This document shows, in pieces, positions 1 through 60,040 of a stretch of 60,040 bases of DNA. Both the position numbers and the translations under genes were made by a program. The notes beneath the pieces were generated by a model. That model was not told the DNA's origin and made no database searches. It was given only the letters and a program-made list of their open reading frames with translations. The first letter of the stretch is position 1. The number at the start of each line of letters is the position of its first letter. Source of the stretch: Gilliamella apis (GTDB lineage: Bacteria > Pseudomonadota > Gammaproteobacteria > Enterobacterales > Orbaceae); the NCBI RefSeq assembly GCF_002142155.1, contig NZ_NASD01000017.1:1-60040 (forward strand), given 5' to 3'.

Positions 1-1
1 A

Positions 2-119
2 TGTCTGGCGGTAATAGCGCGGTGGTCCCACCTGACCCCATGCCGAACTCAGAAGTGAAACGCCGTAGTGCCGATGGTAGTGTGGGTATTACCCATGTGA
101 GAGTAGGGTGCCGCCAGAC
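2..119 (+). rRNA. rrf: 5S ribosomal RNA
   Basis: The stretch is close to the E. coli 5S rRNA throughout, including the central block GCGCGGTGGTCCCACCTGAC and the conserved CATGCCGAACTCAGAAGTGA. The terminal helix GTCTGGCGG (3-11) pairs with CCGCCAGAC (111-119). It is the distal end of an rRNA operon whose 16S and 23S genes would lie left of the window. The following tRNA-Asp and tRNA-Trp are the distal tRNAs of E. coli rrnC. Confidence 0.97.
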
Positions 120-152
120 TTTTAAATTTTATATATACATACCAAATACGGT

Positions 153-229
153 GGAGCGGTAGTTCAGTTGGTTAGAATACCTGCCTGTCACGCAGGGGGT
201 CGCGGGTTCGAGCCCCGTCCGTTCCGCCA
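153..229 (+). tRNA. aspT: tRNA-Asp (GTC)
   Basis: A 77-nt cloverleaf begins GGAGCGGTAGTTCAG and ends with an encoded CCA. The acceptor arm GGAGCGG pairs with CCGTTCC, the anticodon loop is CTGTCAC with anticodon GTC, and the T loop is GGTTCGAGCC. It is nearly identical to E. coli tRNA-Asp and lies 33 nt after the 5S gene, so it is probably part of the rRNA transcript. Confidence 0.97.
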
Positions 230-237
230 CCTTTTCT

Positions 238-313
238 AGGGGCGTAGTTCAATTGGTAGAGCACCGGTCTCCAAAACCGGGTGTTGGGAGTTCGAGACTC
301 TCCGCCCCTGCCA
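238..313 (+). tRNA. trpT: tRNA-Trp (CCA)
   Basis: A 76-nt cloverleaf starts AGGGGCGTAGTTCAATTGG. The anticodon stem-loop ACCGGTCTCCAAAACCGG carries anticodon CCA, and the 3' CCA is encoded. It is almost identical to E. coli tRNA-Trp and only 8 nt beyond tRNA-Asp, giving the rrf-aspT-trpT order of E. coli rrnC. Confidence 0.97.
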
Positions 314-382
314 TAAAAAATGATATTTTGCTCTAAATTTAATCACTTATTCAAATTTCTTTACATAAATAAAAAAATTTTG

Positions 383-410
383 TTTACAGATTTACTTTGT
401 CAATTATAAT
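383..410 (+). promoter_or_regulatory. Candidate sigma-70 promoter for maoP
   Basis: TTTACA (383-388) and a perfect TATAAT (405-410) are separated by 16 bp, in the only gap between tRNA-Trp and maoP. The predicted start is about 30 nt before the maoP ribosome binding site AGAGGA. The call rests on motif match alone. Confidence 0.5.
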
Positions 411-447
411 TCCCGCCCAACAATATTTATAATCTAGAGGATATAAC

Positions 448-786
448 ATGGCTGAGAGTTTTGTAAGTCAACAACGTTTTTTTGATAACAAGAATTATCC
501 AAGAGGACTTTCTCGACATGGTGATTTTACTATCAAAGAAGCTCAGATCTTAGAAAAATATGGTTGTGCTTTTAGAGATCTTGATACAGAAGCTAAAAAG
601 CCAGCTACTCCAGAAGAAAAATCTTTTGTTGCGGTTTGTAAAGGGAAAAAAGAGCCATCTACTGATTATGAAAAAGCGTGGATAAAGTACCTTTCTAAAA
701 TTAATAAGCCAAAACGTTTTCACACATTATCAGGAGGAAAACCTCAAGTTGATGTAAGTGATGATTTTGTTGATAGTGATGATTAA
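448..786 (+). CDS. maoP: Macrodomain Ori organisation protein MaoP
   Basis: This is a 112-residue protein closely matching E. coli MaoP (formerly YifE). It shares the N-terminal MAESF, the block [17 protein letters not shown] (residues 18-34), [15 protein letters not shown] (about 88-102) and the acidic tail DDFVDSDD. In E. coli MaoP acts with the maoS site to restrict long-range DNA contacts in the Ori macrodomain; the family occurs in gammaproteobacteria that also carry Dam methylase. The start is preceded by AGAGGA at good spacing. The gene sits between rrnC-type tRNAs and comM as in E. coli, but hdfR, which lies between trpT and maoP there, is absent. It converges on comM with only 4 bp between the stop codons. 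No maoS site could be identified by eye. Confidence 0.95.
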
Positions 787-790
787 TGCT

Positions 791-2314
791 TTAGCCAATA
801 TTTTTGTGCAGTTGAATTAATAAACGATCCATAGAACGATAACTCAGTGCTTCTGAAATATGTTTTCGTTCTATGTTTTTTGAACAGTCTAAGTCAGCAA
901 TAGTTCGTGATACTTTTAATATCCGATGCCACGCTCTAGCAGAGAGACCTAACTTGATTAAAGCCTGCTCCAAATAATTATTGTCTTCATCACTTAGTAA
1001 GCAATGTATTTGAATTTCTTTTGGTGATAATTGACTGTTTAATTTGTTATTTCTTGTCATTTGAATCTTTCTTGTATCAATAACTCTTTTTTTTACTATT
1101 TCAGTTGGCTCTGTTGCTGTAGCCTTTTGACTTAATGTGCCTCTTGGTAGTAATGGTACTTCAATAGAAATATCAAACCGATCTAAAAATGGCCCAGATA
1201 GCCTATTTAAGTAACGTATTATTTGTTGTGGTGTTGTTCTGTTATGAGTGCCTTGATAATGACCTGTGGGACTTGGATTCATTGCTGCTATGAGTTGAAA
1301 CTTTGCTGGAAATTTTATTTTTGCATTAGCCCTTGAAATAACTATTTCACCTGACTCAATGGGTTCTCTTAATGCATCTAAAACTTTACGGTTAAACTCT
1401 GGTAATTCATCTAAAAATAAAACCCCATTATGTGCTAATGAGATTTCGCCTGGTCTTGGAATTGATCCACCTCCTACTAGTGCAGCAGCTGATGCACTGT
1501 GATGTGGTGATCTAAATGGCCTTGTTCGCCAATTCTTTATTGAACCATTTGAGTTAACTAGGCTTGCAATTGCTGCACTTTCTAGTGCTTCATCATCTGA
1601 TAATGGTGGTAATAATGACGTTAATCGTGTTGCTAACATTGTTTTTCCTGTTCCTGGTGGTCCTATCAATAATAGATTATGTCCACCAGCTGCAGCGATT
1701 TCTAATGCTCTTTTAGCATGTTCTTGTCCAATTACATCTTGTAGATTAGCGAGTTGATTATTTTCTTCTTGATATTGTCTATATTCGACTGATGATAAGT
1801 TAATTTCATTATATAAATATTGACATAATTCCAGTAAATTATGCGTAATTAATGTATGATTTTGATGAATTAACGATATTTCAGATTGATTCTCTGCTGA
1901 AATAATTAGAGTTCGATTATTTTTTTTAGAAGACAAAGCAGCGGGAATCGCCCCTTTTACTGCCTTAATTTCGCCCGAAAGAGCTAATTCACCTAAAAAC
2001 TCATATTTAGCAAGGTGATCCATTGGTATCTGTTCTGTTGCTGCAAGAATAGCAATAGCTATAGGTAAATCAAACCGACTTCCTTCTTTAGGAAGATCGG
2101 CAGGAGATAAATTAACGGTTATTTTCTTTGCTGGAAATGTAAAACCACTATTAATAATAGCACTTCTAACACGGTCTTTGGATTCTTTTACTGTTGCTTC
2201 TGGTAGGCCAACAAGCACAAAACCAGGTAAACCATTACTAATATGTACTTCGACGTTAATTTGAGGTGCTTGTATACCAATAGAGGCTCTTGTATAAATG
2301 ATTGCGAGTGACAT
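791..2314 (-). CDS. comM: ComM/YifB family Mg-chelatase-like AAA+ helicase
   Basis: A 507-residue protein of the YifB/ComM family, the usual family length. The N-terminal domain (about 1-180) has the typical start MSLAIIYTRA and the segment GLPGFVLVGLPEATVKESKDR cut short here to its core LPEATVKESKDR. The Mg-chelatase AAA+ core follows, with Walker A GPPGTGKT at 218-225 and Walker B GVLFLDELPEF near 300. In Vibrio and Haemophilus ComM is a hexameric branch-migration helicase that extends heteroduplex during natural transformation. Its presence therefore hints at competence but does not prove it, since E. coli also keeps yifB. The gene follows the ancestral order next to maoP. Nothing in it looks damaged. 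Confidence 0.95.
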   Translation of the reverse strand: MSLAIIYTRASIGIQAPQINVEVHISNGLPGFVLVGLPEATVKESKDRVRSAIINSGFTFPAKKITVNLSPADLPKEGSRFDLPIAIAILAATEQIPMDHLAKYEFLGELALSGEIKAVKGAIPAALSSKKNNRTLIISAENQSEISLIHQNHTLITHNLLELCQYLYNEINLSSVEYRQYQEENNQLANLQDVIGQEHAKRALEIAAAGGHNLLLIGPPGTGKTMLATRLTSLLPPLSDDEALESAAIASLVNSNGSIKNWRTRPFRSPHHSASAAALVGGGSIPRPGEISLAHNGVLFLDELPEFNRKVLDALREPIESGEIVISRANAKIKFPAKFQLIAAMNPSPTGHYQGTHNRTTPQQIIRYLNRLSGPFLDRFDISIEVPLLPRGTLSQKATATEPTEIVKKRVIDTRKIQMTRNNKLNSQLSPKEIQIHCLLSDEDNNYLEQALIKLGLSARAWHRILKVSRTIADLDCSKNIERKHISEALSYRSMDRLLIQLHKNIG

Positions 2315-2432
2315 AATTTATCGTCATTAATTTGAGATTTTTAGCACTTTATTAATAATTCTAGAATGTGCATAAATTTATGACTAAAAATGCGTGTTCG
2401 TTCGCAAAAAATTTCCTAATTTTGTTACTACT

Positions 2433-3233
2433 TCAATTTTTTGTTCTTATAAAGAATTTAGAAATAAATAGTGATATAAAAAATAAACAAGTGTTGCTTA
2501 ATACAACAGAAGGACCTGTTGGGGTGTCATAAAATAATGAAAATAGTATGCCACCAATGATTGAGATCATACCGATTAATATTGCAATGATTGCCATTGA
2601 TTCAGGATTTTTAGCATAGTATTTTGCAGTAGCTGCTGGGATGATTAACAGTGCTGTAATTATCAAAGCGCCAACAAATTTCATAGCAATACCTATCGTT
2701 AATGCTAATAGTATGGTTAGAATAAATTTTGTTATTGGTACATTAATTCCATGACTAAATGCTAATTCTTCACTAACCGTAATAAATAAAAAATGATTCC
2801 ACCGCCATATTAACAATAATCCAATTGTTACTACACAAATGACTATTTGGTAAACATCAAACATTGTTATAGATAAAAGATCACCAAATAGATAGCCCAT
2901 TAAATCAATACGTATATTATTCATTAAACTTATTACAACTAAACCCAATGAAAGAGCGCTATGCGCTAAAATACCCAGTAAGGTATCAACAGGAAGTTGC
3001 TTTTGAGATTCTAACCATAATAATCCAATAGCTAATATCAATGTTACTAAAATAATGGCATAAAATAGATTGATATTTAAAAGAAAACCAAAAGCTACCC
3101 CTAATAATGCAGCGTGAGATAAAGTATCACCAAAATAGGACATTCTTCGCCAAACAACAAATGTGCCTAAAGGTCCTGTCAAACAGGTTAAGCTTAATCC
3201 TGCCAGTAAAGAGGGTAACAGTAACTCTATCAT
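2433..3233 (-). CDS. znuB: Zinc ABC transporter permease ZnuB
   Basis: A 266-residue integral membrane protein of the ABC-3 family, close in length to E. coli ZnuB (261). It has about eight hydrophobic helices. The conserved early motif [20 protein letters not shown] lies at about 21-40 and the transmembrane loop [13 protein letters not shown] near 196-208. It forms the channel of the high-affinity zinc importer with ZnuC (ATPase) and ZnuA (binding protein). The start codon overlaps the znuC stop codon, so the two are translationally coupled in one operon under the Zur-type site upstream of znuC. Confidence 0.95.
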
Positions 3234-4009
3234 TATTTTTTTCCTCGTTGGTCAGGTAATATAATTTTTTGATTATGTTGATGCTGATGTTGGCAAAAAT
3301 CATGATCATGATTGTGATGATGTTTATATAAAGCAATTTGTGATGCACCATGTTGTCCAAAAAGCGAAATAAACTCAGGATCATTTGAAACACTTGCTGG
3401 TGTTCCTGAACAACAAATATGGTGGTTTAAACAAATTACCTCATCAGTTTTTGCCATGACTAGATGTAGATCATGTGAAACCATTAATACACCACAGTTA
3501 AACTCATTTTTTGCATTAATAATTAGATCATATAACAGTACCTGTCCATTAACATCAACGCCTTGGGTCGGTTCATCAAGAATGAGTAACTTTGGGCGTT
3601 TGGCTAATGCTTGTGCTAAAAGAACTCGCTGAAGTTCACCACCTGATAGTTGATGCATGGATCGATTTATCAAATATTCAGCCTTAACTAATGATAATGT
3701 TTTATGAATATCTATTTGACTTAACTGTTTATTTAACTGCATAAAACGTTTTACAGTAATCGGTAAAGTCGGATTTAAGTTTATGGATTGAGGAACATAG
3801 CCAATAGTTAAATCAGATGCACGTTTAATGGTACCAGTGGTTGGTTGAATTAAACCTAAGATAATTTTGACAAGTGTTGATTTACCAGCGCCATTTGGTC
3901 CTAATATTGTAATAATTTGATTTAAATTAACCGTTAATGAAATATCATATAATATTTTCTGGTTATTTATTTCAATGGAAACATTATCAAGTGACATTAA
4001 TTGCGTCAT
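3233..4009 (-). CDS. znuC: Zinc ABC transporter ATPase ZnuC
   Basis: A 258-residue ABC ATPase. Walker A is GPNGAGKST (about 38-46), the signature [13 protein letters not shown] (about 120-132) and Walker [13 protein letters not shown] (about 140-151). The C-terminus is rich in histidine (HHHNHDHD and QHQHQH, residues about 227-243), a common trait of zinc uptake components that suggests metal sensing or storage. It powers ZnuB. The gene is transcribed away from znuA across an 80-93 bp intergenic region holding a perfect Zur-like palindrome, as in E. coli znuA/znuCB. Confidence 0.95.
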
Positions 4010-4041
4010 GATATTATTAGTCCTTGCTGGTCAATATGTTA

Positions 4042-4056
4042 TGTTATATTATAACA
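4042..4056. promoter_or_regulatory. Zur operator between znuC and znuA
   Basis: The 15-bp perfect palindrome TGTTATATTATAACA fits the enterobacterial Zur core TGTTATANTATAACA. It lies between the divergent start codons of znuC (4009) and znuA (4103), where a zinc-loaded repressor could silence both directions. The zur gene itself is not in the window. Confidence 0.85.
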
Positions 4057-4102
4057 ATATTCTGGTTTATTCCATCATATTTTATAAATATTGGATGATA
4101 AA

Positions 4103-5038
4103 GTGAAAAATTCTATTAATAGTACTATAAAGTTTATCCGTTTTTTTTTATTAGCTTTTTTATTTATTTTCGGGCTAATAGCTAATGCCAATGCGACAAT
4201 AATTTCTTCAGTAAGACCTATTGGATTTATTACCGAAGCAATCGCATCAGGTGTAATAGATACTGATATATTATTACCGGATGGTGCTTCACCACACACT
4301 TATTCATTGAAACCTTCCGATTTAATTAAAATCAAAAATGCAGACTTAATAATTTGGGTTGGTGAGGAGATGGAAACTTTTATGCCAACTGTATTAAAAA
4401 ATATTGATCACCAGAAACAAATAGAATTAATGGATGTTGGTGAAATTAAAAACTTACTTCGCATAAACCATGAAGATGATACGCATCATAATATGCACGC
4501 AGATGATGAGCATCATGGTGAATATGATGAACATATTTGGCTTTCTCCTACTATTGCTAAAATCATTGCTAAATCAATTCATGATAAGCTGCTTGATTTA
4601 TACCCCAATAAAGCGGCAATACTTGACTTAAATCTAGACAAATTCATTACAAATTTATCAGAAACGGAACAAAACATTGCAAAAAAACTAATTAACGTCC
4701 AAAATAGGGGCTATTTTGTGTTTCATGATGCTTATGGCTATTTTGAATCATATTTCGGATTAAAAAATCTAGGAAGTTTTACCATAAATCCAGCAGTACA
4801 ACCTGGTGTTCAAAAAGTTTATGCAATTCAAAAAGAGTTAGCTGAACACCAAGCGGTCTGTGTTTTTAGAGAGCCACAGTTTAGCCCTGCAATAATTAAA
4901 AAGATAGTGAATGGTACGGATGTTCGAATTGGTGAGTTAAATCCATTAGGGACAGGTATCCCTATAACAAAAGATTCATATTCACACTTTTTATTTGCAT
5001 TGACACAAGAACTGTTGGATTGTTTAGATGAAAAATAA
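4103..5038 (+). CDS. znuA: Zinc ABC transporter substrate-binding protein ZnuA
   Basis: A periplasmic cluster A-I metal-binding protein of about 311 residues. A hydrophobic signal peptide ends near ANANA. The family motif DGASPHTYSLKPSD carries the first zinc-ligand histidine, and a charged His/Asp loop (HEDDTHH...HADDEHHGEYDEH) is typical of ZnuA. HDAYGYFESYFGL and the C-terminal GELNPLGTG are also conserved. I prefer the GTG at 4103, with GGATGA just upstream, over the TTG at 4091, which has no ribosome binding site. The gene diverges from znuCB across the Zur site, and mepM follows 28 bp later as in E. coli. Confidence 0.94.
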   Translation: MKNSINSTIKFIRFFLLAFLFIFGLIANANATIISSVRPIGFITEAIASGVIDTDILLPDGASPHTYSLKPSDLIKIKNADLIIWVGEEMETFMPTVLKNIDHQKQIELMDVGEIKNLLRINHEDDTHHNMHADDEHHGEYDEHIWLSPTIAKIIAKSIHDKLLDLYPNKAAILDLNLDKFITNLSETEQNIAKKLINVQNRGYFVFHDAYGYFESYFGLKNLGSFTINPAVQPGVQKVYAIQKELAEHQAVCVFREPQFSPAIIKKIVNGTDVRIGELNPLGTGIPITKDSYSHFLFALTQELLDCLDEK

Positions 5039-5066
5039 TTTAGATAATAGATAGTTAAGGTTAATT

Positions 5067-6428
5067 TTGGTACGGCAGATTAAATCCTCTGATATTGAAA
5101 AAAATAATTTGAAAATTCCTTATTTTTCAATATTGGGAGTCCTTGTTGCTGTGATTTTAGTAACTATATTGTGGCGTCCTTTAAATTTAGATCGTACAGA
5201 GTATGTTCCTTTAAATTCACAAGCGCAAACCACAGTGACAGATACATCAACATCATCAGTTGTTATTGGTGATGGCCGAGTAGATATGGTTGGTGATAAA
5301 TCAAAATCAGAAAACGTCACTGAATCGTCCGATGTTCCAGAAGATGCTATAGCTAAAGATGAATTAGACGATATTGCTGAAGAAAAAGATAACACTGTAC
5401 AATATACCATTTCACGTGGAGATACATTACACGATATTTTAGTTCGTTATAATGTTAATCGAAATGATATTTCACAACTAACCAGTAAATTTAAACAGCT
5501 CGCCAATTTAAGAATTGGGCAACAAGTGAGTTGGACAACTGATGACAACCATAATTTATTAACTTTCAATTGGACAATATCAAGTAATAACGTTCGAATT
5601 TTTGAAAAGTCAGGCAATAAATTTATAGAGAGTTCTGAAACTATAGAAGGTACATCTGAAAATGTTGTCATTACTGGAGATCTTAAAACGAGTTTTGTTG
5701 CTGATGCACGTAAAGCCGGTCTAACTGGCAATGAAATCGGTATTATTACCCGAGCCTTGCAATGGCGCTTGGATTTTCGCCGTTTAAAAGTCGGAGATAA
5801 ATTTGCCGTATATTTGTCACGTGAAATGCATGGTAAAAGATTATCTAAAAGCAAACTTCTTGGTGTTCGAATTAAAAATGGAACTAAAGATTATTACGCT
5901 ATTTTGGCTGATGATGGTAAATACTATGATATTAATGCGAGTAGTTTGTCGCAAAGTTTTTTCCGTTATCCTTTGGCGAAGCAAGCTCGCGTATCATCAG
6001 GATTTAATCCTCGCCGTTTAAATCCTGTTACAGGCATCGTTACTCCGCATAATGGTGTTGATTTTGCTGTGTCTCGGGGAACACCTGTTTTATCAGTTGG
6101 TAATGGTGAGGTCGTTATTGCTAAATATAGTGGTTCTGCTGGTAACTATGTGGCTATTCGACACGGTAGGCAATATATGACAGCTTATATGCATCTGGAT
6201 AAAATTTTAGTAAAACCAGGGCAACAAGTTAAGCAAGGCGATAAAATTGGGTTGTCCGGTAATACTGGACGTTCAACAGGACCTCATTTGCATTTTGAAT
6301 TGCATATCAATAACAAACCGGTTAATCCATTAACTGCTAGTTTGCCAATTAATGAAGGTTTGACTGGTAAATCTAAAAAAGCATTTATTGAAAAAGTTAA
6401 AAATATTAAACCTAAACTTAACTTTTAA
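5067..6428 (+). CDS. mepM: Murein DD-endopeptidase MepM (LysM + M23)
   Basis: A 453-residue envelope peptidase. One N-terminal membrane anchor (about 19-36) is followed by an acidic Ser/Asp-rich linker, a LysM-like domain starting near YTISRGDTLHDILVRYNV (about 113-130), an OapA-like middle region and a C-terminal M23 domain. The M23 zinc ligands are seen in PHNGVDFAV (about 327-335) and HLHFELH (about 411-417). It cleaves D-Ala-mDAP cross-links during wall growth. The TTG start at 5067 has TAAGG six bases upstream. In E. coli mepM is also next to znuA; co-expression under zinc control is plausible because the enzyme needs zinc. Confidence 0.93.
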   Translation: MVRQIKSSDIEKNNLKIPYFSILGVLVAVILVTILWRPLNLDRTEYVPLNSQAQTTVTDTSTSSVVIGDGRVDMVGDKSKSENVTESSDVPEDAIAKDELDDIAEEKDNTVQYTISRGDTLHDILVRYNVNRNDISQLTSKFKQLANLRIGQQVSWTTDDNHNLLTFNWTISSNNVRIFEKSGNKFIESSETIEGTSENVVITGDLKTSFVADARKAGLTGNEIGIITRALQWRLDFRRLKVGDKFAVYLSREMHGKRLSKSKLLGVRIKNGTKDYYAILADDGKYYDINASSLSQSFFRYPLAKQARVSSGFNPRRLNPVTGIVTPHNGVDFAVSRGTPVLSVGNGEVVIAKYSGSAGNYVAIRHGRQYMTAYMHLDKILVKPGQQVKQGDKIGLSGNTGRSTGPHLHFELHINNKPVNPLTASLPINEGLTGKSKKAFIEKVKNIKPKLNF

Positions 6429-6550
6429 CTGATTTTGTCTTCAAATCCATTATTTAAACTAAAAATTCTTATTCGAAAGAAGGCCAATGCGTCAGTAAAA
6501 AGTTGTGCTATCATAAGGTAATTTTATTTAAAATAAATATCGGGTGTAGT

Positions 6551-8875
6551 TTGAACAAACCAACGAAAAAAACATCTACTAAAAAAGCTTCGAAGAAAAA
6601 TAACAAATCATGGTGGCGCCGTATCTGGTGGTTGCTATTTAAGTTATTTCTTATATTTGTTGCAGTAACTGTTGTTTATGGGATTTATTTAGATCAACAA
6701 ATTAAAGAACGGATCGATGGTAATGTCTGGGAATTACCGGCTGCTGTATATGGTCAAATTGTTGATCTTGAACCTGATAGTGATTATAGCCTTAGTGATG
6801 TTGTTACTTTGTTAAAAGGTGCACAATATCGTCAGCAAGATAGTAAAGCAACACGTCCTGGTGAATTTATTGTCCAAAACGATGCTGTTGAAATCTATCG
6901 ACGACCATTTACTTTTCCTGATGGTGAAGAACAAGCTTTTCGAGTTAGAATAACTTTTTATGATAATAGAATTGATCGTATATCTAATTTAGATACTGGC
7001 CGTGACTTTGGCTTACTTAAAATTGATCCTAAATTAATAACTATGATGCATTCACCTAACGGTGAACAACGACTTTTTGTTCCGTTAAAAGAGTTTTCTG
7101 ATTCGTTAATAAAAACCTTAATTGCAACTGAAGATAAACGTTTTTATGACCATCATGGTGTAAGTTTATACTCAATTGGACGGGCTATTTTTGTCAATTT
7201 GACCACTGGCCGAACAGAAGGTGGTAGCACATTAACACAACAAACGGTTAAAAACTTATTTTTGACCAATGAAAGAAGCTTAAGCCGTAAAATACGTGAA
7301 GCATATATGGCTATAATTTTAGATGCTCGTTATAGTAAAGAACGTATTTTAGAACTTTATCTAAATGAGGTTTATCTAGGGCAAGCTGGTAGTGAAGAGA
7401 TACATGGTTTCCCATTAGCGAGTCTTTATTACTTTGGCCGCCCAGTTAATGAATTGACATTAGATCAACAAGCTGTATTAGTGGGGATGGTAAAAGGTGC
7501 TTCATACTATAATCCTTGGACTCAACCACAACAAGTGATTGAACGTCGTAATGTTGTCTTAAAGCTTGCTGAACAGCAAGGGATTATTGATGAGGAGTTA
7601 TTCAACTTACTTAGTCAGCGTCCACTTTCCGTTTTACCAAAAGGGGGAGTAATATCTCCACAACCAGCATTTATGCAAGTTGTGCGTAGTGAGCTGAGAA
7701 AACAGTTAGGCGATAAAGCAGATCATCTTTCTGGTATGAAAATTTTTACCACCTTTGATCCGGTTGCTCAAGCTGCAGCTGAACAATCCGTAACCAATGA
7801 AATCGAAAATTTACGCAAATCGACGAATAAAGATTTACAAACGGCAATGGTCATTGTCAGTCGTGAAACTGGTGAAATTCGTGCAATTATTGGTAGTGCT
7901 GAACCTCGTTATCCTGGTTATAACCGCGCGTGGTTGACAAGACGAGCAATTGGTTCACTTGCAAAACCATCAACTTACTTAACAGCATTAGGCCAACCGG
8001 GGCGTTATCAGCTTAATAGTTGGCTTGATGATAGTCCATTATCAATAAAGTTGGATAATGGTACTTATTGGCAACCAAAGAATTTTGACCGCAAGTTTCG
8101 CGATAAAGTGATGTTAATTGATGCGTTAGCCCTTTCGCTTAATGTCCCTACCGTTAATTTAGGGATGGGATTAGGTTTAGATGCAACCAAAAATACTTTA
8201 CAAGCACTGGGTGTGCCAGAAGATCGTATTCCGAATTTACCATCACGATTATTAGGTGCACTAGAGTTAACACCTTTAGAAACAGCACAGATGTTCCAAA
8301 CTATTTCCAATAATGGTCAACGCTCACCACTAACAATTTTAAGATATGTATTGTCCGATAAGGGCGAACTTGTTTATCAAAATTACCCACAGCAAATTCA
8401 AGCGGTTTCTCAACAATCTGCTTATTTGACGACTTATGCTATGCAACAAGTAGTTGAATCAGGAACATCGCGCTCGTTAAAAGCTAAATATGGATCATTT
8501 AATTTAGCCGCGAAAACGGGGACTAGTAATGATTCTCGTGATAGCTGGTTTACCGGAATTGATGGTAAAAATGTTGCGGTAGTTTGGATAGGTCTTGATG
8601 ATCATTCTCCGATGAAATTAACGGGTGCAACGGGTGCCTTAAAAATATATAGTGAATACTTACAAAATAATCCACCAAAAAGGTTACAACTTCCCGTACC
8701 GCAAAATATATTTATGGTACCTATTGATAGTAATGGTCAATGGCAGTGTAATGGTGGTGGTGTACGTAGTTTACCTGCATGGACAATCAATCCTCAAAGT
8801 TTATGTTCGGCTAGTCCTCAGGCTGTATCTAATCAACAAGCACCAAGTTGGGTGACTGACATGTTAAATAATTAA
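6551..8875 (+). CDS. mrcB: Penicillin-binding protein 1B (bifunctional class A PBP)
   Basis: A bifunctional murein polymerase and transpeptidase of about 774 residues from the TTG at 6551; an earlier in-frame TTG at 6503 would add 16 residues that do not resemble the family. A Lys-rich cytoplasmic tail precedes a single membrane helix (about 25-46) and a UB2H-like domain (about 60-155) that in E. coli binds LpoB. The GT51 domain has catalytic Glu in ATEDKRFYDHHG (about 194) and GGSTLTQQTVKNLF. The transpeptidase domain has SLAK (Ser about 469), SLN near 530 and KTGT near 660. The C-terminal Cys pair in the CNGG...SLC region is kept. It is shorter than E. coli PBP1B (844) mainly at both tails. 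mutM follows by 13 bp. Confidence 0.95.
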   Translation: MNKPTKKTSTKKASKKNNKSWWRRIWWLLFKLFLIFVAVTVVYGIYLDQQIKERIDGNVWELPAAVYGQIVDLEPDSDYSLSDVVTLLKGAQYRQQDSKATRPGEFIVQNDAVEIYRRPFTFPDGEEQAFRVRITFYDNRIDRISNLDTGRDFGLLKIDPKLITMMHSPNGEQRLFVPLKEFSDSLIKTLIATEDKRFYDHHGVSLYSIGRAIFVNLTTGRTEGGSTLTQQTVKNLFLTNERSLSRKIREAYMAIILDARYSKERILELYLNEVYLGQAGSEEIHGFPLASLYYFGRPVNELTLDQQAVLVGMVKGASYYNPWTQPQQVIERRNVVLKLAEQQGIIDEELFNLLSQRPLSVLPKGGVISPQPAFMQVVRSELRKQLGDKADHLSGMKIFTTFDPVAQAAAEQSVTNEIENLRKSTNKDLQTAMVIVSRETGEIRAIIGSAEPRYPGYNRAWLTRRAIGSLAKPSTYLTALGQPGRYQLNSWLDDSPLSIKLDNGTYWQPKNFDRKFRDKVMLIDALALSLNVPTVNLGMGLGLDATKNTLQALGVPEDRIPNLPSRLLGALELTPLETAQMFQTISNNGQRSPLTILRYVLSDKGELVYQNYPQQIQAVSQQSAYLTTYAMQQVVESGTSRSLKAKYGSFNLAAKTGTSNDSRDSWFTGIDGKNVAVVWIGLDDHSPMKLTGATGALKIYSEYLQNNPPKRLQLPVPQNIFMVPIDSNGQWQCNGGGVRSLPAWTINPQSLCSASPQAVSNQQAPSWVTDMLNN

Positions 8876-8888
8876 ATGAGGTTATCAT

Positions 8889-9698
8889 ATGCCTGAATTA
8901 CCTGAAGTTGAGACGAGTCGACGAGGTATTTTACCTTATTTAAAAGGCCAAACTATCGCGCAGATTATTGTCCGAAACTCAAAACTTCGTTGGCCTATTG
9001 ATACGGCTATTTCTGGTGCTAAAGGTCAAGTTATAGTAGATATTAAAAGGCGTGCCAAATATCTACTGTTACAACTGACACATGATTGGATTGTCATACA
9101 TTTGGGAATGTCAGGTAGTTTACGCATATTAGAATCATACCAAGAACCAGCTAAACATGATCATGTCGATTTAGTATTAGCGAATGGAGTGATATTAAGA
9201 TATACCGATCCAAGACGTTTTGGATCATGGCTATGGACTCACACTATTGAAGAATTAACTCAATTGAAGCACTTGGGGCCAGAGCCACTTAGTGATAACT
9301 TTTCAGCTAATTATTTATTTGAAAAAGCTAACAATCGAAAAATACCAATTAAAAGTTGGATTATGGATAATCATATTGTCGTTGGTGTTGGTAATATTTA
9401 TGCTTCAGAATCATTGTTTTTGGCAAAAATTAATCCAAATCGAAAAGTTAGTAGCTTAACATTAGTTGAATGTGAACGATTAGTTACAGCAATTAAGCTG
9501 GTACTTACAAAATCTATAGAGCAAGGAGGAACGACACTTAAAGATTTTGTTCAATCTGATGGTAAACCGGGGTATTTTGTCCAGAACCTTCAAGTATATG
9601 GCCGAGAAGGTGAGAAATGCTTAATTTGTCAATCCAATATCAAGTCTAATAGAATAGGACAACGTAATACATTTTATTGTGAAACCTGCCAAAAATAA
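8889..9698 (+). CDS. mutM: Formamidopyrimidine-DNA glycosylase MutM
   Basis: A 269-residue base-excision repair enzyme, the same length as E. coli Fpg. The N-terminal [13 protein letters not shown] supplies catalytic Pro2 and Glu3. The helix-two-turn-helix region contains [14 protein letters not shown] (about 168-181), and the C-terminal zinc finger has Cys pairs CLIC (about 244-247) and CETC (about 264-267). It removes 8-oxoguanine and formamidopyrimidines and nicks the abasic site. GAGG lies seven bases before the ATG. It appears to be the last gene of a run from mepM and mrcB; no clear terminator follows. Confidence 0.96.
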
Positions 9699-10089
9699 TA
9701 GATAAATTTAATTATATTTTTCTTTTCTAACAATTGTTTTAATTATTGATAGTAATATAAATTCAACTCTTTTTAGTTATCAATCATATAAAAATACTTA
9801 TTAATCTCTTTTCACTTAGTTTATTTCGGAATAGTATAGATAATAAACAATTTATTTATGGAATCAAAAAGAATATAATAGTATCAATTAAAAAATCTTT
9901 TTTACTCAAAAGGCTATGGACTTGTTACACAATATCGGCTATCTTTCTCGCTGTAAAATTAACTATATTTTGTAAAGCATAGTATCTATTATAAATTAAT
10001 TATAATGTTTTAATTTTAAAATACTTTTCTTTATATGGGGTTAAGTTTATTTTAACCTAGTGTATTTCGCTTTGATTAAGGAATTTAAG
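9699..10089. other. AT-rich intergenic region upstream of tolB
   Basis: There is no supportable coding sequence, tRNA or strong terminator in these 391 bp. The region is very AT-rich, so several promoter-like hexamers occur and none stands out. In many gammaproteobacteria tolQ, tolR and tolA would lie here; they are absent, so tolB must have its own promoter in this gap. Confidence 0.6.
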
Positions 10090-11388
10090 ATGATCAAATT
10101 TGCTTCTCGCTTTTTGATAGCTTGTTTTGTTTTATTATCAACAATGATGGCTACAGCTGAAGTTAAGATTGTAATTACTGATGGCGTCAGTTCGGCCAAG
10201 CCAATTGCTGTCGTACCATTTAAATGGACTGGTAGCGGAGAGCCTCCCCAACTTGTAGATAATATTGTCGCATCTGACTTACGTAATAGTGGTAAATTTA
10301 ATCCTATTGACGTCGCAGCAATGCCACAAAAACCAACTACAGCATCAGAAGTTAATCCTGGCGTTTGGAGTAATATGGGTATTTCTGCTGTTGTAGTAGG
10401 ATCAATTCAACCAGATGTGTCGGGGAAATATCTTATAACTTATCAACTAATTGATACAGTTGATCGACCAGGTTCAGTATTAGCAGAAAACCAATTCTCT
10501 ATAGAGCAACGTTGGTTACGTTATGCCTCTCATACTGCAAGTGATGAAATCTTTGAAGCATTAACCGGTATTAGAGGTGCATTTAGAACACGTATTGCTT
10601 ATGTGGTAAAAAATAATAAAGGACCTTATACCCATGAATTGCGTGTATCAGATTATGATGGTTATGATCAAATTACAGTACATCGTTCTAAAGAGCCATT
10701 AATGTCGCCAACATGGTCTCCTGATGGTAAAAAATTAGCTTACGTAACTTTTGAAAGCGGCCGTTCTGCTCTAGTATTAAAGACTTTAGATAGTGGTGCA
10801 ATTGAAACTATTGCTTCATTCCCTCAACATAATGGTGCACCAGCATTTTCGCCTGATGGTAGTAAATTAGCTTTTGCTTTGTCAAAAGGGGGCAGTTTAA
10901 ATTTATATATGATGAATTTGAGTTCTAAAAAAATTACCCAAGTTACATCAGGACGTAGCAATGATACAGAACCTTCTTGGATGCCAGATAATCAGACCAT
11001 AGTTTATACCTCTGACCAGGCTGGACGTCCGCAACTTTATTCAATTAATATTGGTAGTGGAGCATCGCAAAGGGTAACTTGGGATAATACCCAAAATCAA
11101 AATGCTCGTGTATCTCCAGACGGCAAGTTTATTGCTGTAATTTCTACTAATAATGGTGAGCAACATATTACTCGATATGATGTAGAAACTAATACATATC
11201 AAAGATTAACCGATACTTTTTTAGATGAAACACCGAGTATTGCTCCAAATGGCACTATGATTATCTACAGTTCTTCACAAGGTTTGGGTACAATTTTAAA
11301 TCTTGTTTCTACTGATGGTAATTTTAAAGCAAGGTTACCAGCAACGGATGGGCAAGTGAAATTCCCTTCTTGGTCACCTTATTTATAA
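10090..11388 (+). CDS. tolB: Tol-Pal system beta-propeller protein TolB
   Basis: A periplasmic protein of about 432 residues (E. coli 430). A signal peptide (about 1-24, ending MATA) is followed by an alpha/beta N-terminal domain (about 25-150) and a six-bladed propeller with [33 protein letters not shown] and [13 protein letters not shown] repeats. It works in the trans-envelope Tol-Pal machine that constricts the outer membrane during division. The ATG at 10090 with AAGGA upstream starts exactly at the signal peptide; an in-frame GTG at 10060 adds ten residues and lacks a good site. pal and cpoB follow, but the inner-membrane motor genes tolQRA do not precede it. Confidence 0.95.
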
Positions 11389-11557
11389 GAACGGCTAAAT
11401 TTTAGGCAATAATGACATTATTAAAATTGTGTAAATGTTAAGGTCGTTATAATATATACTTCTAATCTTTCTAGTTAGTAACCGTGCGTTACTTTGAAGT
11501 TGGTTAGATGTATAAAAAAATAAGTAAAATTTATTTAAAAACAAAGGAGTTAATACA

Positions 11558-12031
11558 ATGCAATTTTCTAAATTTCTTAAAGTAGCCGCGGTTGCTTTAC
11601 CATTAATCGCTGTAACTGCATGTTCATCAAACAGTAGCAGTAAAGCAGGCGGTAACGGTGCTTTATCAAAAGAAGCTTTAGAGCAACTTCAAAAACTACA
11701 ACAAATTAACACTGTTTATTTTGATTATGATAAATACAATGTTAAATCAGAATATGAAACATTGTTAAATGCACATGCTGTATTTATTCGTTCAACTAAC
11801 TTAAATGTTGTTATTGAAGGTCATGCCGATGAGCGTGGTACTCCAGAATATAATATCGCTTTAGGTGAACGTCGTGCATCAGCAGTTAAATCTTACCTAC
11901 AAGGTAATGGTGTTTCTGGTGAACAATTATCAATCGTTTCTTATGGTAAAGAAAAACCAGCAGTATTAGGTCACAACGAAGCAGCTTATGCTAAAAACCG
12001 TCGTGCAGTAGTTACTTACGCTGGATACTAA
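11558..12031 (+). CDS. pal: Peptidoglycan-associated lipoprotein Pal
   Basis: A 157-residue outer-membrane lipoprotein. The lipobox region IAVTACSS puts the lipidated Cys at residue 22. A short Ser/Gly linker leads to an OmpA-like domain with [14 protein letters not shown] (about 55-68) and the peptidoglycan-binding block [20 protein letters not shown] (about 88-107). It tethers the outer membrane to the wall and partners TolB. AAAGGAG precedes the ATG. A 169-bp gap separates it from tolB, so it may have its own promoter, and a strong terminator follows. Confidence 0.97.
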
Positions 12032-12043
12032 TCCCATCTAATG

Positions 12044-12069
12044 ACGGCTGAATCATCAGCCGTTTTTTA
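12044..12069 (+). terminator. Rho-independent terminator after pal
   Basis: ACGGCTGA (12044-12051) pairs with TCAGCCGT (12056-12063) around the loop ATCA and runs into a T tract. It separates pal from cpoB, which must therefore depend on read-through or on a promoter of its own. Confidence 0.88.
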
Positions 12070-12099
12070 TTTCCAATGTTCACGTTGAGTTTATATAAT

Positions 12100-12831
12100 A
12101 TGTATAAAAAAATAATCACATTGTCCTTATTTCTTTTGTTTGCTGGTTATGGTTGTGCTGCTGGTAGTTCTGATGTTGATAGAACAATACAAGCTCAAGG
12201 GCAGTTAATCATTCAGAATCAACAAAAAATTAGTGATCTACAATCTGATTTAGATACACTTCGTGGCCAATTAGAAGAAACAAGGCACCAACTTAATCAA
12301 ACTATTGAACGTCAAAAAATGATTTTGCAGGAAATGGCTAATGGTACAGGTTTCTCCGCAAGTAATTCCAATACAGGATCACAAGAAAACAGTTCTGATT
12401 CGGTTGCGAGTCCTGAACAATCATCTTCAGAACTATCTGGATGGTCGACATCGGGAGATGATAAAGCTGATTATAATTTTGTCATGCAATTTATCAATGA
12501 TGACAAACAAAGTGACAATGCTATTGTTGCCTTCCAAAATTTCTTAAAAGCTTATCCAAAGACCAACTATCGTGCAAATGTTAACTATTGGCTTGGTCAA
12601 CTTTGCTATAAAAAAGGTAAAAAAGATGATGCTTCATTCTATTATGCAACAGTAGTAAAAGATTTTCCTTCTTCACCAAAAGCTGCAGATAGTCTTTATA
12701 AAGTAGGTGTTATCTTACTTGATAAAGGTGATAAAAAGAATGCTAAAGCTGTTTTTCAACAAGTGGTAAATAAATACGCTAAAGATAAAAATGCAGTTGA
12801 GCAAGCAAATAAAAAGCTATCATCGCTGTAA
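12100..12831 (+). CDS. cpoB: Cell division coordinator CpoB (YbgF)
   Basis: A periplasmic protein of about 243 residues (E. coli CpoB 263). A signal peptide (MYKKIITLSLFLLFAGYGCA) is followed by a Gln-rich coiled coil (about 35-85) that in E. coli trimerises and binds TolA. A Ser-rich linker leads to a TPR domain with YWLGQLCYKKGKKDDA (about 168-183) and KVGVILLDKGDKKNAK. It coordinates PBP1B activity with Tol-driven constriction; mrcB is in this same window. The ATG at 12100 gives a clean signal peptide; the ATG at 12076 adds eight residues and has no ribosome binding site. The Cys near residue 20 could in principle be lipidated, but the surrounding sequence is not a good lipobox. Confidence 0.92.
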   Translation: MYKKIITLSLFLLFAGYGCAAGSSDVDRTIQAQGQLIIQNQQKISDLQSDLDTLRGQLEETRHQLNQTIERQKMILQEMANGTGFSASNSNTGSQENSSDSVASPEQSSSELSGWSTSGDDKADYNFVMQFINDDKQSDNAIVAFQNFLKAYPKTNYRANVNYWLGQLCYKKGKKDDASFYYATVVKDFPSSPKAADSLYKVGVILLDKGDKKNAKAVFQQVVNKYAKDKNAVEQANKKLSSL

Positions 12832-12872
12832 CAAAGTGTATAAATAACCAGCTATCGAATAAAAATAGCAAT

Positions 12873-12891
12873 AAAAGGGTTGCGCCTTTTT
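12873..12891 (+). terminator. Weak terminator after cpoB
   Basis: AAAAGG (12873-12878) pairs with CCTTTT after the loop GTTGCG, ending in a short T run about 40 bp past the cpoB stop codon. The stem has only two G-C pairs, so the call is tentative. Confidence 0.45.
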
Positions 12892-12966
12892 ACAATTCTA
12901 AGTATTATAGCAACCCGAAATTGCTTGAAACACAAAGTAATTTAACAAGAATTATCTTATCAAAAT

Positions 12967-13042
12967 GGGTTGTTAGCTCAGTCGGTAGAGCAGCGGACTT
13001 TTAATCCGTTTGTCGAGCGTTCGAATCGCTCACGACCCACCA
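12967..13042 (+). tRNA. tRNA-Lys (TTT)
   Basis: A 76-nt cloverleaf from GGGTTGTTAGCTCAG to an encoded CCA. The anticodon stem-loop CGGACTTTTAATCCG carries TTT, the T loop is CGTTCGAATCG and the acceptor arm is GGGTTGT/ACGACCC with one G-U pair. It is the only tRNA in the cpoB-acnA interval and directly precedes a truncated receptor gene. Confidence 0.97.
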
Positions 13043-13095
13043 CCACTTTTTCATCAATATAAAAAACAACTCAAATAAAATTAATAGATAAAGCG

Positions 13096-13965
13096 ATGAG
13101 AACGCTAGCGTTTAAAGGATTATATTGGCAAGATCTCATCAGTTTCACTGAACAATGGAAATTACTAGCAGGATTACGTTATGATAAGTATGAGTTTGCT
13201 TCGGATAATAAATTAAATCAACAAAGTCGTTCTTATGATGGTCACTCTTTAAGTCCACGGATAGGATTAATTTGGCAGCCGATAGAGTCACAAAGTTTTT
13301 ATGCTTCTTATAGTAAAAATTTTGCACCCTATGGTGGTCGAGGCATGATAACTATTGCTACTGATTCTAAGACGGTCTATGATGACAAACCTCAATATTC
13401 ACGCCAGTATGAAGTAGGGATTAAGAGTGATTGGTTTAATGATAAGCTATCTTCTCAAATCGCCCTCTATGACCTTGAACTGTATAATGTTCGTTATCAA
13501 CCAGATGCCGTCAATGACCCTTATAATTGGCAGGTTAGAGGTAGTGATCGAAGCCAAGGTATAGAATTAAGTGCAATAGGACAATTGAGTAAAAATTGGT
13601 ATATCAATAGTGGTGTTGGTTATCAACAGGCTAAAGTTCATAAAGATAAAAAAACACCTGATAATAAAGGTAAGTATTTATCTAACACAGCCAAACATAG
13701 TGGTCATATTGGTGTTCGTTATTTACCTTACGAAAATTGGTTTACCGAAGTCGAATTTAATTATAAAGGCTCGATGTATAACGATGATAAAAATCTGGTT
13801 AAGCGTTCAGGTTATGGAACATGGAATGCGGCTGTAGGTTATCAAACACGATCTGTTGATGTAACTTTAGCAGTAACTAATTTATTGGGTAAAGAGTATT
13901 GGCGATCAAGTAGTATGCCGGGAACACCTAGAGCTTTCTTACTAACTGCTAGTTATAAATTATAA
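13096..13965 (+). pseudogene. TonB-dependent receptor, C-terminal barrel fragment
   Basis: The 289-residue reading frame is the C-terminal part of a TonB-dependent siderophore-type outer-membrane receptor. It has barrel strands such as GLYWQDLISFTEQWKLLAGL (residues 9-28), SPRIGLIWQPIESQSFYASYS (cut here to its core GLIWQP...SFYASYS), and the terminal RAFLLTASYKL ending in an aromatic-rich strand as barrels do. Complete members have about 700 residues with a signal peptide, TonB box and plug domain; none of these is present. In-frame stop codons occur just upstream, and tRNA-Lys ends 53 bp before the ATG. I read it as a 5'-deleted gene, very likely non-functional. The remaining frame is uninterrupted, so the loss may be recent. 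Confidence 0.85.
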
Positions 13966-14014
13966 TTGTTAATAAGAATTTGTCAGAGCTAAATTAGGTT
14001 TTGATACATTAAAG

Positions 14015-14036
14015 AGGGAATAGTATTCCCTTTTTT
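14015..14036 (+). terminator. Terminator after the receptor fragment
   Basis: AGGGAA and TTCCCT form a stem around TAGTA and run into TTTTTT, 50 bp past the receptor fragment's stop codon. It probably terminated the once-complete receptor gene. Confidence 0.8.
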
Positions 14037-14173
14037 AATTATTCTTATCTTTTAACGACTGATTAAATAATTCTGAGCAACTAATTTGAATAATGAGGTT
14101 AATGTTAACAAACTCAAAATAAAATTTAGATGTAGCAAAAAATCATTTATTAATATCAAAAAACATCTTTATT

Positions 14174-14215
14174 TTGCTATTTTATGGCTTAAAAATCCCT
14201 CTCCTCAAAATTTTT
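14174..14215. repeat. Intergenic element, copy A
   Basis: This copy and 51282-51325 share TTGCTA, an AAAAA-CCC block and an identical 14-mer TCCTCAAAATTTTT in the same order. Each ends about 270-276 bp upstream of a plus-strand operon start (acnA here, yejA there). The function is unknown; a shared regulatory site or a small dispersed repeat is possible. Confidence 0.4.
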
Positions 14216-14297
14216 ACATTATTTTTACTTATACAATTTGCTAATTTTGAATTTTCTTTAATGTGCATAATATTTAATATTCCGCTAGTATAGAATT

Positions 14298-14327
14298 TGT
14301 ACTAGTTAACAAGTCTAAACTAATTAC
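14298..14327 (+). promoter_or_regulatory. TrpR-operator-like site over a weak promoter
   Basis: GTACTAGTTAACAAGTCT (14300-14317) matches the E. coli trp operator palindrome GTACTAGTTAACTAGTAC at 15 of 18 positions; the left half is perfect. It overlaps a possible -35 TTGTAC (14298-14303) and -10 TAATTA (14322-14327) with an 18-bp spacer. The site is about 175 bp before acnA. It is a sequence resemblance only, and whether this genome has TrpR is not known from the window. Confidence 0.25.
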
Positions 14328-14490
14328 TACTAATAATATTGATATCAGCAATTACGTTAGGATTGCATAAAATAAAAACAATGCTATATTATATGAATAA
14401 TTAATCAAAAAAATAGAATAAATATTCAATTATTGTGCTTGTGAATAGAGCTTTAAAGGATATTATAATATCAGCAATGGGAGCTTCATT

Positions 14491-16755
14491 ATGGTTTTCG
14501 ATATTGATTTAATAAAAGATATTTATCAAAGTTATCCACAAAAAATTGATGTTATCCGCCAGAAAATTGGAAAACCATTAACATTGACGGAAAAAATTCT
14601 CTATGCTCATCTGGCTGAAGGAGAGGAACTTAAAGCTTATAAACGAGGGGAAGATTATGTAAATTTCTCCCCCGATCGTGTCGCGATGCAAGATGCAACC
14701 GCGCAGATGGCACTATTGCAGTTAATGAATTCAGGCCGTAAACGAGTTGCAGTTCCATCAACAGTCCACTGTGATCACCTTATCCAAGCTTATAAAAATG
14801 CCCATGACGATCTGATTGTAGCTGAAAGTAACAACCACGAAGTTTATCAATTCTTACGCGATGTTTCGAATAAATATGGCATCGGATTTTGGAAACCTGA
14901 TGCAGGTATCATTCACCAAGTGGTACTGGAGAATTATGCCTTTCCTGGTGGCATGATGATTGGTACCGATTCACATACCCCTAATGCAGGTGGTTTATCC
15001 ATGATTGCAATTGGTGTTGGTGGTGCTGATGCTGTTGATGTAATGGCTGGTATGCCATGGGAACTGAAAATGCCAAAAATTATTGGCGTAAAATTGATTG
15101 GCAAATTATCGGGTTGGGCATCACCAAAAGATGTCATTTTAAAACTAGCCGGTATCTTAACAGTTAAAGGTGGTACTAATTCTATTATTGAATATTTTGG
15201 TGAAGGTACTGAGTCATTATCTGCCACCGGTAAAGCAACAATTTGTAATATGGGGGCAGAAGTGGGAGCAACGACTTCAATCTTCCCTTATAGTAAAAAA
15301 TCTGCTGATTATTTGAGTATGACAGGTCGTCAAGAAGTGGTTGATTTAGCCAATACGTTAACTGATTGTTTCAATCCTGATAAAGCGGTATTAGAACAAC
15401 CTGAAAATTATTACGACCAAGTTATCGAGATTAACTTATCGACGTTAGAACCTTATGTAAATGGTCCATTTACACCTGACTTAGCTTATCCAATTTCCCA
15501 GCTTGCCTCTGCTGTTAAGGAACATGATTATCCTGATAATATGGAAGTTGGACTTATTGGATCATGCACTAACTCTTCTTACGAAGATATGATGCGCGCA
15601 GCTTCAGTGATTGATAACGCCAATAAGTTAGGTTTGAAAGTAAATGCCAAATTAATTATCAATCCTGGTTCAGAGCAAGTTAAATATACTTCAAAACGAG
15701 ATGGTATTTTAAGTCGTTTTGAACAAGCTGGTGCAGCTATTATGGCTAATGCATGTGGGCCTTGTATTGGGCAATGGCGTCGTGATGATGTTGCCGATGA
15801 ACACAAAAATTCGATTGTTACTTCGTTCAATCGTAATTTCGCTAAACGTAATGATGGTAGCCCAAACACTTATGCATTTGTTTGTTCACCAGAAATTGTA
15901 GTAGCGCTATCAATTGCTGGTAAATTAAGTTTTAATCCATTAACCGACAATCTCATCAATGATAAAGGTGAAAAAGTGAAACTCCCTGAACCCATCGGCG
16001 ATGAGTTACCAAGACAAGGATTTGCTGTCGATGATGCCGGTTATATTGAGCCGATGGCTGATGGTAGTTTAGTTGAAGTTCGTATTGCACCTAATTCAGA
16101 ACGGTTGCAACAGCTGTTACCTTTCTCACCTTGGGATGGTAAAGATATTCTTTCGCAACCATTATTGATTAAAGCAACCGGTAAATGTACCACTGACCAT
16201 ATTTCAATGGCCGGTAACTGGTTAAAATTTCGTGGTCATTTAGATAATATTTCCAATAATATGTTAATTGGTGCGGTTAATGCTTTTAACCAGAAAACCA
16301 ACAGTGTGTTGGATGCACAAACTGGCGATTATGTTGAAGTCCCTGCGTTGGCTCGTAAATTAAAAGCACAAGGAGTCGGCTCAATAGTCGTTGCTGAAGA
16401 GAATTACGGTGAAGGTTCGTCAAGGGAGCATGCCGCAATGGAGCCGCGCTTTTTAAATGTTAAAGCAATTGTGGTTAAATCGTTTGCGCGTATTCATGAA
16501 ACTAATCTGAAAAAACAAGGCATGCTTGCATTAACCTTTGTTAACAAAGATGACTATGACAAGATTCGGGAAGATGATCAAATTAGCATTACTGGACTTT
16601 GCGATTTTGCACCGGGTAAAAATTTGACATTAACTCTTCATCATCGTGATGGTAGTCAAGATTTTTTTGCAGTAGCGCATACTTATAATCAAGCACAAAT
16701 TGAGTGGTTCAAAGCGGGTAGCGCATTGAATAAGTTAAAAGAAGAATTTAAATAA
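14491..16755 (+). CDS. Aconitate hydratase, mitochondrial type
   Basis: A 754-residue aconitase interconverting citrate and isocitrate. The [4Fe-4S] ligands are seen in [12 protein letters not shown] (about 353-364) and [10 protein letters not shown] (about 417-426), and the swivel domain has [14 protein letters not shown] (about 642-655). The length and order match mitochondrial-type aconitase (about 750-780), not E. coli AcnA (891) or AcnB (865). This subfamily is unusual in gammaproteobacteria; it is described in Bacteroides fragilis, where the gene lies with icd and gltA. Here icd follows after 21 bp and citrate synthase next, the same trio, suggesting operon-level transfer. The enzyme supplies isocitrate for 2-oxoglutarate and glutamate synthesis. 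Confidence 0.93.
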
Positions 16756-16776
16756 GAAATAAGAGGAAGAGACAAT

Positions 16777-18039
16777 ATGAATCAGCAAGTTTCAATTGAA
16801 AATGGACAATTAGTCGTTCCAAATCATCCAACGATTCCTTTTATTGAAGGCGATGGTGTTGGCAAAGAGATTTGGCATGCTGCTCAAACCATTTTTGATA
16901 AAGCAGTTGAAAAGGCTTATCAAGGCAAACGTAGTGTTCAATGGAAAGAGGTACTTGCTGGTAAAAAGTCGTTTAATGCAAATGGATCATGGTTACCGCA
17001 AGAGACTATGGATGCCTTCAAACATTATCTTATCGGTATTAAAGGACCATTAATGACACCTGTTGGCGGTGGGATCCGCTCACTCAATGTTGCTTTGCGT
17101 CAAGAGTTAGATCTTTATGTCTGTTTGCGTCCAGTGCGTTGGTTTAAAGGTGTTGAATCACCGTTAAAGCACCCAGAAAAAGTCAGTATGACTATTTTTC
17201 GTGAAAATACTGAAGACATTTATGCCGGGATTGAATGGCAACAAGGTACAGCTGAAGCTGAAAAGTTTTATCATTTTTTAGCTGACCAGATGAAAGTGAC
17301 CAAAGTCCGTTTTCCTAATACTTCGGCTTTCGGGGTTAAACCTGTCTCTATTGAGGGATCTGAACGTTTAATCCGAGCAGCAATTAACTATGCATTACAA
17401 CATAAATTACCATCGGTTACATTAGTTCATAAAGGTAATATTATGAAATTCACAGAAGGTGGATTTAAGCAATGGGGTTATGAACTTGCGGAAAGAGAAT
17501 TTACTGACGTAGTGTTCACCATGAATCAATATGCCAAAATTCAAAAAGCCGAAGGTAAGGCAGCAGCTGAACAAGCATTACAAGCTGCGAAATCAGCCGG
17601 TAAATTAATTATAAAAGATGTGATTTGTGATGCATTTTTACAAAATACCTTGTTAAAACCCGAGGATTATTCGGTTGTTGCGACATTAAACCTTAATGGT
17701 GATTATGTTTCTGATCAGCTGGCTGCAATGGTTGGGGGTATTGGAATTGCACCGGGCGCCAATATTAATTATTTAACCGGACATGCTATATTCGAAGCGA
17801 CTCATGGTACCGCTCCTGATATTGCTGGCCAAAATCAGGCCAATCCATCATCACTTTTATTATCTGGCGTGATGATGTTTGAATATTTAGGATGGCATGA
17901 AGTTGGGCAACTAATTACTAATGCAATGGAAAGCTTATTTCAATCAGGCAAAGCAACTGCAGATTTAGCGCGCTTTATGCAAAATGGGCAACCATTATCA
18001 ACAACCCAATTTACTCAAGCCGTTATCGATAATTTATAA
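16777..18039 (+). CDS. icd: Isocitrate dehydrogenase, predicted NAD-linked
   Basis: A 420-residue homodimeric-type isocitrate dehydrogenase (E. coli 416). Substrate residues are in [18 protein letters not shown] (Ser102 equals E. coli Ser113, the AceK phosphorylation site), with [13 protein letters not shown] (142-154) and [17 protein letters not shown]. The cofactor loop reads [16 protein letters not shown]: Asp348, Ile349 and Ala355 replace E. coli Lys344, Tyr345 and Val351, which bind the 2'-phosphate of NADP; Tyr391 is also replaced, by Ala, while Arg395 is kept. Asp-Ile-Ala are the residues introduced when E. coli Icd was engineered to prefer NAD. So the enzyme probably makes NADH. It lies between aconitase and citrate synthase in one operon. 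Confidence 0.93.
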
Positions 18040-18056
18040 TTCAAAGGGGATGGTTA

Positions 18057-19412
18057 ATGAAAGAAAAGTTCTTAGTTTATAAATTATCGGAAACCATTAA
18101 AAATACCAGTAAAATTGAATCTCAGCTATTCGAACAATTTAATGTAAAACGTGGATTACGTAATGCTGACCATACCGGTGTATTAGTTGGGTTAACCAAA
18201 ATTGGTGATGTATTAGGTTATGAACGCTTAGATGATGGTTCATTGAAACCCATTGCGGGTAAATTATTGTATCGTGGTATCGATATTGAAGAATTAGTAC
18301 ATAATGCACAAAAAGAACAACGTACAGGTTTCGAAGAGACTATTTATTTACTCTTATCTGGTTCTTTGCCCGATAAAGAAGAATTACGTGATTTCTCACG
18401 TTTACTTTGTGAATCAATGGCATTAGAAAAGCAAACCAAGATTGCAATTATGGAGCTTGAAGGGCACGATGTAATGAACATTTTGGCTAGAACTGTTCTT
18501 GAAATGTACACTTATGATCCTGAGCCTGACGATACCTCACGTGATAATTTAATGCGTCAATCCATAGATCTGATTGCTAAATTTCCAGCTATTATTGCGT
18601 ATGCTTATAATATGTTAAGTCATAGCGCTAAAGGTAAATCCTTACATATTCGCCATCCTCATGAGGATTTTTCAATTGCGGAAAATTTTCTTTATATGAT
18701 GAAAGGGTCAGGAGGATATACAGAGTTAGATGTAAGAGTGCTTGATTTAGCCATGATAATTCATGCCGAGCATGGTGGTGGGAATAACTCAACTTTTACT
18801 GTTCGAGTAACGAGCTCAACGGGTACTGATACTTACTCATCGATTGCCGCTGGGATTGGTTCATTGAAAGGCCCATTACATGGCGGAGCAAATTTACAAG
18901 TCGGAAAAATGCTTAAACATCTTGCTGAAGAGATTAAAAATTGGACTGACGTGAATGAAATTGATGCTTATTTACAACGTATTTTAAATAAAGAGGTCTT
19001 TGATCAAAAAGGGCTAATTTATGGTATTGGTCATGCTGTTTATACGGTATCAGATCCACGGGCAATGTTACTAAAAGAGATGGCATATAAACTCGCTCAA
19101 GAAAAAGGCCGTGAAAAAGAGTATAACTTCTTAAATTTATTAGAAGAACGAGCTATTCATGCGGTGGTGAATCGTAAAAATGCCCGAACCAAAAAACAAG
19201 TTTGTGCCAATGTTGATTTTTACTCTGGGTTTGTTTACGACATGATTGGTTTACCTAAAGAAGTTTATACTCCTCTATTTGCTATGTCGCGAATTGTTGG
19301 TTGGTGTGCTCATCGCATTGAAGAACTCAATTTTGATGATCGTCGAATTATCCGTCCGGCCTATAAAAATATTGGCCAACTTATGTCATTTACTCCTTTA
19401 AAAGATCGTTAG
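18057..19412 (+). CDS. Citrate synthase
   Basis: A 451-residue citrate synthase that condenses acetyl-CoA and oxaloacetate. Conserved blocks are LLYRGIDIEELV (about 69-80), IIHAEHGGGNNSTFTVRV (about 235-252), GPLHGGANLQV (about 277-287) and YGIGHAVYTVSDPRA (about 320-334), which contains an active-site His. The protein resembles the roughly 450-residue citrate synthases of Bacteroidetes and Firmicutes more than the 427-residue hexameric GltA of E. coli, judged by length and by the N-terminal extension with its GVLVGLTKIGDVLGY segment. It completes the oxidative branch operon after icd (17-bp gap, GGGG near the start). A hairpin without a T run follows. 2-Methylcitrate synthase activity cannot be excluded, but the neighbours favour citrate. 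Confidence 0.92.
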   Translation: MKEKFLVYKLSETIKNTSKIESQLFEQFNVKRGLRNADHTGVLVGLTKIGDVLGYERLDDGSLKPIAGKLLYRGIDIEELVHNAQKEQRTGFEETIYLLLSGSLPDKEELRDFSRLLCESMALEKQTKIAIMELEGHDVMNILARTVLEMYTYDPEPDDTSRDNLMRQSIDLIAKFPAIIAYAYNMLSHSAKGKSLHIRHPHEDFSIAENFLYMMKGSGGYTELDVRVLDLAMIIHAEHGGGNNSTFTVRVTSSTGTDTYSSIAAGIGSLKGPLHGGANLQVGKMLKHLAEEIKNWTDVNEIDAYLQRILNKEVFDQKGLIYGIGHAVYTVSDPRAMLLKEMAYKLAQEKGREKEYNFLNLLEERAIHAVVNRKNARTKKQVCANVDFYSGFVYDMIGLPKEVYTPLFAMSRIVGWCAHRIEELNFDDRRIIRPAYKNIGQLMSFTPLKDR

Positions 19413-19418
19413 TTTATT

Positions 19419-19442
19419 TACCGTCAGTATTTCCTGACGGTA
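19419..19442 (+). terminator. Hairpin after citrate synthase
   Basis: TACCGTCAG (19419-19427) pairs perfectly with CTGACGGTA (19434-19442) just after the stop codon. There is no T tract, so it may stabilise the 3' end of the mRNA rather than terminate intrinsically. Confidence 0.5.
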
Positions 19443-19550
19443 GCTGCTAAAAATATTGCTTATTAAAAAATCGTGGTGATTTAGAACAATAGTTTGTAGA
19501 CTATGCCTAATTAATCGTTTTTGGCTATGTACTTTGTACATAAATTATAT

Positions 19551-21089
19551 ATGAATCTTTTAAAATCTTTAGCTACAGTTAGCTCAATGACAATGGTTTC
19601 ACGAGTTTTAGGCTTTGTTCGTGATGCGATTATTGCCCGCTTTTTTGGTGCGGGGATGGCAACTGATGCCTTTTTTGTTGCTTTCAAATTACCAAATTTG
19701 CTTCGTCGTATTTTTGCCGAAGGTGCGTTTTCACAGGCGTTTGTACCGATTTTAGCTGAATATAAAAATCAACAAGGCATTGAGGCTTCACGTACTTTTG
19801 TAGCTTATGTCGCTGGGCTACTAACGCTAGTATTGGCTATTGTTACCTTGATTGGTGTTATAACTGCACCTTTTATTATAATGTTAACTGCCCCCGGATT
19901 TATGCAAGATTCAACTGAAAAGTTTGAGCTTGCTACTGTGATGTTGAGAATAACATTTCCCTATATCTTTTTTATTTCACTCGCATCATTAGTGGGGGCC
20001 ATACTTAATACCTGGAATCGTTTTTCAGTACCAGCATTTGTGCCAACATTCCTAAATATTAGCATGATTGCTTTTACTTTATTTTTAACCCCTTATTTTA
20101 ATCCGCCTGTACTTGCTTTAGCAGTTTCAGTTGTTGTGGGTGGTGTTATACAGCTACTTTACCAATTACCTTATTTGAAAAAGATTGGCATGTTAGTTTT
20201 GCCTCGAATTAGTTTTAAAGATAGTGGTGTTTGGCGAGTGTTAAAACAGATGGGGCCAGCTATTTTAGGTGTATCAGTTGGACAAATATCACTGATTATA
20301 AATACGATTTTTGCCTCATTCCTAATTTCAGGTTCTGTTTCTTGGATGTATTATGCTGACCGACTTATGGAGTTTCCAGCCGGTGTGCTCGGTGTGGCTC
20401 TAGGTACTATTTTATTGCCATCTTTAGCTAAAAGTTTTGCCAAAGGTGACCAAAAACAATATTCAGAGCTATTAGATTGGGGGCTTCGTCTCTGCTTTTT
20501 ATTAGCTTTGCCAAGTACCGTAGCATTAGGTGTTATTTCAAAACCATTAATATCAACTCTTTTCGAGTATGGGCAATTTACTTTGAATGATACGTTAATG
20601 ACTCAACGTGCATTAATTGCGTATTCAATTGGTTTACTCGGGCTGATTTTAATTAAAGTATTGGCTCCTGCGTTTTATTCCAGACAAGATATTAAAACAC
20701 CCGTTAAAATAGCTATTGTCACTTTGATATTAACTCAGTTAATGAATTTGGCATTTATTGGGCCATTACAACATGCAGGACTTTCATTATCAATTGGGCT
20801 GGCAGCATGTTTTAATGCTGGGCTGTTATTTTGGCAACTTCGTAAAAAGAAACTCTATCAACCTCAACCGGGCTGGTACCGATTTTTAATCAAGGTAATT
20901 ATTGCTGTTATATTGATGTCTTTTACTTTGTGGTTTGGTGCACAGTTATTACCCGATTGGTCAACTGGCTCAATGTTAGCCAGAGTAGGACGGTTATTAC
21001 TGTTGGTTATTATCGGTATTTTTATCTATTTTGGAACACTGGCTTTATTGGGTTTTAAAATAAAGCATTTTATTAAACGGATTGAATAA
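19551..21089 (+). CDS. murJ: Lipid II flippase MurJ
   Basis: A 512-residue polytopic membrane protein, within one residue of E. coli MurJ, with about 14 hydrophobic helices. Family hallmarks are [20 protein letters not shown] at the N-terminus, [18 protein letters not shown]-type sequence near residues 30-46, [14 protein letters not shown] (about 376-389) and LPYLKKIGM. It moves lipid-linked peptidoglycan precursor across the inner membrane. The ATG at 19551 matches the E. coli start exactly, although its ribosome binding site is weak; an upstream in-frame ATG adds ten unrelated residues. Two unknown membrane-protein genes follow after 22 bp and may be cotranscribed. Confidence 0.96.
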
Positions 21090-21111
21090 ATATAGATAAC
21101 AAGGAAGTAAG

Positions 21112-22023
21112 ATGGAGAAAGCATCTTTTTTTAAATTGTCGATGATAGGTAGTACAATTTATTTGTTTCTGAGTTTTTTATTGATTATCTTTTATTGCTC
21201 TTGTCTACCAGATACAGGTTTTTCACAAGAATCATTTTGGGATTATCTTAACTCCGTTAGCTTATTAGATTCGTTTTTTTTATATCAATTTTTTGAAGTG
21301 TTATGGCTTTTTGGAGTATTAACATTATTTCTTCATTTTAATAATATTTATCTTGTTAACTTACATAATGTCCTTTTATTAATGCTATTAATATTAATGT
21401 ATTCAGGCATCACTTTTTGTATATGGTGTTTTATTGACACTTATATTGATGAGCTATCTTCTTTATCACAGCGTATATTATGTTATTCTGCATTCATTTT
21501 TCTTCATTATATTTTTTATTCTTTACTTCTGTATTATTTGATTGAACTATCAAAAAAATTTTTTTTAAAACATCGGCAAGCTTTTCGTTTAACGCCCCAA
21601 AATAGTAGTTTAATTCATGCGATACTTTTTTTAGCATTTATTTGTCCAATTTTTTTTAGTGGATTTGAAATAATTGAAGTTTTTTACGATCTATCTGTTA
21701 ATCCTAATTTAAAATTTACTTTTGTTCTTTTTATACTATTTTGTATGCGTGTTAGTAAAAAAAATTTCATGATTTCTTTTGATGAAATTCAATATGCAAG
21801 GTTATTTAAAAGTGTATTCATATCCAGTGTCTTGTTGTTACTTAATGTTTTAATTTTTTTACTTCTTAGAGGAAAGTCTAGAAGTTTTTATTTTGATTAT
21901 TCCTCGTTAATCTTAGATTATATTAAACTGTTTTTTTTAGTTGTATTTTTTCTTTTATTAACTTATCTAATTTTCAATAAAGTGACTAAATATTATTTTT
22001 TAAAATTTGATAATAAAAAATAA
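21112..22023 (+). CDS. Unknown polytopic membrane protein, paralogue 1
   Basis: A 303-residue protein I do not recognise. It has about eight hydrophobic segments rich in Phe, Leu, Ile and Tyr and no signal peptide; AAGGAAG precedes the ATG. It is clearly paralogous to the next gene. Both begin MEK-SFFKL--IG-TIY-like, both have LLYYLI near residue 140-150, and both end with FDEIQYARLFKSV-ISS (here about 222-237), a final membrane segment and K-TKYYF near the C-terminus. No catalytic or transport motif is visible. The base composition is even more AT-rich than the flanking genes, as expected for Phe-rich membrane protein. The position after murJ suggests cotranscription but says little about function. 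Confidence 0.7.
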   Translation: MEKASFFKLSMIGSTIYLFLSFLLIIFYCSCLPDTGFSQESFWDYLNSVSLLDSFFLYQFFEVLWLFGVLTLFLHFNNIYLVNLHNVLLLMLLILMYSGITFCIWCFIDTYIDELSSLSQRILCYSAFIFLHYIFYSLLLYYLIELSKKFFLKHRQAFRLTPQNSSLIHAILFLAFICPIFFSGFEIIEVFYDLSVNPNLKFTFVLFILFCMRVSKKNFMISFDEIQYARLFKSVFISSVLLLLNVLIFLLLRGKSRSFYFDYSSLILDYIKLFFLVVFFLLLTYLIFNKVTKYYFLKFDNKK

Positions 22024-22049
22024 TCAATGGAATGGAGTGTAATATACAT

Positions 22050-22988
22050 ATGGAAAAGAGTTTTTTTAAACTACCGTTGATAGGTTGTTTAATCTATTTT
22101 TTGTTAAACATATTATTGAATATATTTTCTTTATATTTGCACGCAGATGAACTTTTCTTAGGTAATTTTACTTGGTATGTATTTTTTAATGTACCTTTTT
22201 CATCTTTATTACAGTTTTTTTTTCAACACTATTTTATAGATTCCTTATTAGTTTTTGGCCTTTTAACTCTATTCTTTCATTCTGTCCATGTTTATGTTGT
22301 TAATAAAGTTAATATTATTTTGTTGATTATTATAATGTTGATTTATTGTATTGTTGCCTATTTCATAACAATTAATACGAACGTTTATTTAAAAATAGAA
22401 TCGCCTTTGTTTCTAATATTTTTTAATATAGCATTTGCTATTATCCGTTATGTACTTGATGCTTTACTTTTATATTATTTGATTGTTTTTTGTAAAGGTT
22501 ATTTTATTAAAAGCCAAAATGAGTTTATTTTAACGAAAAAAGACTCCCCAAATATTCACTTCGTTCTTTTTTCTATTTTTAGTTGCTTTATATTGATTAA
22601 ATCTTTTATCTTTCTAAATCGAGCCTTTTTAAATGTATTTAATGGTTCTATTTATAATTATTTAACGGCTATTTATTTGGTTGCGATATTATGTGGTTTG
22701 GTATTAAGCAAACAATCTTTTCATGTTTTCTTTGATAAAATTCAATATGAAAAACTTTTTAAAAGTGTATCAATATCAAGTGGTTTAATTTTCTTCTTTA
22801 TTTTTATTGCCTTTACTATCATTGATAATAATCCATCAAAATACTATATTGATTCATTTATATCTGTTTTTAACAATATTAATAAATTACTTTTAGTGAT
22901 ATTGCTTATTTCATTGATTTGTCTAACTATTAATAAAACAACTAAATATTATTTTGGTAAGGCAGTATTTAGAAAGAGTCAAAATTAG
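22050..22988 (+). CDS. Unknown polytopic membrane protein, paralogue 2
   Basis: A protein of about 312 residues, the tandem paralogue of the preceding gene, 26 bp downstream. Shared landmarks are MEKSFFKLPLIG at the start, LLYYLIVFCKGYF near the middle, FDKIQYEKLFKSVSISS (about 231-247) and KTTKYYFGK at the end. It has about eight membrane segments. I prefer the ATG at 22050, with GGAGTG about ten bases upstream and alignment with the paralogue's start, over the ATG at 22032. The 3' end converges on dusC and the two stop codons overlap by 4 bp. Function unknown. Confidence 0.68.
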   Translation: MEKSFFKLPLIGCLIYFLLNILLNIFSLYLHADELFLGNFTWYVFFNVPFSSLLQFFFQHYFIDSLLVFGLLTLFFHSVHVYVVNKVNIILLIIIMLIYCIVAYFITINTNVYLKIESPLFLIFFNIAFAIIRYVLDALLLYYLIVFCKGYFIKSQNEFILTKKDSPNIHFVLFSIFSCFILIKSFIFLNRAFLNVFNGSIYNYLTAIYLVAILCGLVLSKQSFHVFFDKIQYEKLFKSVSISSGLIFFFIFIAFTIIDNNPSKYYIDSFISVFNNINKLLLVILLISLICLTINKTTKYYFGKAVFRKSQN

Positions 22989-23944
22989 TTAGATTCATTA
23001 TCTAATTTGGTTTTCAAAAAATTACAGATTTCATTTTGTGATTTTAGTTGCCTGATTTCCGGTAATACTATTGATGCTTGTGGGTAATATTGTCTTAAAT
23101 AAGCTAACCACTGCTTTATCCTAGCCGAATGGTAAAGTGGTTTAGCATCTTCGATGGATGTCATTGCATAACGAAGCAGTAATTGTATAACTTTATGCCA
23201 ATTTAATGGTGAATGATTAAAACGAATTGTATTGGCTAAATTAGGAATATTAAGTATTCCTCGTCCTAGCATAATGTCATTTGTATGACTTTGTGTTATG
23301 CAATTTTTAGCATCTTCAGCAGAAAATATTTCGCCATTAGCAATAACCGGAATGGTTAATTTTTGTTTAATTTTACCAATGGTTGGCCAATCAATTTTCT
23401 CGGCTTTATATCCATCTATTTTGGTTCGTCCATGAATAACAATTTCATTAGCACCAGCTTGTTCAATTGCTTCAGCTATTTCGTAACAGTGAGATTTATC
23501 ATCCCAACCTAATCGAATTTTAACAGATAAAGTTGAGGCAGAGCCAATTGCTGTCCTAACTTGAGTTACAATATTAAATATTTGCTCAGGATATTGTAAT
23601 AAATAAGCACCACCATGGCTGCCAACAACGGTTTTAGCTGGACAACCAAAATTGATATCTATGCCATAAGAACCTAGTTCAAGCGCTTTAATGGCATTTT
23701 CAGCCATCCATTCAGGAGATTGTCCTAATAATTGAACTCGGACTGGTGTTCCTGATAAGGTTTTTCCTTCATTATAAAGTTCTGGACATAGTCGATAAAA
23801 AGTTCGGTTTGATAATTTATGCTGAGTTACTCTTACAAACTCAGTGACACAATAATCAAATTGATTGATTTCAGTTAATATTTGCCGCACATGATAATCA
23901 AGAACCCCTTCCATTGGTGCTAAAATGATGCGATTTATTTGCAT
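22985..23944 (-). CDS. dusC: tRNA-dihydrouridine(16) synthase DusC
   Basis: A 319-residue FMN-dependent tRNA-dihydrouridine synthase. The TIM-barrel start LAPMEGVLDYHVR (about 8-20), the catalytic motif INFGCPAKTV (Cys about 101), IRLGWDD, VIHGRTKIDGYKAE (about 172-185) and PVIANGEI are visible. APMEGVLD with TEFVRV, and the C-terminal HSARIKQWLAYLR, match DusC, which reduces U16, rather than DusA or DusB. The gene overlaps the end of moeB by 10 bp and is probably cotranscribed with it. Confidence 0.92.
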   Translation of the reverse strand: MQINRIILAPMEGVLDYHVRQILTEINQFDYCVTEFVRVTQHKLSNRTFYRLCPELYNEGKTLSGTPVRVQLLGQSPEWMAENAIKALELGSYGIDINFGCPAKTVVGSHGGAYLLQYPEQIFNIVTQVRTAIGSASTLSVKIRLGWDDKSHCYEIAEAIEQAGANEIVIHGRTKIDGYKAEKIDWPTIGKIKQKLTIPVIANGEIFSAEDAKNCITQSHTNDIMLGRGILNIPNLANTIRFNHSPLNWHKVIQLLLRYAMTSIEDAKPLYHSARIKQWLAYLRQYYPQASIVLPEIRQLKSQNEICNFLKTKLDNESN

Positions 23945-24714
23945 TTTAGCTCCTGTTTAGCATGTTGGTTTCCACACACAATACAATTAGTTTGTTTAGT
24001 AAATATGACTTGGTTAAATTCCATCGTCATAGTATCAATCATTAGAACTCGACCAATTAAAGGTTTTCCATAATTGGTAAGTACTTTGATTGCCTCTAGA
24101 GCTTGCATTGAACCGAACATGCCAACTAATGGTGCCATTACCCCGGCTTCAATACAAGTCAGCTGGTTTTGCCCAAATAATTGACTTAAGCATTGATAGC
24201 ATGGTTGATTATCTTGATAATTGAATACAGTGAGTAAACCTTCCATGCGGATTGCCGCACCAGAAATTAATGGTTTCTTTTCGAGAAAACAACAGCGATT
24301 AATTTGTTCACGGCTGGTTAAATTATCGGTGCAATCAATAACGATATTATGTTGTTTGATTAGCGAAATTAGCTCATTATCACTCAGTTTCTGATTAATT
24401 GTTTCAATAATCATATCGGCATTAATATTACATAATGCTTGTTTTGCGACTTCAACCTTATACTGATTTATTGATTGTTGAGTATATAAAATTTGTCTAT
24501 TTAAATTCGACGCTGATATTGTATCAAAATCAATCAATGTTAGTTTACCGATGCCTGATGCTGCTAAATAGACGGCAGCAGCACAACCTAACCCGCCTAA
24601 TCCTATAATTAATGCTGTACTATTTTTTAAAATTTGCTGCTTATCGATATCGAATCCATGCAAAGTGATTTGTCGGTCGTAGCGTAGCAATTCTTGATCA
24701 GAAAGCGTTAACAT
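23935..24714 (-). CDS. moeB: Molybdopterin-synthase adenylyltransferase MoeB (ThiF family)
   Basis: A 259-residue E1-like enzyme. RYDRQITLHGFD (about 11-22), the nucleotide loop IIGLGGLGCAAAVYLA (about 36-51), DFDTISASNLNRQILY and NLTSREQINRCC are typical of the MoeB/ThiF family. Two zinc Cys pairs, CYQC (about 172) and CIVC (about 245), are kept. MoeB adenylates the MoaD C-terminus for molybdopterin synthesis. ThiF-like activity on ThiS is the main alternative; the length and absence of thiamin genes nearby favour MoeB, but moeA is not adjacent. It overlaps dusC by 10 bp. Confidence 0.82.
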   Translation of the reverse strand: MLTLSDQELLRYDRQITLHGFDIDKQQILKNSTALIIGLGGLGCAAAVYLAASGIGKLTLIDFDTISASNLNRQILYTQQSINQYKVEVAKQALCNINADMIIETINQKLSDNELISLIKQHNIVIDCTDNLTSREQINRCCFLEKKPLISGAAIRMEGLLTVFNYQDNQPCYQCLSQLFGQNQLTCIEAGVMAPLVGMFGSMQALEAIKVLTNYGKPLIGRVLMIDTMTMEFNQVIFTKQTNCIVCGNQHAKQELKCK

Positions 24715-24757
24715 ATGAAGTGATAGTTATTGTTGATAATGATTTGTATAGTATAAC

Positions 24758-24789
24758 AAAAACTTGGCACATGATTGTGCCAAGTTTTT
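24758..24789 (-). terminator. Strong bidirectional terminator after the M20 operon
   Basis: CTTGGCACA (24763-24771) pairs perfectly with TGTGCCAAG (24776-24784) around TGAT, flanked by A5 on the left and T5 on the right. Read on the minus strand it closes the 27962-24794 operon and isolates moeB. Confidence 0.9.
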
Positions 24790-24793
24790 AATT

Positions 24794-26113
24794 TTATTTA
24801 TCAAAACCAGATAAGAATGTTAAATATTCTTCTTTTGTCATAAGTGGCTTGTAGTTTGCCATTAGTGTTTGAGCTGATTCAGCATCATCATAAAGTAAAT
24901 CAATAATGGTACAGGCCATCATTTGTGCAGGGCGGATATAAGCCATATCTTCATCAAATACGGTGTAATCTTTACCATGTAACACGCCTCTAACCGAACC
25001 AATCCAAGGGTGACTTACTGGCATAATATGCGATAGATCACCTGTGTCGGTACTTCCTGTCATATGAGGTGCAATTGAAACATTTTCTTCACCAATTAAA
25101 TTTTCAGCATTTTGTTTTAGAAAATCATTGAGTGTTGGATTATTATTTAACGGCAGATAACCTGGAAGATCTTTAATTTCACAAGTAGCACCAACAGCCA
25201 TTGCTCCTGCCTTTAGTGCTTGATTAATTCTTTCATTAGCATCAATCATGGCTGGTACATTACCTGCTCGCACATAACTTTCCATTCTTACATCGCTTGG
25301 TACAACATTTACTAAATCACCACCTTGGGTAATAATTGGATGAAAACGAATATAATCTTTTTCTTGAAATGTTTCACGGATAGCATGTACACCCATCATT
25401 CCCATCATAGCTGCATTTAATGCATTTACACCAGCATGAGGAGCTGCGGCAGCATGGGATGCTTCACCTTTATATTTAATTAGTTTACCAATAAAGCCAT
25501 TGCTTGTAGTTGAGATCTCAATAAAACCATCTTGGCGTTCAGCAGGTACACTGGTTAAATGTATTTGTAATGCCATATCAACATCATCAAAATCACCGCG
25601 AGCAATCAATTCTGGTTTGCCACCAATGTATTTGATTTTACCTTCTTCAATTAATCGATTGCGATAGGTTATTTCAACATATTCTTCGGCTGGGACAGCA
25701 AATGGTACTACATCACCAGCTAAAAATTGCATGGCACCTGAGTCAATTAATCCCATGGTAACCGCCATCATGTTGGCTATTTGGGCATTATGTCCACAGC
25801 AGTGAGCTGCACCTGATGTTTCATCAGCAGCTGGGTGGTCGGCACAGATGATAGCATCTAGCTCACCAATAACCGCTATACTATATTTGCTACCTTTACC
25901 GCCTTTAAGACGACCTTTTACTCCGGTTAAGGCTAATTTATTTTTAAAAGGAACACCTAATTTTTCAAAAGCATCTTCTACTTTTTTAGCGGTTTTATGT
26001 TCTTTGTAACCAAGCTCTGGTTCTGACCAAATTGCTTCGGCAATTGACTTGATATCTGCTTTTCGATTTGCAATTGCATCGCAAACTTTTTTCTTTAGTT
26101 CTTCTTTTGTCAT
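24794..26113 (-). CDS. M20-family amidohydrolase/peptidase
   Basis: A 439-residue zinc-dependent M20 hydrolase. Metal and catalytic regions are visible in IWSEPELGYKEHKTA (about 28-42), GELDAI with the following AAHCCGHNAQ (about 102-112), the Glu pair in VPAEEYVEI (about 140) and SHAAAAPHAGVNALNA (about 218-233), where the dimerisation lid domain begins. The family (AbgB, aminobenzoyl-glutamate hydrolase; aminoacylases; carboxypeptidases) cleaves N-acyl or amide bonds of small molecules. The substrate is not evident. It is the last gene of an operon with two membrane proteins (DUF3100 type) and an isochorismatase-like hydrolase, suggesting import followed by hydrolysis of an amide compound. 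Confidence 0.85.
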   Translation of the reverse strand: MTKEELKKKVCDAIANRKADIKSIAEAIWSEPELGYKEHKTAKKVEDAFEKLGVPFKNKLALTGVKGRLKGGKGSKYSIAVIGELDAIICADHPAADETSGAAHCCGHNAQIANMMAVTMGLIDSGAMQFLAGDVVPFAVPAEEYVEITYRNRLIEEGKIKYIGGKPELIARGDFDDVDMALQIHLTSVPAERQDGFIEISTTSNGFIGKLIKYKGEASHAAAAPHAGVNALNAAMMGMMGVHAIRETFQEKDYIRFHPIITQGGDLVNVVPSDVRMESYVRAGNVPAMIDANERINQALKAGAMAVGATCEIKDLPGYLPLNNNPTLNDFLKQNAENLIGEENVSIAPHMTGSTDTGDLSHIMPVSHPWIGSVRGVLHGKDYTVFDEDMAYIRPAQMMACTIIDLLYDDAESAQTLMANYKPLMTKEEYLTFLSGFDK

Positions 26114-26134
26114 AAATAAAATCCTTATCTAAAT

Positions 26135-26584
26135 TTAGATAACGCCTTCCCAGTGTAGTGTGACTTGAGCAATTATAGCAGCAAAAATAAATGTACCAGA
26201 AAAAACGGCTAAAGATACAGGAATAATGCGCCAAGATATATTTTTAAATAGTGCAAGATCTTTACCGATAGCCAATCCTGCATAAGCAAGTATAGGAGTA
26301 CAAACAGCAAGTAATGACACTTGATCAGTAATTGCAACAATTTCTTGATGGTATGGGAATATTGGTGCTGACATGATAGCTGCAACCACAGATACCCATA
26401 AAATTACCGGTAATTTATTAAATCCGGGTAACTTACTGATTAACAGTCCTACAATAGAGATAATAACTAGCATCGCTACTGCTTCAAGCGATGAAATCAA
26501 ATCAATTTTATATCCCACGGTGTTACCAGCTGCCATAATAATGGCGACTAGAATAAATACAAAAATCGTCTCAAAAATCTTCAT
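26135..26584 (-). CDS. Small membrane protein partner of DUF3100
   Basis: A 149-residue very hydrophobic protein with about four or five membrane helices and a conserved-looking GFNKLPVILWVSVVAAIMSAP region cut here to LPVILWVSVVAAIMSAP (about 57-73). It is flanked by the DUF3100 gene (10 bp upstream) and the M20 hydrolase (21 bp downstream), so it is almost certainly cotranscribed with both. I infer that the two membrane proteins form one transporter, each giving half of the helices. No motif identifies the substrate. Confidence 0.6.
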   Translation of the reverse strand: MKIFETIFVFILVAIIMAAGNTVGYKIDLISSLEAVAMLVIISIVGLLISKLPGFNKLPVILWVSVVAAIMSAPIFPYHQEIVAITDQVSLLAVCTPILAYAGLAIGKDLALFKNISWRIIPVSLAVFSGTFIFAAIIAQVTLHWEGVI

Positions 26585-26594
26585 TATGACATCC

Positions 26595-27371
26595 TTATTT
26601 CTTGCGTCGGAAACGGTCTAAAGTGTTATACATAAAAGAAGCGAAAGGCAAAGAAAATAGTGTGTAAATATACATGCCCACCATTCCCGACATTAAATTC
26701 GCTGTGGTAGCATAAGCATTAATGTTTTCTGATAAGTCAGGGTATAAATCACTTATTGGTGCAAGTGAGGCTGCCATCATACTTCCACTACCTACGCCAG
26801 CTCCCATTGCTAGCGCATATGGGTGTAAAATGTTCAATTGTGCTATTAAGCTGGCAAGAATACTCATCCAAATCGCACCATAAAGCGTACCGCAGACATA
26901 CATAGCCATGACACCTCGACCTTCGGGTGAATCTAAACCATATTTATCTGCAACTATGGCGATATTAGGTTCGCGAGCTACCGAATAAGTAGCCCCAACG
27001 GCTTCTCGTTTCATACCTAATATCATTGCTAATGGTAGGCCAAGTAAAATGGTTCCGGCAAAATGACCTAATTCTTGAAAAATTAGGGCTAGCTTGGCAT
27101 CTTCTAAAATCATATCAATTTTCGGGCCTACAGCTACACCAAGTTTTGCCACAAGTAGAATTAATGTAACCATCATCACAAGACTTGCATTTTGCATATT
27201 TTTGTTGGTTAATATTTTTAGTTTTGGGAAGCTAATGATGCCACCAAAAATCATTGCATATAGCATTGGATAAACGGCAATAATCCATATAGTTTGTCTA
27301 CCGATAAGCTCACAAATAATTACTACTAAAAAGGCAATTAAATGCAATTTATAGTCTCGTAAAACTTCCAT
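26595..27371 (-). CDS. DUF3100-family membrane protein, probable transporter
   Basis: A 258-residue membrane protein with about seven or eight helices, resembling the DUF3100 family: MLYAMIFGGIISFPK near 36-50, GMKREAVGATYSVAREPN (about 124-141), a GMGAGVGSGSMMAASLAPISD-like motif near 190-208, and the C-terminal basic tail FRRKK. The family is uncharacterised but recurrently found beside M20 amidohydrolases, as here. The glycine-rich segments and the two-gene arrangement with 26135-26584 resemble two-part secondary carriers. I infer uptake of the M20 substrate. Confidence 0.65.
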   Translation of the reverse strand: MEVLRDYKLHLIAFLVVIICELIGRQTIWIIAVYPMLYAMIFGGIISFPKLKILTNKNMQNASLVMMVTLILLVAKLGVAVGPKIDMILEDAKLALIFQELGHFAGTILLGLPLAMILGMKREAVGATYSVAREPNIAIVADKYGLDSPEGRGVMAMYVCGTLYGAIWMSILASLIAQLNILHPYALAMGAGVGSGSMMAASLAPISDLYPDLSENINAYATTANLMSGMVGMYIYTLFSLPFASFMYNTLDRFRRKK

Positions 27372-27416
27372 TCTTGCTCCTTCTTCATTTTTTTATCTAT
27401 TTTTACACTGCACTTC

Positions 27417-27962
27417 TTATACTACGGTTGCTCCTAAGGTATTTTGAAAATGCTTTAAAGCCCATTGATGGCCAATGGGATCAAAGCTTGCAACAGCATT
27501 TTGATGAATAACTAATTTATAACCTAAGTTATAGGCATCTACAGCCGTATGTAAAATACAAATATCAGTACAAACGCCAATCAGATGGATTTCAGTGATA
27601 TGTCTTTCGCGTAAACGGAGGTCAAGATCCGTACCACAAAATGCTGAGTAGTGACGTTTATTGATCCAGTAGATATTGTCTGAATATTGATGTTGTTGGT
27701 AAAGTTGCTGTAATTTACCAAATAATTGTTGGCCAACAGTCCCAACAAGATTGTGAGGGGGAAATAGCGAATTTTCCGGATGGTATTTATCTAAAGGTTC
27801 ATGAGCATCAATAGCAAAAACGATAAATTCATTATTGTTAATAAATGATTGAGTTATGTTTATCATTTCTGATTCAATTTGTTGACCTACGGAACCGGTT
27901 GTTAAAGCTCCATTATCAGCAATGAAATCATTAGTATAATCAATTGAAATTAAAGCTTTCAT
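27417..27962 (-). CDS. Cysteine hydrolase, isochorismatase/nicotinamidase family
   Basis: A protein of about 181 residues with the isochorismatase-like fold. The predicted triad is Asp8 (LISIDYTNDF), Lys102 (INKRHYSAF) and Cys135 (GVCTDICILHTA). Metal-type ligands Asp52, His54 and His70 (IDAHEPLDKYH and PPHN) resemble nicotinamidases. The substrate could be nicotinamide or another small amide, and the M20 operon downstream (45-bp gap) supports a role in amide catabolism. I start at the ATG at 27962; a TTG two codons earlier is possible. Confidence 0.8.
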   Translation of the reverse strand: MKALISIDYTNDFIADNGALTTGSVGQQIESEMINITQSFINNNEFIVFAIDAHEPLDKYHPENSLFPPHNLVGTVGQQLFGKLQQLYQQHQYSDNIYWINKRHYSAFCGTDLDLRLRERHITEIHLIGVCTDICILHTAVDAYNLGYKLVIHQNAVASFDPIGHQWALKHFQNTLGATVV

Positions 27963-28203
27963 ATCCAATAAACAACATTTAAATAATCCTAAAGCTTATT
28001 AATAAATATCAGATATGACAAGTTATTAAATTAATCATTTTTCAAATTTATTTATAAAAGATGTATTTTGGTTAATTATCTTATTGAATTTAAATAAATT
28101 TACAAATGATTATATAAATTAAAATTATTATCATAAACTGAGTATAAATAAATTAAATAAGGATTATTTTTATAGATAGTCTTTATCCCCCGATAAATTG
28201 CTC

Positions 28204-28229
28204 TATAATAATTATCATTTTTGATAATT
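28204..28229 (+). promoter_or_regulatory. aspS -10 box with overlapping inverted repeat
   Basis: A perfect TATAAT (28204-28209) is followed at once by the inverted repeat AATTATCA-TTTT-TGATAATT (28210-28229), which would cover the transcription start. It could be an operator or a hairpin at the 5' end of the aspS mRNA. The AT-rich half-sites resemble Fur half-sites only loosely. The aspS ribosome binding site AGGA follows at 28236. Confidence 0.4.
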
Positions 28230-28247
28230 GTACACAGGATATATTTA

Positions 28248-30005
28248 ATGAGAACAATTTATTGCGGACAATTAAACGCAAGTTATATTAATCAAGAAGT
28301 CACGCTATGTGGATGGGTCAATAAACGCCGAGATTTAGGTGGAATGATTTTTATTGATATGCGTGATCGTGAAGGAATTGTGCAAGTTTTTTTTGATCCT
28401 GATTACCCACAAGCACACGAATTAGCTGGCGAATTACGTAATGAATTTTGTATTCAAATTAAAGGAAAAGTAAGGGCAAGACCTGAAGGTCAAGTTAATA
28501 AAGATATGGCAACTGGCGAAGTTGAAATTTTGGCTACTGAGCTGACTATTTTCAATCGTAGTGATGTCTTACCTCTTGATTTTAATCAAAACAATAGTGA
28601 AGAACAACGTTTAAAATATCGCTATATTGATTTGCGTCGACCAGAAATGTCTACCATTTTCAAAACTAGAGCCCAAATTACCGCATTTGTTCGTTCTTTC
28701 ATGAATGAACATGGCTTTTTAGATATTGAAACACCAATGTTAACCAAAGCGACGCCGGAAGGTGCTCGTGATTATCTTGTACCAAGTCGTGTTCATAATG
28801 GTGAGTTTTATGCACTTCCACAATCACCACAACTGTTTAAACAGTTACTGATGATGTCTGGTTTTGATCGTTATTATCAAATTGTTAAATGTTTTCGTGA
28901 CGAAGATCTTCGTGCTGATCGTCAGCCAGAATTTACTCAAATTGATGTTGAGACCTCTTTTATGAGTGCCGAACAAGTGCGTGAAATTATGGAGAAAATG
29001 ATTCGCGAACTTTGGTTACATGTAAAAAATATCGATTTAGGTCGTTTTCCAATATTAACTTTTGCTGAAGCAATGCGACGATTTGGTAGTGATAAACCAG
29101 ATTTACGTAATCCACTGGAAATTATTGATGTGGCTGATTTAGTAAAAGATATTGATTTTAAAGTATTTTCAACACCAGCGAATGATCCAAAAGGCCGCGT
29201 TGCACTGCTTTGCGTACCAAATGGTGCACAATTAACGCGCAAACAATTAGATGATTATACGCAATTTATCTCGGTATATGGCGCTAAAGGTATGGCGTGG
29301 ATAAAAGTTAATGAACGTAACAAAGGTTTAGCTGGTGTCCAAAGCCCAGTAGCTAAATTCTTTAATGAATCTCAAATGGAAGCTTTATTGAATCGTGCTG
29401 ATGCTAAAGATGGTGATATTTTACTATTTGGTGCAGATAGTTATAAAGTTGTTAGTGATGCATTAGGGGCCTTACGTTTGAAAGTCGGTAAAGATTTAAG
29501 TATAACTGATGAGAATAAATGGGCAGTACTTTGGGTTGTTGATTTCCCAATGTTTGAAGAAACAGAGGAAGGCTTAAGTGCTATGCATCATCCATTCACA
29601 TCACCGAAGGATTTCACGCCAGAGCAATTAATTAATAATCCTGAAAATGCGGTAGCTAATGCATACGATATGGTTATTAATGGTTATGAAGTAGGTGGTG
29701 GTTCTGTACGTATTCATCGAAGCGAAATGCAACAAGCTGTATTCTCAATTTTGGGTATTAATGAAGGTGATCAGCGTGAAAAATTTGGTTTCTTACTTGA
29801 TGCACTAAAATATGGTACACCACCGCATGCAGGTTTAGCCTTTGGCTTAGATAGATTAACTATGCTGTTAACTGGAACTGATAATATCCGTGATGTTATT
29901 GCTTTTCCAAAAACAACTGCAGCAACATGTTTGTTAACTGATGCACCTAGTCCAGCTAATCCAGCAGCGTTAAAGGAACTTGGTATTGAAGTGAGCCAAA
30001 AGTAA
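28248..30005 (+). CDS. aspS: Aspartyl-tRNA synthetase
   Basis: A 585-residue class II synthetase (E. coli 590). The N-terminal anticodon-binding OB fold starts [16 protein letters not shown]; flipping loop and motif 2 regions are seen in [20 protein letters not shown] (about 217-236), the GAD-type insertion lies in the middle, and motif 3 is [13 protein letters not shown] near 530. The ATG at 28248 with AGGA upstream matches the E. coli start; an earlier in-frame start at 28221 would lie within the inverted repeat. nudB follows after 10 bp, as in E. coli. Confidence 0.97.
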
Positions 30006-30015
30006 CGGTATTTAT

Positions 30016-30483
30016 ATGCAAAAGTATAAGAACCCTGAGTCAGTTTTAGTTGTTATTTATTGTAAAAGCACTCAGCGAGTTCTTATGTTGCAACGTAAAG
30101 ATGATCCTAATTTTTGGCAATCAGTTACAGGTAGTTTGGAAAAAAATGAATTGCCTAGGGATACGGCAATTCGTGAGGTTTTTGAAGAGACCGGTATAGA
30201 TATTAATGGAAAAAATCTTAAATTAATTGATGCAAAACATGTGGTTGAATTTGAAATTTTCCCTCAGTTTAGATATCGGTATGCACCAGAAGTAAAGATA
30301 AATAAAGAGCATTGGTTTTATTTACCTCTTTGTGATGAGGTAACGCCAGTACTTACTGAACATTTATCTTATCAATGGTTAACTATAAATAGTGCAGCCA
30401 ATCTTACTGTATCACCAAATAATAGTGAGGCTATTGGTAAAATTGGTTCAATTGAGAAAATTAATTTAAGAGATCAAAAATGA
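30016..30483 (+). CDS. nudB: Dihydroneopterin triphosphate diphosphatase NudB
   Basis: A 155-residue Nudix hydrolase. The Nudix box runs about 39-61 with Gly39 and the catalytic REVFEETG (53-60). The N-terminal KNPESVLVVIY and DDPNFWQSVTGS match NudB. It removes pyrophosphate from dihydroneopterin triphosphate in folate synthesis. It is cotranscribed with aspS (10-bp gap), and its stop codon overlaps the next start (ATGA). Confidence 0.92.
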   Translation: MQKYKNPESVLVVIYCKSTQRVLMLQRKDDPNFWQSVTGSLEKNELPRDTAIREVFEETGIDINGKNLKLIDAKHVVEFEIFPQFRYRYAPEVKINKEHWFYLPLCDEVTPVLTEHLSYQWLTINSAANLTVSPNNSEAIGKIGSIEKINLRDQK

Positions 30484-30896
30484 AATTTAATCAATATATC
30501 TTTTTGTTGTTTAGTTTATCCTTTTTAATATCAAACAGTTATGCTGAGATAAATATAAAAAGGTGCAAAGTTAATCAAGGTGACTACATCATTTTTGATG
30601 AGTATGATTCTCAAATCGCCGAAAAAATCATCGATTATAAATTACATAATCAACCCGAGAAACGAGAAAATAGTATTATTAAAATTTTCGCCAATGAAAA
30701 TAGTGATGATCGTAATTATTGGTTAGCTTCGATTCAAACTGATAATAAAACTGAAGATTATTTATTTTATCAAGTAGATCAAAATAAATTTACTGAAATT
30801 GATCAGCAACAGTTTCAAATTTTATTACCTAAAATTGTTGGGTGTAATCAGATCAAAGAAGTTCCTATATATAGTGAAAATTTCGATGCAGATTAA
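30480..30896 (+). CDS. Secreted protein of unknown function
   Basis: A 138-residue protein with a clear signal peptide (MKFNQYIFLLFSLSFLISNS, cleavage near SYA-E, residue 22). The mature part has two Cys (in KRCKVN and VGCNQ) that could form a disulfide, and an acidic C-terminus. The start overlaps the nudB stop codon, so it is translated in the aspS-nudB operon. I recognise no family. Confidence 0.7.
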   Translation: MKFNQYIFLLFSLSFLISNSYAEINIKRCKVNQGDYIIFDEYDSQIAEKIIDYKLHNQPEKRENSIIKIFANENSDDRNYWLASIQTDNKTEDYLFYQVDQNKFTEIDQQQFQILLPKIVGCNQIKEVPIYSENFDAD

Positions 30897-30952
30897 TTAA
30901 TATTTATCAGCTTGTATTTGATTAATGTAATTTAGAGTTGAAAGGAGCAATA

Positions 30953-32416
30953 ATGGCATTATCTAATTTTCGGGATTTTTTAGATTACCTTGAACAGCAA
31001 GGCGAACTGAAACGAATTAGTTATCCGGTTAATCCTCATCTTGAAATGACAGAAATCGCTGATCGTGTATTACGTTCACAAGGTCCGGCATTATTGTTCG
31101 AAAATCCAATTGGTTATAAAATCCCAGTGTTGTGTAATCTTTTTGGTACGGCTAAACGAGTTGCTATGGCGATGGGGCGAGAAGAAACTACAGAATTGCG
31201 AGCAATTGGCGAATTGCTCGCTTTTTTACGAGAGCCTGAACCACCGAAAGGTATTCGACAATTTTTTGATGTTTTGCCTAAATATAAACAAGTTCTCAAT
31301 ATGCCGGTAAAGCGTCGTTCTTCAGCACCTTGTCAGGAATTAATTTTTAAAGATGATGAAGTCGATTTAACTCAATTACCTATTATGCATTGCTGGCCAG
31401 GAGATGTAGCCCCACTCGTAACTTGGGGGTTAACAATAACCAAAGGTCCTCATAAAGAGCGTCAAAATATTGGCGTTTATCGCTTACAATTATTAGGTAA
31501 AAATAAATTAATCATGCGTTGGTTATCACATCGAGGTGGCGCGCTTGATTTTGCTGAATGGCAAAAATCTCATCCAAATGAAAATTTTCCGGTTAGTATC
31601 GCAATAGGCGCAGATCCGGCAACTATATTGAGTGCCGTTACACCGGTACCAGATACATTATCAGAATACGCTTTTGCAGGATTGTTACGAAATAGTCGAA
31701 CTGAAGTTGTTAAGTCATTATCAAATGAATTAGAAGTGCCAGCAACAGCTGAAATTATTCTCGAAGGTTATATCGATCCCAACGAACTTGCTGCTGAAGG
31801 CCCTTATGGTGATCATACTGGTTATTATAATGAAGTTGAAAAATTTGCCGTGTTCACGGTAACTCATTTAACTAGACGCAAAGATGCCATTTATCATTCC
31901 ACTTATACCGGTAGGCCACCAGATGAACCGGCAGTAATGGGATTAGCATTAAATGAAGTGTTTATTCCAATATTACAAAAACAATTTCCTGAAATTGTTG
32001 ATTTTTATCTTCCACCAGAGGGATGTTCTTACCGAATTGCTATTGTCACAATCAAAAAACAATATCCAGGGCATGCCAAAAGAGTCATGATGGGTATTTG
32101 GTCCTATTTAAGACAATTTATGTATACTAAATTTATTATTGTTTGTGATGATGATATTAATGCAAGGGATTGGAAAGATGTTATGTGGGCTATATCAACA
32201 AGAATGGATCCACACCGAGATACTACATTTGTTGATAATACTCCAATTGATTATCTAGACTTCGCTTCACCTGTATCTGGTTTAGGGTCTAAAATGGGAT
32301 TGGATGCTACAAATAAGTGGCAGGGTGAAACAAATCGAGAATGGGGAAGCATTATTACTAAAGATGAAAAAGTGGTTGCCCATATTGATAAAATTTGGCA
32401 GGAACTTGGTTTGTAA
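30953..32416 (+). CDS. ubiD: 3-octaprenyl-4-hydroxybenzoate decarboxylase UbiD
   Basis: A 487-residue UbiD decarboxylase (E. coli 497), very close to the enterobacterial protein: [21 protein letters not shown] cut here to [19 protein letters not shown] (about 45-63), [13 protein letters not shown] (about 185-197), [14 protein letters not shown] (about 282-295, active-site Glu region) and [20 protein letters not shown]. It uses prenylated FMN made by UbiX. AAAGGAG precedes the ATG at 30953. Ubiquinone synthesis implies quinone-linked respiration, which bears on the altered nuo and frd genes in this window. Confidence 0.96.
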
Positions 32417-32530
32417 TATATTTAACTAATTAATGGGAAAATAATGGATAAAGTTAATTGCAAAACAAAACTATTCCCTTTTGGAGCAATTATGTATAAT
32501 TATTGCCAATATTATGGCATTTAGACAATT

Positions 32531-33601
32531 ATGAAAAAACTTCAAATTATATTGGCTTTGATGTTATTTATCTCTTGTGGAGTAATGGCAAGTGAAGCTA
32601 AAACACAGCCTGATACGGAATTAAAAGTGAGCGACCCAGGTTCACTAATACCTTCTTTATTGCTTGCTGCTGAAAAGGGTGATATGCAATCACAATATAA
32701 TCTCGGTACCATTTATAAACAAGGGTTAGGTGTTGAAGTTAATGATTTAAAAGCATTTTTTTGGTTCAATAAAGCTGCGGAACAAGGATTAGCTAAAGCA
32801 CAAAATAATTTAGCTTATATGTATCAAAATGGATTAGGAACCAAAGCGAATTTATCTGAAGCATTCAAATTTTTTAAATTGGCAGCTGATCAGAATTATC
32901 CTTTAGCTAAATATAATTTGGCGTTAATGTATAAAAATGGTGAAGGAGTTGCTAAAGATATTTCTGCTGCGATTAATTATTTTCGTCAAGCAGGTGATCA
33001 GGGTATTTATGATGCTTACTTAAATTTGGGTATTATGTACTTTTTTGGTGATGATGTAGAAAAAGATCGAATGCTTGCTGCTGATTGGTTTAGTCAAGCA
33101 GCGAAAGATAATAATGCTGAAGCACAATATTATTTAGGATTAATGTCTCAAAATGGTGATGGTTTAACTCAGGATTATGTTGCTGCACTTTATTTTTATA
33201 CGCAAGCTGCAGAACGTGGACATATATTGGCCATGTATAATTTAGGTATTATGTATGCAACAGGCTCAGGAACAAGACCTGATAATACTCAAGCAGCTCA
33301 TTGGTTTACTAAAGCTGCCGAAGGCGGTAATGCTGATGCCCAATATAATATTGCTGTTATGTATGATGTGGGTGGTGGTGTCCCGAAAGACGAAAAGAAA
33401 GCTATAGATTGGTATAATAAAGCTGCCAATCAAGGAAGTGTTGATGCTCAATATAATTTAGCTATTAAATATCTTGAAGGTCAGGATATTAAACAGAATA
33501 TTAATTTAGCTATCTATTGGTTCACTAAAGCCAGTGAGCAAGGTGATGAAGATGCTAAAGCATATCTGGAACAACTTTCTCAAAATAAAAAGGGCGAATA
33601 G
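32531..33601 (+). CDS. Secreted Sel1-repeat protein
   Basis: A 356-residue protein with a signal peptide (MKKLQIILALMLFISCGVMA) and about eight 36-residue Sel1-like repeats from residue 48 to the end. Repeat cores include SQYNLGTIYKQGLGV, KAQNNLAYMYQNGLG, AMYNLGIMYATGSG and AQYNLAIKYLEG. Such alpha-solenoids mediate protein-protein contacts and are common in envelope or host-interaction proteins. The partner is unknown. The stop codon lies inside the terminator hairpin shared with ppc. Confidence 0.85.
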   Translation: MKKLQIILALMLFISCGVMASEAKTQPDTELKVSDPGSLIPSLLLAAEKGDMQSQYNLGTIYKQGLGVEVNDLKAFFWFNKAAEQGLAKAQNNLAYMYQNGLGTKANLSEAFKFFKLAADQNYPLAKYNLALMYKNGEGVAKDISAAINYFRQAGDQGIYDAYLNLGIMYFFGDDVEKDRMLAADWFSQAAKDNNAEAQYYLGLMSQNGDGLTQDYVAALYFYTQAAERGHILAMYNLGIMYATGSGTRPDNTQAAHWFTKAAEGGNADAQYNIAVMYDVGGGVPKDEKKAIDWYNKAANQGSVDAQYNLAIKYLEGQDIKQNINLAIYWFTKASEQGDEDAKAYLEQLSQNKKGE

Positions 33602-33610
33602 CCCTTTTTT
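33588..33610. terminator. Bidirectional terminator between the Sel1 gene and ppc
   Basis: AAAGGGC and GCCCTTT pair around GAATA, with A and T runs on both sides, so it can terminate both converging genes. It overlaps the last codons of the Sel1-repeat gene. Confidence 0.88.
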
Positions 33611-33611
33611 A

Positions 33612-36254
33612 TTATCCTGAATTTCGCATTCCTGCTGCAATACCTGAAATTGTTATCATTAATCCTTGTTCAACAATACTATTTTCATCATTATTTTTAC
33701 GAGAACGACTCAATAATTCGGCTTGCAATAAGTTAAGTGGTTCAATATAAGTATTACGCAATGCGACTGACTCGGCAATCCATGGTAAGTCAGCCATTAA
33801 GCTAATATCATCCGTGATGGTTAGTACAGTATTGATATCCTCAGTTAATAAATTTCTTAATTCATCACCTAATGGCCATAATGTAGAGGAAACTAGACGT
33901 TGTTCATAATATTCATGAATATTTGGTGCTGCTTTGGCATAAACCATTTCTAGCATTCCTAAACGAGCATTAAAAAATGGCCAATTATGATACATATCTT
34001 GCAATTGCTCTTTTTTACCTTCAAGGATAACAACTCTAAGTGCACTACCTGCACCAAGCCATGAAGGCACCATTAAACGGTTTTGAGTCCAAGCAAAAAT
34101 CCATGGTATTGCACGTAGGCTCTCAATTCCACCACCTGTTCGACGTTTTTGTGGACGGGAACCTAATGGTAATCTACCTAGTTCTGCTTCTGGTGTAACT
34201 GCTCTAAAATAATCAACAAATTCAGCTTTTTCTCGAACATAGCTTCGATAGCATTGGCAAGAATAATCTGACATTTCATCCATAATATCTCGCCAGACTT
34301 GCTTAGGCTCTGGAGGTGGAAGTAAATTTGCTTGTAAAATCGCTGATGCATAAAGCATTAAGCTACTAAGTGCAACCTCAGGTAAACCAAGCTTAAATCT
34401 AATCATCTCGCCTTGTTCTGTAACACGTAAACCACCTTTAAGTGATCCTGGTGGTTGTGAAAGTAAAGCCGCATGAGCTGGTGCACCACCACGTCCAATT
34501 GAACCACCACGACCATGGAATAATACTAAGTTAATATTATATTTTTCAAATAAATTGACTAGTTCTTCTTGTGACCGATATTGTGCCCATGACGCAGCAA
34601 GTGATCCTGCATCTTTCGCTGAATCTGAATAGCCAATCATTACCATCTGTTTGCCATTGATCTTTTCACGATACCAAGGAATATCTAAAAGTTTTTGCAT
34701 AACAGATTTAGCATTATTTAAATCGTCTAAGGTTTCAAATAAAGGTGCAACAGGAATATTTTTTTGGCAATCAACACTTTTTAGAAGTAAATAAACTGCC
34801 AAAATATCAGAAGGTGCTTTGGCCATTGAAATTACATAAGAAGCAATTGATTCCTCACCCGCTTTTTTAATCACTCGGCAGGTATCTAATACTTCTTTTA
34901 CCATTTCATCTGGTTGCCAATTATAAGGAAGTAATGGTCGATTAGATTGCAATTCAGCTAATAAAAATTCCTGTTTTTCTTCTTCTGTCCATGAGGCATA
35001 ACTACCTAAATTAAGTTCTTTAGTTAAGGCGTCTAATGCTTCTGTATGTACAGAACTATCTTGGCGAATATCTAATCGAACTAATTGCAATCCAAAGCTT
35101 TTAATACGTCTTAATGTATCTAATAATGGCCCATGAGCAATAGTTGACATGCCATTCTCTATTAAAGATTCATAACAGATATAAAGTGGTGTCCATAATT
35201 GTTCATTTTTAGTCAAAAGATCGGCTGGCGCTAAAACTTGCTCATTGTTTAATAGTGAAATGATATAACCGTGGGTTTTAACTAAACGAGATCGTAGTTG
35301 TTTCATTACGGCTCGGTAAGGCTCTGATGCAGTTTTATTTTGTTCGTTTAATAAATCAATAACCGATTGACTACATTCTGTCATGGATAATTCACGAACT
35401 AGAATCTGAATATCCGCTAAAAATAATTCAATTGCTTTTAATCTGGCTTGTAACATGACCTTTTCTGTCACCTTAGCTGTGACATTTGGATTGCCATCTC
35501 GATCTCCGCCCATCCATGAGGTAAATTTAACTGGTACATGTTCAACGGATAGCTCTTCATTAAATGAATCAACTAGTTGATCATTGAACTCACGTAAAAA
35601 TAGAGGAACACCTTCCCATAAACTATCTTCAATAACCGAAAATCCCCATTTAGCTTCATCAAGAGGTGTAGGGCGTTTTTTACGAATTTCGTCGGTATAC
35701 CATGCTTGGCAAACGAGCTGTTTTAAACGACGCATAATCCGTTCTTTTTCATAATCGGCTAAATCATTATGGTCAAGTTGTGATAAGCAACTATTAATTG
35801 CGGTATAAGTATTAATCATTGTGCGGCGATTGATTTCGGTTGGATGAGCAGTAAGTACTAACTCAATAGATAAATTATCAATCGCTTGTGAAATAGTCTG
35901 AGGAGCAAAATTTAAGTTTTTAAGTGATTTGAATAATTCAGTCATCTTTTTAGGACTACTTGATGCTTCGCCATGAGGCGAAATACCATAATACTCTGCT
36001 GCAGTGTTAACTAAATTTAAAAACTGGTTAAATGCACGTGCAACATGAAGTAGATCTTGATCATTAAGATTCTCAATTAACTTAAGTAATTCATTATGCG
36101 CTTGTTTATTTCCTTGTTGCGCCGATTTGGATAACTGACGGATTTTTTCGACTAAATCGAAAGTTTCATTACCTGTTGCGCGTTTAATTGCATCGCCTAA
36201 TAGGGTGCCTAACATATTGACGTTACTTCGCATTGATGAGTATTGATTATTCAT
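33612..36254 (-). CDS. ppc: Phosphoenolpyruvate carboxylase
   Basis: An 880-residue enzyme (E. coli 883) that carboxylates PEP to oxaloacetate. [12 protein letters not shown] (catalytic His, about 138), [15 protein letters not shown] (about 253-267), [16 protein letters not shown] (about 580-595) and the C-terminal GMRNSG, with the allosteric-site region nearby, are all present. It supplies oxaloacetate to the citrate synthase branch in this window. No truncation or frameshift is seen. It diverges from nuoJ. Confidence 0.97.
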
Positions 36255-36583
36255 TCTATTCTCTACTTGTTTATATTTTTGCCTAAGTGCGTTTAAACTG
36301 TATGATTAAAATGACAATTTAAAGAAAAAGGTATAAATATAGATTAATTGCTCAGGATACATACTTTATAACAATGTTGTATTGAATTTAAATAATAAAA
36401 TTTTATGGATTTTATTATTTCTATTGTTTTTATTATATTTGCTAAATAAATATTCTTACTATTATGAAAAGTTAAAATTTTATTTAGAAAGACTTTTTTG
36501 TATTAACACTGCGTTAGTAAACTGTATATTGTTGTCAATTAAGTATATACTAATGTCATTATGAATAAGTATTGGATGAATTA
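36255..36583. other. Divergent intergenic region ppc/nuoJ
   Basis: These 329 bp are extremely AT-rich. A 60-codon hydrophobic frame (36382-36564) lacks a convincing start and is probably spurious. Promoters for ppc and for nuoJ must lie here. There is no trace of nuoA-nuoI, which would precede nuoJ in a normal operon. Confidence 0.6.
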
Positions 36584-37075
36584 ATGATCGTTGTTTTTTA
36601 TATCGCATCGATAATTGCTGTTTTTGCAAGTATAAAAGTGATTTTTTGTCGGCGAGTAGAAAAAGCAATTTTATATCTGGCTATATCACTTTTTGCATCA
36701 GCATTAATATTTATTCTCCTTGAAACATATATTTCGGCTGTTTTATATATTCTTTTTTTTATTGGTGGAGCTGTCATTCTGTTTAGGGCTGTTTCTTTAA
36801 TGCTCGAAATGCGTCGTGACAATGTTGAAAATGGTAAACATGGTATCAGCCCCAAAATTTGGCTAGGACCATTAGTTTTAGCATTTATTTTATTAGTTGT
36901 TCTTATTTATGGCGTAGTAAGCACTGACTATACACAGTTCACGGAATCTCATGAATTGATGCACCAAATGTCAATCTATGCTTATGTATTAATGGCTGAG
37001 TTAGCTACATTTTTATTATTAGGTGCTGCAGTTATATCTTATCATTTTATGCATCGAATGCTGTCGGAGAAATAA
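36584..37075 (+). CDS. nuoJ: NuoJ-like complex I membrane subunit, altered
   Basis: A protein of about 163 residues resembling NuoJ (E. coli 184). It aligns well at the start, FYIASIIAVFASIKVI and ILYLAISL matching FYICGLIAILATLRVI and LLYLIISL. The normally conserved helix 3 motif with Glu55 and Tyr59 (EIIVYAGAIMVLF in E. coli) reads YILFFIGGAVILF here, so Glu55 becomes Tyr, Tyr59 becomes Phe, and an Arg follows within the helix. Five membrane segments remain. Start: ATG at 36584 with GGATGA upstream; a TTG four codons earlier is possible. It is the first gene of a nuoJKLMN block with no nuoA-I before it. Function in a classical complex I is doubtful. Confidence 0.85.
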   Translation: MIVVFYIASIIAVFASIKVIFCRRVEKAILYLAISLFASALIFILLETYISAVLYILFFIGGAVILFRAVSLMLEMRRDNVENGKHGISPKIWLGPLVLAFILLVVLIYGVVSTDYTQFTESHELMHQMSIYAYVLMAELATFLLLGAAVISYHFMHRMLSEK

Positions 37076-37076
37076 T

Positions 37077-37379
37077 GTGATACCACTTATGTATGGTTTG
37101 ATTTTTGCCTCTATCTTATTTGTAATAGGGCTTTTAGGGGTAATGATTAGACGTAATCTCTACTTCTTATTGTTAAGTCTTGTCATCATGAATAATGGAG
37201 CCATTGCAGCACTTTTTGTTGCAAGTAGTTATTGGCAGCAATCTGATGGAGAGGTGCTTGCTATATTAGCGGTAACGGCGGTATTAGCTCAAATATCTGT
37301 CGGGCTTGCTTTACTGGTAAAATTAATTTATCGACGTAAAAACTTTAATATTGACTCATTGAGTGAAATGAAAGGATGA
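37077..37379 (+). CDS. nuoK: NuoK-like subunit lacking both essential glutamates
   Basis: A 100-residue protein, the same length as E. coli NuoK and alignable without gaps: (V/M)IPL--GLI-A-ILFV-GL-G--IRRNL-F, SYW-Q-DG at 51-58, and the C-terminal FNIDSLSEMKG. Position 36, an essential membrane Glu in E. coli, is Val, and position 72, the second essential Glu, is Gln. These residues carry protons in the E-channel; their mutation in E. coli strongly reduces or abolishes activity. The GTG at 37077 is the start, overlapping the nuoJ stop codon and matching the E. coli N-terminus. The reading frame is intact, so selection for something other than normal proton pumping is possible. Confidence 0.88.
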   Translation: MIPLMYGLIFASILFVIGLLGVMIRRNLYFLLLSLVIMNNGAIAALFVASSYWQQSDGEVLAILAVTAVLAQISVGLALLVKLIYRRKNFNIDSLSEMKG

Positions 37380-39223
37380 ATTTACTTTATTTAACTATCA
37401 TTGTTCCATTATTATCTTTCTTGATATTAGTCTGTTTTGGGCGACAAATACAATCCATTAATGTGATGTTAATCGGGATTTGTACGATGTTTCTTGTTGG
37501 ATTAATAACAATATTTTCTTGTATTGATTTTACTACCAATACTGTTCCAGATATGACATTGGTTTATACAAGAAATTTATGGACTTGGTTTTCAGTCGGT
37601 GATTTTGAAGTTCCTATATCTTTAACACTAGATGGCTTATCACTAACATTCTTAGTATTAATATCATTCTTTGGTTTATTGATTTATTTTTTTGCCGCCT
37701 GTTATTTAAAATCGAGAAAAGATATTTATACTTTTTATGCATATAGCAATTTACTTATAGCAAGTGTGTTAACGGTTGTTCTTGTTGATAATTTGTTTGT
37801 GATGTTACTTGGTTGGGAAGGGGTGAGTATAAGTACTTACTTACTTATTGGTATCTACTACAAACAAGCTCGCAATAGTTATGCTGCCGTTAAAGCATTT
37901 GTTATGATGCATTTAACTGATATTTTTCTAATCATAGGTATATTCTTACTTTATCAGACTTTAGAAACATTAAAAATTAGCGATATTTTAATAAAAGCGC
38001 ATAATGATTTAGCTGTTGATTCAGATATTATTTTTTGGATTACGTTAATGTTATTTCTTGGCGCTATGAGTAAATCTGCGCTTTTCCCAATGCATTCATG
38101 GTTCAAAGAAACAACACTAGCACCGATGCCAGCGGTTGCGTTATTGCAATCTTCTACTGTTATATTTGCTGGTGTTTATCTGGTCTTAAGACTAAGCAAT
38201 CTGTTTATGATGTCAAGTGATACGCTTAATATAATGCTTTTATTTGCTTCTTTGACTGTTATTTTTGCCAGTAGTATTGCTTTGGTTCAAAATGATATAA
38301 AACAGATTATAACTTATATCAATTTAGCGCAAATAAGTTATCTATTTTATGCATTTTCGACCCAGAGCTGGAATTTGTCATTAAGTTGTTTGATTAATTA
38401 TGCTGTAACTAGCACATTACTCATTCTTGCTTCTGCAATTTTAATCAAACAGTGCCAAGGTGAACGAGACATCAATAAACTTGGTGGCTTGTTAAAGTCT
38501 AATCGAGTTTTATATGCAATCTTCTTAGTAATCATGTTATCACTTAGTGCCTTACCGTGGGTGTCAGCATCATTTTATATTAAAGGTGATATTATTTGGG
38601 GATTAATGGCTCAAGATAGCTTAATGGCCGGTACTATCGGCTTATTAGGTATTTTATTGTCTAGTTTATGTATTTGGCGATTGATATTTTTGGTTTTCCA
38701 TCATTCAATTAAAATTGAAAAGATAATAAGAATCAGAAAAATAAATTATTATCCGCTTTTTATCTTATTGATATTTACTACGGCACTGTTTATTTACTTG
38801 CCATTGCCGATAAAAGGGATAATCCCAATAGCCAATTTAGATACGCAAGGTCAGATCCCATTTAGAATATTGCTGTGTGCAGTAACCTTATTAAGTTTAG
38901 TCATTGCCTATATTCTTTATGCTCATCCGAACGCTGAAGTTCATGAAATTCTCAATACTCCGATGATCAAATCGTTAGGAAAATTATGTAAAAGTGATTG
39001 GCGATTTGACTATTTGTTAAATAATGTTTTTGTAAAACCATATATTTATTTAGCAAACTTACTGAAAAAGGATCCATTAGCCTTATGGGATGATTGGATT
39101 ATGTGGGGGATAAAGAAAATAAATGCTTATATTGTCAGTTTAGAAAACGGACAAATAAGATGGTATATGGTTTCAATGGTAATAGGTAGCATTATTATAT
39201 TAATGTTATTGATTTTTATTTGA
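37376..39223 (+). CDS. nuoL: NuoL-like antiporter subunit, partly altered
   Basis: A 615-residue protein (E. coli NuoL 613) with the 14-helix antiporter domain, the lateral amphipathic helix and a final C-terminal helix; SENGYLRWY of E. coli is LENGQIRWY here. Kept: Glu148 (LGWEGVSISTY, E. coli Glu144), Asp182 (Asp178), Lys233 (GAMSKSALFP, Lys229) and Lys403 (FYIKGDI, Lys399). Changed: His254 to Gln258, His338 to Tyr342 and Lys342 to Ser346. The central hydrophilic axis is thus broken between the two half-channels. The start overlaps the nuoK stop codon. It probably sits in a complex with NuoJ, K, M and N. Confidence 0.9.
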   Translation: MNLLYLTIIVPLLSFLILVCFGRQIQSINVMLIGICTMFLVGLITIFSCIDFTTNTVPDMTLVYTRNLWTWFSVGDFEVPISLTLDGLSLTFLVLISFFGLLIYFFAACYLKSRKDIYTFYAYSNLLIASVLTVVLVDNLFVMLLGWEGVSISTYLLIGIYYKQARNSYAAVKAFVMMHLTDIFLIIGIFLLYQTLETLKISDILIKAHNDLAVDSDIIFWITLMLFLGAMSKSALFPMHSWFKETTLAPMPAVALLQSSTVIFAGVYLVLRLSNLFMMSSDTLNIMLLFASLTVIFASSIALVQNDIKQIITYINLAQISYLFYAFSTQSWNLSLSCLINYAVTSTLLILASAILIKQCQGERDINKLGGLLKSNRVLYAIFLVIMLSLSALPWVSASFYIKGDIIWGLMAQDSLMAGTIGLLGILLSSLCIWRLIFLVFHHSIKIEKIIRIRKINYYPLFILLIFTTALFIYLPLPIKGIIPIANLDTQGQIPFRILLCAVTLLSLVIAYILYAHPNAEVHEILNTPMIKSLGKLCKSDWRFDYLLNNVFVKPYIYLANLLKKDPLALWDDWIMWGIKKINAYIVSLENGQIRWYMVSMVIGSIIILMLLIFI

Positions 39224-39239
39224 TAAAGGTGTGAACTTA

Positions 39240-40784
39240 ATGTTGTTATGGCTTGTTTTCTTACCTGTAATTGGCGGATTTATTGGTTGGCTTTGTCATG
39301 TATTTTTACAGAGAATCATGACTTCAACCGATATACAGTTGCGTTGGCAACGTTTACCAATGATGATTGCTCTTACAACCATATTAATCACGTTTATTTT
39401 GGTAATTGTTTTATGGGCAGATGCAAGCAGTTCTTTAGAACAAAGTCCAAACTGGATTAAAGAAGTTAATATTGATTGGATCCCTTTACTTGGTATTCAT
39501 TTTCATTTGGTATTAGATGGTTTATCTTTGATTGTTATTAGTTCAACACTCTTTGTTGTATTGTTAGTTATTGTTTATTCTAGTAAAGAAAATCTTAATA
39601 ATGTCGGATTATTTTATTTATGTGTATTATTTATGGCATCAGCCATTATGATGTTATTTGTAATCACTGATCTGTTTTTAATGTTTTTCTTTTGGGAAGC
39701 GGTAGCTATTCCAATCTATTTTTTAATTTCGTTGTGGGGCAGACGAGATTTAAATTCACAATTACGTTTTAATGGTGCTAGCAAATTTTTAATTTACACT
39801 CAGATAAGTAGCCTACTAATGCTAATATCGATTGTATCATTGGCCTTAATCAACTGGAACATAACGGCGAAATGGACTTTTGATTATCAAATTTTAACTA
39901 ATACGCCGATTTCAAGTAATACCGAATTTTTATTAATGCTAGGCTTTTTAGCTGCTTTTATTATACGTATTCCTTTAATCCCTTTTCATAATTGGTTTAT
40001 TGAAGCACATATTGAATCGTCAACAAGTGGTTCGATGATGATAAGTGGTTTGTTAGTTAATACAGCAGCATTTGGTTTATTACGTTTTGTGATCCCACTT
40101 TTTCCTAATGCTTCGCTAACAATTATGCCGTTTATTTTAGTGTTGGCTATATGTACGTTGTTTTATACCGCTTTACTTGCTTTTAATCAGACAGATATTA
40201 AGAAGCTGATTGCTTATATCCATATTGCTTTAATGGGATTTGTCACGGCTATTATTTATAGCGGCTCAGTTATTGCTTTCCAAGGTGTTGTTATTCAAAT
40301 GATAGCTGTTAATTTAGCTATTGTTGGTATGTTTATAATAAGTGGTTTGTTAGCAGAATGTTATTTAACCCGAAACATTAATCAATTCGTTGGATTAAAA
40401 GAGCAAGTAAAGTATTTGTCTTCTTTTACTCTATTTTTTATGTTAGCTGTGTTAGGTATTCCAGGAACGGCTAACTTTGTTGGTAATTATATGATGTTAT
40501 TAGGTAGTTATAACTCATATCCTTATTACACTATCTTACTGGCAATTGGATTATTGTTATTGTCGATATCGTTAATTATTCGCATGCAACCTATTTTTTA
40601 TGGCGTAGTTGATAAAATTACGGTTACAAAACACTTGCTGAGTAAAAAAGATATTTTTCTATTGTCTAGTGTGCTTATTGTATTAATTTTTATTGGATTA
40701 TATCCAAAAATGGTTTTAGATATGTCTTATTCTATTGTCAACCAAACACTGCAATATATAATTACTGAAAGAGTGGGAGAGTAA
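39240..40784 (+). CDS. nuoM: NuoM-like antiporter subunit, key residues lost
   Basis: A protein of about 514 residues (E. coli NuoM 509). From the ATG at 39240 the sequence MLLWLVFLPVIGGF matches the E. coli start MLLPWLILIPFIGGF. Glu144 is kept (FFFWEAVAIPIYFLI). Changed relative to E. coli: Lys234 to Arg (AFIIRIPLIP), Lys265 to Asn (LLVNTAAFGLLRF), His322 to Leu, His348 to Val and Glu407 to Asn (NFVGNYMML). Lys234 and Glu407 are essential or near-essential for proton translocation in E. coli. Overall similarity remains high (NTAAFGLLRF, LFPNAS, QTDIKKLIAY), so it is a true NuoM descendant that has lost its pump residues. Confidence 0.9.
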   Translation: MLLWLVFLPVIGGFIGWLCHVFLQRIMTSTDIQLRWQRLPMMIALTTILITFILVIVLWADASSSLEQSPNWIKEVNIDWIPLLGIHFHLVLDGLSLIVISSTLFVVLLVIVYSSKENLNNVGLFYLCVLFMASAIMMLFVITDLFLMFFFWEAVAIPIYFLISLWGRRDLNSQLRFNGASKFLIYTQISSLLMLISIVSLALINWNITAKWTFDYQILTNTPISSNTEFLLMLGFLAAFIIRIPLIPFHNWFIEAHIESSTSGSMMISGLLVNTAAFGLLRFVIPLFPNASLTIMPFILVLAICTLFYTALLAFNQTDIKKLIAYIHIALMGFVTAIIYSGSVIAFQGVVIQMIAVNLAIVGMFIISGLLAECYLTRNINQFVGLKEQVKYLSSFTLFFMLAVLGIPGTANFVGNYMMLLGSYNSYPYYTILLAIGLLLLSISLIIRMQPIFYGVVDKITVTKHLLSKKDIFLLSSVLIVLIFIGLYPKMVLDMSYSIVNQTLQYIITERVGE

Positions 40785-40790
40785 TAACTT

Positions 40791-42509
40791 ATGATAGCTT
40801 TATTGCCAATATTTATATTGAGCTTTGCCATAATAGTTTTGCTCATCGCATTATTTATTTTCAAAATAGATACTAAAAAATGTGCTACTTTAACCATATC
40901 GGGATTAATTTTTGCATTAGTTTTCTCAGCAATTTTGGGGTATAAAATTTCATTTAATACCCAAGCAATATCAGATATTAGTAGTGACAATATGCAAATA
41001 TCTGTTTCTTCGCCACTAGATACTAGTGATAAAACGCCTGCAACTGAACAAACGGTAGCTATTGATGCCGTACCTACAGAACAAGAAATCACTACTTCGG
41101 AAAATTCGGAAATTACAGAGTCTGTTACAGAAAATAATGATATGGTTGGATCGTCACCTAATGTAGATGATACTCAGCAGAATGATGCTAATAACGAATG
41201 GGGAGCTCATCATGTTACTGCGTTATTTACTTGTGATGGTTATGGGTTACTTTATACCAGCTTAATTTTAATCATTTCAATTGTGGTCGCATCATTAGCT
41301 TATCGATGGTTTGTACAAGAAGAAATCAACCATGGATTATTCTATATAATTTTACTATTTATGACATTAGGCGGAATCACTTTAGTTTATGCTAGTCATT
41401 TAATGTCATTCTTTCTTGGAATTGAATTACTTTCGATTCCATTTATTGGCTTAATCGGCTATCAATACATCCAAACCCATGCGCTAGAAGCTGCGATTAA
41501 ATATATGATTTTGTCTGCCATTGCTAGTTCATTTTTGTTAATGGGTATTGCTTTTTATTATGCTACGACTGGCGAGCTGACATTTAGTGGTTTAAGTTAT
41601 CAATTATCAACCATGACCTATCCAAGTACATTATTATTAATTGGTATTTGTTTAATGTTAGTTGGTATTGGTTTTAAACTTTCGCTGGTACCTTTTCAAC
41701 TTTGGTTACCTGACGTTTACCAAGGGGCTCCGACAGTTGTTTCATTACTACTATCAACGGTAGGTAAAGTCGCCGTGTTTTGTGCTATTGCCAGACTATT
41801 TTTATTAGCACCAATAGTAAATAATGAAACAATCCGTATTATTTTGGTTATTATGGCCTTTTGTTCAATTTTATGGGGAAATTTATTGGCATTAATGCAA
41901 AGTAGCTTAAAAAGGTTATTGGCTTATTCCTCAGTTGCCCATTTTGGCTATCTTTTACTGGCTTTAATTGCCGTGCAGTATCAGGTGCTCGCTTTAGAAA
42001 CAATAGGTGTTTATTTAATTGGCTACATTTTTGCCAACATCTGTGTTTTAGGCGTGATCAGCTTAGAATCCCATTCCAATGAGTTACAAGATCATGAAAA
42101 AGAAATTGATCTTTCAGGATTATTTTGGCGTCGCCCTATTTTAGCCTTGGCAATGGGAGTTGGTTTATTATCTCTAGCAGGTGCACCACTTACAGCAGGT
42201 TTTGTAGGACGTTTTCTTTTAGTACTATTAGGTGTGACGGCTGAGTTATGGTGGTTAATTGCTGCAGTAGTGATTGGTAGTACTATAGGTTTATATTTCT
42301 ACTCACGACTTATTCTTAATCTTTATATTAGGCCTCCTACCAGCCATGATGATTTCTCAGGTAATAATTCTATTATTAAATTGAAATGGCAAGATATAAA
42401 AGTGAGTGAATTATTTATTGTTATCGCAGCATTATTAACCATGGTATGTGGTGTTTATCCTAAATGGTTATTTAACTTGGTTAGTATGGCACAATATTTA
42501 ACGACTTAA
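40791..42509 (+). CDS. nuoN: NuoN-like antiporter subunit with a long loop insertion
   Basis: A 572-residue protein, about 87 longer than E. coli NuoN (485). The extra sequence is a Ser/Thr/Glu/Asp-rich stretch at about 58-140, between the second and third helices, where E. coli has a short loop. Kept: Glu212 (FFLGIELLSIP, E. coli Glu133), Lys296 (GFKLSLVPF, Lys217), Lys326 (Lys247) and His384 (His305). Changed: Lys395 to Arg474 (GFVGRFLL). It is the least altered of the five nuo products. It ends the block; yajC follows 182 bp later with its own ribosome binding site. Confidence 0.9.
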   Translation: MIALLPIFILSFAIIVLLIALFIFKIDTKKCATLTISGLIFALVFSAILGYKISFNTQAISDISSDNMQISVSSPLDTSDKTPATEQTVAIDAVPTEQEITTSENSEITESVTENNDMVGSSPNVDDTQQNDANNEWGAHHVTALFTCDGYGLLYTSLILIISIVVASLAYRWFVQEEINHGLFYIILLFMTLGGITLVYASHLMSFFLGIELLSIPFIGLIGYQYIQTHALEAAIKYMILSAIASSFLLMGIAFYYATTGELTFSGLSYQLSTMTYPSTLLLIGICLMLVGIGFKLSLVPFQLWLPDVYQGAPTVVSLLLSTVGKVAVFCAIARLFLLAPIVNNETIRIILVIMAFCSILWGNLLALMQSSLKRLLAYSSVAHFGYLLLALIAVQYQVLALETIGVYLIGYIFANICVLGVISLESHSNELQDHEKEIDLSGLFWRRPILALAMGVGLLSLAGAPLTAGFVGRFLLVLLGVTAELWWLIAAVVIGSTIGLYFYSRLILNLYIRPPTSHDDFSGNNSIIKLKWQDIKVSELFIVIAALLTMVCGVYPKWLFNLVSMAQYLTT

Positions 42510-42691
42510 TTTTTTTGCTGGTTCATTGTTGGCGGGTACTGTATTTATTTAGTTAATTGAATAAAATTGTTAATAATAGCGATATTTGTTGTTAACTTAA
42601 AAGATATTGGCAAGAAATAGTTAATAATCGATTTATTTATTGTGTTATAATTCTGCACTTTAATATTTTTATATTCATTAAGAGGACCAAT

Positions 42692-43021
42692 ATGGACTTT
42701 TTTATTTCTAATGCATACGCAGCTGATGGTGCTCAGCCTGGTGGCGATTACATAATGCCAATTATGTTGGTGGTGTTTGGGCTATTTTTCTATTTTATGA
42801 TTATGCGTCCACAACAAAAACGTGCTAAAGCACATCGTGAGTTAATGGCTTCTATTTCAAAAGGTGATGAAGTATTAACTAATGGTGGACTTATTGGTCG
42901 AGTATCAAAAGTTAATGAAAATGGTTATATTGTGTTAGAGTTAAATGATACAACTGAAGTTGTTATCAAACGTGACTTCATCACATCGGTATTACCAAAA
43001 GGAACAATGAAATCATTATAA
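42692..43021 (+). CDS. yajC: Preprotein translocase accessory subunit YajC
   Basis: A 109-residue single-span inner-membrane protein. PIMLVVFGLFFYFMIMRPQQ (about 23-42) and KRAKAHRELMASISKGDEVL (about 43-62) followed by TNGGLIGRV are typical. It associates with SecDF-YajC, which aids SecYEG export. GAGGA precedes the ATG. In E. coli tgt and queA lie upstream; here nuoN does. secD follows after 58 bp. Confidence 0.95.
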   Translation: MDFFISNAYAADGAQPGGDYIMPIMLVVFGLFFYFMIMRPQQKRAKAHRELMASISKGDEVLTNGGLIGRVSKVNENGYIVLELNDTTEVVIKRDFITSVLPKGTMKSL

Positions 43022-43079
43022 TAGATTTTGCTATTATAATTCATTGTATTAATTATCTAATCCCACAAGAGAATATGTC

Positions 43080-44936
43080 GTGCTAAATCGCTATCCTTTG
43101 TGGAAGTACATTATGTTGGTCGTCGTGATTTGCGTCGGCCTACTTTATGCTCTTCCAAATATTTATGGTGAAGATCCCGCTATACAAATTTCAGGTTCAA
43201 ATAGTGCCGAAATTAATGTTGCTACGCAAGATAAAGTCAAACAACTTTTGGTGAAAAATCAAATTGAACCTAAATCACTAGTTTATGAAAATAAATCTAT
43301 TTTAATTCGTTTAAGTGATAATGATACTCAGCTGAAAGCTAAGGAATTAATATCACAAGAATTAGGTGATGATTATACTGTTGCACTAAATCTAGCGCCT
43401 GCAACACCATCATGGTTAACAATGATTGGTGCCGAACCCATGAAATTAGGGCTTGATTTGCGTGGTGGTGTGCATTTCTTAATGGAAGTAGATATGACTA
43501 CTGCGTTAAGTAAATTGACAGAACAATCGATTGAAAATTTAAAAGCAGAGTTCAATAAAAATAATCTAAATTACAAAGCATTAAATAAAAGTAGTAATCA
43601 ACAAATCTTAATGCAATTCGATAATACAGAAGATCGAAACAAAGCTATTACTAAAATTAATGGATTGCAAGATTATGAATTAACTTCGCAAAGTGAAAAT
43701 AGCATCGTTATTAGTGTCAGCCAACAGCGGCTACAACAAGCTAAAAGTGATGCTGTACAACAAAATACCACCATTTTGCGTAATCGTGTTAATCAATTAG
43801 GTGTTGCTGAACCAATTGTTCAACGTCAAGGTTCTGATCGTATTGTTGTTGAGTTACCTGGTATTCAAGATACTGCATTAGCTAAACGAATTTTAGGTGC
43901 AACTGCAACCCTCGAGTTTAGACAAGTAAATGAAGATGGTTCAACTGACTTAGAAGCTATTTTAAAAGGTGAAATGCGTGTTCCATATGGTTCTGAAATA
44001 AAATATATGGAAAATGGTCGTCCGGTCTTACTTTATAAACGTGTAGTATTAACAGGTGATCATATTACCGATTCTTCATTTAGAGTAAATGAATATAGCC
44101 AGCCTGAAGTTTCTATTAACTTAGATAGTGCTGGTGGCAAAACTATGCTTGATTTCACGCAGAAACATCTGAAAAAAGCAATGGCAACATTATTTGTTGA
44201 ATATAAAGATACTGGAAAACGTGATGAAAATGATAAACCAATTCTTGAAAAACAAGAGAGAGTTATCAATGTAGCAACGATCCAAGGTATTTTTAGTGAC
44301 CGATTCCAAGTAACTGGGATTAGTAGTGTTGATGAAGCTAGAAACTTATCACTACTATTAAGAGCAGGTGCATTGATTGCGCCGATCCAAATAATTGAAG
44401 AACGTACCGTTGGTCCGTCAATGGGGCAAGAAAATATTACTCAAGGTTTAGAATCTTGTGTATGGGGATTATTAATTTCGGTAATCTTTATGTTAGTGGT
44501 ATATCGTTTATTTGGTGTATTCGCTAGCCTTGCATTAGTTGCAAACTTAATTCTTATTGTTGGTGCAATGTCTTTATTACCTGGGGCAACATTAAGTATG
44601 CCAGGTATTGCCGGTATTGTACTAACTGTAGGTATGGCAGTTGATGCGAATGTTTTAATTAATGAGCGTATAAAAGAAGAGCTCAGTAATGGTCGAGGTG
44701 TCCAACATGCAATTAACGAAGGTTATGCTGGCGCTTGGAGTAGTATTTTTGATGCCAATATTACCACATTAATAACTGCGATTATTCTTTATGCAGTAGG
44801 TACAGGTTCTATCAAAGGCTTTGCCATTACATTAGGTATCGGTATTGTAACATCGATGTTTACCTCGATCGTAGGGACTCGAGCTCTGGCCAATCTTATT
44901 TATGGTGGTCGTCGCGTCAATAAGTTATCAATTTAG
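43080..44936 (+). CDS. secD: Protein export membrane protein SecD
   Basis: A 618-residue RND-superfamily protein (E. coli 615). MLNRYPLWKYIML at the start, GLDLRGGVHFLMEVD (about 121-135), the periplasmic P1 domain, and TM motifs MPGIAGIVLTVGMAVDANVL (about 506-525, proton-relay Asp) and NERIKEEL are present. With SecF it uses proton motive force to pull exported proteins. The GTG start matches the E. coli N-terminus. Confidence 0.97.
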   Translation: MLNRYPLWKYIMLVVVICVGLLYALPNIYGEDPAIQISGSNSAEINVATQDKVKQLLVKNQIEPKSLVYENKSILIRLSDNDTQLKAKELISQELGDDYTVALNLAPATPSWLTMIGAEPMKLGLDLRGGVHFLMEVDMTTALSKLTEQSIENLKAEFNKNNLNYKALNKSSNQQILMQFDNTEDRNKAITKINGLQDYELTSQSENSIVISVSQQRLQQAKSDAVQQNTTILRNRVNQLGVAEPIVQRQGSDRIVVELPGIQDTALAKRILGATATLEFRQVNEDGSTDLEAILKGEMRVPYGSEIKYMENGRPVLLYKRVVLTGDHITDSSFRVNEYSQPEVSINLDSAGGKTMLDFTQKHLKKAMATLFVEYKDTGKRDENDKPILEKQERVINVATIQGIFSDRFQVTGISSVDEARNLSLLLRAGALIAPIQIIEERTVGPSMGQENITQGLESCVWGLLISVIFMLVVYRLFGVFASLALVANLILIVGAMSLLPGATLSMPGIAGIVLTVGMAVDANVLINERIKEELSNGRGVQHAINEGYAGAWSSIFDANITTLITAIILYAVGTGSIKGFAITLGIGIVTSMFTSIVGTRALANLIYGGRRVNKLSI

Positions 44937-44945
44937 AGGTTTATT

Positions 44946-45947
44946 GTGACTATTAATAAAAAAGAAAATCATGATGTTAGAGAATTAAATCATGGACGAA
45001 GAGTACTCGACTTTTTAAAATTTGGCTTCATCGCTTTTGTTATCTCAATGTTATTGGTTGTTGCTTCATTTGTGGTTGTTCTTGTTAAAGGCTTTAATCT
45101 TGGACAGGATTTTACCGGTGGCACCACAGTTGAACTGACAGTAACTAAAGCCGTAAATCTTGATGATTTACGTAATAGTTTACGTGATGCAGGTTATCAT
45201 GAACCAGTCGTTCAGTATTATGGCAGCAGTAAAGATATTATTATCCGTTTAGCCACCGCCAATCAAAATGAGGGTAGTGCATCATCTGCAATTGATAATG
45301 CATTAGGTACTAAAATCTCTAATTTAGTACATAAAGATATTGATAGTAATGCTGAAATTAAGCGAGTTGAATTCGTTGGTCCTACGGTTGGTTCTGAATT
45401 AGCTCAAGATGGTATTTTGGCGATCTGCGCCGCATTAATATGTATCTTAATTTATATTGCATTTCGATTTGAATGGCGATTTGGTACTGGTGCTGTTGTA
45501 GCATTAGCGCATGACGTCGTCATTACCGCGGGCTATTTATCACTCTTTGATCGTGAATTAGATTTAACCATTATTGCAGCAATGTTATCTATAATTGGTT
45601 ATTCACTTAATGATACTATCGTTGTATTCGATCGAATTCGTGAGAATTTTAGAAAAATACGACGTGCGTCGCCATATGATGTTATCAACATCTCATTAAC
45701 TCAAACATTACATCGAACCTTAATGACATCTGGCACAACGTTAGCCGTTGTTATTATCTTATATATTTTCGGTGGTTCAATGTTAAAAGGTTTCTCTGAA
45801 ACATTAGGGGTTGGTATTGTGTTAGGTACAATTTCATCAATTTATGTAGCAGCATATATGTCGCTTAAATTAGGTGTGAAACGTGAACACTTTATGCCAC
45901 CAAAAGTTGAAGCAGAAGGCGCGGATCAAAACGCAATTTTACGTTAA
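44946..45947 (+). CDS. secF: Protein export membrane protein SecF
   Basis: A 333-residue partner of SecD (E. coli 323). FNLGQDFTGGTTVELTV (about 50-66), VEFVGPTVGSELAQDG and the TM4 motif SIIGYSLNDTIVVFDRIREN (about 215-234, essential Asp) are clear. The GTG start at 44946 has GAGG seven bases upstream. The gene ends the yajC-secD-secF operon, which a strong hairpin closes. Confidence 0.97.
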   Translation: MTINKKENHDVRELNHGRRVLDFLKFGFIAFVISMLLVVASFVVVLVKGFNLGQDFTGGTTVELTVTKAVNLDDLRNSLRDAGYHEPVVQYYGSSKDIIIRLATANQNEGSASSAIDNALGTKISNLVHKDIDSNAEIKRVEFVGPTVGSELAQDGILAICAALICILIYIAFRFEWRFGTGAVVALAHDVVITAGYLSLFDRELDLTIIAAMLSIIGYSLNDTIVVFDRIRENFRKIRRASPYDVINISLTQTLHRTLMTSGTTLAVVIILYIFGGSMLKGFSETLGVGIVLGTISSIYVAAYMSLKLGVKREHFMPPKVEAEGADQNAILR

Positions 45948-45953
45948 TCATTC

Positions 45954-45993
45954 AAGCTCTGTCATAGCCTGACAGAGCTTTGTTAGCTTTTTT
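45954..45993 (+). terminator. Terminator after secF
   Basis: A perfect 11-bp stem AAGCTCTGTCA (45954-45964) and TGACAGAGCTT (45970-45980) is followed by TGTTAGC and then a T-rich run. Confidence 0.82.
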
Positions 45994-46069
45994 TTGAGCA
46001 AATAATATTAATTTATTTGACACCCTTTAACTAGTTGCATATTATTAGCCACAGTTTTTCATCCCTTTA

Positions 46070-46145
46070 GGGGCCATAGCTCAGCTGGGAGAGCGCAACG
46101 CTGGCAGCGTTGAGGTCAGGGGTTCGATCCCCCTTGGCTCCACCA
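46070..46145 (+). tRNA. tRNA-Ala (GGC)
   Basis: A 76-nt cloverleaf from GGGGCCATAGCTCAGCTGGG to an encoded CCA. The anticodon stem-loop CAACGCTGGCAGCGTTG carries GGC. It lies between secF and the accessory genes, a common place for island insertion, though I see no duplicated 3' end downstream. Confidence 0.97.
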
Positions 46146-46229
46146 ATTCTAAATTCTGCAATTCAAATCCTTTTAGAAATATTTATACAGTGCTAAGATA
46201 GCAAAACTAGCAATTATTAGTCATTAAAT

Positions 46230-46547
46230 ATGATTCAATACAATCCAAAAATCTTAGCAAATGAATGTCGTGATATGAATGATATTCGAGCGGAAATTGA
46301 TAATATAGATCATCTGGTAATTCAATTACTCGCAACTCGTTTTGACTATGTTAAAACAGCAAGCCAATTCAAAAAAAATACTACCGATGTGCAAGCTAAA
46401 GAACGTTTTAATAGCATGCTTGAGCAACGTAAACTTTGGGCTGATGAGTTAGGTCTCAATGGCGATGTAATTAAAGAATTGTATGCTAACTTAGTTAGAT
46501 ATTTTATTGATGAAGAATTAAAGTATTTTAATAATAATGGTAAATAA
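46230..46547 (+). CDS. PchB-like chorismate mutase/isochorismate lyase
   Basis: A 105-residue all-helical AroQ-class protein. DIRAEIDNIDHLVIQLLATR (about 19-38), FDYVKTASQFK (about 39-49), ERF-SMLEQRKLWADELGL and the C-terminal RYFIDEELKYF closely follow the layout of Pseudomonas PchB, which splits isochorismate to salicylate and pyruvate and has weak chorismate mutase activity. No isochorismate synthase (PchA) or siderophore genes are nearby, so salicylate production is uncertain. It overlaps or abuts the ClbS-like gene, and the two are surely cotranscribed. Confidence 0.75.
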   Translation: MIQYNPKILANECRDMNDIRAEIDNIDHLVIQLLATRFDYVKTASQFKKNTTDVQAKERFNSMLEQRKLWADELGLNGDVIKELYANLVRYFIDEELKYFNNNGK

Positions 46548-46548
46548 A

Positions 46549-47061
46549 ATGAATTACGCCAATAAACAACAACTATTAGATGAAATTAACAAAACAGCTA
46601 AGCTATTTATTGATGAATTCAGTGAATTAAGCGAAGCCGAAAAAGATAAATTAATTGAAGGTGTTGATCGAACGCCAGCACAAATGATTGCTTATCAACT
46701 TGGATGGTTAGATCTTGTTAAATCTTGGGATGATGCTGAACTTGCTGAGCAAACCCCTGTATTGCCAGCGGAAGGATATAAATGGAATCAGTTAGGTGAA
46801 TTATACCAACATTTTTATAAAATATATCAAGATTATTCATTACAAGAGCTGATTCAATTATTTAAGCAGAAACTGACTACTTGGAATAGTTGGATTGAGT
46901 CATTAGATGATAATACGCTTTTTACTAAAGATGCTCGCAATTGGACAAAACCTTATCCTTCAGCATGGCCTGTGGCACGATTTATTCATATTAATTCAGT
47001 TGCGCCATTTAAATCTTTTAGAACTAAAATCAGGAAATGGAAAAAACTAAATTCACATTAG
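46549..47061 (+). CDS. ClbS/DfsB family four-helix protein
   Basis: A protein of about 170 residues of the ClbS/DfsB/IRC4 (DUF1706) family. NKQQLLDEINKTAKLF at the start, DRTPAQMIAYQLGWLDLVKSW (trimmed here to PAQMIAYQLGWLDLVKSW), LPAEGYKWNQLGELYQHFYK and the C-terminal RFIHINSVAPFKSFRTKIRK line up with E. coli ClbS, a cyclopropane hydrolase that protects colibactin producers from their own genotoxin. The start may be 46549 or 46537; neither has a strong ribosome binding site. No colibactin synthesis genes are in the window, so it could be a stand-alone immunity protein or have another substrate. Confidence 0.78.
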   Translation: MNYANKQQLLDEINKTAKLFIDEFSELSEAEKDKLIEGVDRTPAQMIAYQLGWLDLVKSWDDAELAEQTPVLPAEGYKWNQLGELYQHFYKIYQDYSLQELIQLFKQKLTTWNSWIESLDDNTLFTKDARNWTKPYPSAWPVARFIHINSVAPFKSFRTKIRKWKKLNSH

Positions 47062-47096
47062 TAACATCATAACAATTTTTTAAATGGATAGAAAAA

Positions 47097-47330
47097 ATGG
47101 CCTTTTCAGAATTAGAAAAAGAACAATTGCTACAACTTAAATATGTTGGCGATAAAATTATTGAAAGATTACAACAGATGGAATTAGATTCCTTCGAAAA
47201 ACTACGTAATAGCAATTTAGATGAAATATTAAATAAAGGTGCTTTACTAACTGGATCATCATGTTGGAAAAATAGCCATCAAGCTAAAACAGCCATCCAA
47301 AATATTTTGGCTTGGGTTAATCAAAGCTAA
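47097..47330 (+). CDS. Small helix-hairpin-helix protein
   Basis: A 77-residue protein. KYVGDKIIERLQQMELDSFE (about 15-34) has the helix-hairpin-helix layout of Cdd1-type and TfoX C-terminal domains (here -VG-K---RL---G-like with Gly relaxed), and SSCWKNSHQAKTAI follows. HhH modules bind DNA non-specifically or mediate contacts. It is the third gene of the PchB-like/ClbS-like group, 35 bp after ClbS, on the same strand. I cannot assign a role. Confidence 0.6.
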   Translation: MAFSELEKEQLLQLKYVGDKIIERLQQMELDSFEKLRNSNLDEILNKGALLTGSSCWKNSHQAKTAIQNILAWVNQS

Positions 47331-47347
47331 TTAATATTTTATTCTAG

Positions 47348-47713
47348 CTAATTACTAAATCTATGCTTATCCCTATGTATATAAGGAACAATCTGCGCAG
47401 TGTGCCATCGAGCCTTAAGCTTTATCTTTTTGTTTTGGCTTACTTTCTTGATACCATGGTGATAATGCTTGCCATGGTGTATACCATCAGGTGATTCCTG
47501 TGTATTAAAGCGTGCTTCATGAATATCAAGTAATGTTTTACTTATATGATTAAATAAACCATGTGTATCGAGCAAAGCAAATTCTATGTTGATTAGTGCG
47601 TCTTGTACATTGAATTCAATATTTACGCCAGTCATTTTTTTACCTATACTATTTAAAAGGTATTCGCGGGCAGTCTCCGACAGGACCTCCAATCCCACGC
47701 GCAGCCTACCCAA
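47348..47713 (-). pseudogene. Phage tail-completion (gpG/gpS-like) remnant
   Basis: From an internal ATG near 47635 the frame reads about 95 residues resembling Mu gpG/P2 gpS-type virion morphogenesis proteins: a hydrophobic helix, then LLDIHEARFNTQESPDG (family pattern L---R-RF----PDG) and QNKKIKLK in place of the usual basic stretch before LTE-G-L. The conserved Trp after PDG is missing, and the C-terminus runs through a degenerate CRISPR repeat, so the natural end is gone. The upstream 26 residues are probably not native. No other intact phage gene flanks it. I read it as a decayed fragment. The sequence resemblance is modest. Confidence 0.45.
47363..47391 (-). repeat. Degenerate, detached CRISPR repeat
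   Basis: This 29-bp stretch matches the array repeat at 23 of 29 positions, in the same orientation, with the core TTATCCCTATGT intact. It is 511 bp from the distal end of the array. It suggests that the array once extended further or was split by the intervening phage-like sequence. Confidence 0.75.
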
Positions 47714-47855
47714 CGTGTCGGCGGTTGGGTTTTATTTTATGTTCATTTAAATACTCTAATACAGCTAACATTGGCTTAACCTCACCATCAATCATAAAAC
47801 GTTAGATATAGCGACGGCGAACTACTGATTTTTGCAGATGATCAAAGTATTCCAT
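47706..47855 (-). pseudogene. Short decayed ORF with in-frame stop
   Basis: Reading from the ATG at 47855, preceded by GGGTGAGG, gives 50 codons with one internal TAA at codon 18 (47802-47804): MEYFDHLQKSVVRRRYI, stop, RFMIDGEVKPMLAVLEYL and so on to TAG at 47706. The good ribosome binding site and sensible residues on both sides of the stop suggest a broken gene. I do not recognise the family. It is directly upstream of the gpG-like remnant on the same strand, so it is probably phage-derived too. Confidence 0.4.
47708..47737 (+). terminator. Hairpin with T-rich tail in the phage remnant
   Basis: ACCCAAC (47708-47714) pairs with GTTGGGT (47724-47730) and is followed by TTTATTTTAT. On the plus strand it could stop transcription coming from the PchB-like operon before it runs antisense into the array. 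Confidence 0.5.
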
Positions 47856-47902
47856 CCTCACCCAAATCTAGCCAGGCAGTTTTAACGAATTAGCCAGTAA
47901 TA

Positions 47903-48358
47903 AGGTTTATCCCTATGTGTATAGGGAACACCCCCATATATTTTCGTGCAGTTCGATAACCGGCGGTTTATCCCTATGTGTATAGGGAACACTTTTTAGC
48001 CAAATGGTTATACCCCTCGGCTAACGGTTTATCCCTATGTGTATAGGGAACACTCATAGTATTATTAGAAACGTTTACCGTTTTCCGGTTTATCCCTATG
48101 TGTATAGGGAACACCGAATTAGACAAAACGGGGCATCTTGTATGCGCGGTTTATCCCTATGTGTATAGGGAACACTTCCAGCTAATACCTAGCACCCAAT
48201 CAAATGGCGGTTTATCCCTATGTGTATAGGGAACACTTGGTTGCTTCTTTTGTAAAAACGAATTCACCCGGTTTATCCCTATGTGTATAGGGAACACTTG
48301 AATTGATGGATTAAAATTAGAAAAAGAAGCGGTTTATCCCTATGTGTATAGGGAACAC
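47903..48358 (-). CRISPR. Type I-E CRISPR array, 8 repeats, 7 spacers
   Basis: Eight 29-bp repeats start at 47903, 47964, 48025, 48086, 48147, 48208, 48269 and 48330, an exact 61-bp period, so all seven spacers are 32 bp. On the minus strand the repeat begins GTGTTCCCTA and ends GGGATAAACCG, the layout of E. coli I-E repeats, with a palindromic CCCTA/TAGGG stem. The repeat at 47903 has a changed last base (CCT for CCG), which marks the old, leader-distal end; transcription is therefore minus-strand with the leader at 48359-48477. No two spacers are alike. The recent-end repeats are identical. Confidence 0.97.
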
Positions 48359-48477
48359 CCTAATTATAACCATTTGTTTTATAATTGAAATATAAGGGAG
48401 TAATTTTTTACCGATTTTTTCTGTATGAAATTCACTCAACTTATTGCAAGTTAAAATTATTAATATTTAACTTTAAA
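48359..48477 (-). promoter_or_regulatory. Putative CRISPR leader
   Basis: The 119-bp AT-rich stretch between the cas3 stop codon and the first repeat is at the leader end judged from repeat orientation and from the degenerate distal repeat. No terminator separates cas3 from the array, so the array may be read from the cas3 transcript. An IHF site or leader-anchoring motif was not identified by eye. Confidence 0.55.
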
Positions 48478-51186
48478 TTAATTTAGATAAAAGCCTAATT
48501 CCTTAGAATAAAAAGAAGGCTCTTTTTCTGGCTCAATTAACACAATAATGGCATTTGGTCTATGTATTTGTTGTCTCAATTTTTCTAGAGGCTGTTCGTC
48601 AAGTTGTGGGACGGCTTTTTTAACTCTAGCCCATTTAGATGCACTAATTGTAACATGGCTTTGTTCCCATGCGTATTCGTTACTACTACAGTAAGGAATA
48701 ACTTTTCCATCTTGTTGATATGCTAAATAAAGATCAATATTATCTTTTGATAAACGGGTTGAAACTTCAATTTCCTTATCCCATTCACCATTGAACTGTT
48801 CACGGCTATAGCATTTATTAAAATTCAATATAATACTTTTAGCTTGTGAACTTTGTCCTAATTGTTCTCCTAATGCTTTATAAAAAGCCTCTTGTAAACC
48901 TTTTGGTGGTTCAAGATCATGGCGATAAACAGCTTCTATAAGTAGTCTCGCCTCTTCAGGCATTGTTATTACACCTCTTTCACGTAAGATTCGTTGGGTA
49001 AACCATAAATAGGCATGATTAGCGTAAACATATTTAGTATTGCGAAATTCTGGATTATCTAGCCAATCTTCGCTTGGATCATCCTGCCATGTTGGCGCAA
49101 ATACGGTCAATATAGGTGGATTTCGCTCATCACGTGGTTGATTCTGGTGAGTGGCTGATTTGATATTTCCGTGTTTATCTCGCACATGTCGTTGTAAACG
49201 CCCTGCACGTTGAATCAATAGATCAATAGGTGCAATGTCACTAATCATTTCGTCAAAATCAAGATCTAATGATTGCTCAATGACTTGAGTCGCAATTATG
49301 ATTTTTGCCGAGCGAATGGTGTTATTTGAAGTTTTTCCCGCCCATTCGATAGTTTTTTGCTCGATAGCCAAACGATCACAATAAGCAAAACGACTATGAA
49401 ATAGCAAAATTTGCTTACTATCAAGATGCAAATTTTGTTTTATTTGTTGATATAAACTAATAGCATCAGCTACACTATTTTTTATCCAACAAATAATTTT
49501 TCCTTGCTCAATTGCACTCTTTATTTTTTCGATACCGGAATTGATATTATCAATCCAGTCGATCTTAACTTGTCGCTTTACTTCATCTCTTGTTTCTATT
49601 GCTTGTTCGACTAAGTTTTTTTGATTTAGTTGAGTAAATAAAGGAAAAGGTAAATCTGTATTAAGTGTTAAAGATGATGGTGTTGATGTTAATCCACTAT
49701 AGAAGGCGTTAAGCAATTTTTCGCGCAGAAAAAATGGTAAAGTCGCAGTAAGAATAATTGCACTGCCACCTTGCGATGCATGATAATGCAATAATGATTC
49801 TAATAGTTTTACCATATAACTATCATAAGCATGAACTTCGTCTAAAATAAGTAATTTATGACGCAACCCTAATAATCGCAACGATTGATGTTTAAACGGC
49901 ATTACAGCCATCAAAGCTTGATCCAACGTACCAACCCCAACTTCCGCCAGTAATGACTTTTTACGAGTATCGACAAACCACTCATTGCACTCGCTACTGG
50001 CTGAATTATCATTGTTAAGATATTTTTGCTGACTAATATTATCTAAATTAATTATTGTTTGAGTAAAATTTGGATTCATATAACTAGCGCCATGAGCTAG
50101 AACAAGTGATGGATGACTATCCGATTTATATAATTGGCCATATACCATTGATGTTCGTTGGTAGATAGCATTAGCCGTTGCTTGAGTGGGTAAGCCGATA
50201 TAAATACCTTGTGCTTTCCCGGCAGCCATTAATCGATGTGCCAAAATCATGGATGCTTCGGTTTTACCGGCACCGGTGACATCCTCCATAATAAATAATT
50301 CAGGTCCAATATTGGTTAATTGGCAGGATAGTGCTTGTTGCTGTAGTGGTGTCGGCTTTGCTATAAATGGAAACAGGTTTTTAATACCATTAAAAGGAGT
50401 AATCGAGGACCTTTTAGGTAAAGTTGCTACGGCTTTTTCAGCATTGGCGAGTGCATAGTTTGCCCAATACTCTGATAACTCCATTGATTTTGAACAAAAA
50501 GGGAAAAATTGCTCATTGGAACCTAACCAATCGCTAATAACTGTTATGGCTGCGATTAACCAGCTCAGTTTGCTGAGAATTTTGCGAAATTTTTTATCAA
50601 AAAAACTAGTGTGGTAGCCAGCTAACCGATTATCTACAATAAACAACTTATTAATTGCTTTAATATAATCTAAAGATGCATGTTTATCTTGTGAATTAAA
50701 TGCTAAGTTGCCTTTGGCATCTAAGATTGGCGGCTTGCCATGGTGGCCGGTCATGATTAATAACCAGATATTATATATTTGGTCAATATTATAATTGTAA
50801 TGTTCTAATTGGATTTCTGATTCTTGCATTAAATAATTCTTCCATAACCAGTGTCCAAGAGAATCATGTCGAGTTAAATAACTTTTGGCAGGATCTGGGG
50901 CGACGAGATTGGGATTATTGTGTTTGAATAATTGCTGAAATCCATTAGCGAATTTGCCAATATCATGCCAAGCTAGAAAATAGGCGAACCAAAGGGCTGC
51001 TGTTTCAGTCTCATCTGATGAAAAACCAATCTGTTCAAATAGCTCTGCAGAATTAAAATAATCGTTTTTTACTATATGATATCCACAAGCCGCAACATCT
51101 AAATTGTGGTAGGCTAAAAGGTGATAATTATCTGATTGATCGCCTTGTTGGCATTTTCCCCAATATTGATAGAATGATTCAAGCAT
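48478..51186 (-). CDS. cas3: CRISPR-associated nuclease/helicase Cas3 (type I-E)
   Basis: A 902-residue protein (E. coli Cas3 888) that looks complete. The HD nuclease domain has HNLDVAACG (about 27), LAWHDIGKF (71-79) and MTGHHG (145-150). The helicase has DVTGAGKTEAS (302-312), GLPTQATANA (331-340), LLILDEVHAYDSYM (445-458), ILTATLP, ATQVIEQSLDLDFD and IQRAGRLQRH. Cas3 degrades DNA unwound at Cascade R-loops. Here the Cascade genes that normally follow cas3 (cas8e to cas6e) and cas1-cas2 are missing: the array starts 119 bp after the stop codon, and yejA diverges on the other side. The gene is either dependent on Cascade encoded elsewhere or is a relic kept for another use. Confidence 0.95.
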   Translation of the reverse strand: MLESFYQYWGKCQQGDQSDNYHLLAYHNLDVAACGYHIVKNDYFNSAELFEQIGFSSDETETAALWFAYFLAWHDIGKFANGFQQLFKHNNPNLVAPDPAKSYLTRHDSLGHWLWKNYLMQESEIQLEHYNYNIDQIYNIWLLIMTGHHGKPPILDAKGNLAFNSQDKHASLDYIKAINKLFIVDNRLAGYHTSFFDKKFRKILSKLSWLIAAITVISDWLGSNEQFFPFCSKSMELSEYWANYALANAEKAVATLPKRSSITPFNGIKNLFPFIAKPTPLQQQALSCQLTNIGPELFIMEDVTGAGKTEASMILAHRLMAAGKAQGIYIGLPTQATANAIYQRTSMVYGQLYKSDSHPSLVLAHGASYMNPNFTQTIINLDNISQQKYLNNDNSASSECNEWFVDTRKKSLLAEVGVGTLDQALMAVMPFKHQSLRLLGLRHKLLILDEVHAYDSYMVKLLESLLHYHASQGGSAIILTATLPFFLREKLLNAFYSGLTSTPSSLTLNTDLPFPLFTQLNQKNLVEQAIETRDEVKRQVKIDWIDNINSGIEKIKSAIEQGKIICWIKNSVADAISLYQQIKQNLHLDSKQILLFHSRFAYCDRLAIEQKTIEWAGKTSNNTIRSAKIIIATQVIEQSLDLDFDEMISDIAPIDLLIQRAGRLQRHVRDKHGNIKSATHQNQPRDERNPPILTVFAPTWQDDPSEDWLDNPEFRNTKYVYANHAYLWFTQRILRERGVITMPEEARLLIEAVYRHDLEPPKGLQEAFYKALGEQLGQSSQAKSIILNFNKCYSREQFNGEWDKEIEVSTRLSKDNIDLYLAYQQDGKVIPYCSSNEYAWEQSHVTISASKWARVKKAVPQLDEQPLEKLRQQIHRPNAIIVLIEPEKEPSFYSKELGFYLN

Positions 51187-51596
51187 TAAAACGGATATCC
51201 TTATTTTAGATGATTAACTGGTTGGAATATTTAGCTAAATATCTTTAATGATTCTAAAATAATAAAAGAATATCGATTAAATTGCTAAATTTTTATACTA
51301 AAAAACCCCGTTCCTCAAAATTTTTTTATTATGAATCATGACGATTTATTCTTATCTAGTTAAAATTTGTTTTCTATAAAAGAATAAATCTTAAACAAAT
51401 ATTGATAACAATTAATGTTATAATCGCTGTTCATTATTAAGTTTATTAATAAGGTTTTGCTCATTCGCTGGAAGTTTGGCAAAATAGTTAACTTACTATG
51501 TTATTTAGCGTATTCTAAATCGTTTGAAATTTTTAATACTCAATAGGGTAAAATCTTATTTTGATAAATTGTTGATAAAACAGGAACTAAATTAGG
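51187..51596. other. Divergent intergenic region cas3/yejA
   Basis: These 410 bp have no supportable gene. They contain copy B of the short intergenic element (51282-51325) and must hold the promoters of cas3 and yejABEF. No trace of cas8e or other Cascade sequence is visible. Confidence 0.6.
51282..51325. repeat. Intergenic element, copy B
   Basis: Second copy of the element at 14174-14215, sharing TTGCTA, AAAAA-CCC and TCCTCAAAATTTTT in order. It ends 272 bp before yejA, against 276 bp before acnA for copy A. Confidence 0.4.
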
Positions 51597-53552
51597 ATGA
51601 TTAGTCAAAGAAAAAAAAATATCAAAAAGTTATTCATCTCAAGTTGTTTGAGTGGATTATTATTTTGTTCAATGACTGTCTATGCCGAAGAAGAACCAAA
51701 TGTCACTTTGCTGTCAGATACACCGGTAGAAGCTAACCCATCAACTGAGACCATTGAATCCCAGCCGATTGACAGCATTGAACCGAATCAACCAACCGAG
51801 CATATTTACCATAAAACCATTTTTTCGTTATTGGGTGATCCTAAATATCCTGAAAATTTTGACCATCTAGAATATGTGAATCCCAATGCCCCTAAAGGTG
51901 GGATTATCAAACTACATGAAATAGGTAACTTTGATAATTTTAACCGTTATGCTAGTCGTGGCGCACCTGAACATTATTCTGGTGAGTTATACGATTCTCT
52001 GTTTACCTCAACAGCCGATGATATTTCCAGCTTTTATCCACTGATAGCAACTTCAATTACTTATTCTGATAGTTATCGTTGGGCAGAAGTCTCGATTAAT
52101 CCTAATGCACGTTTTCAGGATGGTAAGCCAATAACCGCATATGACGTGGAATTTACTTTTCATAAATTTATGACCGAAGGTGTTTCACAATATCGAGTTT
52201 ATAACAAAGGGGTAAATGTTAAAGTTATAGATGATTATCGAGTCCGTGTTGAATTACCAGAAAGCGATCGTGAAAAATTACTTTCTTTTGTTGGTAGTAT
52301 GCATGTTTTACCTAAACATTTTTGGCAAGATCGTAATTTTTCTGAACCGTTAAGCACCCCTCCTGTTGGCAGCGGTCCTTATTATATTAGTGATTATAAA
52401 ATGGGACAGTACGTGGTTTATAAGCGTAATCCTGACTATTGGGCAAAAGATTTACCTGTTAATAAAGGTTTAGATAATTTTGATGAAAAGCGTATTGATT
52501 ATTATATAGATGATAGTATTGCTCTAGAGGCATTTAAAGCTGGGGAATACGATTTTCGAGGTGAAGGGCAACCCAAAAACTGGTTTACTCAATATCAAGG
52601 AAAATACTTTGATTCAAAAGATATCATAAAGCAAGAAAAAAACGTCGAAACTGCAGTAGATACTAGATGGTTAGCGTTTAATTTGCAGAAAGATCTTTTT
52701 AAAGATGTTAAAGTTCGCCAAGCAATAACTTTAGCTTTTGATTTTGAATGGCTTAATCACGCCTTTTATTATGATAGTTATAAAAGACCGTTTAGCTTTT
52801 TTGAAAATACCATTTATGCTGCAAAAGGTAAACCTAGTGAACAAGAACTTAAATGGTTAACACCATATAAGGATATTATTCCCGAGCAAGCCTTTGATGA
52901 TGCCTATACTATTGCGAAAAGTGATGGACACGGTTTTAACCGCAATAACTTATTAACCGCCGCTAAATTGTTAGAAGACGCGGGTTGGATTATTAAAGAT
53001 GGTAAGTTAATTAATGCTAAAACTGAGCAACCTTTTGAATTCGAGCTATTAACTTATACGGGTGCGGACGTCAAATATGCAATTCCATTTCAGCAAAATT
53101 TAGTCCGTTTAGGGATTACAATGAAAATAACTTCATTAGATTATGCCCAATTGACGCGCAGAATGCGTGAACGTGATTATGACATGATGCCACGTAATTA
53201 TAGTGCAATAGACTATCCATCTTCAGGTTTAGTACTTTTTTGGGGAAGTGAATATTTAAACTCTACATATAATGGTTCCGGCTTACATAATCAGGCAATT
53301 GATTCGATTATTGCTGAAATAATTAAAAATGTAGGTAATCAAAGTGAGTTAATTTCACTGGGGCGAGCGCTTGATCGTATTTTAACTCAAGAATATCCGA
53401 TGATTCCAATGTGGTATAACAGCAAAACTTATTATGCATATTGGAACAAGTTTGGGCAACCAGCCATACAGCCAGCTTATGGAATAGGTATTGGTAGCTG
53501 GTGGTATGATGCAGACAAAGCAGCTAGTTTGACAAAGAATAGAGTACACTAA
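51597..53552 (+). CDS. yejA: Peptide ABC transporter substrate-binding protein YejA
   Basis: A 651-residue periplasmic binding protein (E. coli YejA 604). A signal peptide (ending near VYAEE) is followed by an unusual acidic, Pro/Thr/Glu-rich stretch (about 30-63) absent from E. coli, then the SBP family 5 core: [15 protein letters not shown] (about 84-98), [28 protein letters not shown], and [16 protein letters not shown] near the end. Yej imports oligopeptides, including microcin C-type peptides in E. coli. GGATG overlaps the start. It is the first gene of yejABEF. Confidence 0.93.
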
Positions 53553-53553
53553 T

Positions 53554-54642
53554 ATGTTGAATTATTTTATCCGTCGATTATTGCTAATTATACCAACCTT
53601 ATTAATCATTTTGACTATCAACTTTTTTATTGTGCAAATTGCACCGGGTGGCCCCGTCGATCAAGCTTTAGCTATGATAGAGAATGGCCCTCAAGCAGGG
53701 CAAGTATTGCTGCCTGGCAGTGAAAATAGCCCTGCTAAGTTGACCGAACCAAAAAATAAATCAAATTATCGTGGTGCTCGTGGTTTAGATCCAGAAATTG
53801 TGGCAATGATTGAAAAACAGTATGGTTTTGATAAACCGATTTGGGAACGCTATATCAATACGTTGCGACAATATATTCAATTTGATTTTGGTAACAGTTT
53901 TTTTAAAAGTGAATCAGTATTAAGTTTAATTGCCAAAAGTTTACCTGTTTCTATTTCATTGGGATTATGGAGTACATTAATCATTTATTTAATCTCAATC
54001 CCATTAGGAATTCGTAAAGCGGTTAAAGATGGTTCAAGATTTGATTTTTGGTCAAGTACGTTAATTATCATTGGTTATGCAATACCCGCTTTTTTATTAG
54101 CCGTATTATTAATTGTTTTGTTCGCAGGTGGCAGTTATTGGGATATTTTCCCGCTACGCGGATTGATTTCTAATAATTTTGAACAATTAGATTTTTGGGG
54201 CAAAGTAAAAGATTATGCGTGGCATATTTGCTTACCGACTATTGCTATGGTAGTAAGTGGTTTTGCCACACTAACCATGTTAACCAAAAACTCATTCTTA
54301 GATGAGATTCGTAAACAATATGTTGTTACTGCCAGAGCGAAAGGGTTAAGTGAAAGGCAAATTCTGTATAAGCATGTTTTTCGTAATGCAACCTTGCTTA
54401 TTGTATCGGGTTTTCCTGCGGCATTTGTTGGCATTTTATTTACCGGTTCCGTATTGATTGAAGCTATTTTTTCGCTTAATGGATTGGGTCTTCTCGGTTA
54501 TGAAGCAATTATTCAGCGCGATTACCCGGTTATTTTTGGTTCATTGTATATATTTACATTGATTGGGCTTATTACCAAACTCTTATCAGATTTATCTTAT
54601 ATGATAATCGATCCACGTATTGACTTTGAGGCTCGCAACTGA
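53554..54642 (+). CDS. yejB: Peptide ABC transporter permease YejB
   Basis: A 362-residue permease with six helices (E. coli 364). [17 protein letters not shown] at the start, the Yej-specific long periplasmic loop with [21 protein letters not shown] (trimmed to [15 protein letters not shown]), and the EAA-type coupling motif [20 protein letters not shown] (about 264-283). It begins 1 bp after the yejA stop codon and overlaps yejE (ATGA). Confidence 0.95.
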
Positions 54643-55673
54643 TGACTACGCACTATTCAATTAATCAGCTACGTTGGCAACGATTTAAACGCAATCGACG
54701 TGGGTATTATTCATTATGGTTATTTTCAATATTATTTATAATCAGCCTATTTTCTGATTTTATATTTAATGATCGACCGATATTTATCAAGTATCAAAAT
54801 AACTATTATTCGCCCATATTCCATTTTTATCCGGAAACCGAATTTGGTGGGCAATTTAAAACACAAACTAATTATTTAGATCCAGCGGTACAAAATAAGA
54901 TCGAGTCTGATGGTTGGATACTTTGGCCTCCATTTCGTTATACTCATAATACTGTGATTCATGACACAACCAGCACGTTTCCTACACCACCATCAAAAAA
55001 CCATCTGCTTGGCACCACCGACGCTGGATTTGATGTTTTAGCAAACATTGCCTATGGTTTTAGAGTTTCAATGTTTTTTGCCTTGTTTCTTACCTTTTTC
55101 ACCTCCATTATCGGCGTGCTAATTGGCGCAATTCAAGGTTATTATGGCGGAAAAGTTGATCTATTAGGACAACGATTTATTGAGATTTGGAGTGGTTTAC
55201 CTGAACTATTTGTGATAATTCTGCTTGCCAGTATCTTACCGCTTAATTTTTGGTGGTTATTAGGTATTACGGTGTTATTTGGCTGGATGGCATTGGTCGG
55301 TGTTGTTCGAGCAGAATTCTTCCGAACCCGTAACTTCGATTATATTCGAGCTGCTAAAGCTATGGGAGTAAGCGATAGTAAAATTATGTTACGTCATATG
55401 CTACCAAATGCGATGGTGGCAACATTAACATTTTTACCATTTATTCTTTGTGGTTCAATTTCAACACTAACGGCACTTGATTTTCTTGGCTTTGGTTTAC
55501 CAATTGATTCACCATCTTTAGGGCGATTATTACTCCAAGGCAAAAATAATTTGCAAGCGCCTTGGTTAGGAATTAGTTCTTTTTTAGTTATTTCCATCTT
55601 ATTGTCACTGTTAATATTTATTGGTGAAGCAATTAGAGATGCATTCGATCCAAACAAAGGAGTATATAAATGA
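54642..55673 (+). CDS. yejE: Peptide ABC transporter permease YejE
   Basis: A 343-residue permease (E. coli 341). LRWQRFKRNRRGYYSLWLF (about 10-28), the periplasmic HLLGTTDAGFDVLANIAYG (about 120-138), the EAA motif RAAKAMGVSDSKIMLRHMLP (about 232-251) and LDFLGFGLPIDSPSLGRLL are typical. It pairs with YejB to form the channel. The start and stop codons overlap yejB and yejF. Confidence 0.95.
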   Translation: MTTHYSINQLRWQRFKRNRRGYYSLWLFSILFIISLFSDFIFNDRPIFIKYQNNYYSPIFHFYPETEFGGQFKTQTNYLDPAVQNKIESDGWILWPPFRYTHNTVIHDTTSTFPTPPSKNHLLGTTDAGFDVLANIAYGFRVSMFFALFLTFFTSIIGVLIGAIQGYYGGKVDLLGQRFIEIWSGLPELFVIILLASILPLNFWWLLGITVLFGWMALVGVVRAEFFRTRNFDYIRAAKAMGVSDSKIMLRHMLPNAMVATLTFLPFILCGSISTLTALDFLGFGLPIDSPSLGRLLLQGKNNLQAPWLGISSFLVISILLSLLIFIGEAIRDAFDPNKGVYK

Positions 55674-57439
55674 GTTCTCCTTTATTATCTATCATTGATT
55701 TAAGTATTGCCTTTAAAACTGGCCAGCATTCACAAAATCAAGTTGTTGACGCTATTAGTTTTGATATTAATGAACAAGAAACAGTGGCATTAGTCGGTGA
55801 GTCAGGCTCTGGTAAAAGTGTAACAGCACTGTCAATATTAAGGCTGTTATCAAAAGAGCGAGTGATTTATCCTTCAGGAGATATTATTTTCGAAGATAAA
55901 TCATTATTACATGCCTCTGAAAAAGAATTGCGTAAAATTCGCGGTAATGAAATTAGTATGATATTTCAAGAGCCAATGGTATCACTTAATCCATTGCATA
56001 CCGTTGAAAAACAACTTTATGAAGTCTTATCTTTACATAGAGGTATGCGACGTAATGAGGCTCGAAGTGAAATCTTACAATATCTCGATCGGGTTGGCAT
56101 TAAAGATCCTAAAAGCAAACTGGCTTCTTATCCTCATCAGTTATCTGGTGGTGAAAGGCAACGTGTAATGATTGCCATGGCTATTTTAACTCATCCAAAA
56201 TTATTAATTGCTGATGAACCAACTACTGCTTTAGATGTTTCTGTTCAAGGACAAATTATTGAACTACTCAAAGAGCTCAAAAAAGAGCTTAATATGAGCA
56301 TGTTATTTATTTCACATAATTTGGGCATAGTAAAAAAATTGGCAGATAAAGTAGCGGTAATGCAGGATGGCCAAATTGTTGAATTCAATAATAAACAACG
56401 TATCTTTTTGCGTCCACAGCATGAATATACTCAAACATTATTAAATTCTCAGCCTAGTGGTGAACCGGTTCCTTTACCTGATACTCCCGGTATATTGCTG
56501 AATGTGAATCATCTTAATGTTGAGGTCGTCACTCAAAAACGATTATTTAGCAGCAAAAAGAAAAAAATTGTTGATAATATAGGTTTTGCGGTACACCAAG
56601 GTGAGACAGTTGGTATTGTTGGGGAGTCAGGCTCAGGTAAAAGTACCACCGCACTGGCTATTTTACGTTTAATCAAATCAAAAGGTGATATCCTATTTGA
56701 TAGCCATCCTATCCAGAATTTATCTGGTAAGAAGTTATTACCATTCCGTAGCCGAATTCAGGTTGTATTTCAAGATCCCTTTTCATCACTTAATCCGCGC
56801 TTTAATGTTGAGCAAATTATCAGTGAAGGTCTAATGACACATAAAAAATTGACTAAAGCTGAGCGAGAACAAGCGGTAATTGATATTATGCTAGAGGTTG
56901 GTTTGGACCCTGAAATGCGTTTTCGTTATCCAAATGAGTTTTCTGGTGGACAACGGCAAAGAATAGCGATTGCTAGAGCTTTAATATTGCAACCGGAACT
57001 ATTAATTTTAGATGAGCCAACGTCATCTTTAGATCATACAATTCAAAAGCAGATAATTAATTTACTTAAATCATTGCAAGAGAAACATCATCTTAGCTAT
57101 CTGTTTATTAGCCATGATCTTGCCTTAGTCTATTCAATATGTCATCAGATTGTAGTTATGAAAGACGGTAAAATTGTTGAACAAGGTTCACGAGAAAAAG
57201 TGTTTTATACGCCGGAATCTGAGTACACCAAAGTTTTACTATCATTTTTAGATAAACCACCGAGAAAAGCGACTAAAACGTTAATTCATGCGGATATTAT
57301 CGAAAAAACTCAAAAAGCAGAATCATCTGAAAATGTAGAAAAAGATGAACAGTCTGATGAAAAACAACAAGCTCAGCAAGAGCATAAACAAGAACAAAAG
57401 GTTAATTGGGAAGACGCATTATTAATGCGAAAAAAATAA
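55670..57439 (+). CDS. yejF: Peptide ABC transporter double ATPase YejF
   Basis: A 589-residue protein with two complete ABC ATPase domains. First: GESGSGKSVTA (about 44-54), LSGGERQRVMIA, LLIADEPTTALDV. Second: GESGSGKSTTA (about 322-332), [26 protein letters not shown]. It is about 60 residues longer than E. coli YejF (529) because of a Lys/Glu/Gln-rich tail (about 540-589) ending in VNWEDALLMRKK. The start overlaps the yejE stop codon (ATGA). A hairpin follows the gene. Confidence 0.95.
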   Translation: MSSPLLSIIDLSIAFKTGQHSQNQVVDAISFDINEQETVALVGESGSGKSVTALSILRLLSKERVIYPSGDIIFEDKSLLHASEKELRKIRGNEISMIFQEPMVSLNPLHTVEKQLYEVLSLHRGMRRNEARSEILQYLDRVGIKDPKSKLASYPHQLSGGERQRVMIAMAILTHPKLLIADEPTTALDVSVQGQIIELLKELKKELNMSMLFISHNLGIVKKLADKVAVMQDGQIVEFNNKQRIFLRPQHEYTQTLLNSQPSGEPVPLPDTPGILLNVNHLNVEVVTQKRLFSSKKKKIVDNIGFAVHQGETVGIVGESGSGKSTTALAILRLIKSKGDILFDSHPIQNLSGKKLLPFRSRIQVVFQDPFSSLNPRFNVEQIISEGLMTHKKLTKAEREQAVIDIMLEVGLDPEMRFRYPNEFSGGQRQRIAIARALILQPELLILDEPTSSLDHTIQKQIINLLKSLQEKHHLSYLFISHDLALVYSICHQIVVMKDGKIVEQGSREKVFYTPESEYTKVLLSFLDKPPRKATKTLIHADIIEKTQKAESSENVEKDEQSDEKQQAQQEHKQEQKVNWEDALLMRKK

Positions 57440-57451
57440 ATGTACAACTTT

Positions 57452-57471
57452 GTGGCTTAGCTATAAGCCAC
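57452..57471 (+). terminator. Hairpin after yejF
   Basis: GTGGCTTA pairs perfectly with TAAGCCAC around GCTA, 13 bp past the stop codon. There is no T run, so it may be a weak terminator or an mRNA end-stabiliser. Confidence 0.5.
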
Positions 57472-57512
57472 TATTAAATATTTAGTTTAGTAAACGAGTT
57501 AACAGGTTCATT

Positions 57513-58373
57513 ATGCAAAAAAATATATTCCGTTTTTTAACCGCTTCATGTTTATCATTTATCTCAATAAATGCAATGGCATTGACGTGTTCAGATAATC
57601 CCGAACAAAATAAAGTTGAGGCAAATAACTATATTTTTAAAATATTAGACTTTATTGATTCAACAGCTAAAGGGATTAAGCAAGAAGTGAGAACTTCAAC
57701 CATTACATCAGATACTGGTACGATACGTTCAATTGTCAAACATAGTTTAAATTATGATCCAAATGGTTTGATTACAGAAAGTCATTACGATCTTTATTCC
57801 GGTGACAATGAAAAACTCTATTCTGAACATCTACAAAAAAACCAATCTGGCTGGCAAAATGTGATTGAGGATATTGAGGATAAAACAAGGAGCACTACTC
57901 AGTTCAAAATCGATACACAAGGTAGAGTTATTGCTTCTGAACAGATAAAACAAGCGCCCGATTTTACCTTTATTGAGAATGATAGTTATCAATTTGATAA
58001 TAACAATTGTTTAATTAATAAAAATGTGCAATGGCAGCTAAAAGAGTTGGATGCTAATGGTCAAGTAGTAGGAACAGTGCAAAAAGGTGCTTCGATTTAT
58101 GCGTTTGGTTATCAAAATCGCCATCTAGCAAAGGTATCGGCGCAATATAGTAATAAAACTAAAAATGAAAGCGATTTTTCTTACCAATATGATGATAAAA
58201 ATCGATTAAATGCAATCCAATCGACTTATTCAATAGTTGGAAAAAATACAACTCATTACATGACTGAATTTTTAACTTTTAATGAGAAAAATGATTGGTT
58301 GAGTGCAACACAATCAAAACAAAATAGGAAAAACAAACAAACTAATATCGTTCGGCAGATTACTTATTATTAA
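57513..58373 (+). CDS. Secreted protein of unknown function
   Basis: A 286-residue protein with a signal peptide (MQKNIFRFLTASCLSFISIN, cleavage near AMA-L). The mature part is beta-rich with repeated Y-YD/F-FD patterns (LNYDPNGLITES, YQFDNNNCLINK, YQYDDKNRLNAI, LTFNEKNDWLSA), reminiscent of YD-type repeats and loosely of the enterobacterial YnfC family, including the final ITYY. I do not assign it to either. It stands alone between yejF and frdD. Confidence 0.65.
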   Translation: MQKNIFRFLTASCLSFISINAMALTCSDNPEQNKVEANNYIFKILDFIDSTAKGIKQEVRTSTITSDTGTIRSIVKHSLNYDPNGLITESHYDLYSGDNEKLYSEHLQKNQSGWQNVIEDIEDKTRSTTQFKIDTQGRVIASEQIKQAPDFTFIENDSYQFDNNNCLINKNVQWQLKELDANGQVVGTVQKGASIYAFGYQNRHLAKVSAQYSNKTKNESDFSYQYDDKNRLNAIQSTYSIVGKNTTHYMTEFLTFNEKNDWLSATQSKQNRKNKQTNIVRQITYY

Positions 58374-58384
58374 TCAATTAAACA

Positions 58385-58416
58385 TGGCGTTATCACTAGT
58401 GAACTCGATAACGCCA
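58385..58416. terminator. Hairpin between converging genes
   Basis: TGGCGTTATC (58385-58394) and GATAACGCCA (58407-58416) form a perfect 10-bp stem between the secreted-protein gene and frdD, which converge. It has no T tract on either strand; its position suggests a shared 3' end. Confidence 0.5.
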
Positions 58417-58438
58417 ATGAATGAACATCACTCTAGTT

Positions 58439-58792
58439 TTATCTTACAAATAAAATATAAATCGCATGAGCTGTCCATGCTAACGCTAAACCATACGTAA
58501 GTAGCTTTTCTCGCTTTGGATAGATATTAAATTGATGTAACAAAGTTAGAATCTGTTGCAATCCACACCAAATTGGTAGCGAAATCATTAAGCACAAAAA
58601 TAATTTACCTAATTCAGTATTAGCTAACTTTAAAATATATGAACGCGTTATCGCGTCACCAAAAGGAATGATAAACGCAACAATGATTAATACCACTGGT
58701 GCGAAAATAGCTGCCCAAAGCCCACCTAAAGCAAATAATCCTTTTGCCACTTTTGAGTCTGACTGTATTGGTTGAGTTTGTTGATTTTTCAT
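58439..58792 (-). CDS. frdD: FrdD-like fumarate reductase membrane anchor, altered
   Basis: A 117-residue three-helix protein of the length of E. coli FrdD (119). GLFALGGLWAAIFAPVVLI (about 18-36) and the LMISLPIWCGL motif (about 68-78) match GLFGAGGMWSAIIAPVMIL and LMIVLPLWCGL. After WCGL, E. coli has His-Arg, which lies at the quinone site, followed by further His; here Gln79-Gln80 follow and only one His remains at about 86. It is 14 bp after the frdC-like gene. frdA and frdB are not adjacent. Confidence 0.82.
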   Translation of the reverse strand: MKNQQTQPIQSDSKVAKGLFALGGLWAAIFAPVVLIIVAFIIPFGDAITRSYILKLANTELGKLFLCLMISLPIWCGLQQILTLLHQFNIYPKREKLLTYGLALAWTAHAIYILFVR

Positions 58793-58806
58793 TGATCAAA
58801 TACCAC

Positions 58807-59244
58807 TTATTTAATTATCAATAATAGTAAGCAATATGAAAGTAAAATTGTTACACCCCATAAGCCAATAATAAGTAAATATCCTTGTTTCTTTTTATGA
58901 ATATTTTGCTTAAAAATAATCTTTGGCATTAACCTAAACCAGTTTATTGAATGAAATAAAGCGAGTAGTAATGCAATACAGTTTAGCACTACAACAACTG
59001 GGCTTTGTAAGAAAAAGATAAAACGATAAAACTCATCTTGTCCCATTCTATTTGTATACATACAGATAACACCATACATCAACACCAAACTAACCCAAAT
59101 CATGGAAAAAGGCGTTAATTTATCAATGATTGACAGAAATAACGGCTGTTTTGTCTGTAACGATGTGATCTCGGATTGTGTACCAGTATTGTTATTATTT
59201 AAATCATTATTTGCTGGATAATTATCATTATTCTTCTTAATCAT
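58807..59244 (-). CDS. frdC: FrdC-like fumarate reductase membrane anchor, altered
   Basis: A 145-residue three-helix protein (E. coli FrdC 131). FLQSPVVVVLNCIALLLALF (about 78-97) and HSINWFRLMPK match E. coli [31 protein letters not shown], and His82 of E. coli is kept. The first-helix motif with Arg28-Glu29 (LREGTAVPAVW), needed for menaquinol oxidation, aligns with DKLTPFSMIW, so Arg becomes Asp and Glu becomes Lys. An Asn-rich low-complexity extension occupies residues 1-35. frdB, which should end just upstream, is absent: the preceding gene is an unrelated membrane protein. Confidence 0.8.
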   Translation of the reverse strand: MIKKNNDNYPANNDLNNNNTGTQSEITSLQTKQPLFLSIIDKLTPFSMIWVSLVLMYGVICMYTNRMGQDEFYRFIFFLQSPVVVVLNCIALLLALFHSINWFRLMPKIIFKQNIHKKKQGYLLIIGLWGVTILLSYCLLLLIIK

Positions 59245-59441
59245 AACTTTCTCAATGTGAGTAACATTATTATGTAATTAACGTTTCTAGGGATGAATGT
59301 TTAATGTTGTATTATAAACATTAAGTGATTCAAATCGTCAAATTAAAGTCCTGCATAATATCGGTTTTTAAGGTAATAACACTAGGCAGAAAGTGCGTTG
59401 AAATGGTTTGCATGACATTGCAAATGTGATTAACTAATAAA

Positions 59442-60026
59442 TTATTTGCTAGTAACAAATAACTTATAATCAGTTAAATATGAGCCTATTGGTGTTTCTT
59501 TGACTCTTACTTGAGCTTTAGTACCATATTTGATTTTGTCATTTAAATTTATGCATAGAAAAAAGTAATAATTGTTATCTTTATCAAGAATCTTTAAACC
59601 ATGTTTACAACGTCCATGCCTACCTCTACTTGGCCCTGGCGTGGTAATTTTATATTCAGTGGTATAAGTTTTATATTCAGTAGGATAGAAATAAATGATC
59701 TCTGCTGGTAGAACTAAAAAAATTATGAGATTAAACGAAAAAATCATAAAAGTACGTGTAAGGTAATGTTTAATTCGTTCTAAAAATGATTTTTTTAACA
59801 TTTTTTTTCTAGAAAAAGCGAGGAGAAAACTAAGCAGGATGGCTACAGTAAAAAATGCATATTCAACTTTAGGAAAAATAATTGTTTTTTGGTGAAATCG
59901 CAAAGTAAAAAGAATATTAAGAATAAACAAGAGTGCCACTGAAAGCTGTACTATTGTTGTTATATTTTTCTTTAATACAACTTTTTTTAATAGATCTTGA
60001 TTATAATTTTTAAAGTTTTGTGGCAT
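59442..60026 (-). CDS. Unknown membrane protein
   Basis: A 194-residue protein. Three hydrophobic segments (about 22-42, 54-71 and 91-111) are followed by a soluble, probably extracytoplasmic domain of about 80 residues containing GPSRGRHGRCKHGLK, two Cys, and YYFFLCINLNDKIKYGTKAQ. The first Cys lies in a Gly/Arg/His-rich loop. It is encoded on the strand of frdCD, 197 bp upstream of frdC. I recognise no family. It seems complete within the window. Confidence 0.6.
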   Translation of the reverse strand: MPQNFKNYNQDLLKKVVLKKNITTIVQLSVALLFILNILFTLRFHQKTIIFPKVEYAFFTVAILLSFLLAFSRKKMLKKSFLERIKHYLTRTFMIFSFNLIIFLVLPAEIIYFYPTEYKTYTTEYKITTPGPSRGRHGRCKHGLKILDKDNNYYFFLCINLNDKIKYGTKAQVRVKETPIGSYLTDYKLFVTSK

Positions 60027-60040
60027 ATAAGATCTCTATC

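Follow-up and report, generated by a model that had tools for sequence, protein, structure and literature searches.

What keeps five genes for membrane subunits of complex I in a genome from which other parts of complex I are missing? The question is raised by a 60,040-nucleotide stretch of DNA from Gilliamella apis, family Orbaceae (here called the window; contig NZ_NASD01000017.1, assembly GCF_002142155.1), which forms part of a 2.52-Mb genome that is held in 54 contigs and is 100% complete. The window carries nuoJKLMN as five uninterrupted open reading frames (ORFs) on the forward strand (36572-42509). A sequence-only reading had taken them for either a repurposed membrane module or a very early stage of decay.

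Locus and gene context

The features of the locus are as follows.

36584..37075, forward strand: nuoJ, PF00499 above the cut-off
37077..37379, forward strand: nuoK, NCBIfam NuoK model above the cut-off
37376..39223, forward strand: nuoL, 615 aa with a complete C terminus, TIGR01974 above the cut-off
39231..40784, forward strand: nuoM, 517 aa, TIGR01972 above the cut-off
40791..42509, forward strand: nuoN, 572 aa, TIGR01770 above the cut-off; retains the most canonical sites of the five subunits
33612..36254, reverse strand: ppc, divergent and upstream of nuoJ, context outside the module; adjoins it in 33 of 41 loci
42692..45947, forward strand: yajC-secD-secF, context downstream of nuoN; yajC is the next gene in 38 of 41 loci
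36543..36552, forward strand: GTATATACTA element, 41 bp 5' of the nuoJ ATG, including the -10-like TATACT

The five ORFs are intact and match NuoJ, K, L, M, and N, as the sequence-only reading had held, and that reading was also right to place ppc upstream of nuoJ. NuoJ scores above the Pfam cut-off and below that of NCBIfam. Its start, the ATG at 36584, was picked by alignment (the ORF begins at a TTG at 36572), and the GTG start of nuoK at 37077 was placed by alignment with the 100-aa E. coli NuoK (the ORF begins at 37023). Across 41 loci, no foreign gene lies between the five and no partner gene was found inside the cluster. The GTATATACTA element, a putative promoter of nuoJ, is present as a single copy in the whole window. 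It begins 40 to 44 bases 5' of the aligned nuoJ start in all 32 Gilliamella-genus loci, and its GTATATAC core is missing from all nine loci of other genera. A search upstream of nuoJ gave no FNR or CRP site common to the genus at two or fewer mismatches.

Complex I families in the window genome

Searches of the window genome for NuoD (PF00346), NuoH (PF00146), NuoB (PF01058), NuoF (PF01512), and NuoA (PF00507) returned zero matches, and each of the five gave a match in E. coli as a positive control. The earlier statement that nuoA-I are absent stands for the A, B, D, F, and H families, which the search covered. Measured against the makeup of complex I, orthologous J, K, L, M, and N subunits are present, and the quinone module (NuoB/D/H), the NADH module (NuoF), and the connecting subunit NuoA are missing; many of the key pump Glu, Lys, and His residues are replaced in K, L, and M and are largely retained in N. 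Since these five families are absent, nuoJ-N in the window genome cannot be a redox-driven complex I, and NADH-driven proton pumping without NuoA, B, D, F, and H would be implausible. A second nuoJ-N set, which the earlier reading had proposed looking for, did not turn up: a NuoL search of the genome returned L, M, and N alone and no further antiporter-like protein. Regarding Na+-NQR and Rnf, the window genome gave no NqrB/RnfD match.

A PF00346 protein is encoded in 5 of 44 family genomes, with no match in the other 39, the window genome included. These five proteins, which give a split match within a frame of 589 to 623 aa and have extra antiporter-like genes nearby, look like group-4 hydrogenase. 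They are encoded on another contig or about 86 to 97 kb from nuoJ-N.

Retention across Orbaceae

NuoL is intact in 42 of the 44 family genomes and in all 39 good ones; the two genomes without it are 59% and 74% complete. Of the 42, 41 were read across the whole gene set (the exception being G032, 67% complete), and every one of these 41 genomes, from five genera, has the five frames open and at close to full length. Two secondary NuoL matches, in G006 and G034, contain stop codons, which are taken as the end of NuoM because the NuoM frame is open in both genomes (529 and 515 residues, respectively). The frame disruptions in sister strains that the sequence-only reading would have ascribed to simple decay were thus not seen.

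Outside the family, the picture is different. In an order-wide sample of 394 genomes, 147 had NuoJ above the cut-off (33 Orbaceae and 114 others, with 15 genomes whose NuoJ match fell under the cut-off left uncounted). PF00346 was present in all 114 NuoJ-bearing genomes outside Orbaceae, and within Orbaceae in the same five, so that the orphan state is confined to Orbaceae in this sample. Among the best 80 of 224 NuoM matches, the nearest named relatives are from Gilliamella, followed by Orbaceae bacteria, Frischella, Orbus, Zophobihabitans, and Schmidhempelia; 28 of these 80 are Orbaceae, which share 51 to 96% identity with the query, and no match after them exceeds 42%. Orbaceae form one clade in every one of the five subunit trees, on a long stem (0.29 to 0.81, FastTree). 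A burst on this stem followed by constraint is only suggested, because, among the five subunits, the stem is longer than the mean in-family depth only in NuoM (0.81 versus 0.68) and NuoN (0.53 versus 0.43), and because canonical NuoM stems can be equally long: in a second, quick NuoM tree with long branches, the Orbaceae stem was 1.97 and that of another group 2.01.

The presence of an orphan gene set is not in itself new. According to the accessible text of PMC11325843, the one paper in the literature searched that pointed to the orphan genes, every one of 95 Gilliamella genomes has nuoJKLMN and the genes occur across Orbaceae; the suggestion made there is that they, like frdCD, are remnants of genome reduction. 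The FrdCD anchor is orphaned in most of Orbaceae. A selection test, the replacements, and the NuoN constraint described below were not found for orphan nuoJKLMN in the literature searched, including the accessible text of PMC11325843. The earlier remark that such an arm was not known to be described therefore fails for the gene set and stands, within that literature, for these three points. A search for Gilliamella transposon or proteome data yielded one paper, PMC13289173.

Selection versus decay

Within Gilliamella, nuoJ-N are under purifying selection. Median pairwise dN/dS (Nei-Gojobori; pairs with 0.05 < dS < 1.2, which are not independent of one another) was 0.158 for J, 0.110 for K, 0.099 for L, 0.080 for M, and 0.106 for N, compared with 0.043 for ppc, 0.062 for secD, 0.046 for secF, 0.043 for ubiD, and 0.115 for yajC as controls. 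The nuoJ-N genes thus evolve at 2 to 4 times the ratio of ppc, secF, and ubiD and near that of yajC, looser than four of the five controls. Rows had query coverage of at least 85% (32 for J, 31 for K, 32 for L, 32 for M, and 31 for N, of 32; 22 to 30 for the controls), and the ubiD control has no window row, the part of the window used being 33501-46000. Medians of this size argue against decay. Furthermore, 200 runs of simulated neutral evolution at 0.15 substitutions per site, which is the smallest synonymous distance to the nearest relative among the five genes, gave a mean of 39.7 stops and a minimum of 24, and at 0.05 substitutions per site none of 200 runs kept all frames intact.

Neither disrupted frames nor a dN/dS near 1, the marks of a pseudogene cluster, were found. 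The suggestion of a very early stage of decay is not supported, and the other suggestion, a repurposed module, gains support from frames that are open in five genera, from dN/dS far below 1, and from replacements that are mostly common to the five genera. This is the pattern, dN/dS well below 1 with the same substitutions across species, that had been put forward as the sign of a retained new role. NuoL also retains its C-terminal region (E. coli 521-613), with an identity between genera of 49% compared with 54 to 57% for residues 1-430; this region is not unusually conserved and so proves no assembly.

Residue replacements

Replacements were read by alignment with the E. coli K-12 subunits and then across the 41 genomes of five genera. 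All 13 named in the sequence-only reading are present in the window: E55Y and Y59F in NuoJ; E36V and E72Q in NuoK; H254Q, H338Y, and K342S in NuoL; K234R, K265N, H322L, H348V, and E407N in NuoM; and K395R in NuoN. Two of them (NuoM 234 and NuoN 395) are Lys to Arg; Arg in place of Lys keeps the charge and exchanges protons less readily. Twelve of the 13 sites are altered in at least 38 of 41 genomes. Found throughout are K234R, H322L, and E407N in NuoM, where Lys265 and His348 are likewise altered in 41/41; H338Y in NuoL, with Lys342 altered in 41/41 and H254Q in 38/41; and Y59F in NuoJ, with Glu55 altered in 39/41. NuoK Glu36 is altered in all 41, as is NuoN Lys395 (Arg in 40). The exception is NuoK Glu72, which is Glu in 25/41 and Gln in 16/41. 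Other canonical residues persist, including NuoN Glu133, Lys217, and Lys247 (41/41), NuoM Glu144 (41/41, window included), and NuoL Asp178 (41/41), Lys399 (40/41), Lys229 (39/41), and Glu144 (38/41), all four of which are present in the window.

Columns counted as invariant in canonical sequences, at a threshold of 95%, are retained in Orbaceae at a rate of 9/28 in J, 14/22 in K, 50/136 in L, 66/106 in M, and 59/69 in N. The canonical set comprised 20 loci from the 114 genomes, 52 non-Orbaceae loci, and E. coli, the 52 being all non-Orbaceae loci among the best 80 of 224, picked without a check for nuoA-I. By these alignments, J, L, and M show a broad release from canonical constraint. We considered whether charged sites had been lost preferentially and rejected the idea, as no subunit shows an excess: the rate of loss among charged invariant columns does not exceed that among the rest (Fisher p = 0.32 for J, with one charged column; 0.31 for K, with five; 0.81 for L; 0.31 for M; and 1.0 for N), so that charged sites were not singled out. 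At some lost sites, a single new residue is now shared by 39 or more of the 41 genomes; such sites number 11 in L, 9 in M, 2 in N, and 1 in J, with none in K. Since charged sites were not preferentially altered, the replacements may reflect relaxation at these sites and later settling. The earlier description of a concerted loss of pump residues is thus too strong; the replacements are real, but charged sites are not preferred and NuoN keeps its core.

In earlier mutagenesis, changing N-K217, M-K234, or L-K229 abolished function and N-E133A had modest effects, according to the accessible text of PMC3046159. The wave proposed in the available portion of PMC9271201 involves Lys247(N), Lys395(N), Lys265(M), Glu407(M), and Lys399(L). 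Under that scheme, going by the alignments, NuoM is without its central and exit residues and NuoN has a nearly full set. NuoM E407K still pumps, at lower stoichiometry (PMC9271201), so no single replacement here proves that pumping is lost. NuoM was also modeled with AlphaFold from 15 family sequences; the model is mostly helical (pTM, 0.74; mean pLDDT, 67.6) and, as a prediction of modest confidence, adds little.

New constraint in NuoN

A comparison of 11 Orbaceae with 11 canonical representatives, both sets hand-chosen, gave newly constrained/newly free columns of 12/32 in J, 7/14 in K, 28/112 in L, 24/55 in M, and 67/24 in N. NuoN alone gained constraint, the reverse of the other four subunits. 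Its invariant columns number 179 in Orbaceae and 122 in the canonical set, at mean identities of 0.61 and 0.62, respectively; for J, K, L, and M, divergence is greater within the Orbaceae sets than within the canonical ones (mean identity 0.51 to 0.64 versus 0.62 to 0.76), which explains part of their loss of constraint. The new constraint in NuoN is clustered, with 12 columns within a 20-residue stretch, a density equaled in none of 2000 permutations, which disregard the general tendency of conserved sites to cluster. Only three runs of at least seven residues are invariant in 41/41 genomes, and all are in NuoN: PFQLWLPDV, which is largely canonical, and two that are mostly variable outside Orbaceae. 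The latter two and a third segment of interest are the following.

41796..41822, forward strand: NuoN loop LFLLAPIVN, 9 residues (E. coli 257-265), invariant in 41/41, predicted periplasmic
41973..42008, forward strand: NuoN loop VQYQVLALETIG, 12 residues (E. coli 316-327), invariant in 41/41, predicted periplasmic
40947..41210, forward strand: NuoN TM2-TM3 insertion, Ser/Thr/Asn/Asp/Glu-rich, predicted periplasmic, with approximate hand-counted bounds

Among the 11 canonical NuoN sequences, at least three residues occur in 8 of the 9 columns of LFLLAPIVN and in 10 of the 12 columns of VQYQVLALETIG. The TM2-TM3 segment is 75 to 223 aa long in the 41 Orbaceae rows versus 16 aa in E. coli, and Asp plus Glu outnumber Lys plus Arg in all 41. 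Topology follows the positive-inside rule applied to E. coli NuoN, with Arg31-Arg32, Arg148-Arg151, Lys295-Arg296, and Arg352/Arg363 taken as cytoplasmic; both loops and the insertion would then face the periplasm. Alternatively, the invariant loops may pack against or fit NuoM better rather than meet an outside partner.

Interpretation

Across Orbaceae, nuoJKLMN are one five-gene unit whose frames are kept open. That the unit is retained for a role is very probable, the function itself being a prediction. As to what the role might be, the account that we rate as rather probable is a repurposed, non-redox membrane arm centered on NuoN, perhaps with a putative periplasmic partner. By parsimony, and with the family-wide search covering the NuoD family alone, the Orbaceae ancestor would have lost the electron-handling half. 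The five proteins probably still form a membrane arm, since all five have been kept together. Within it, NuoL and NuoM would be without a canonical proton wire through their centers and would act mainly as a frame. NuoN, with its Glu133/Lys217/Lys247 core, appears to have gained a constrained and probably periplasmic face, consisting of the two invariant loops and the large, mostly acidic insertion. It might still pass or sense protons and be coupled at that face to a candidate partner, a step modeled on the NuoL-like DabB serving DabA, which is on the cytoplasmic side there. The channel-and-partner step is a guess by analogy, which we hold only tentatively. A bolder and unlikely extension is that the arm, once split from redox chemistry in the Orbaceae ancestor, gave rise to a new kind of membrane complex, a machine using or sensing the pmf and centered on NuoN; the insertion and the two loops would form the periplasmic docking site for the putative partner, and FrdCD may share the rewiring.

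Structural retention alone is nearly as likely as the guess of NuoN protons plus a partner, and like that guess it is doubtful. Here the proteins would be a scaffold or stabilizer in the membrane, with selection acting on fold and subunit contacts and no movement of ions. The five open frames would suit such a role, as would the alteration in 41/41 genomes of NuoM Lys265, His322, His348, and Glu407 and of NuoL His338 and Lys342, and the two Lys-to-Arg changes, which preserve charge at the cost of proton exchange. However, for a scaffold the invariance of NuoN Glu133, Lys217, and Lys247 seems excessive. The published alternative, a functionless remnant of genome reduction (PMC11325843, in its accessible text, for nuoJKLMN and frdCD alike), can draw on the loss of NuoA, B, D, F, and H, on nuoJ-N dN/dS values above those of four of five controls, and on the mixed state of NuoK Glu72, yet it fits poorly and is improbable: frames stay open in 41/41 genomes of five genera with dN/dS of 0.08 to 0.16, neutral simulations lost frames in every run even at the lower distance, and NuoN has acquired invariant new sites.

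Two further explanations are less probable still. Retention in cis, such as a need to extend transcription into yajC-secD-secF, would account for yajC being next downstream in 38/41 loci; we consider it highly improbable, as the genes are intact in G026, G004, and G010, where yajC is not downstream, and as the constraint on amino acids would go unexplained. That the five proteins are the arm of a working complex I or hydrogenase with its other subunits elsewhere in the genome is scarcely credible. The search of the window genome covered NuoA, B, D, F, and H alone, and five family genomes do encode a PF00346 protein, but these five seem to be hydrogenase proteins encoded far from nuoJ-N or on another contig, and the remaining 39, the window genome among them, gave no match.

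In sum, judging from sequence and its conservation, the supposed leftover probably has a job. The retained arm of NuoN-centered type favored here, with central proton-transfer residues altered in two of its three antiporter-like subunits and the third tightened, offers a natural experiment on the complex I membrane arm without its electron-handling half, in a family with cultured members. It also questions the published debris reading of these bee-symbiont genes and suggests that, where orphan membrane subunits occur elsewhere, selection is worth testing before they are labeled remnants.

Comparison with known systems

The closest counterpart is the E. coli NuoJKLMN arm (PDB 3rko): all five subunits are orthologous, and their genes are ordered alike. 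The differences are that the window genome gives no match for the NuoA, B, D, F, and H families, the five that were searched, that central residues of NuoL and NuoM and residues of K and J are replaced, and that NuoN is enlarged and has new invariant loops. The orphan nuoJKLMN of PMC11325843 are the same genes as those described here and are read there, in the accessible text, as remnants. Mrp antiporter and group-4 hydrogenase modules, compared by family models alone, share the Proton_antipo_M domain or related models, whereas the top-scoring model for each of the five window proteins is one for NuoJ, K, L, M, or N; the 49-kDa-family large subunit that a group-4 hydrogenase would include has no PF00346 match in 39/44 genomes, the window's included.

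The DAB inorganic-carbon complex is alike in that a complex I antiporter-like subunit, DabB, operates without complex I and is coupled to another protein (PMC13144422, accessible text). A DAB complex would be indicated by a DabA gene beside the NuoL-like one. In the window, the neighbors of nuoJ-N are ppc and yajC. DabB2 retains the NuoL proton-transfer residues (PMC13144422, same portion), several of which are missing from Orbaceae NuoL. Finally, DAB pairs a single NuoL-like DabB with a cytoplasmic DabA (PMC13144422), whereas the Orbaceae arm would bring together five subunits and a partner that is so far putative.

Genomic context of nuoJ-N

The surroundings of the orphan complex I membrane-arm genes nuoJKLMN (nuoJ-N) have been locally rearranged in three Orbaceae genomes, G026, G004, and G010 (loci L040, L065, and L077, respectively), with nuoJ-N itself still whole in each. 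In all three, yajC-secD-secF does not lie 3' of nuoN; in G026 and G004, yajC and secD instead occur upstream of nuoJ-N in reversed orientation. In G026 and G010, the region downstream of nuoN carries open reading frames (ORFs) of 902, about 510, 164, and 200 residues.

Upstream of nuoJ, a short element was identified in the window:

36543-36552, before nuoJ: GTATATACTA element with a palindromic GTATATAC core

GTATATACTA precedes nuoJ in every Gilliamella locus read (32/32), and the GTATATAC core was missing upstream of nuoJ in all nine loci of the other four genera. GTATATACTA could act as an operator or as a -10 element, both of which are candidate roles.

Within NuoN, the insertion between TM2 and TM3 (approximately window 40947-41210) bears a DNMQ motif in 31 of 32 Gilliamella rows. 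Across the family, this segment ranges from 75 to 223 residues in length and in some genomes contains Thr-Asn repeats.

Other features of the window

A CRISPR-like array and an adjoining cas gene were also found:

47903-48367, - strand: CRISPR-like array, 8 repeats with 61-base spacing
48478-51186, - strand: Cas3, type I-E

Neither of the two ORFs tested beside the array was Cascade, cas1, or cas2: the ORF at 46537-47058 matches DUF1706, and that at 47351-47713 had no match.

In addition to nuoJ-N, the window holds a second orphan membrane module, frdCD:

58439-58792, - strand: frdD, fumarate reductase membrane anchor
58807-59244, - strand: frdC, fumarate reductase membrane anchor

A genome search found FrdC in 43/44 Orbaceae genomes. 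Among the best 30 loci, FrdC and FrdD are both near full length in 29, the remaining locus being truncated, and one FrdC histidine is conserved (29/29 rows). Neither frdA nor frdB adjoins frdD and frdC in the window. The orphan frdCD module has been noted previously, in PMC11325843, which describes frdAB adjoining frdCD in Zophobihabitans only.
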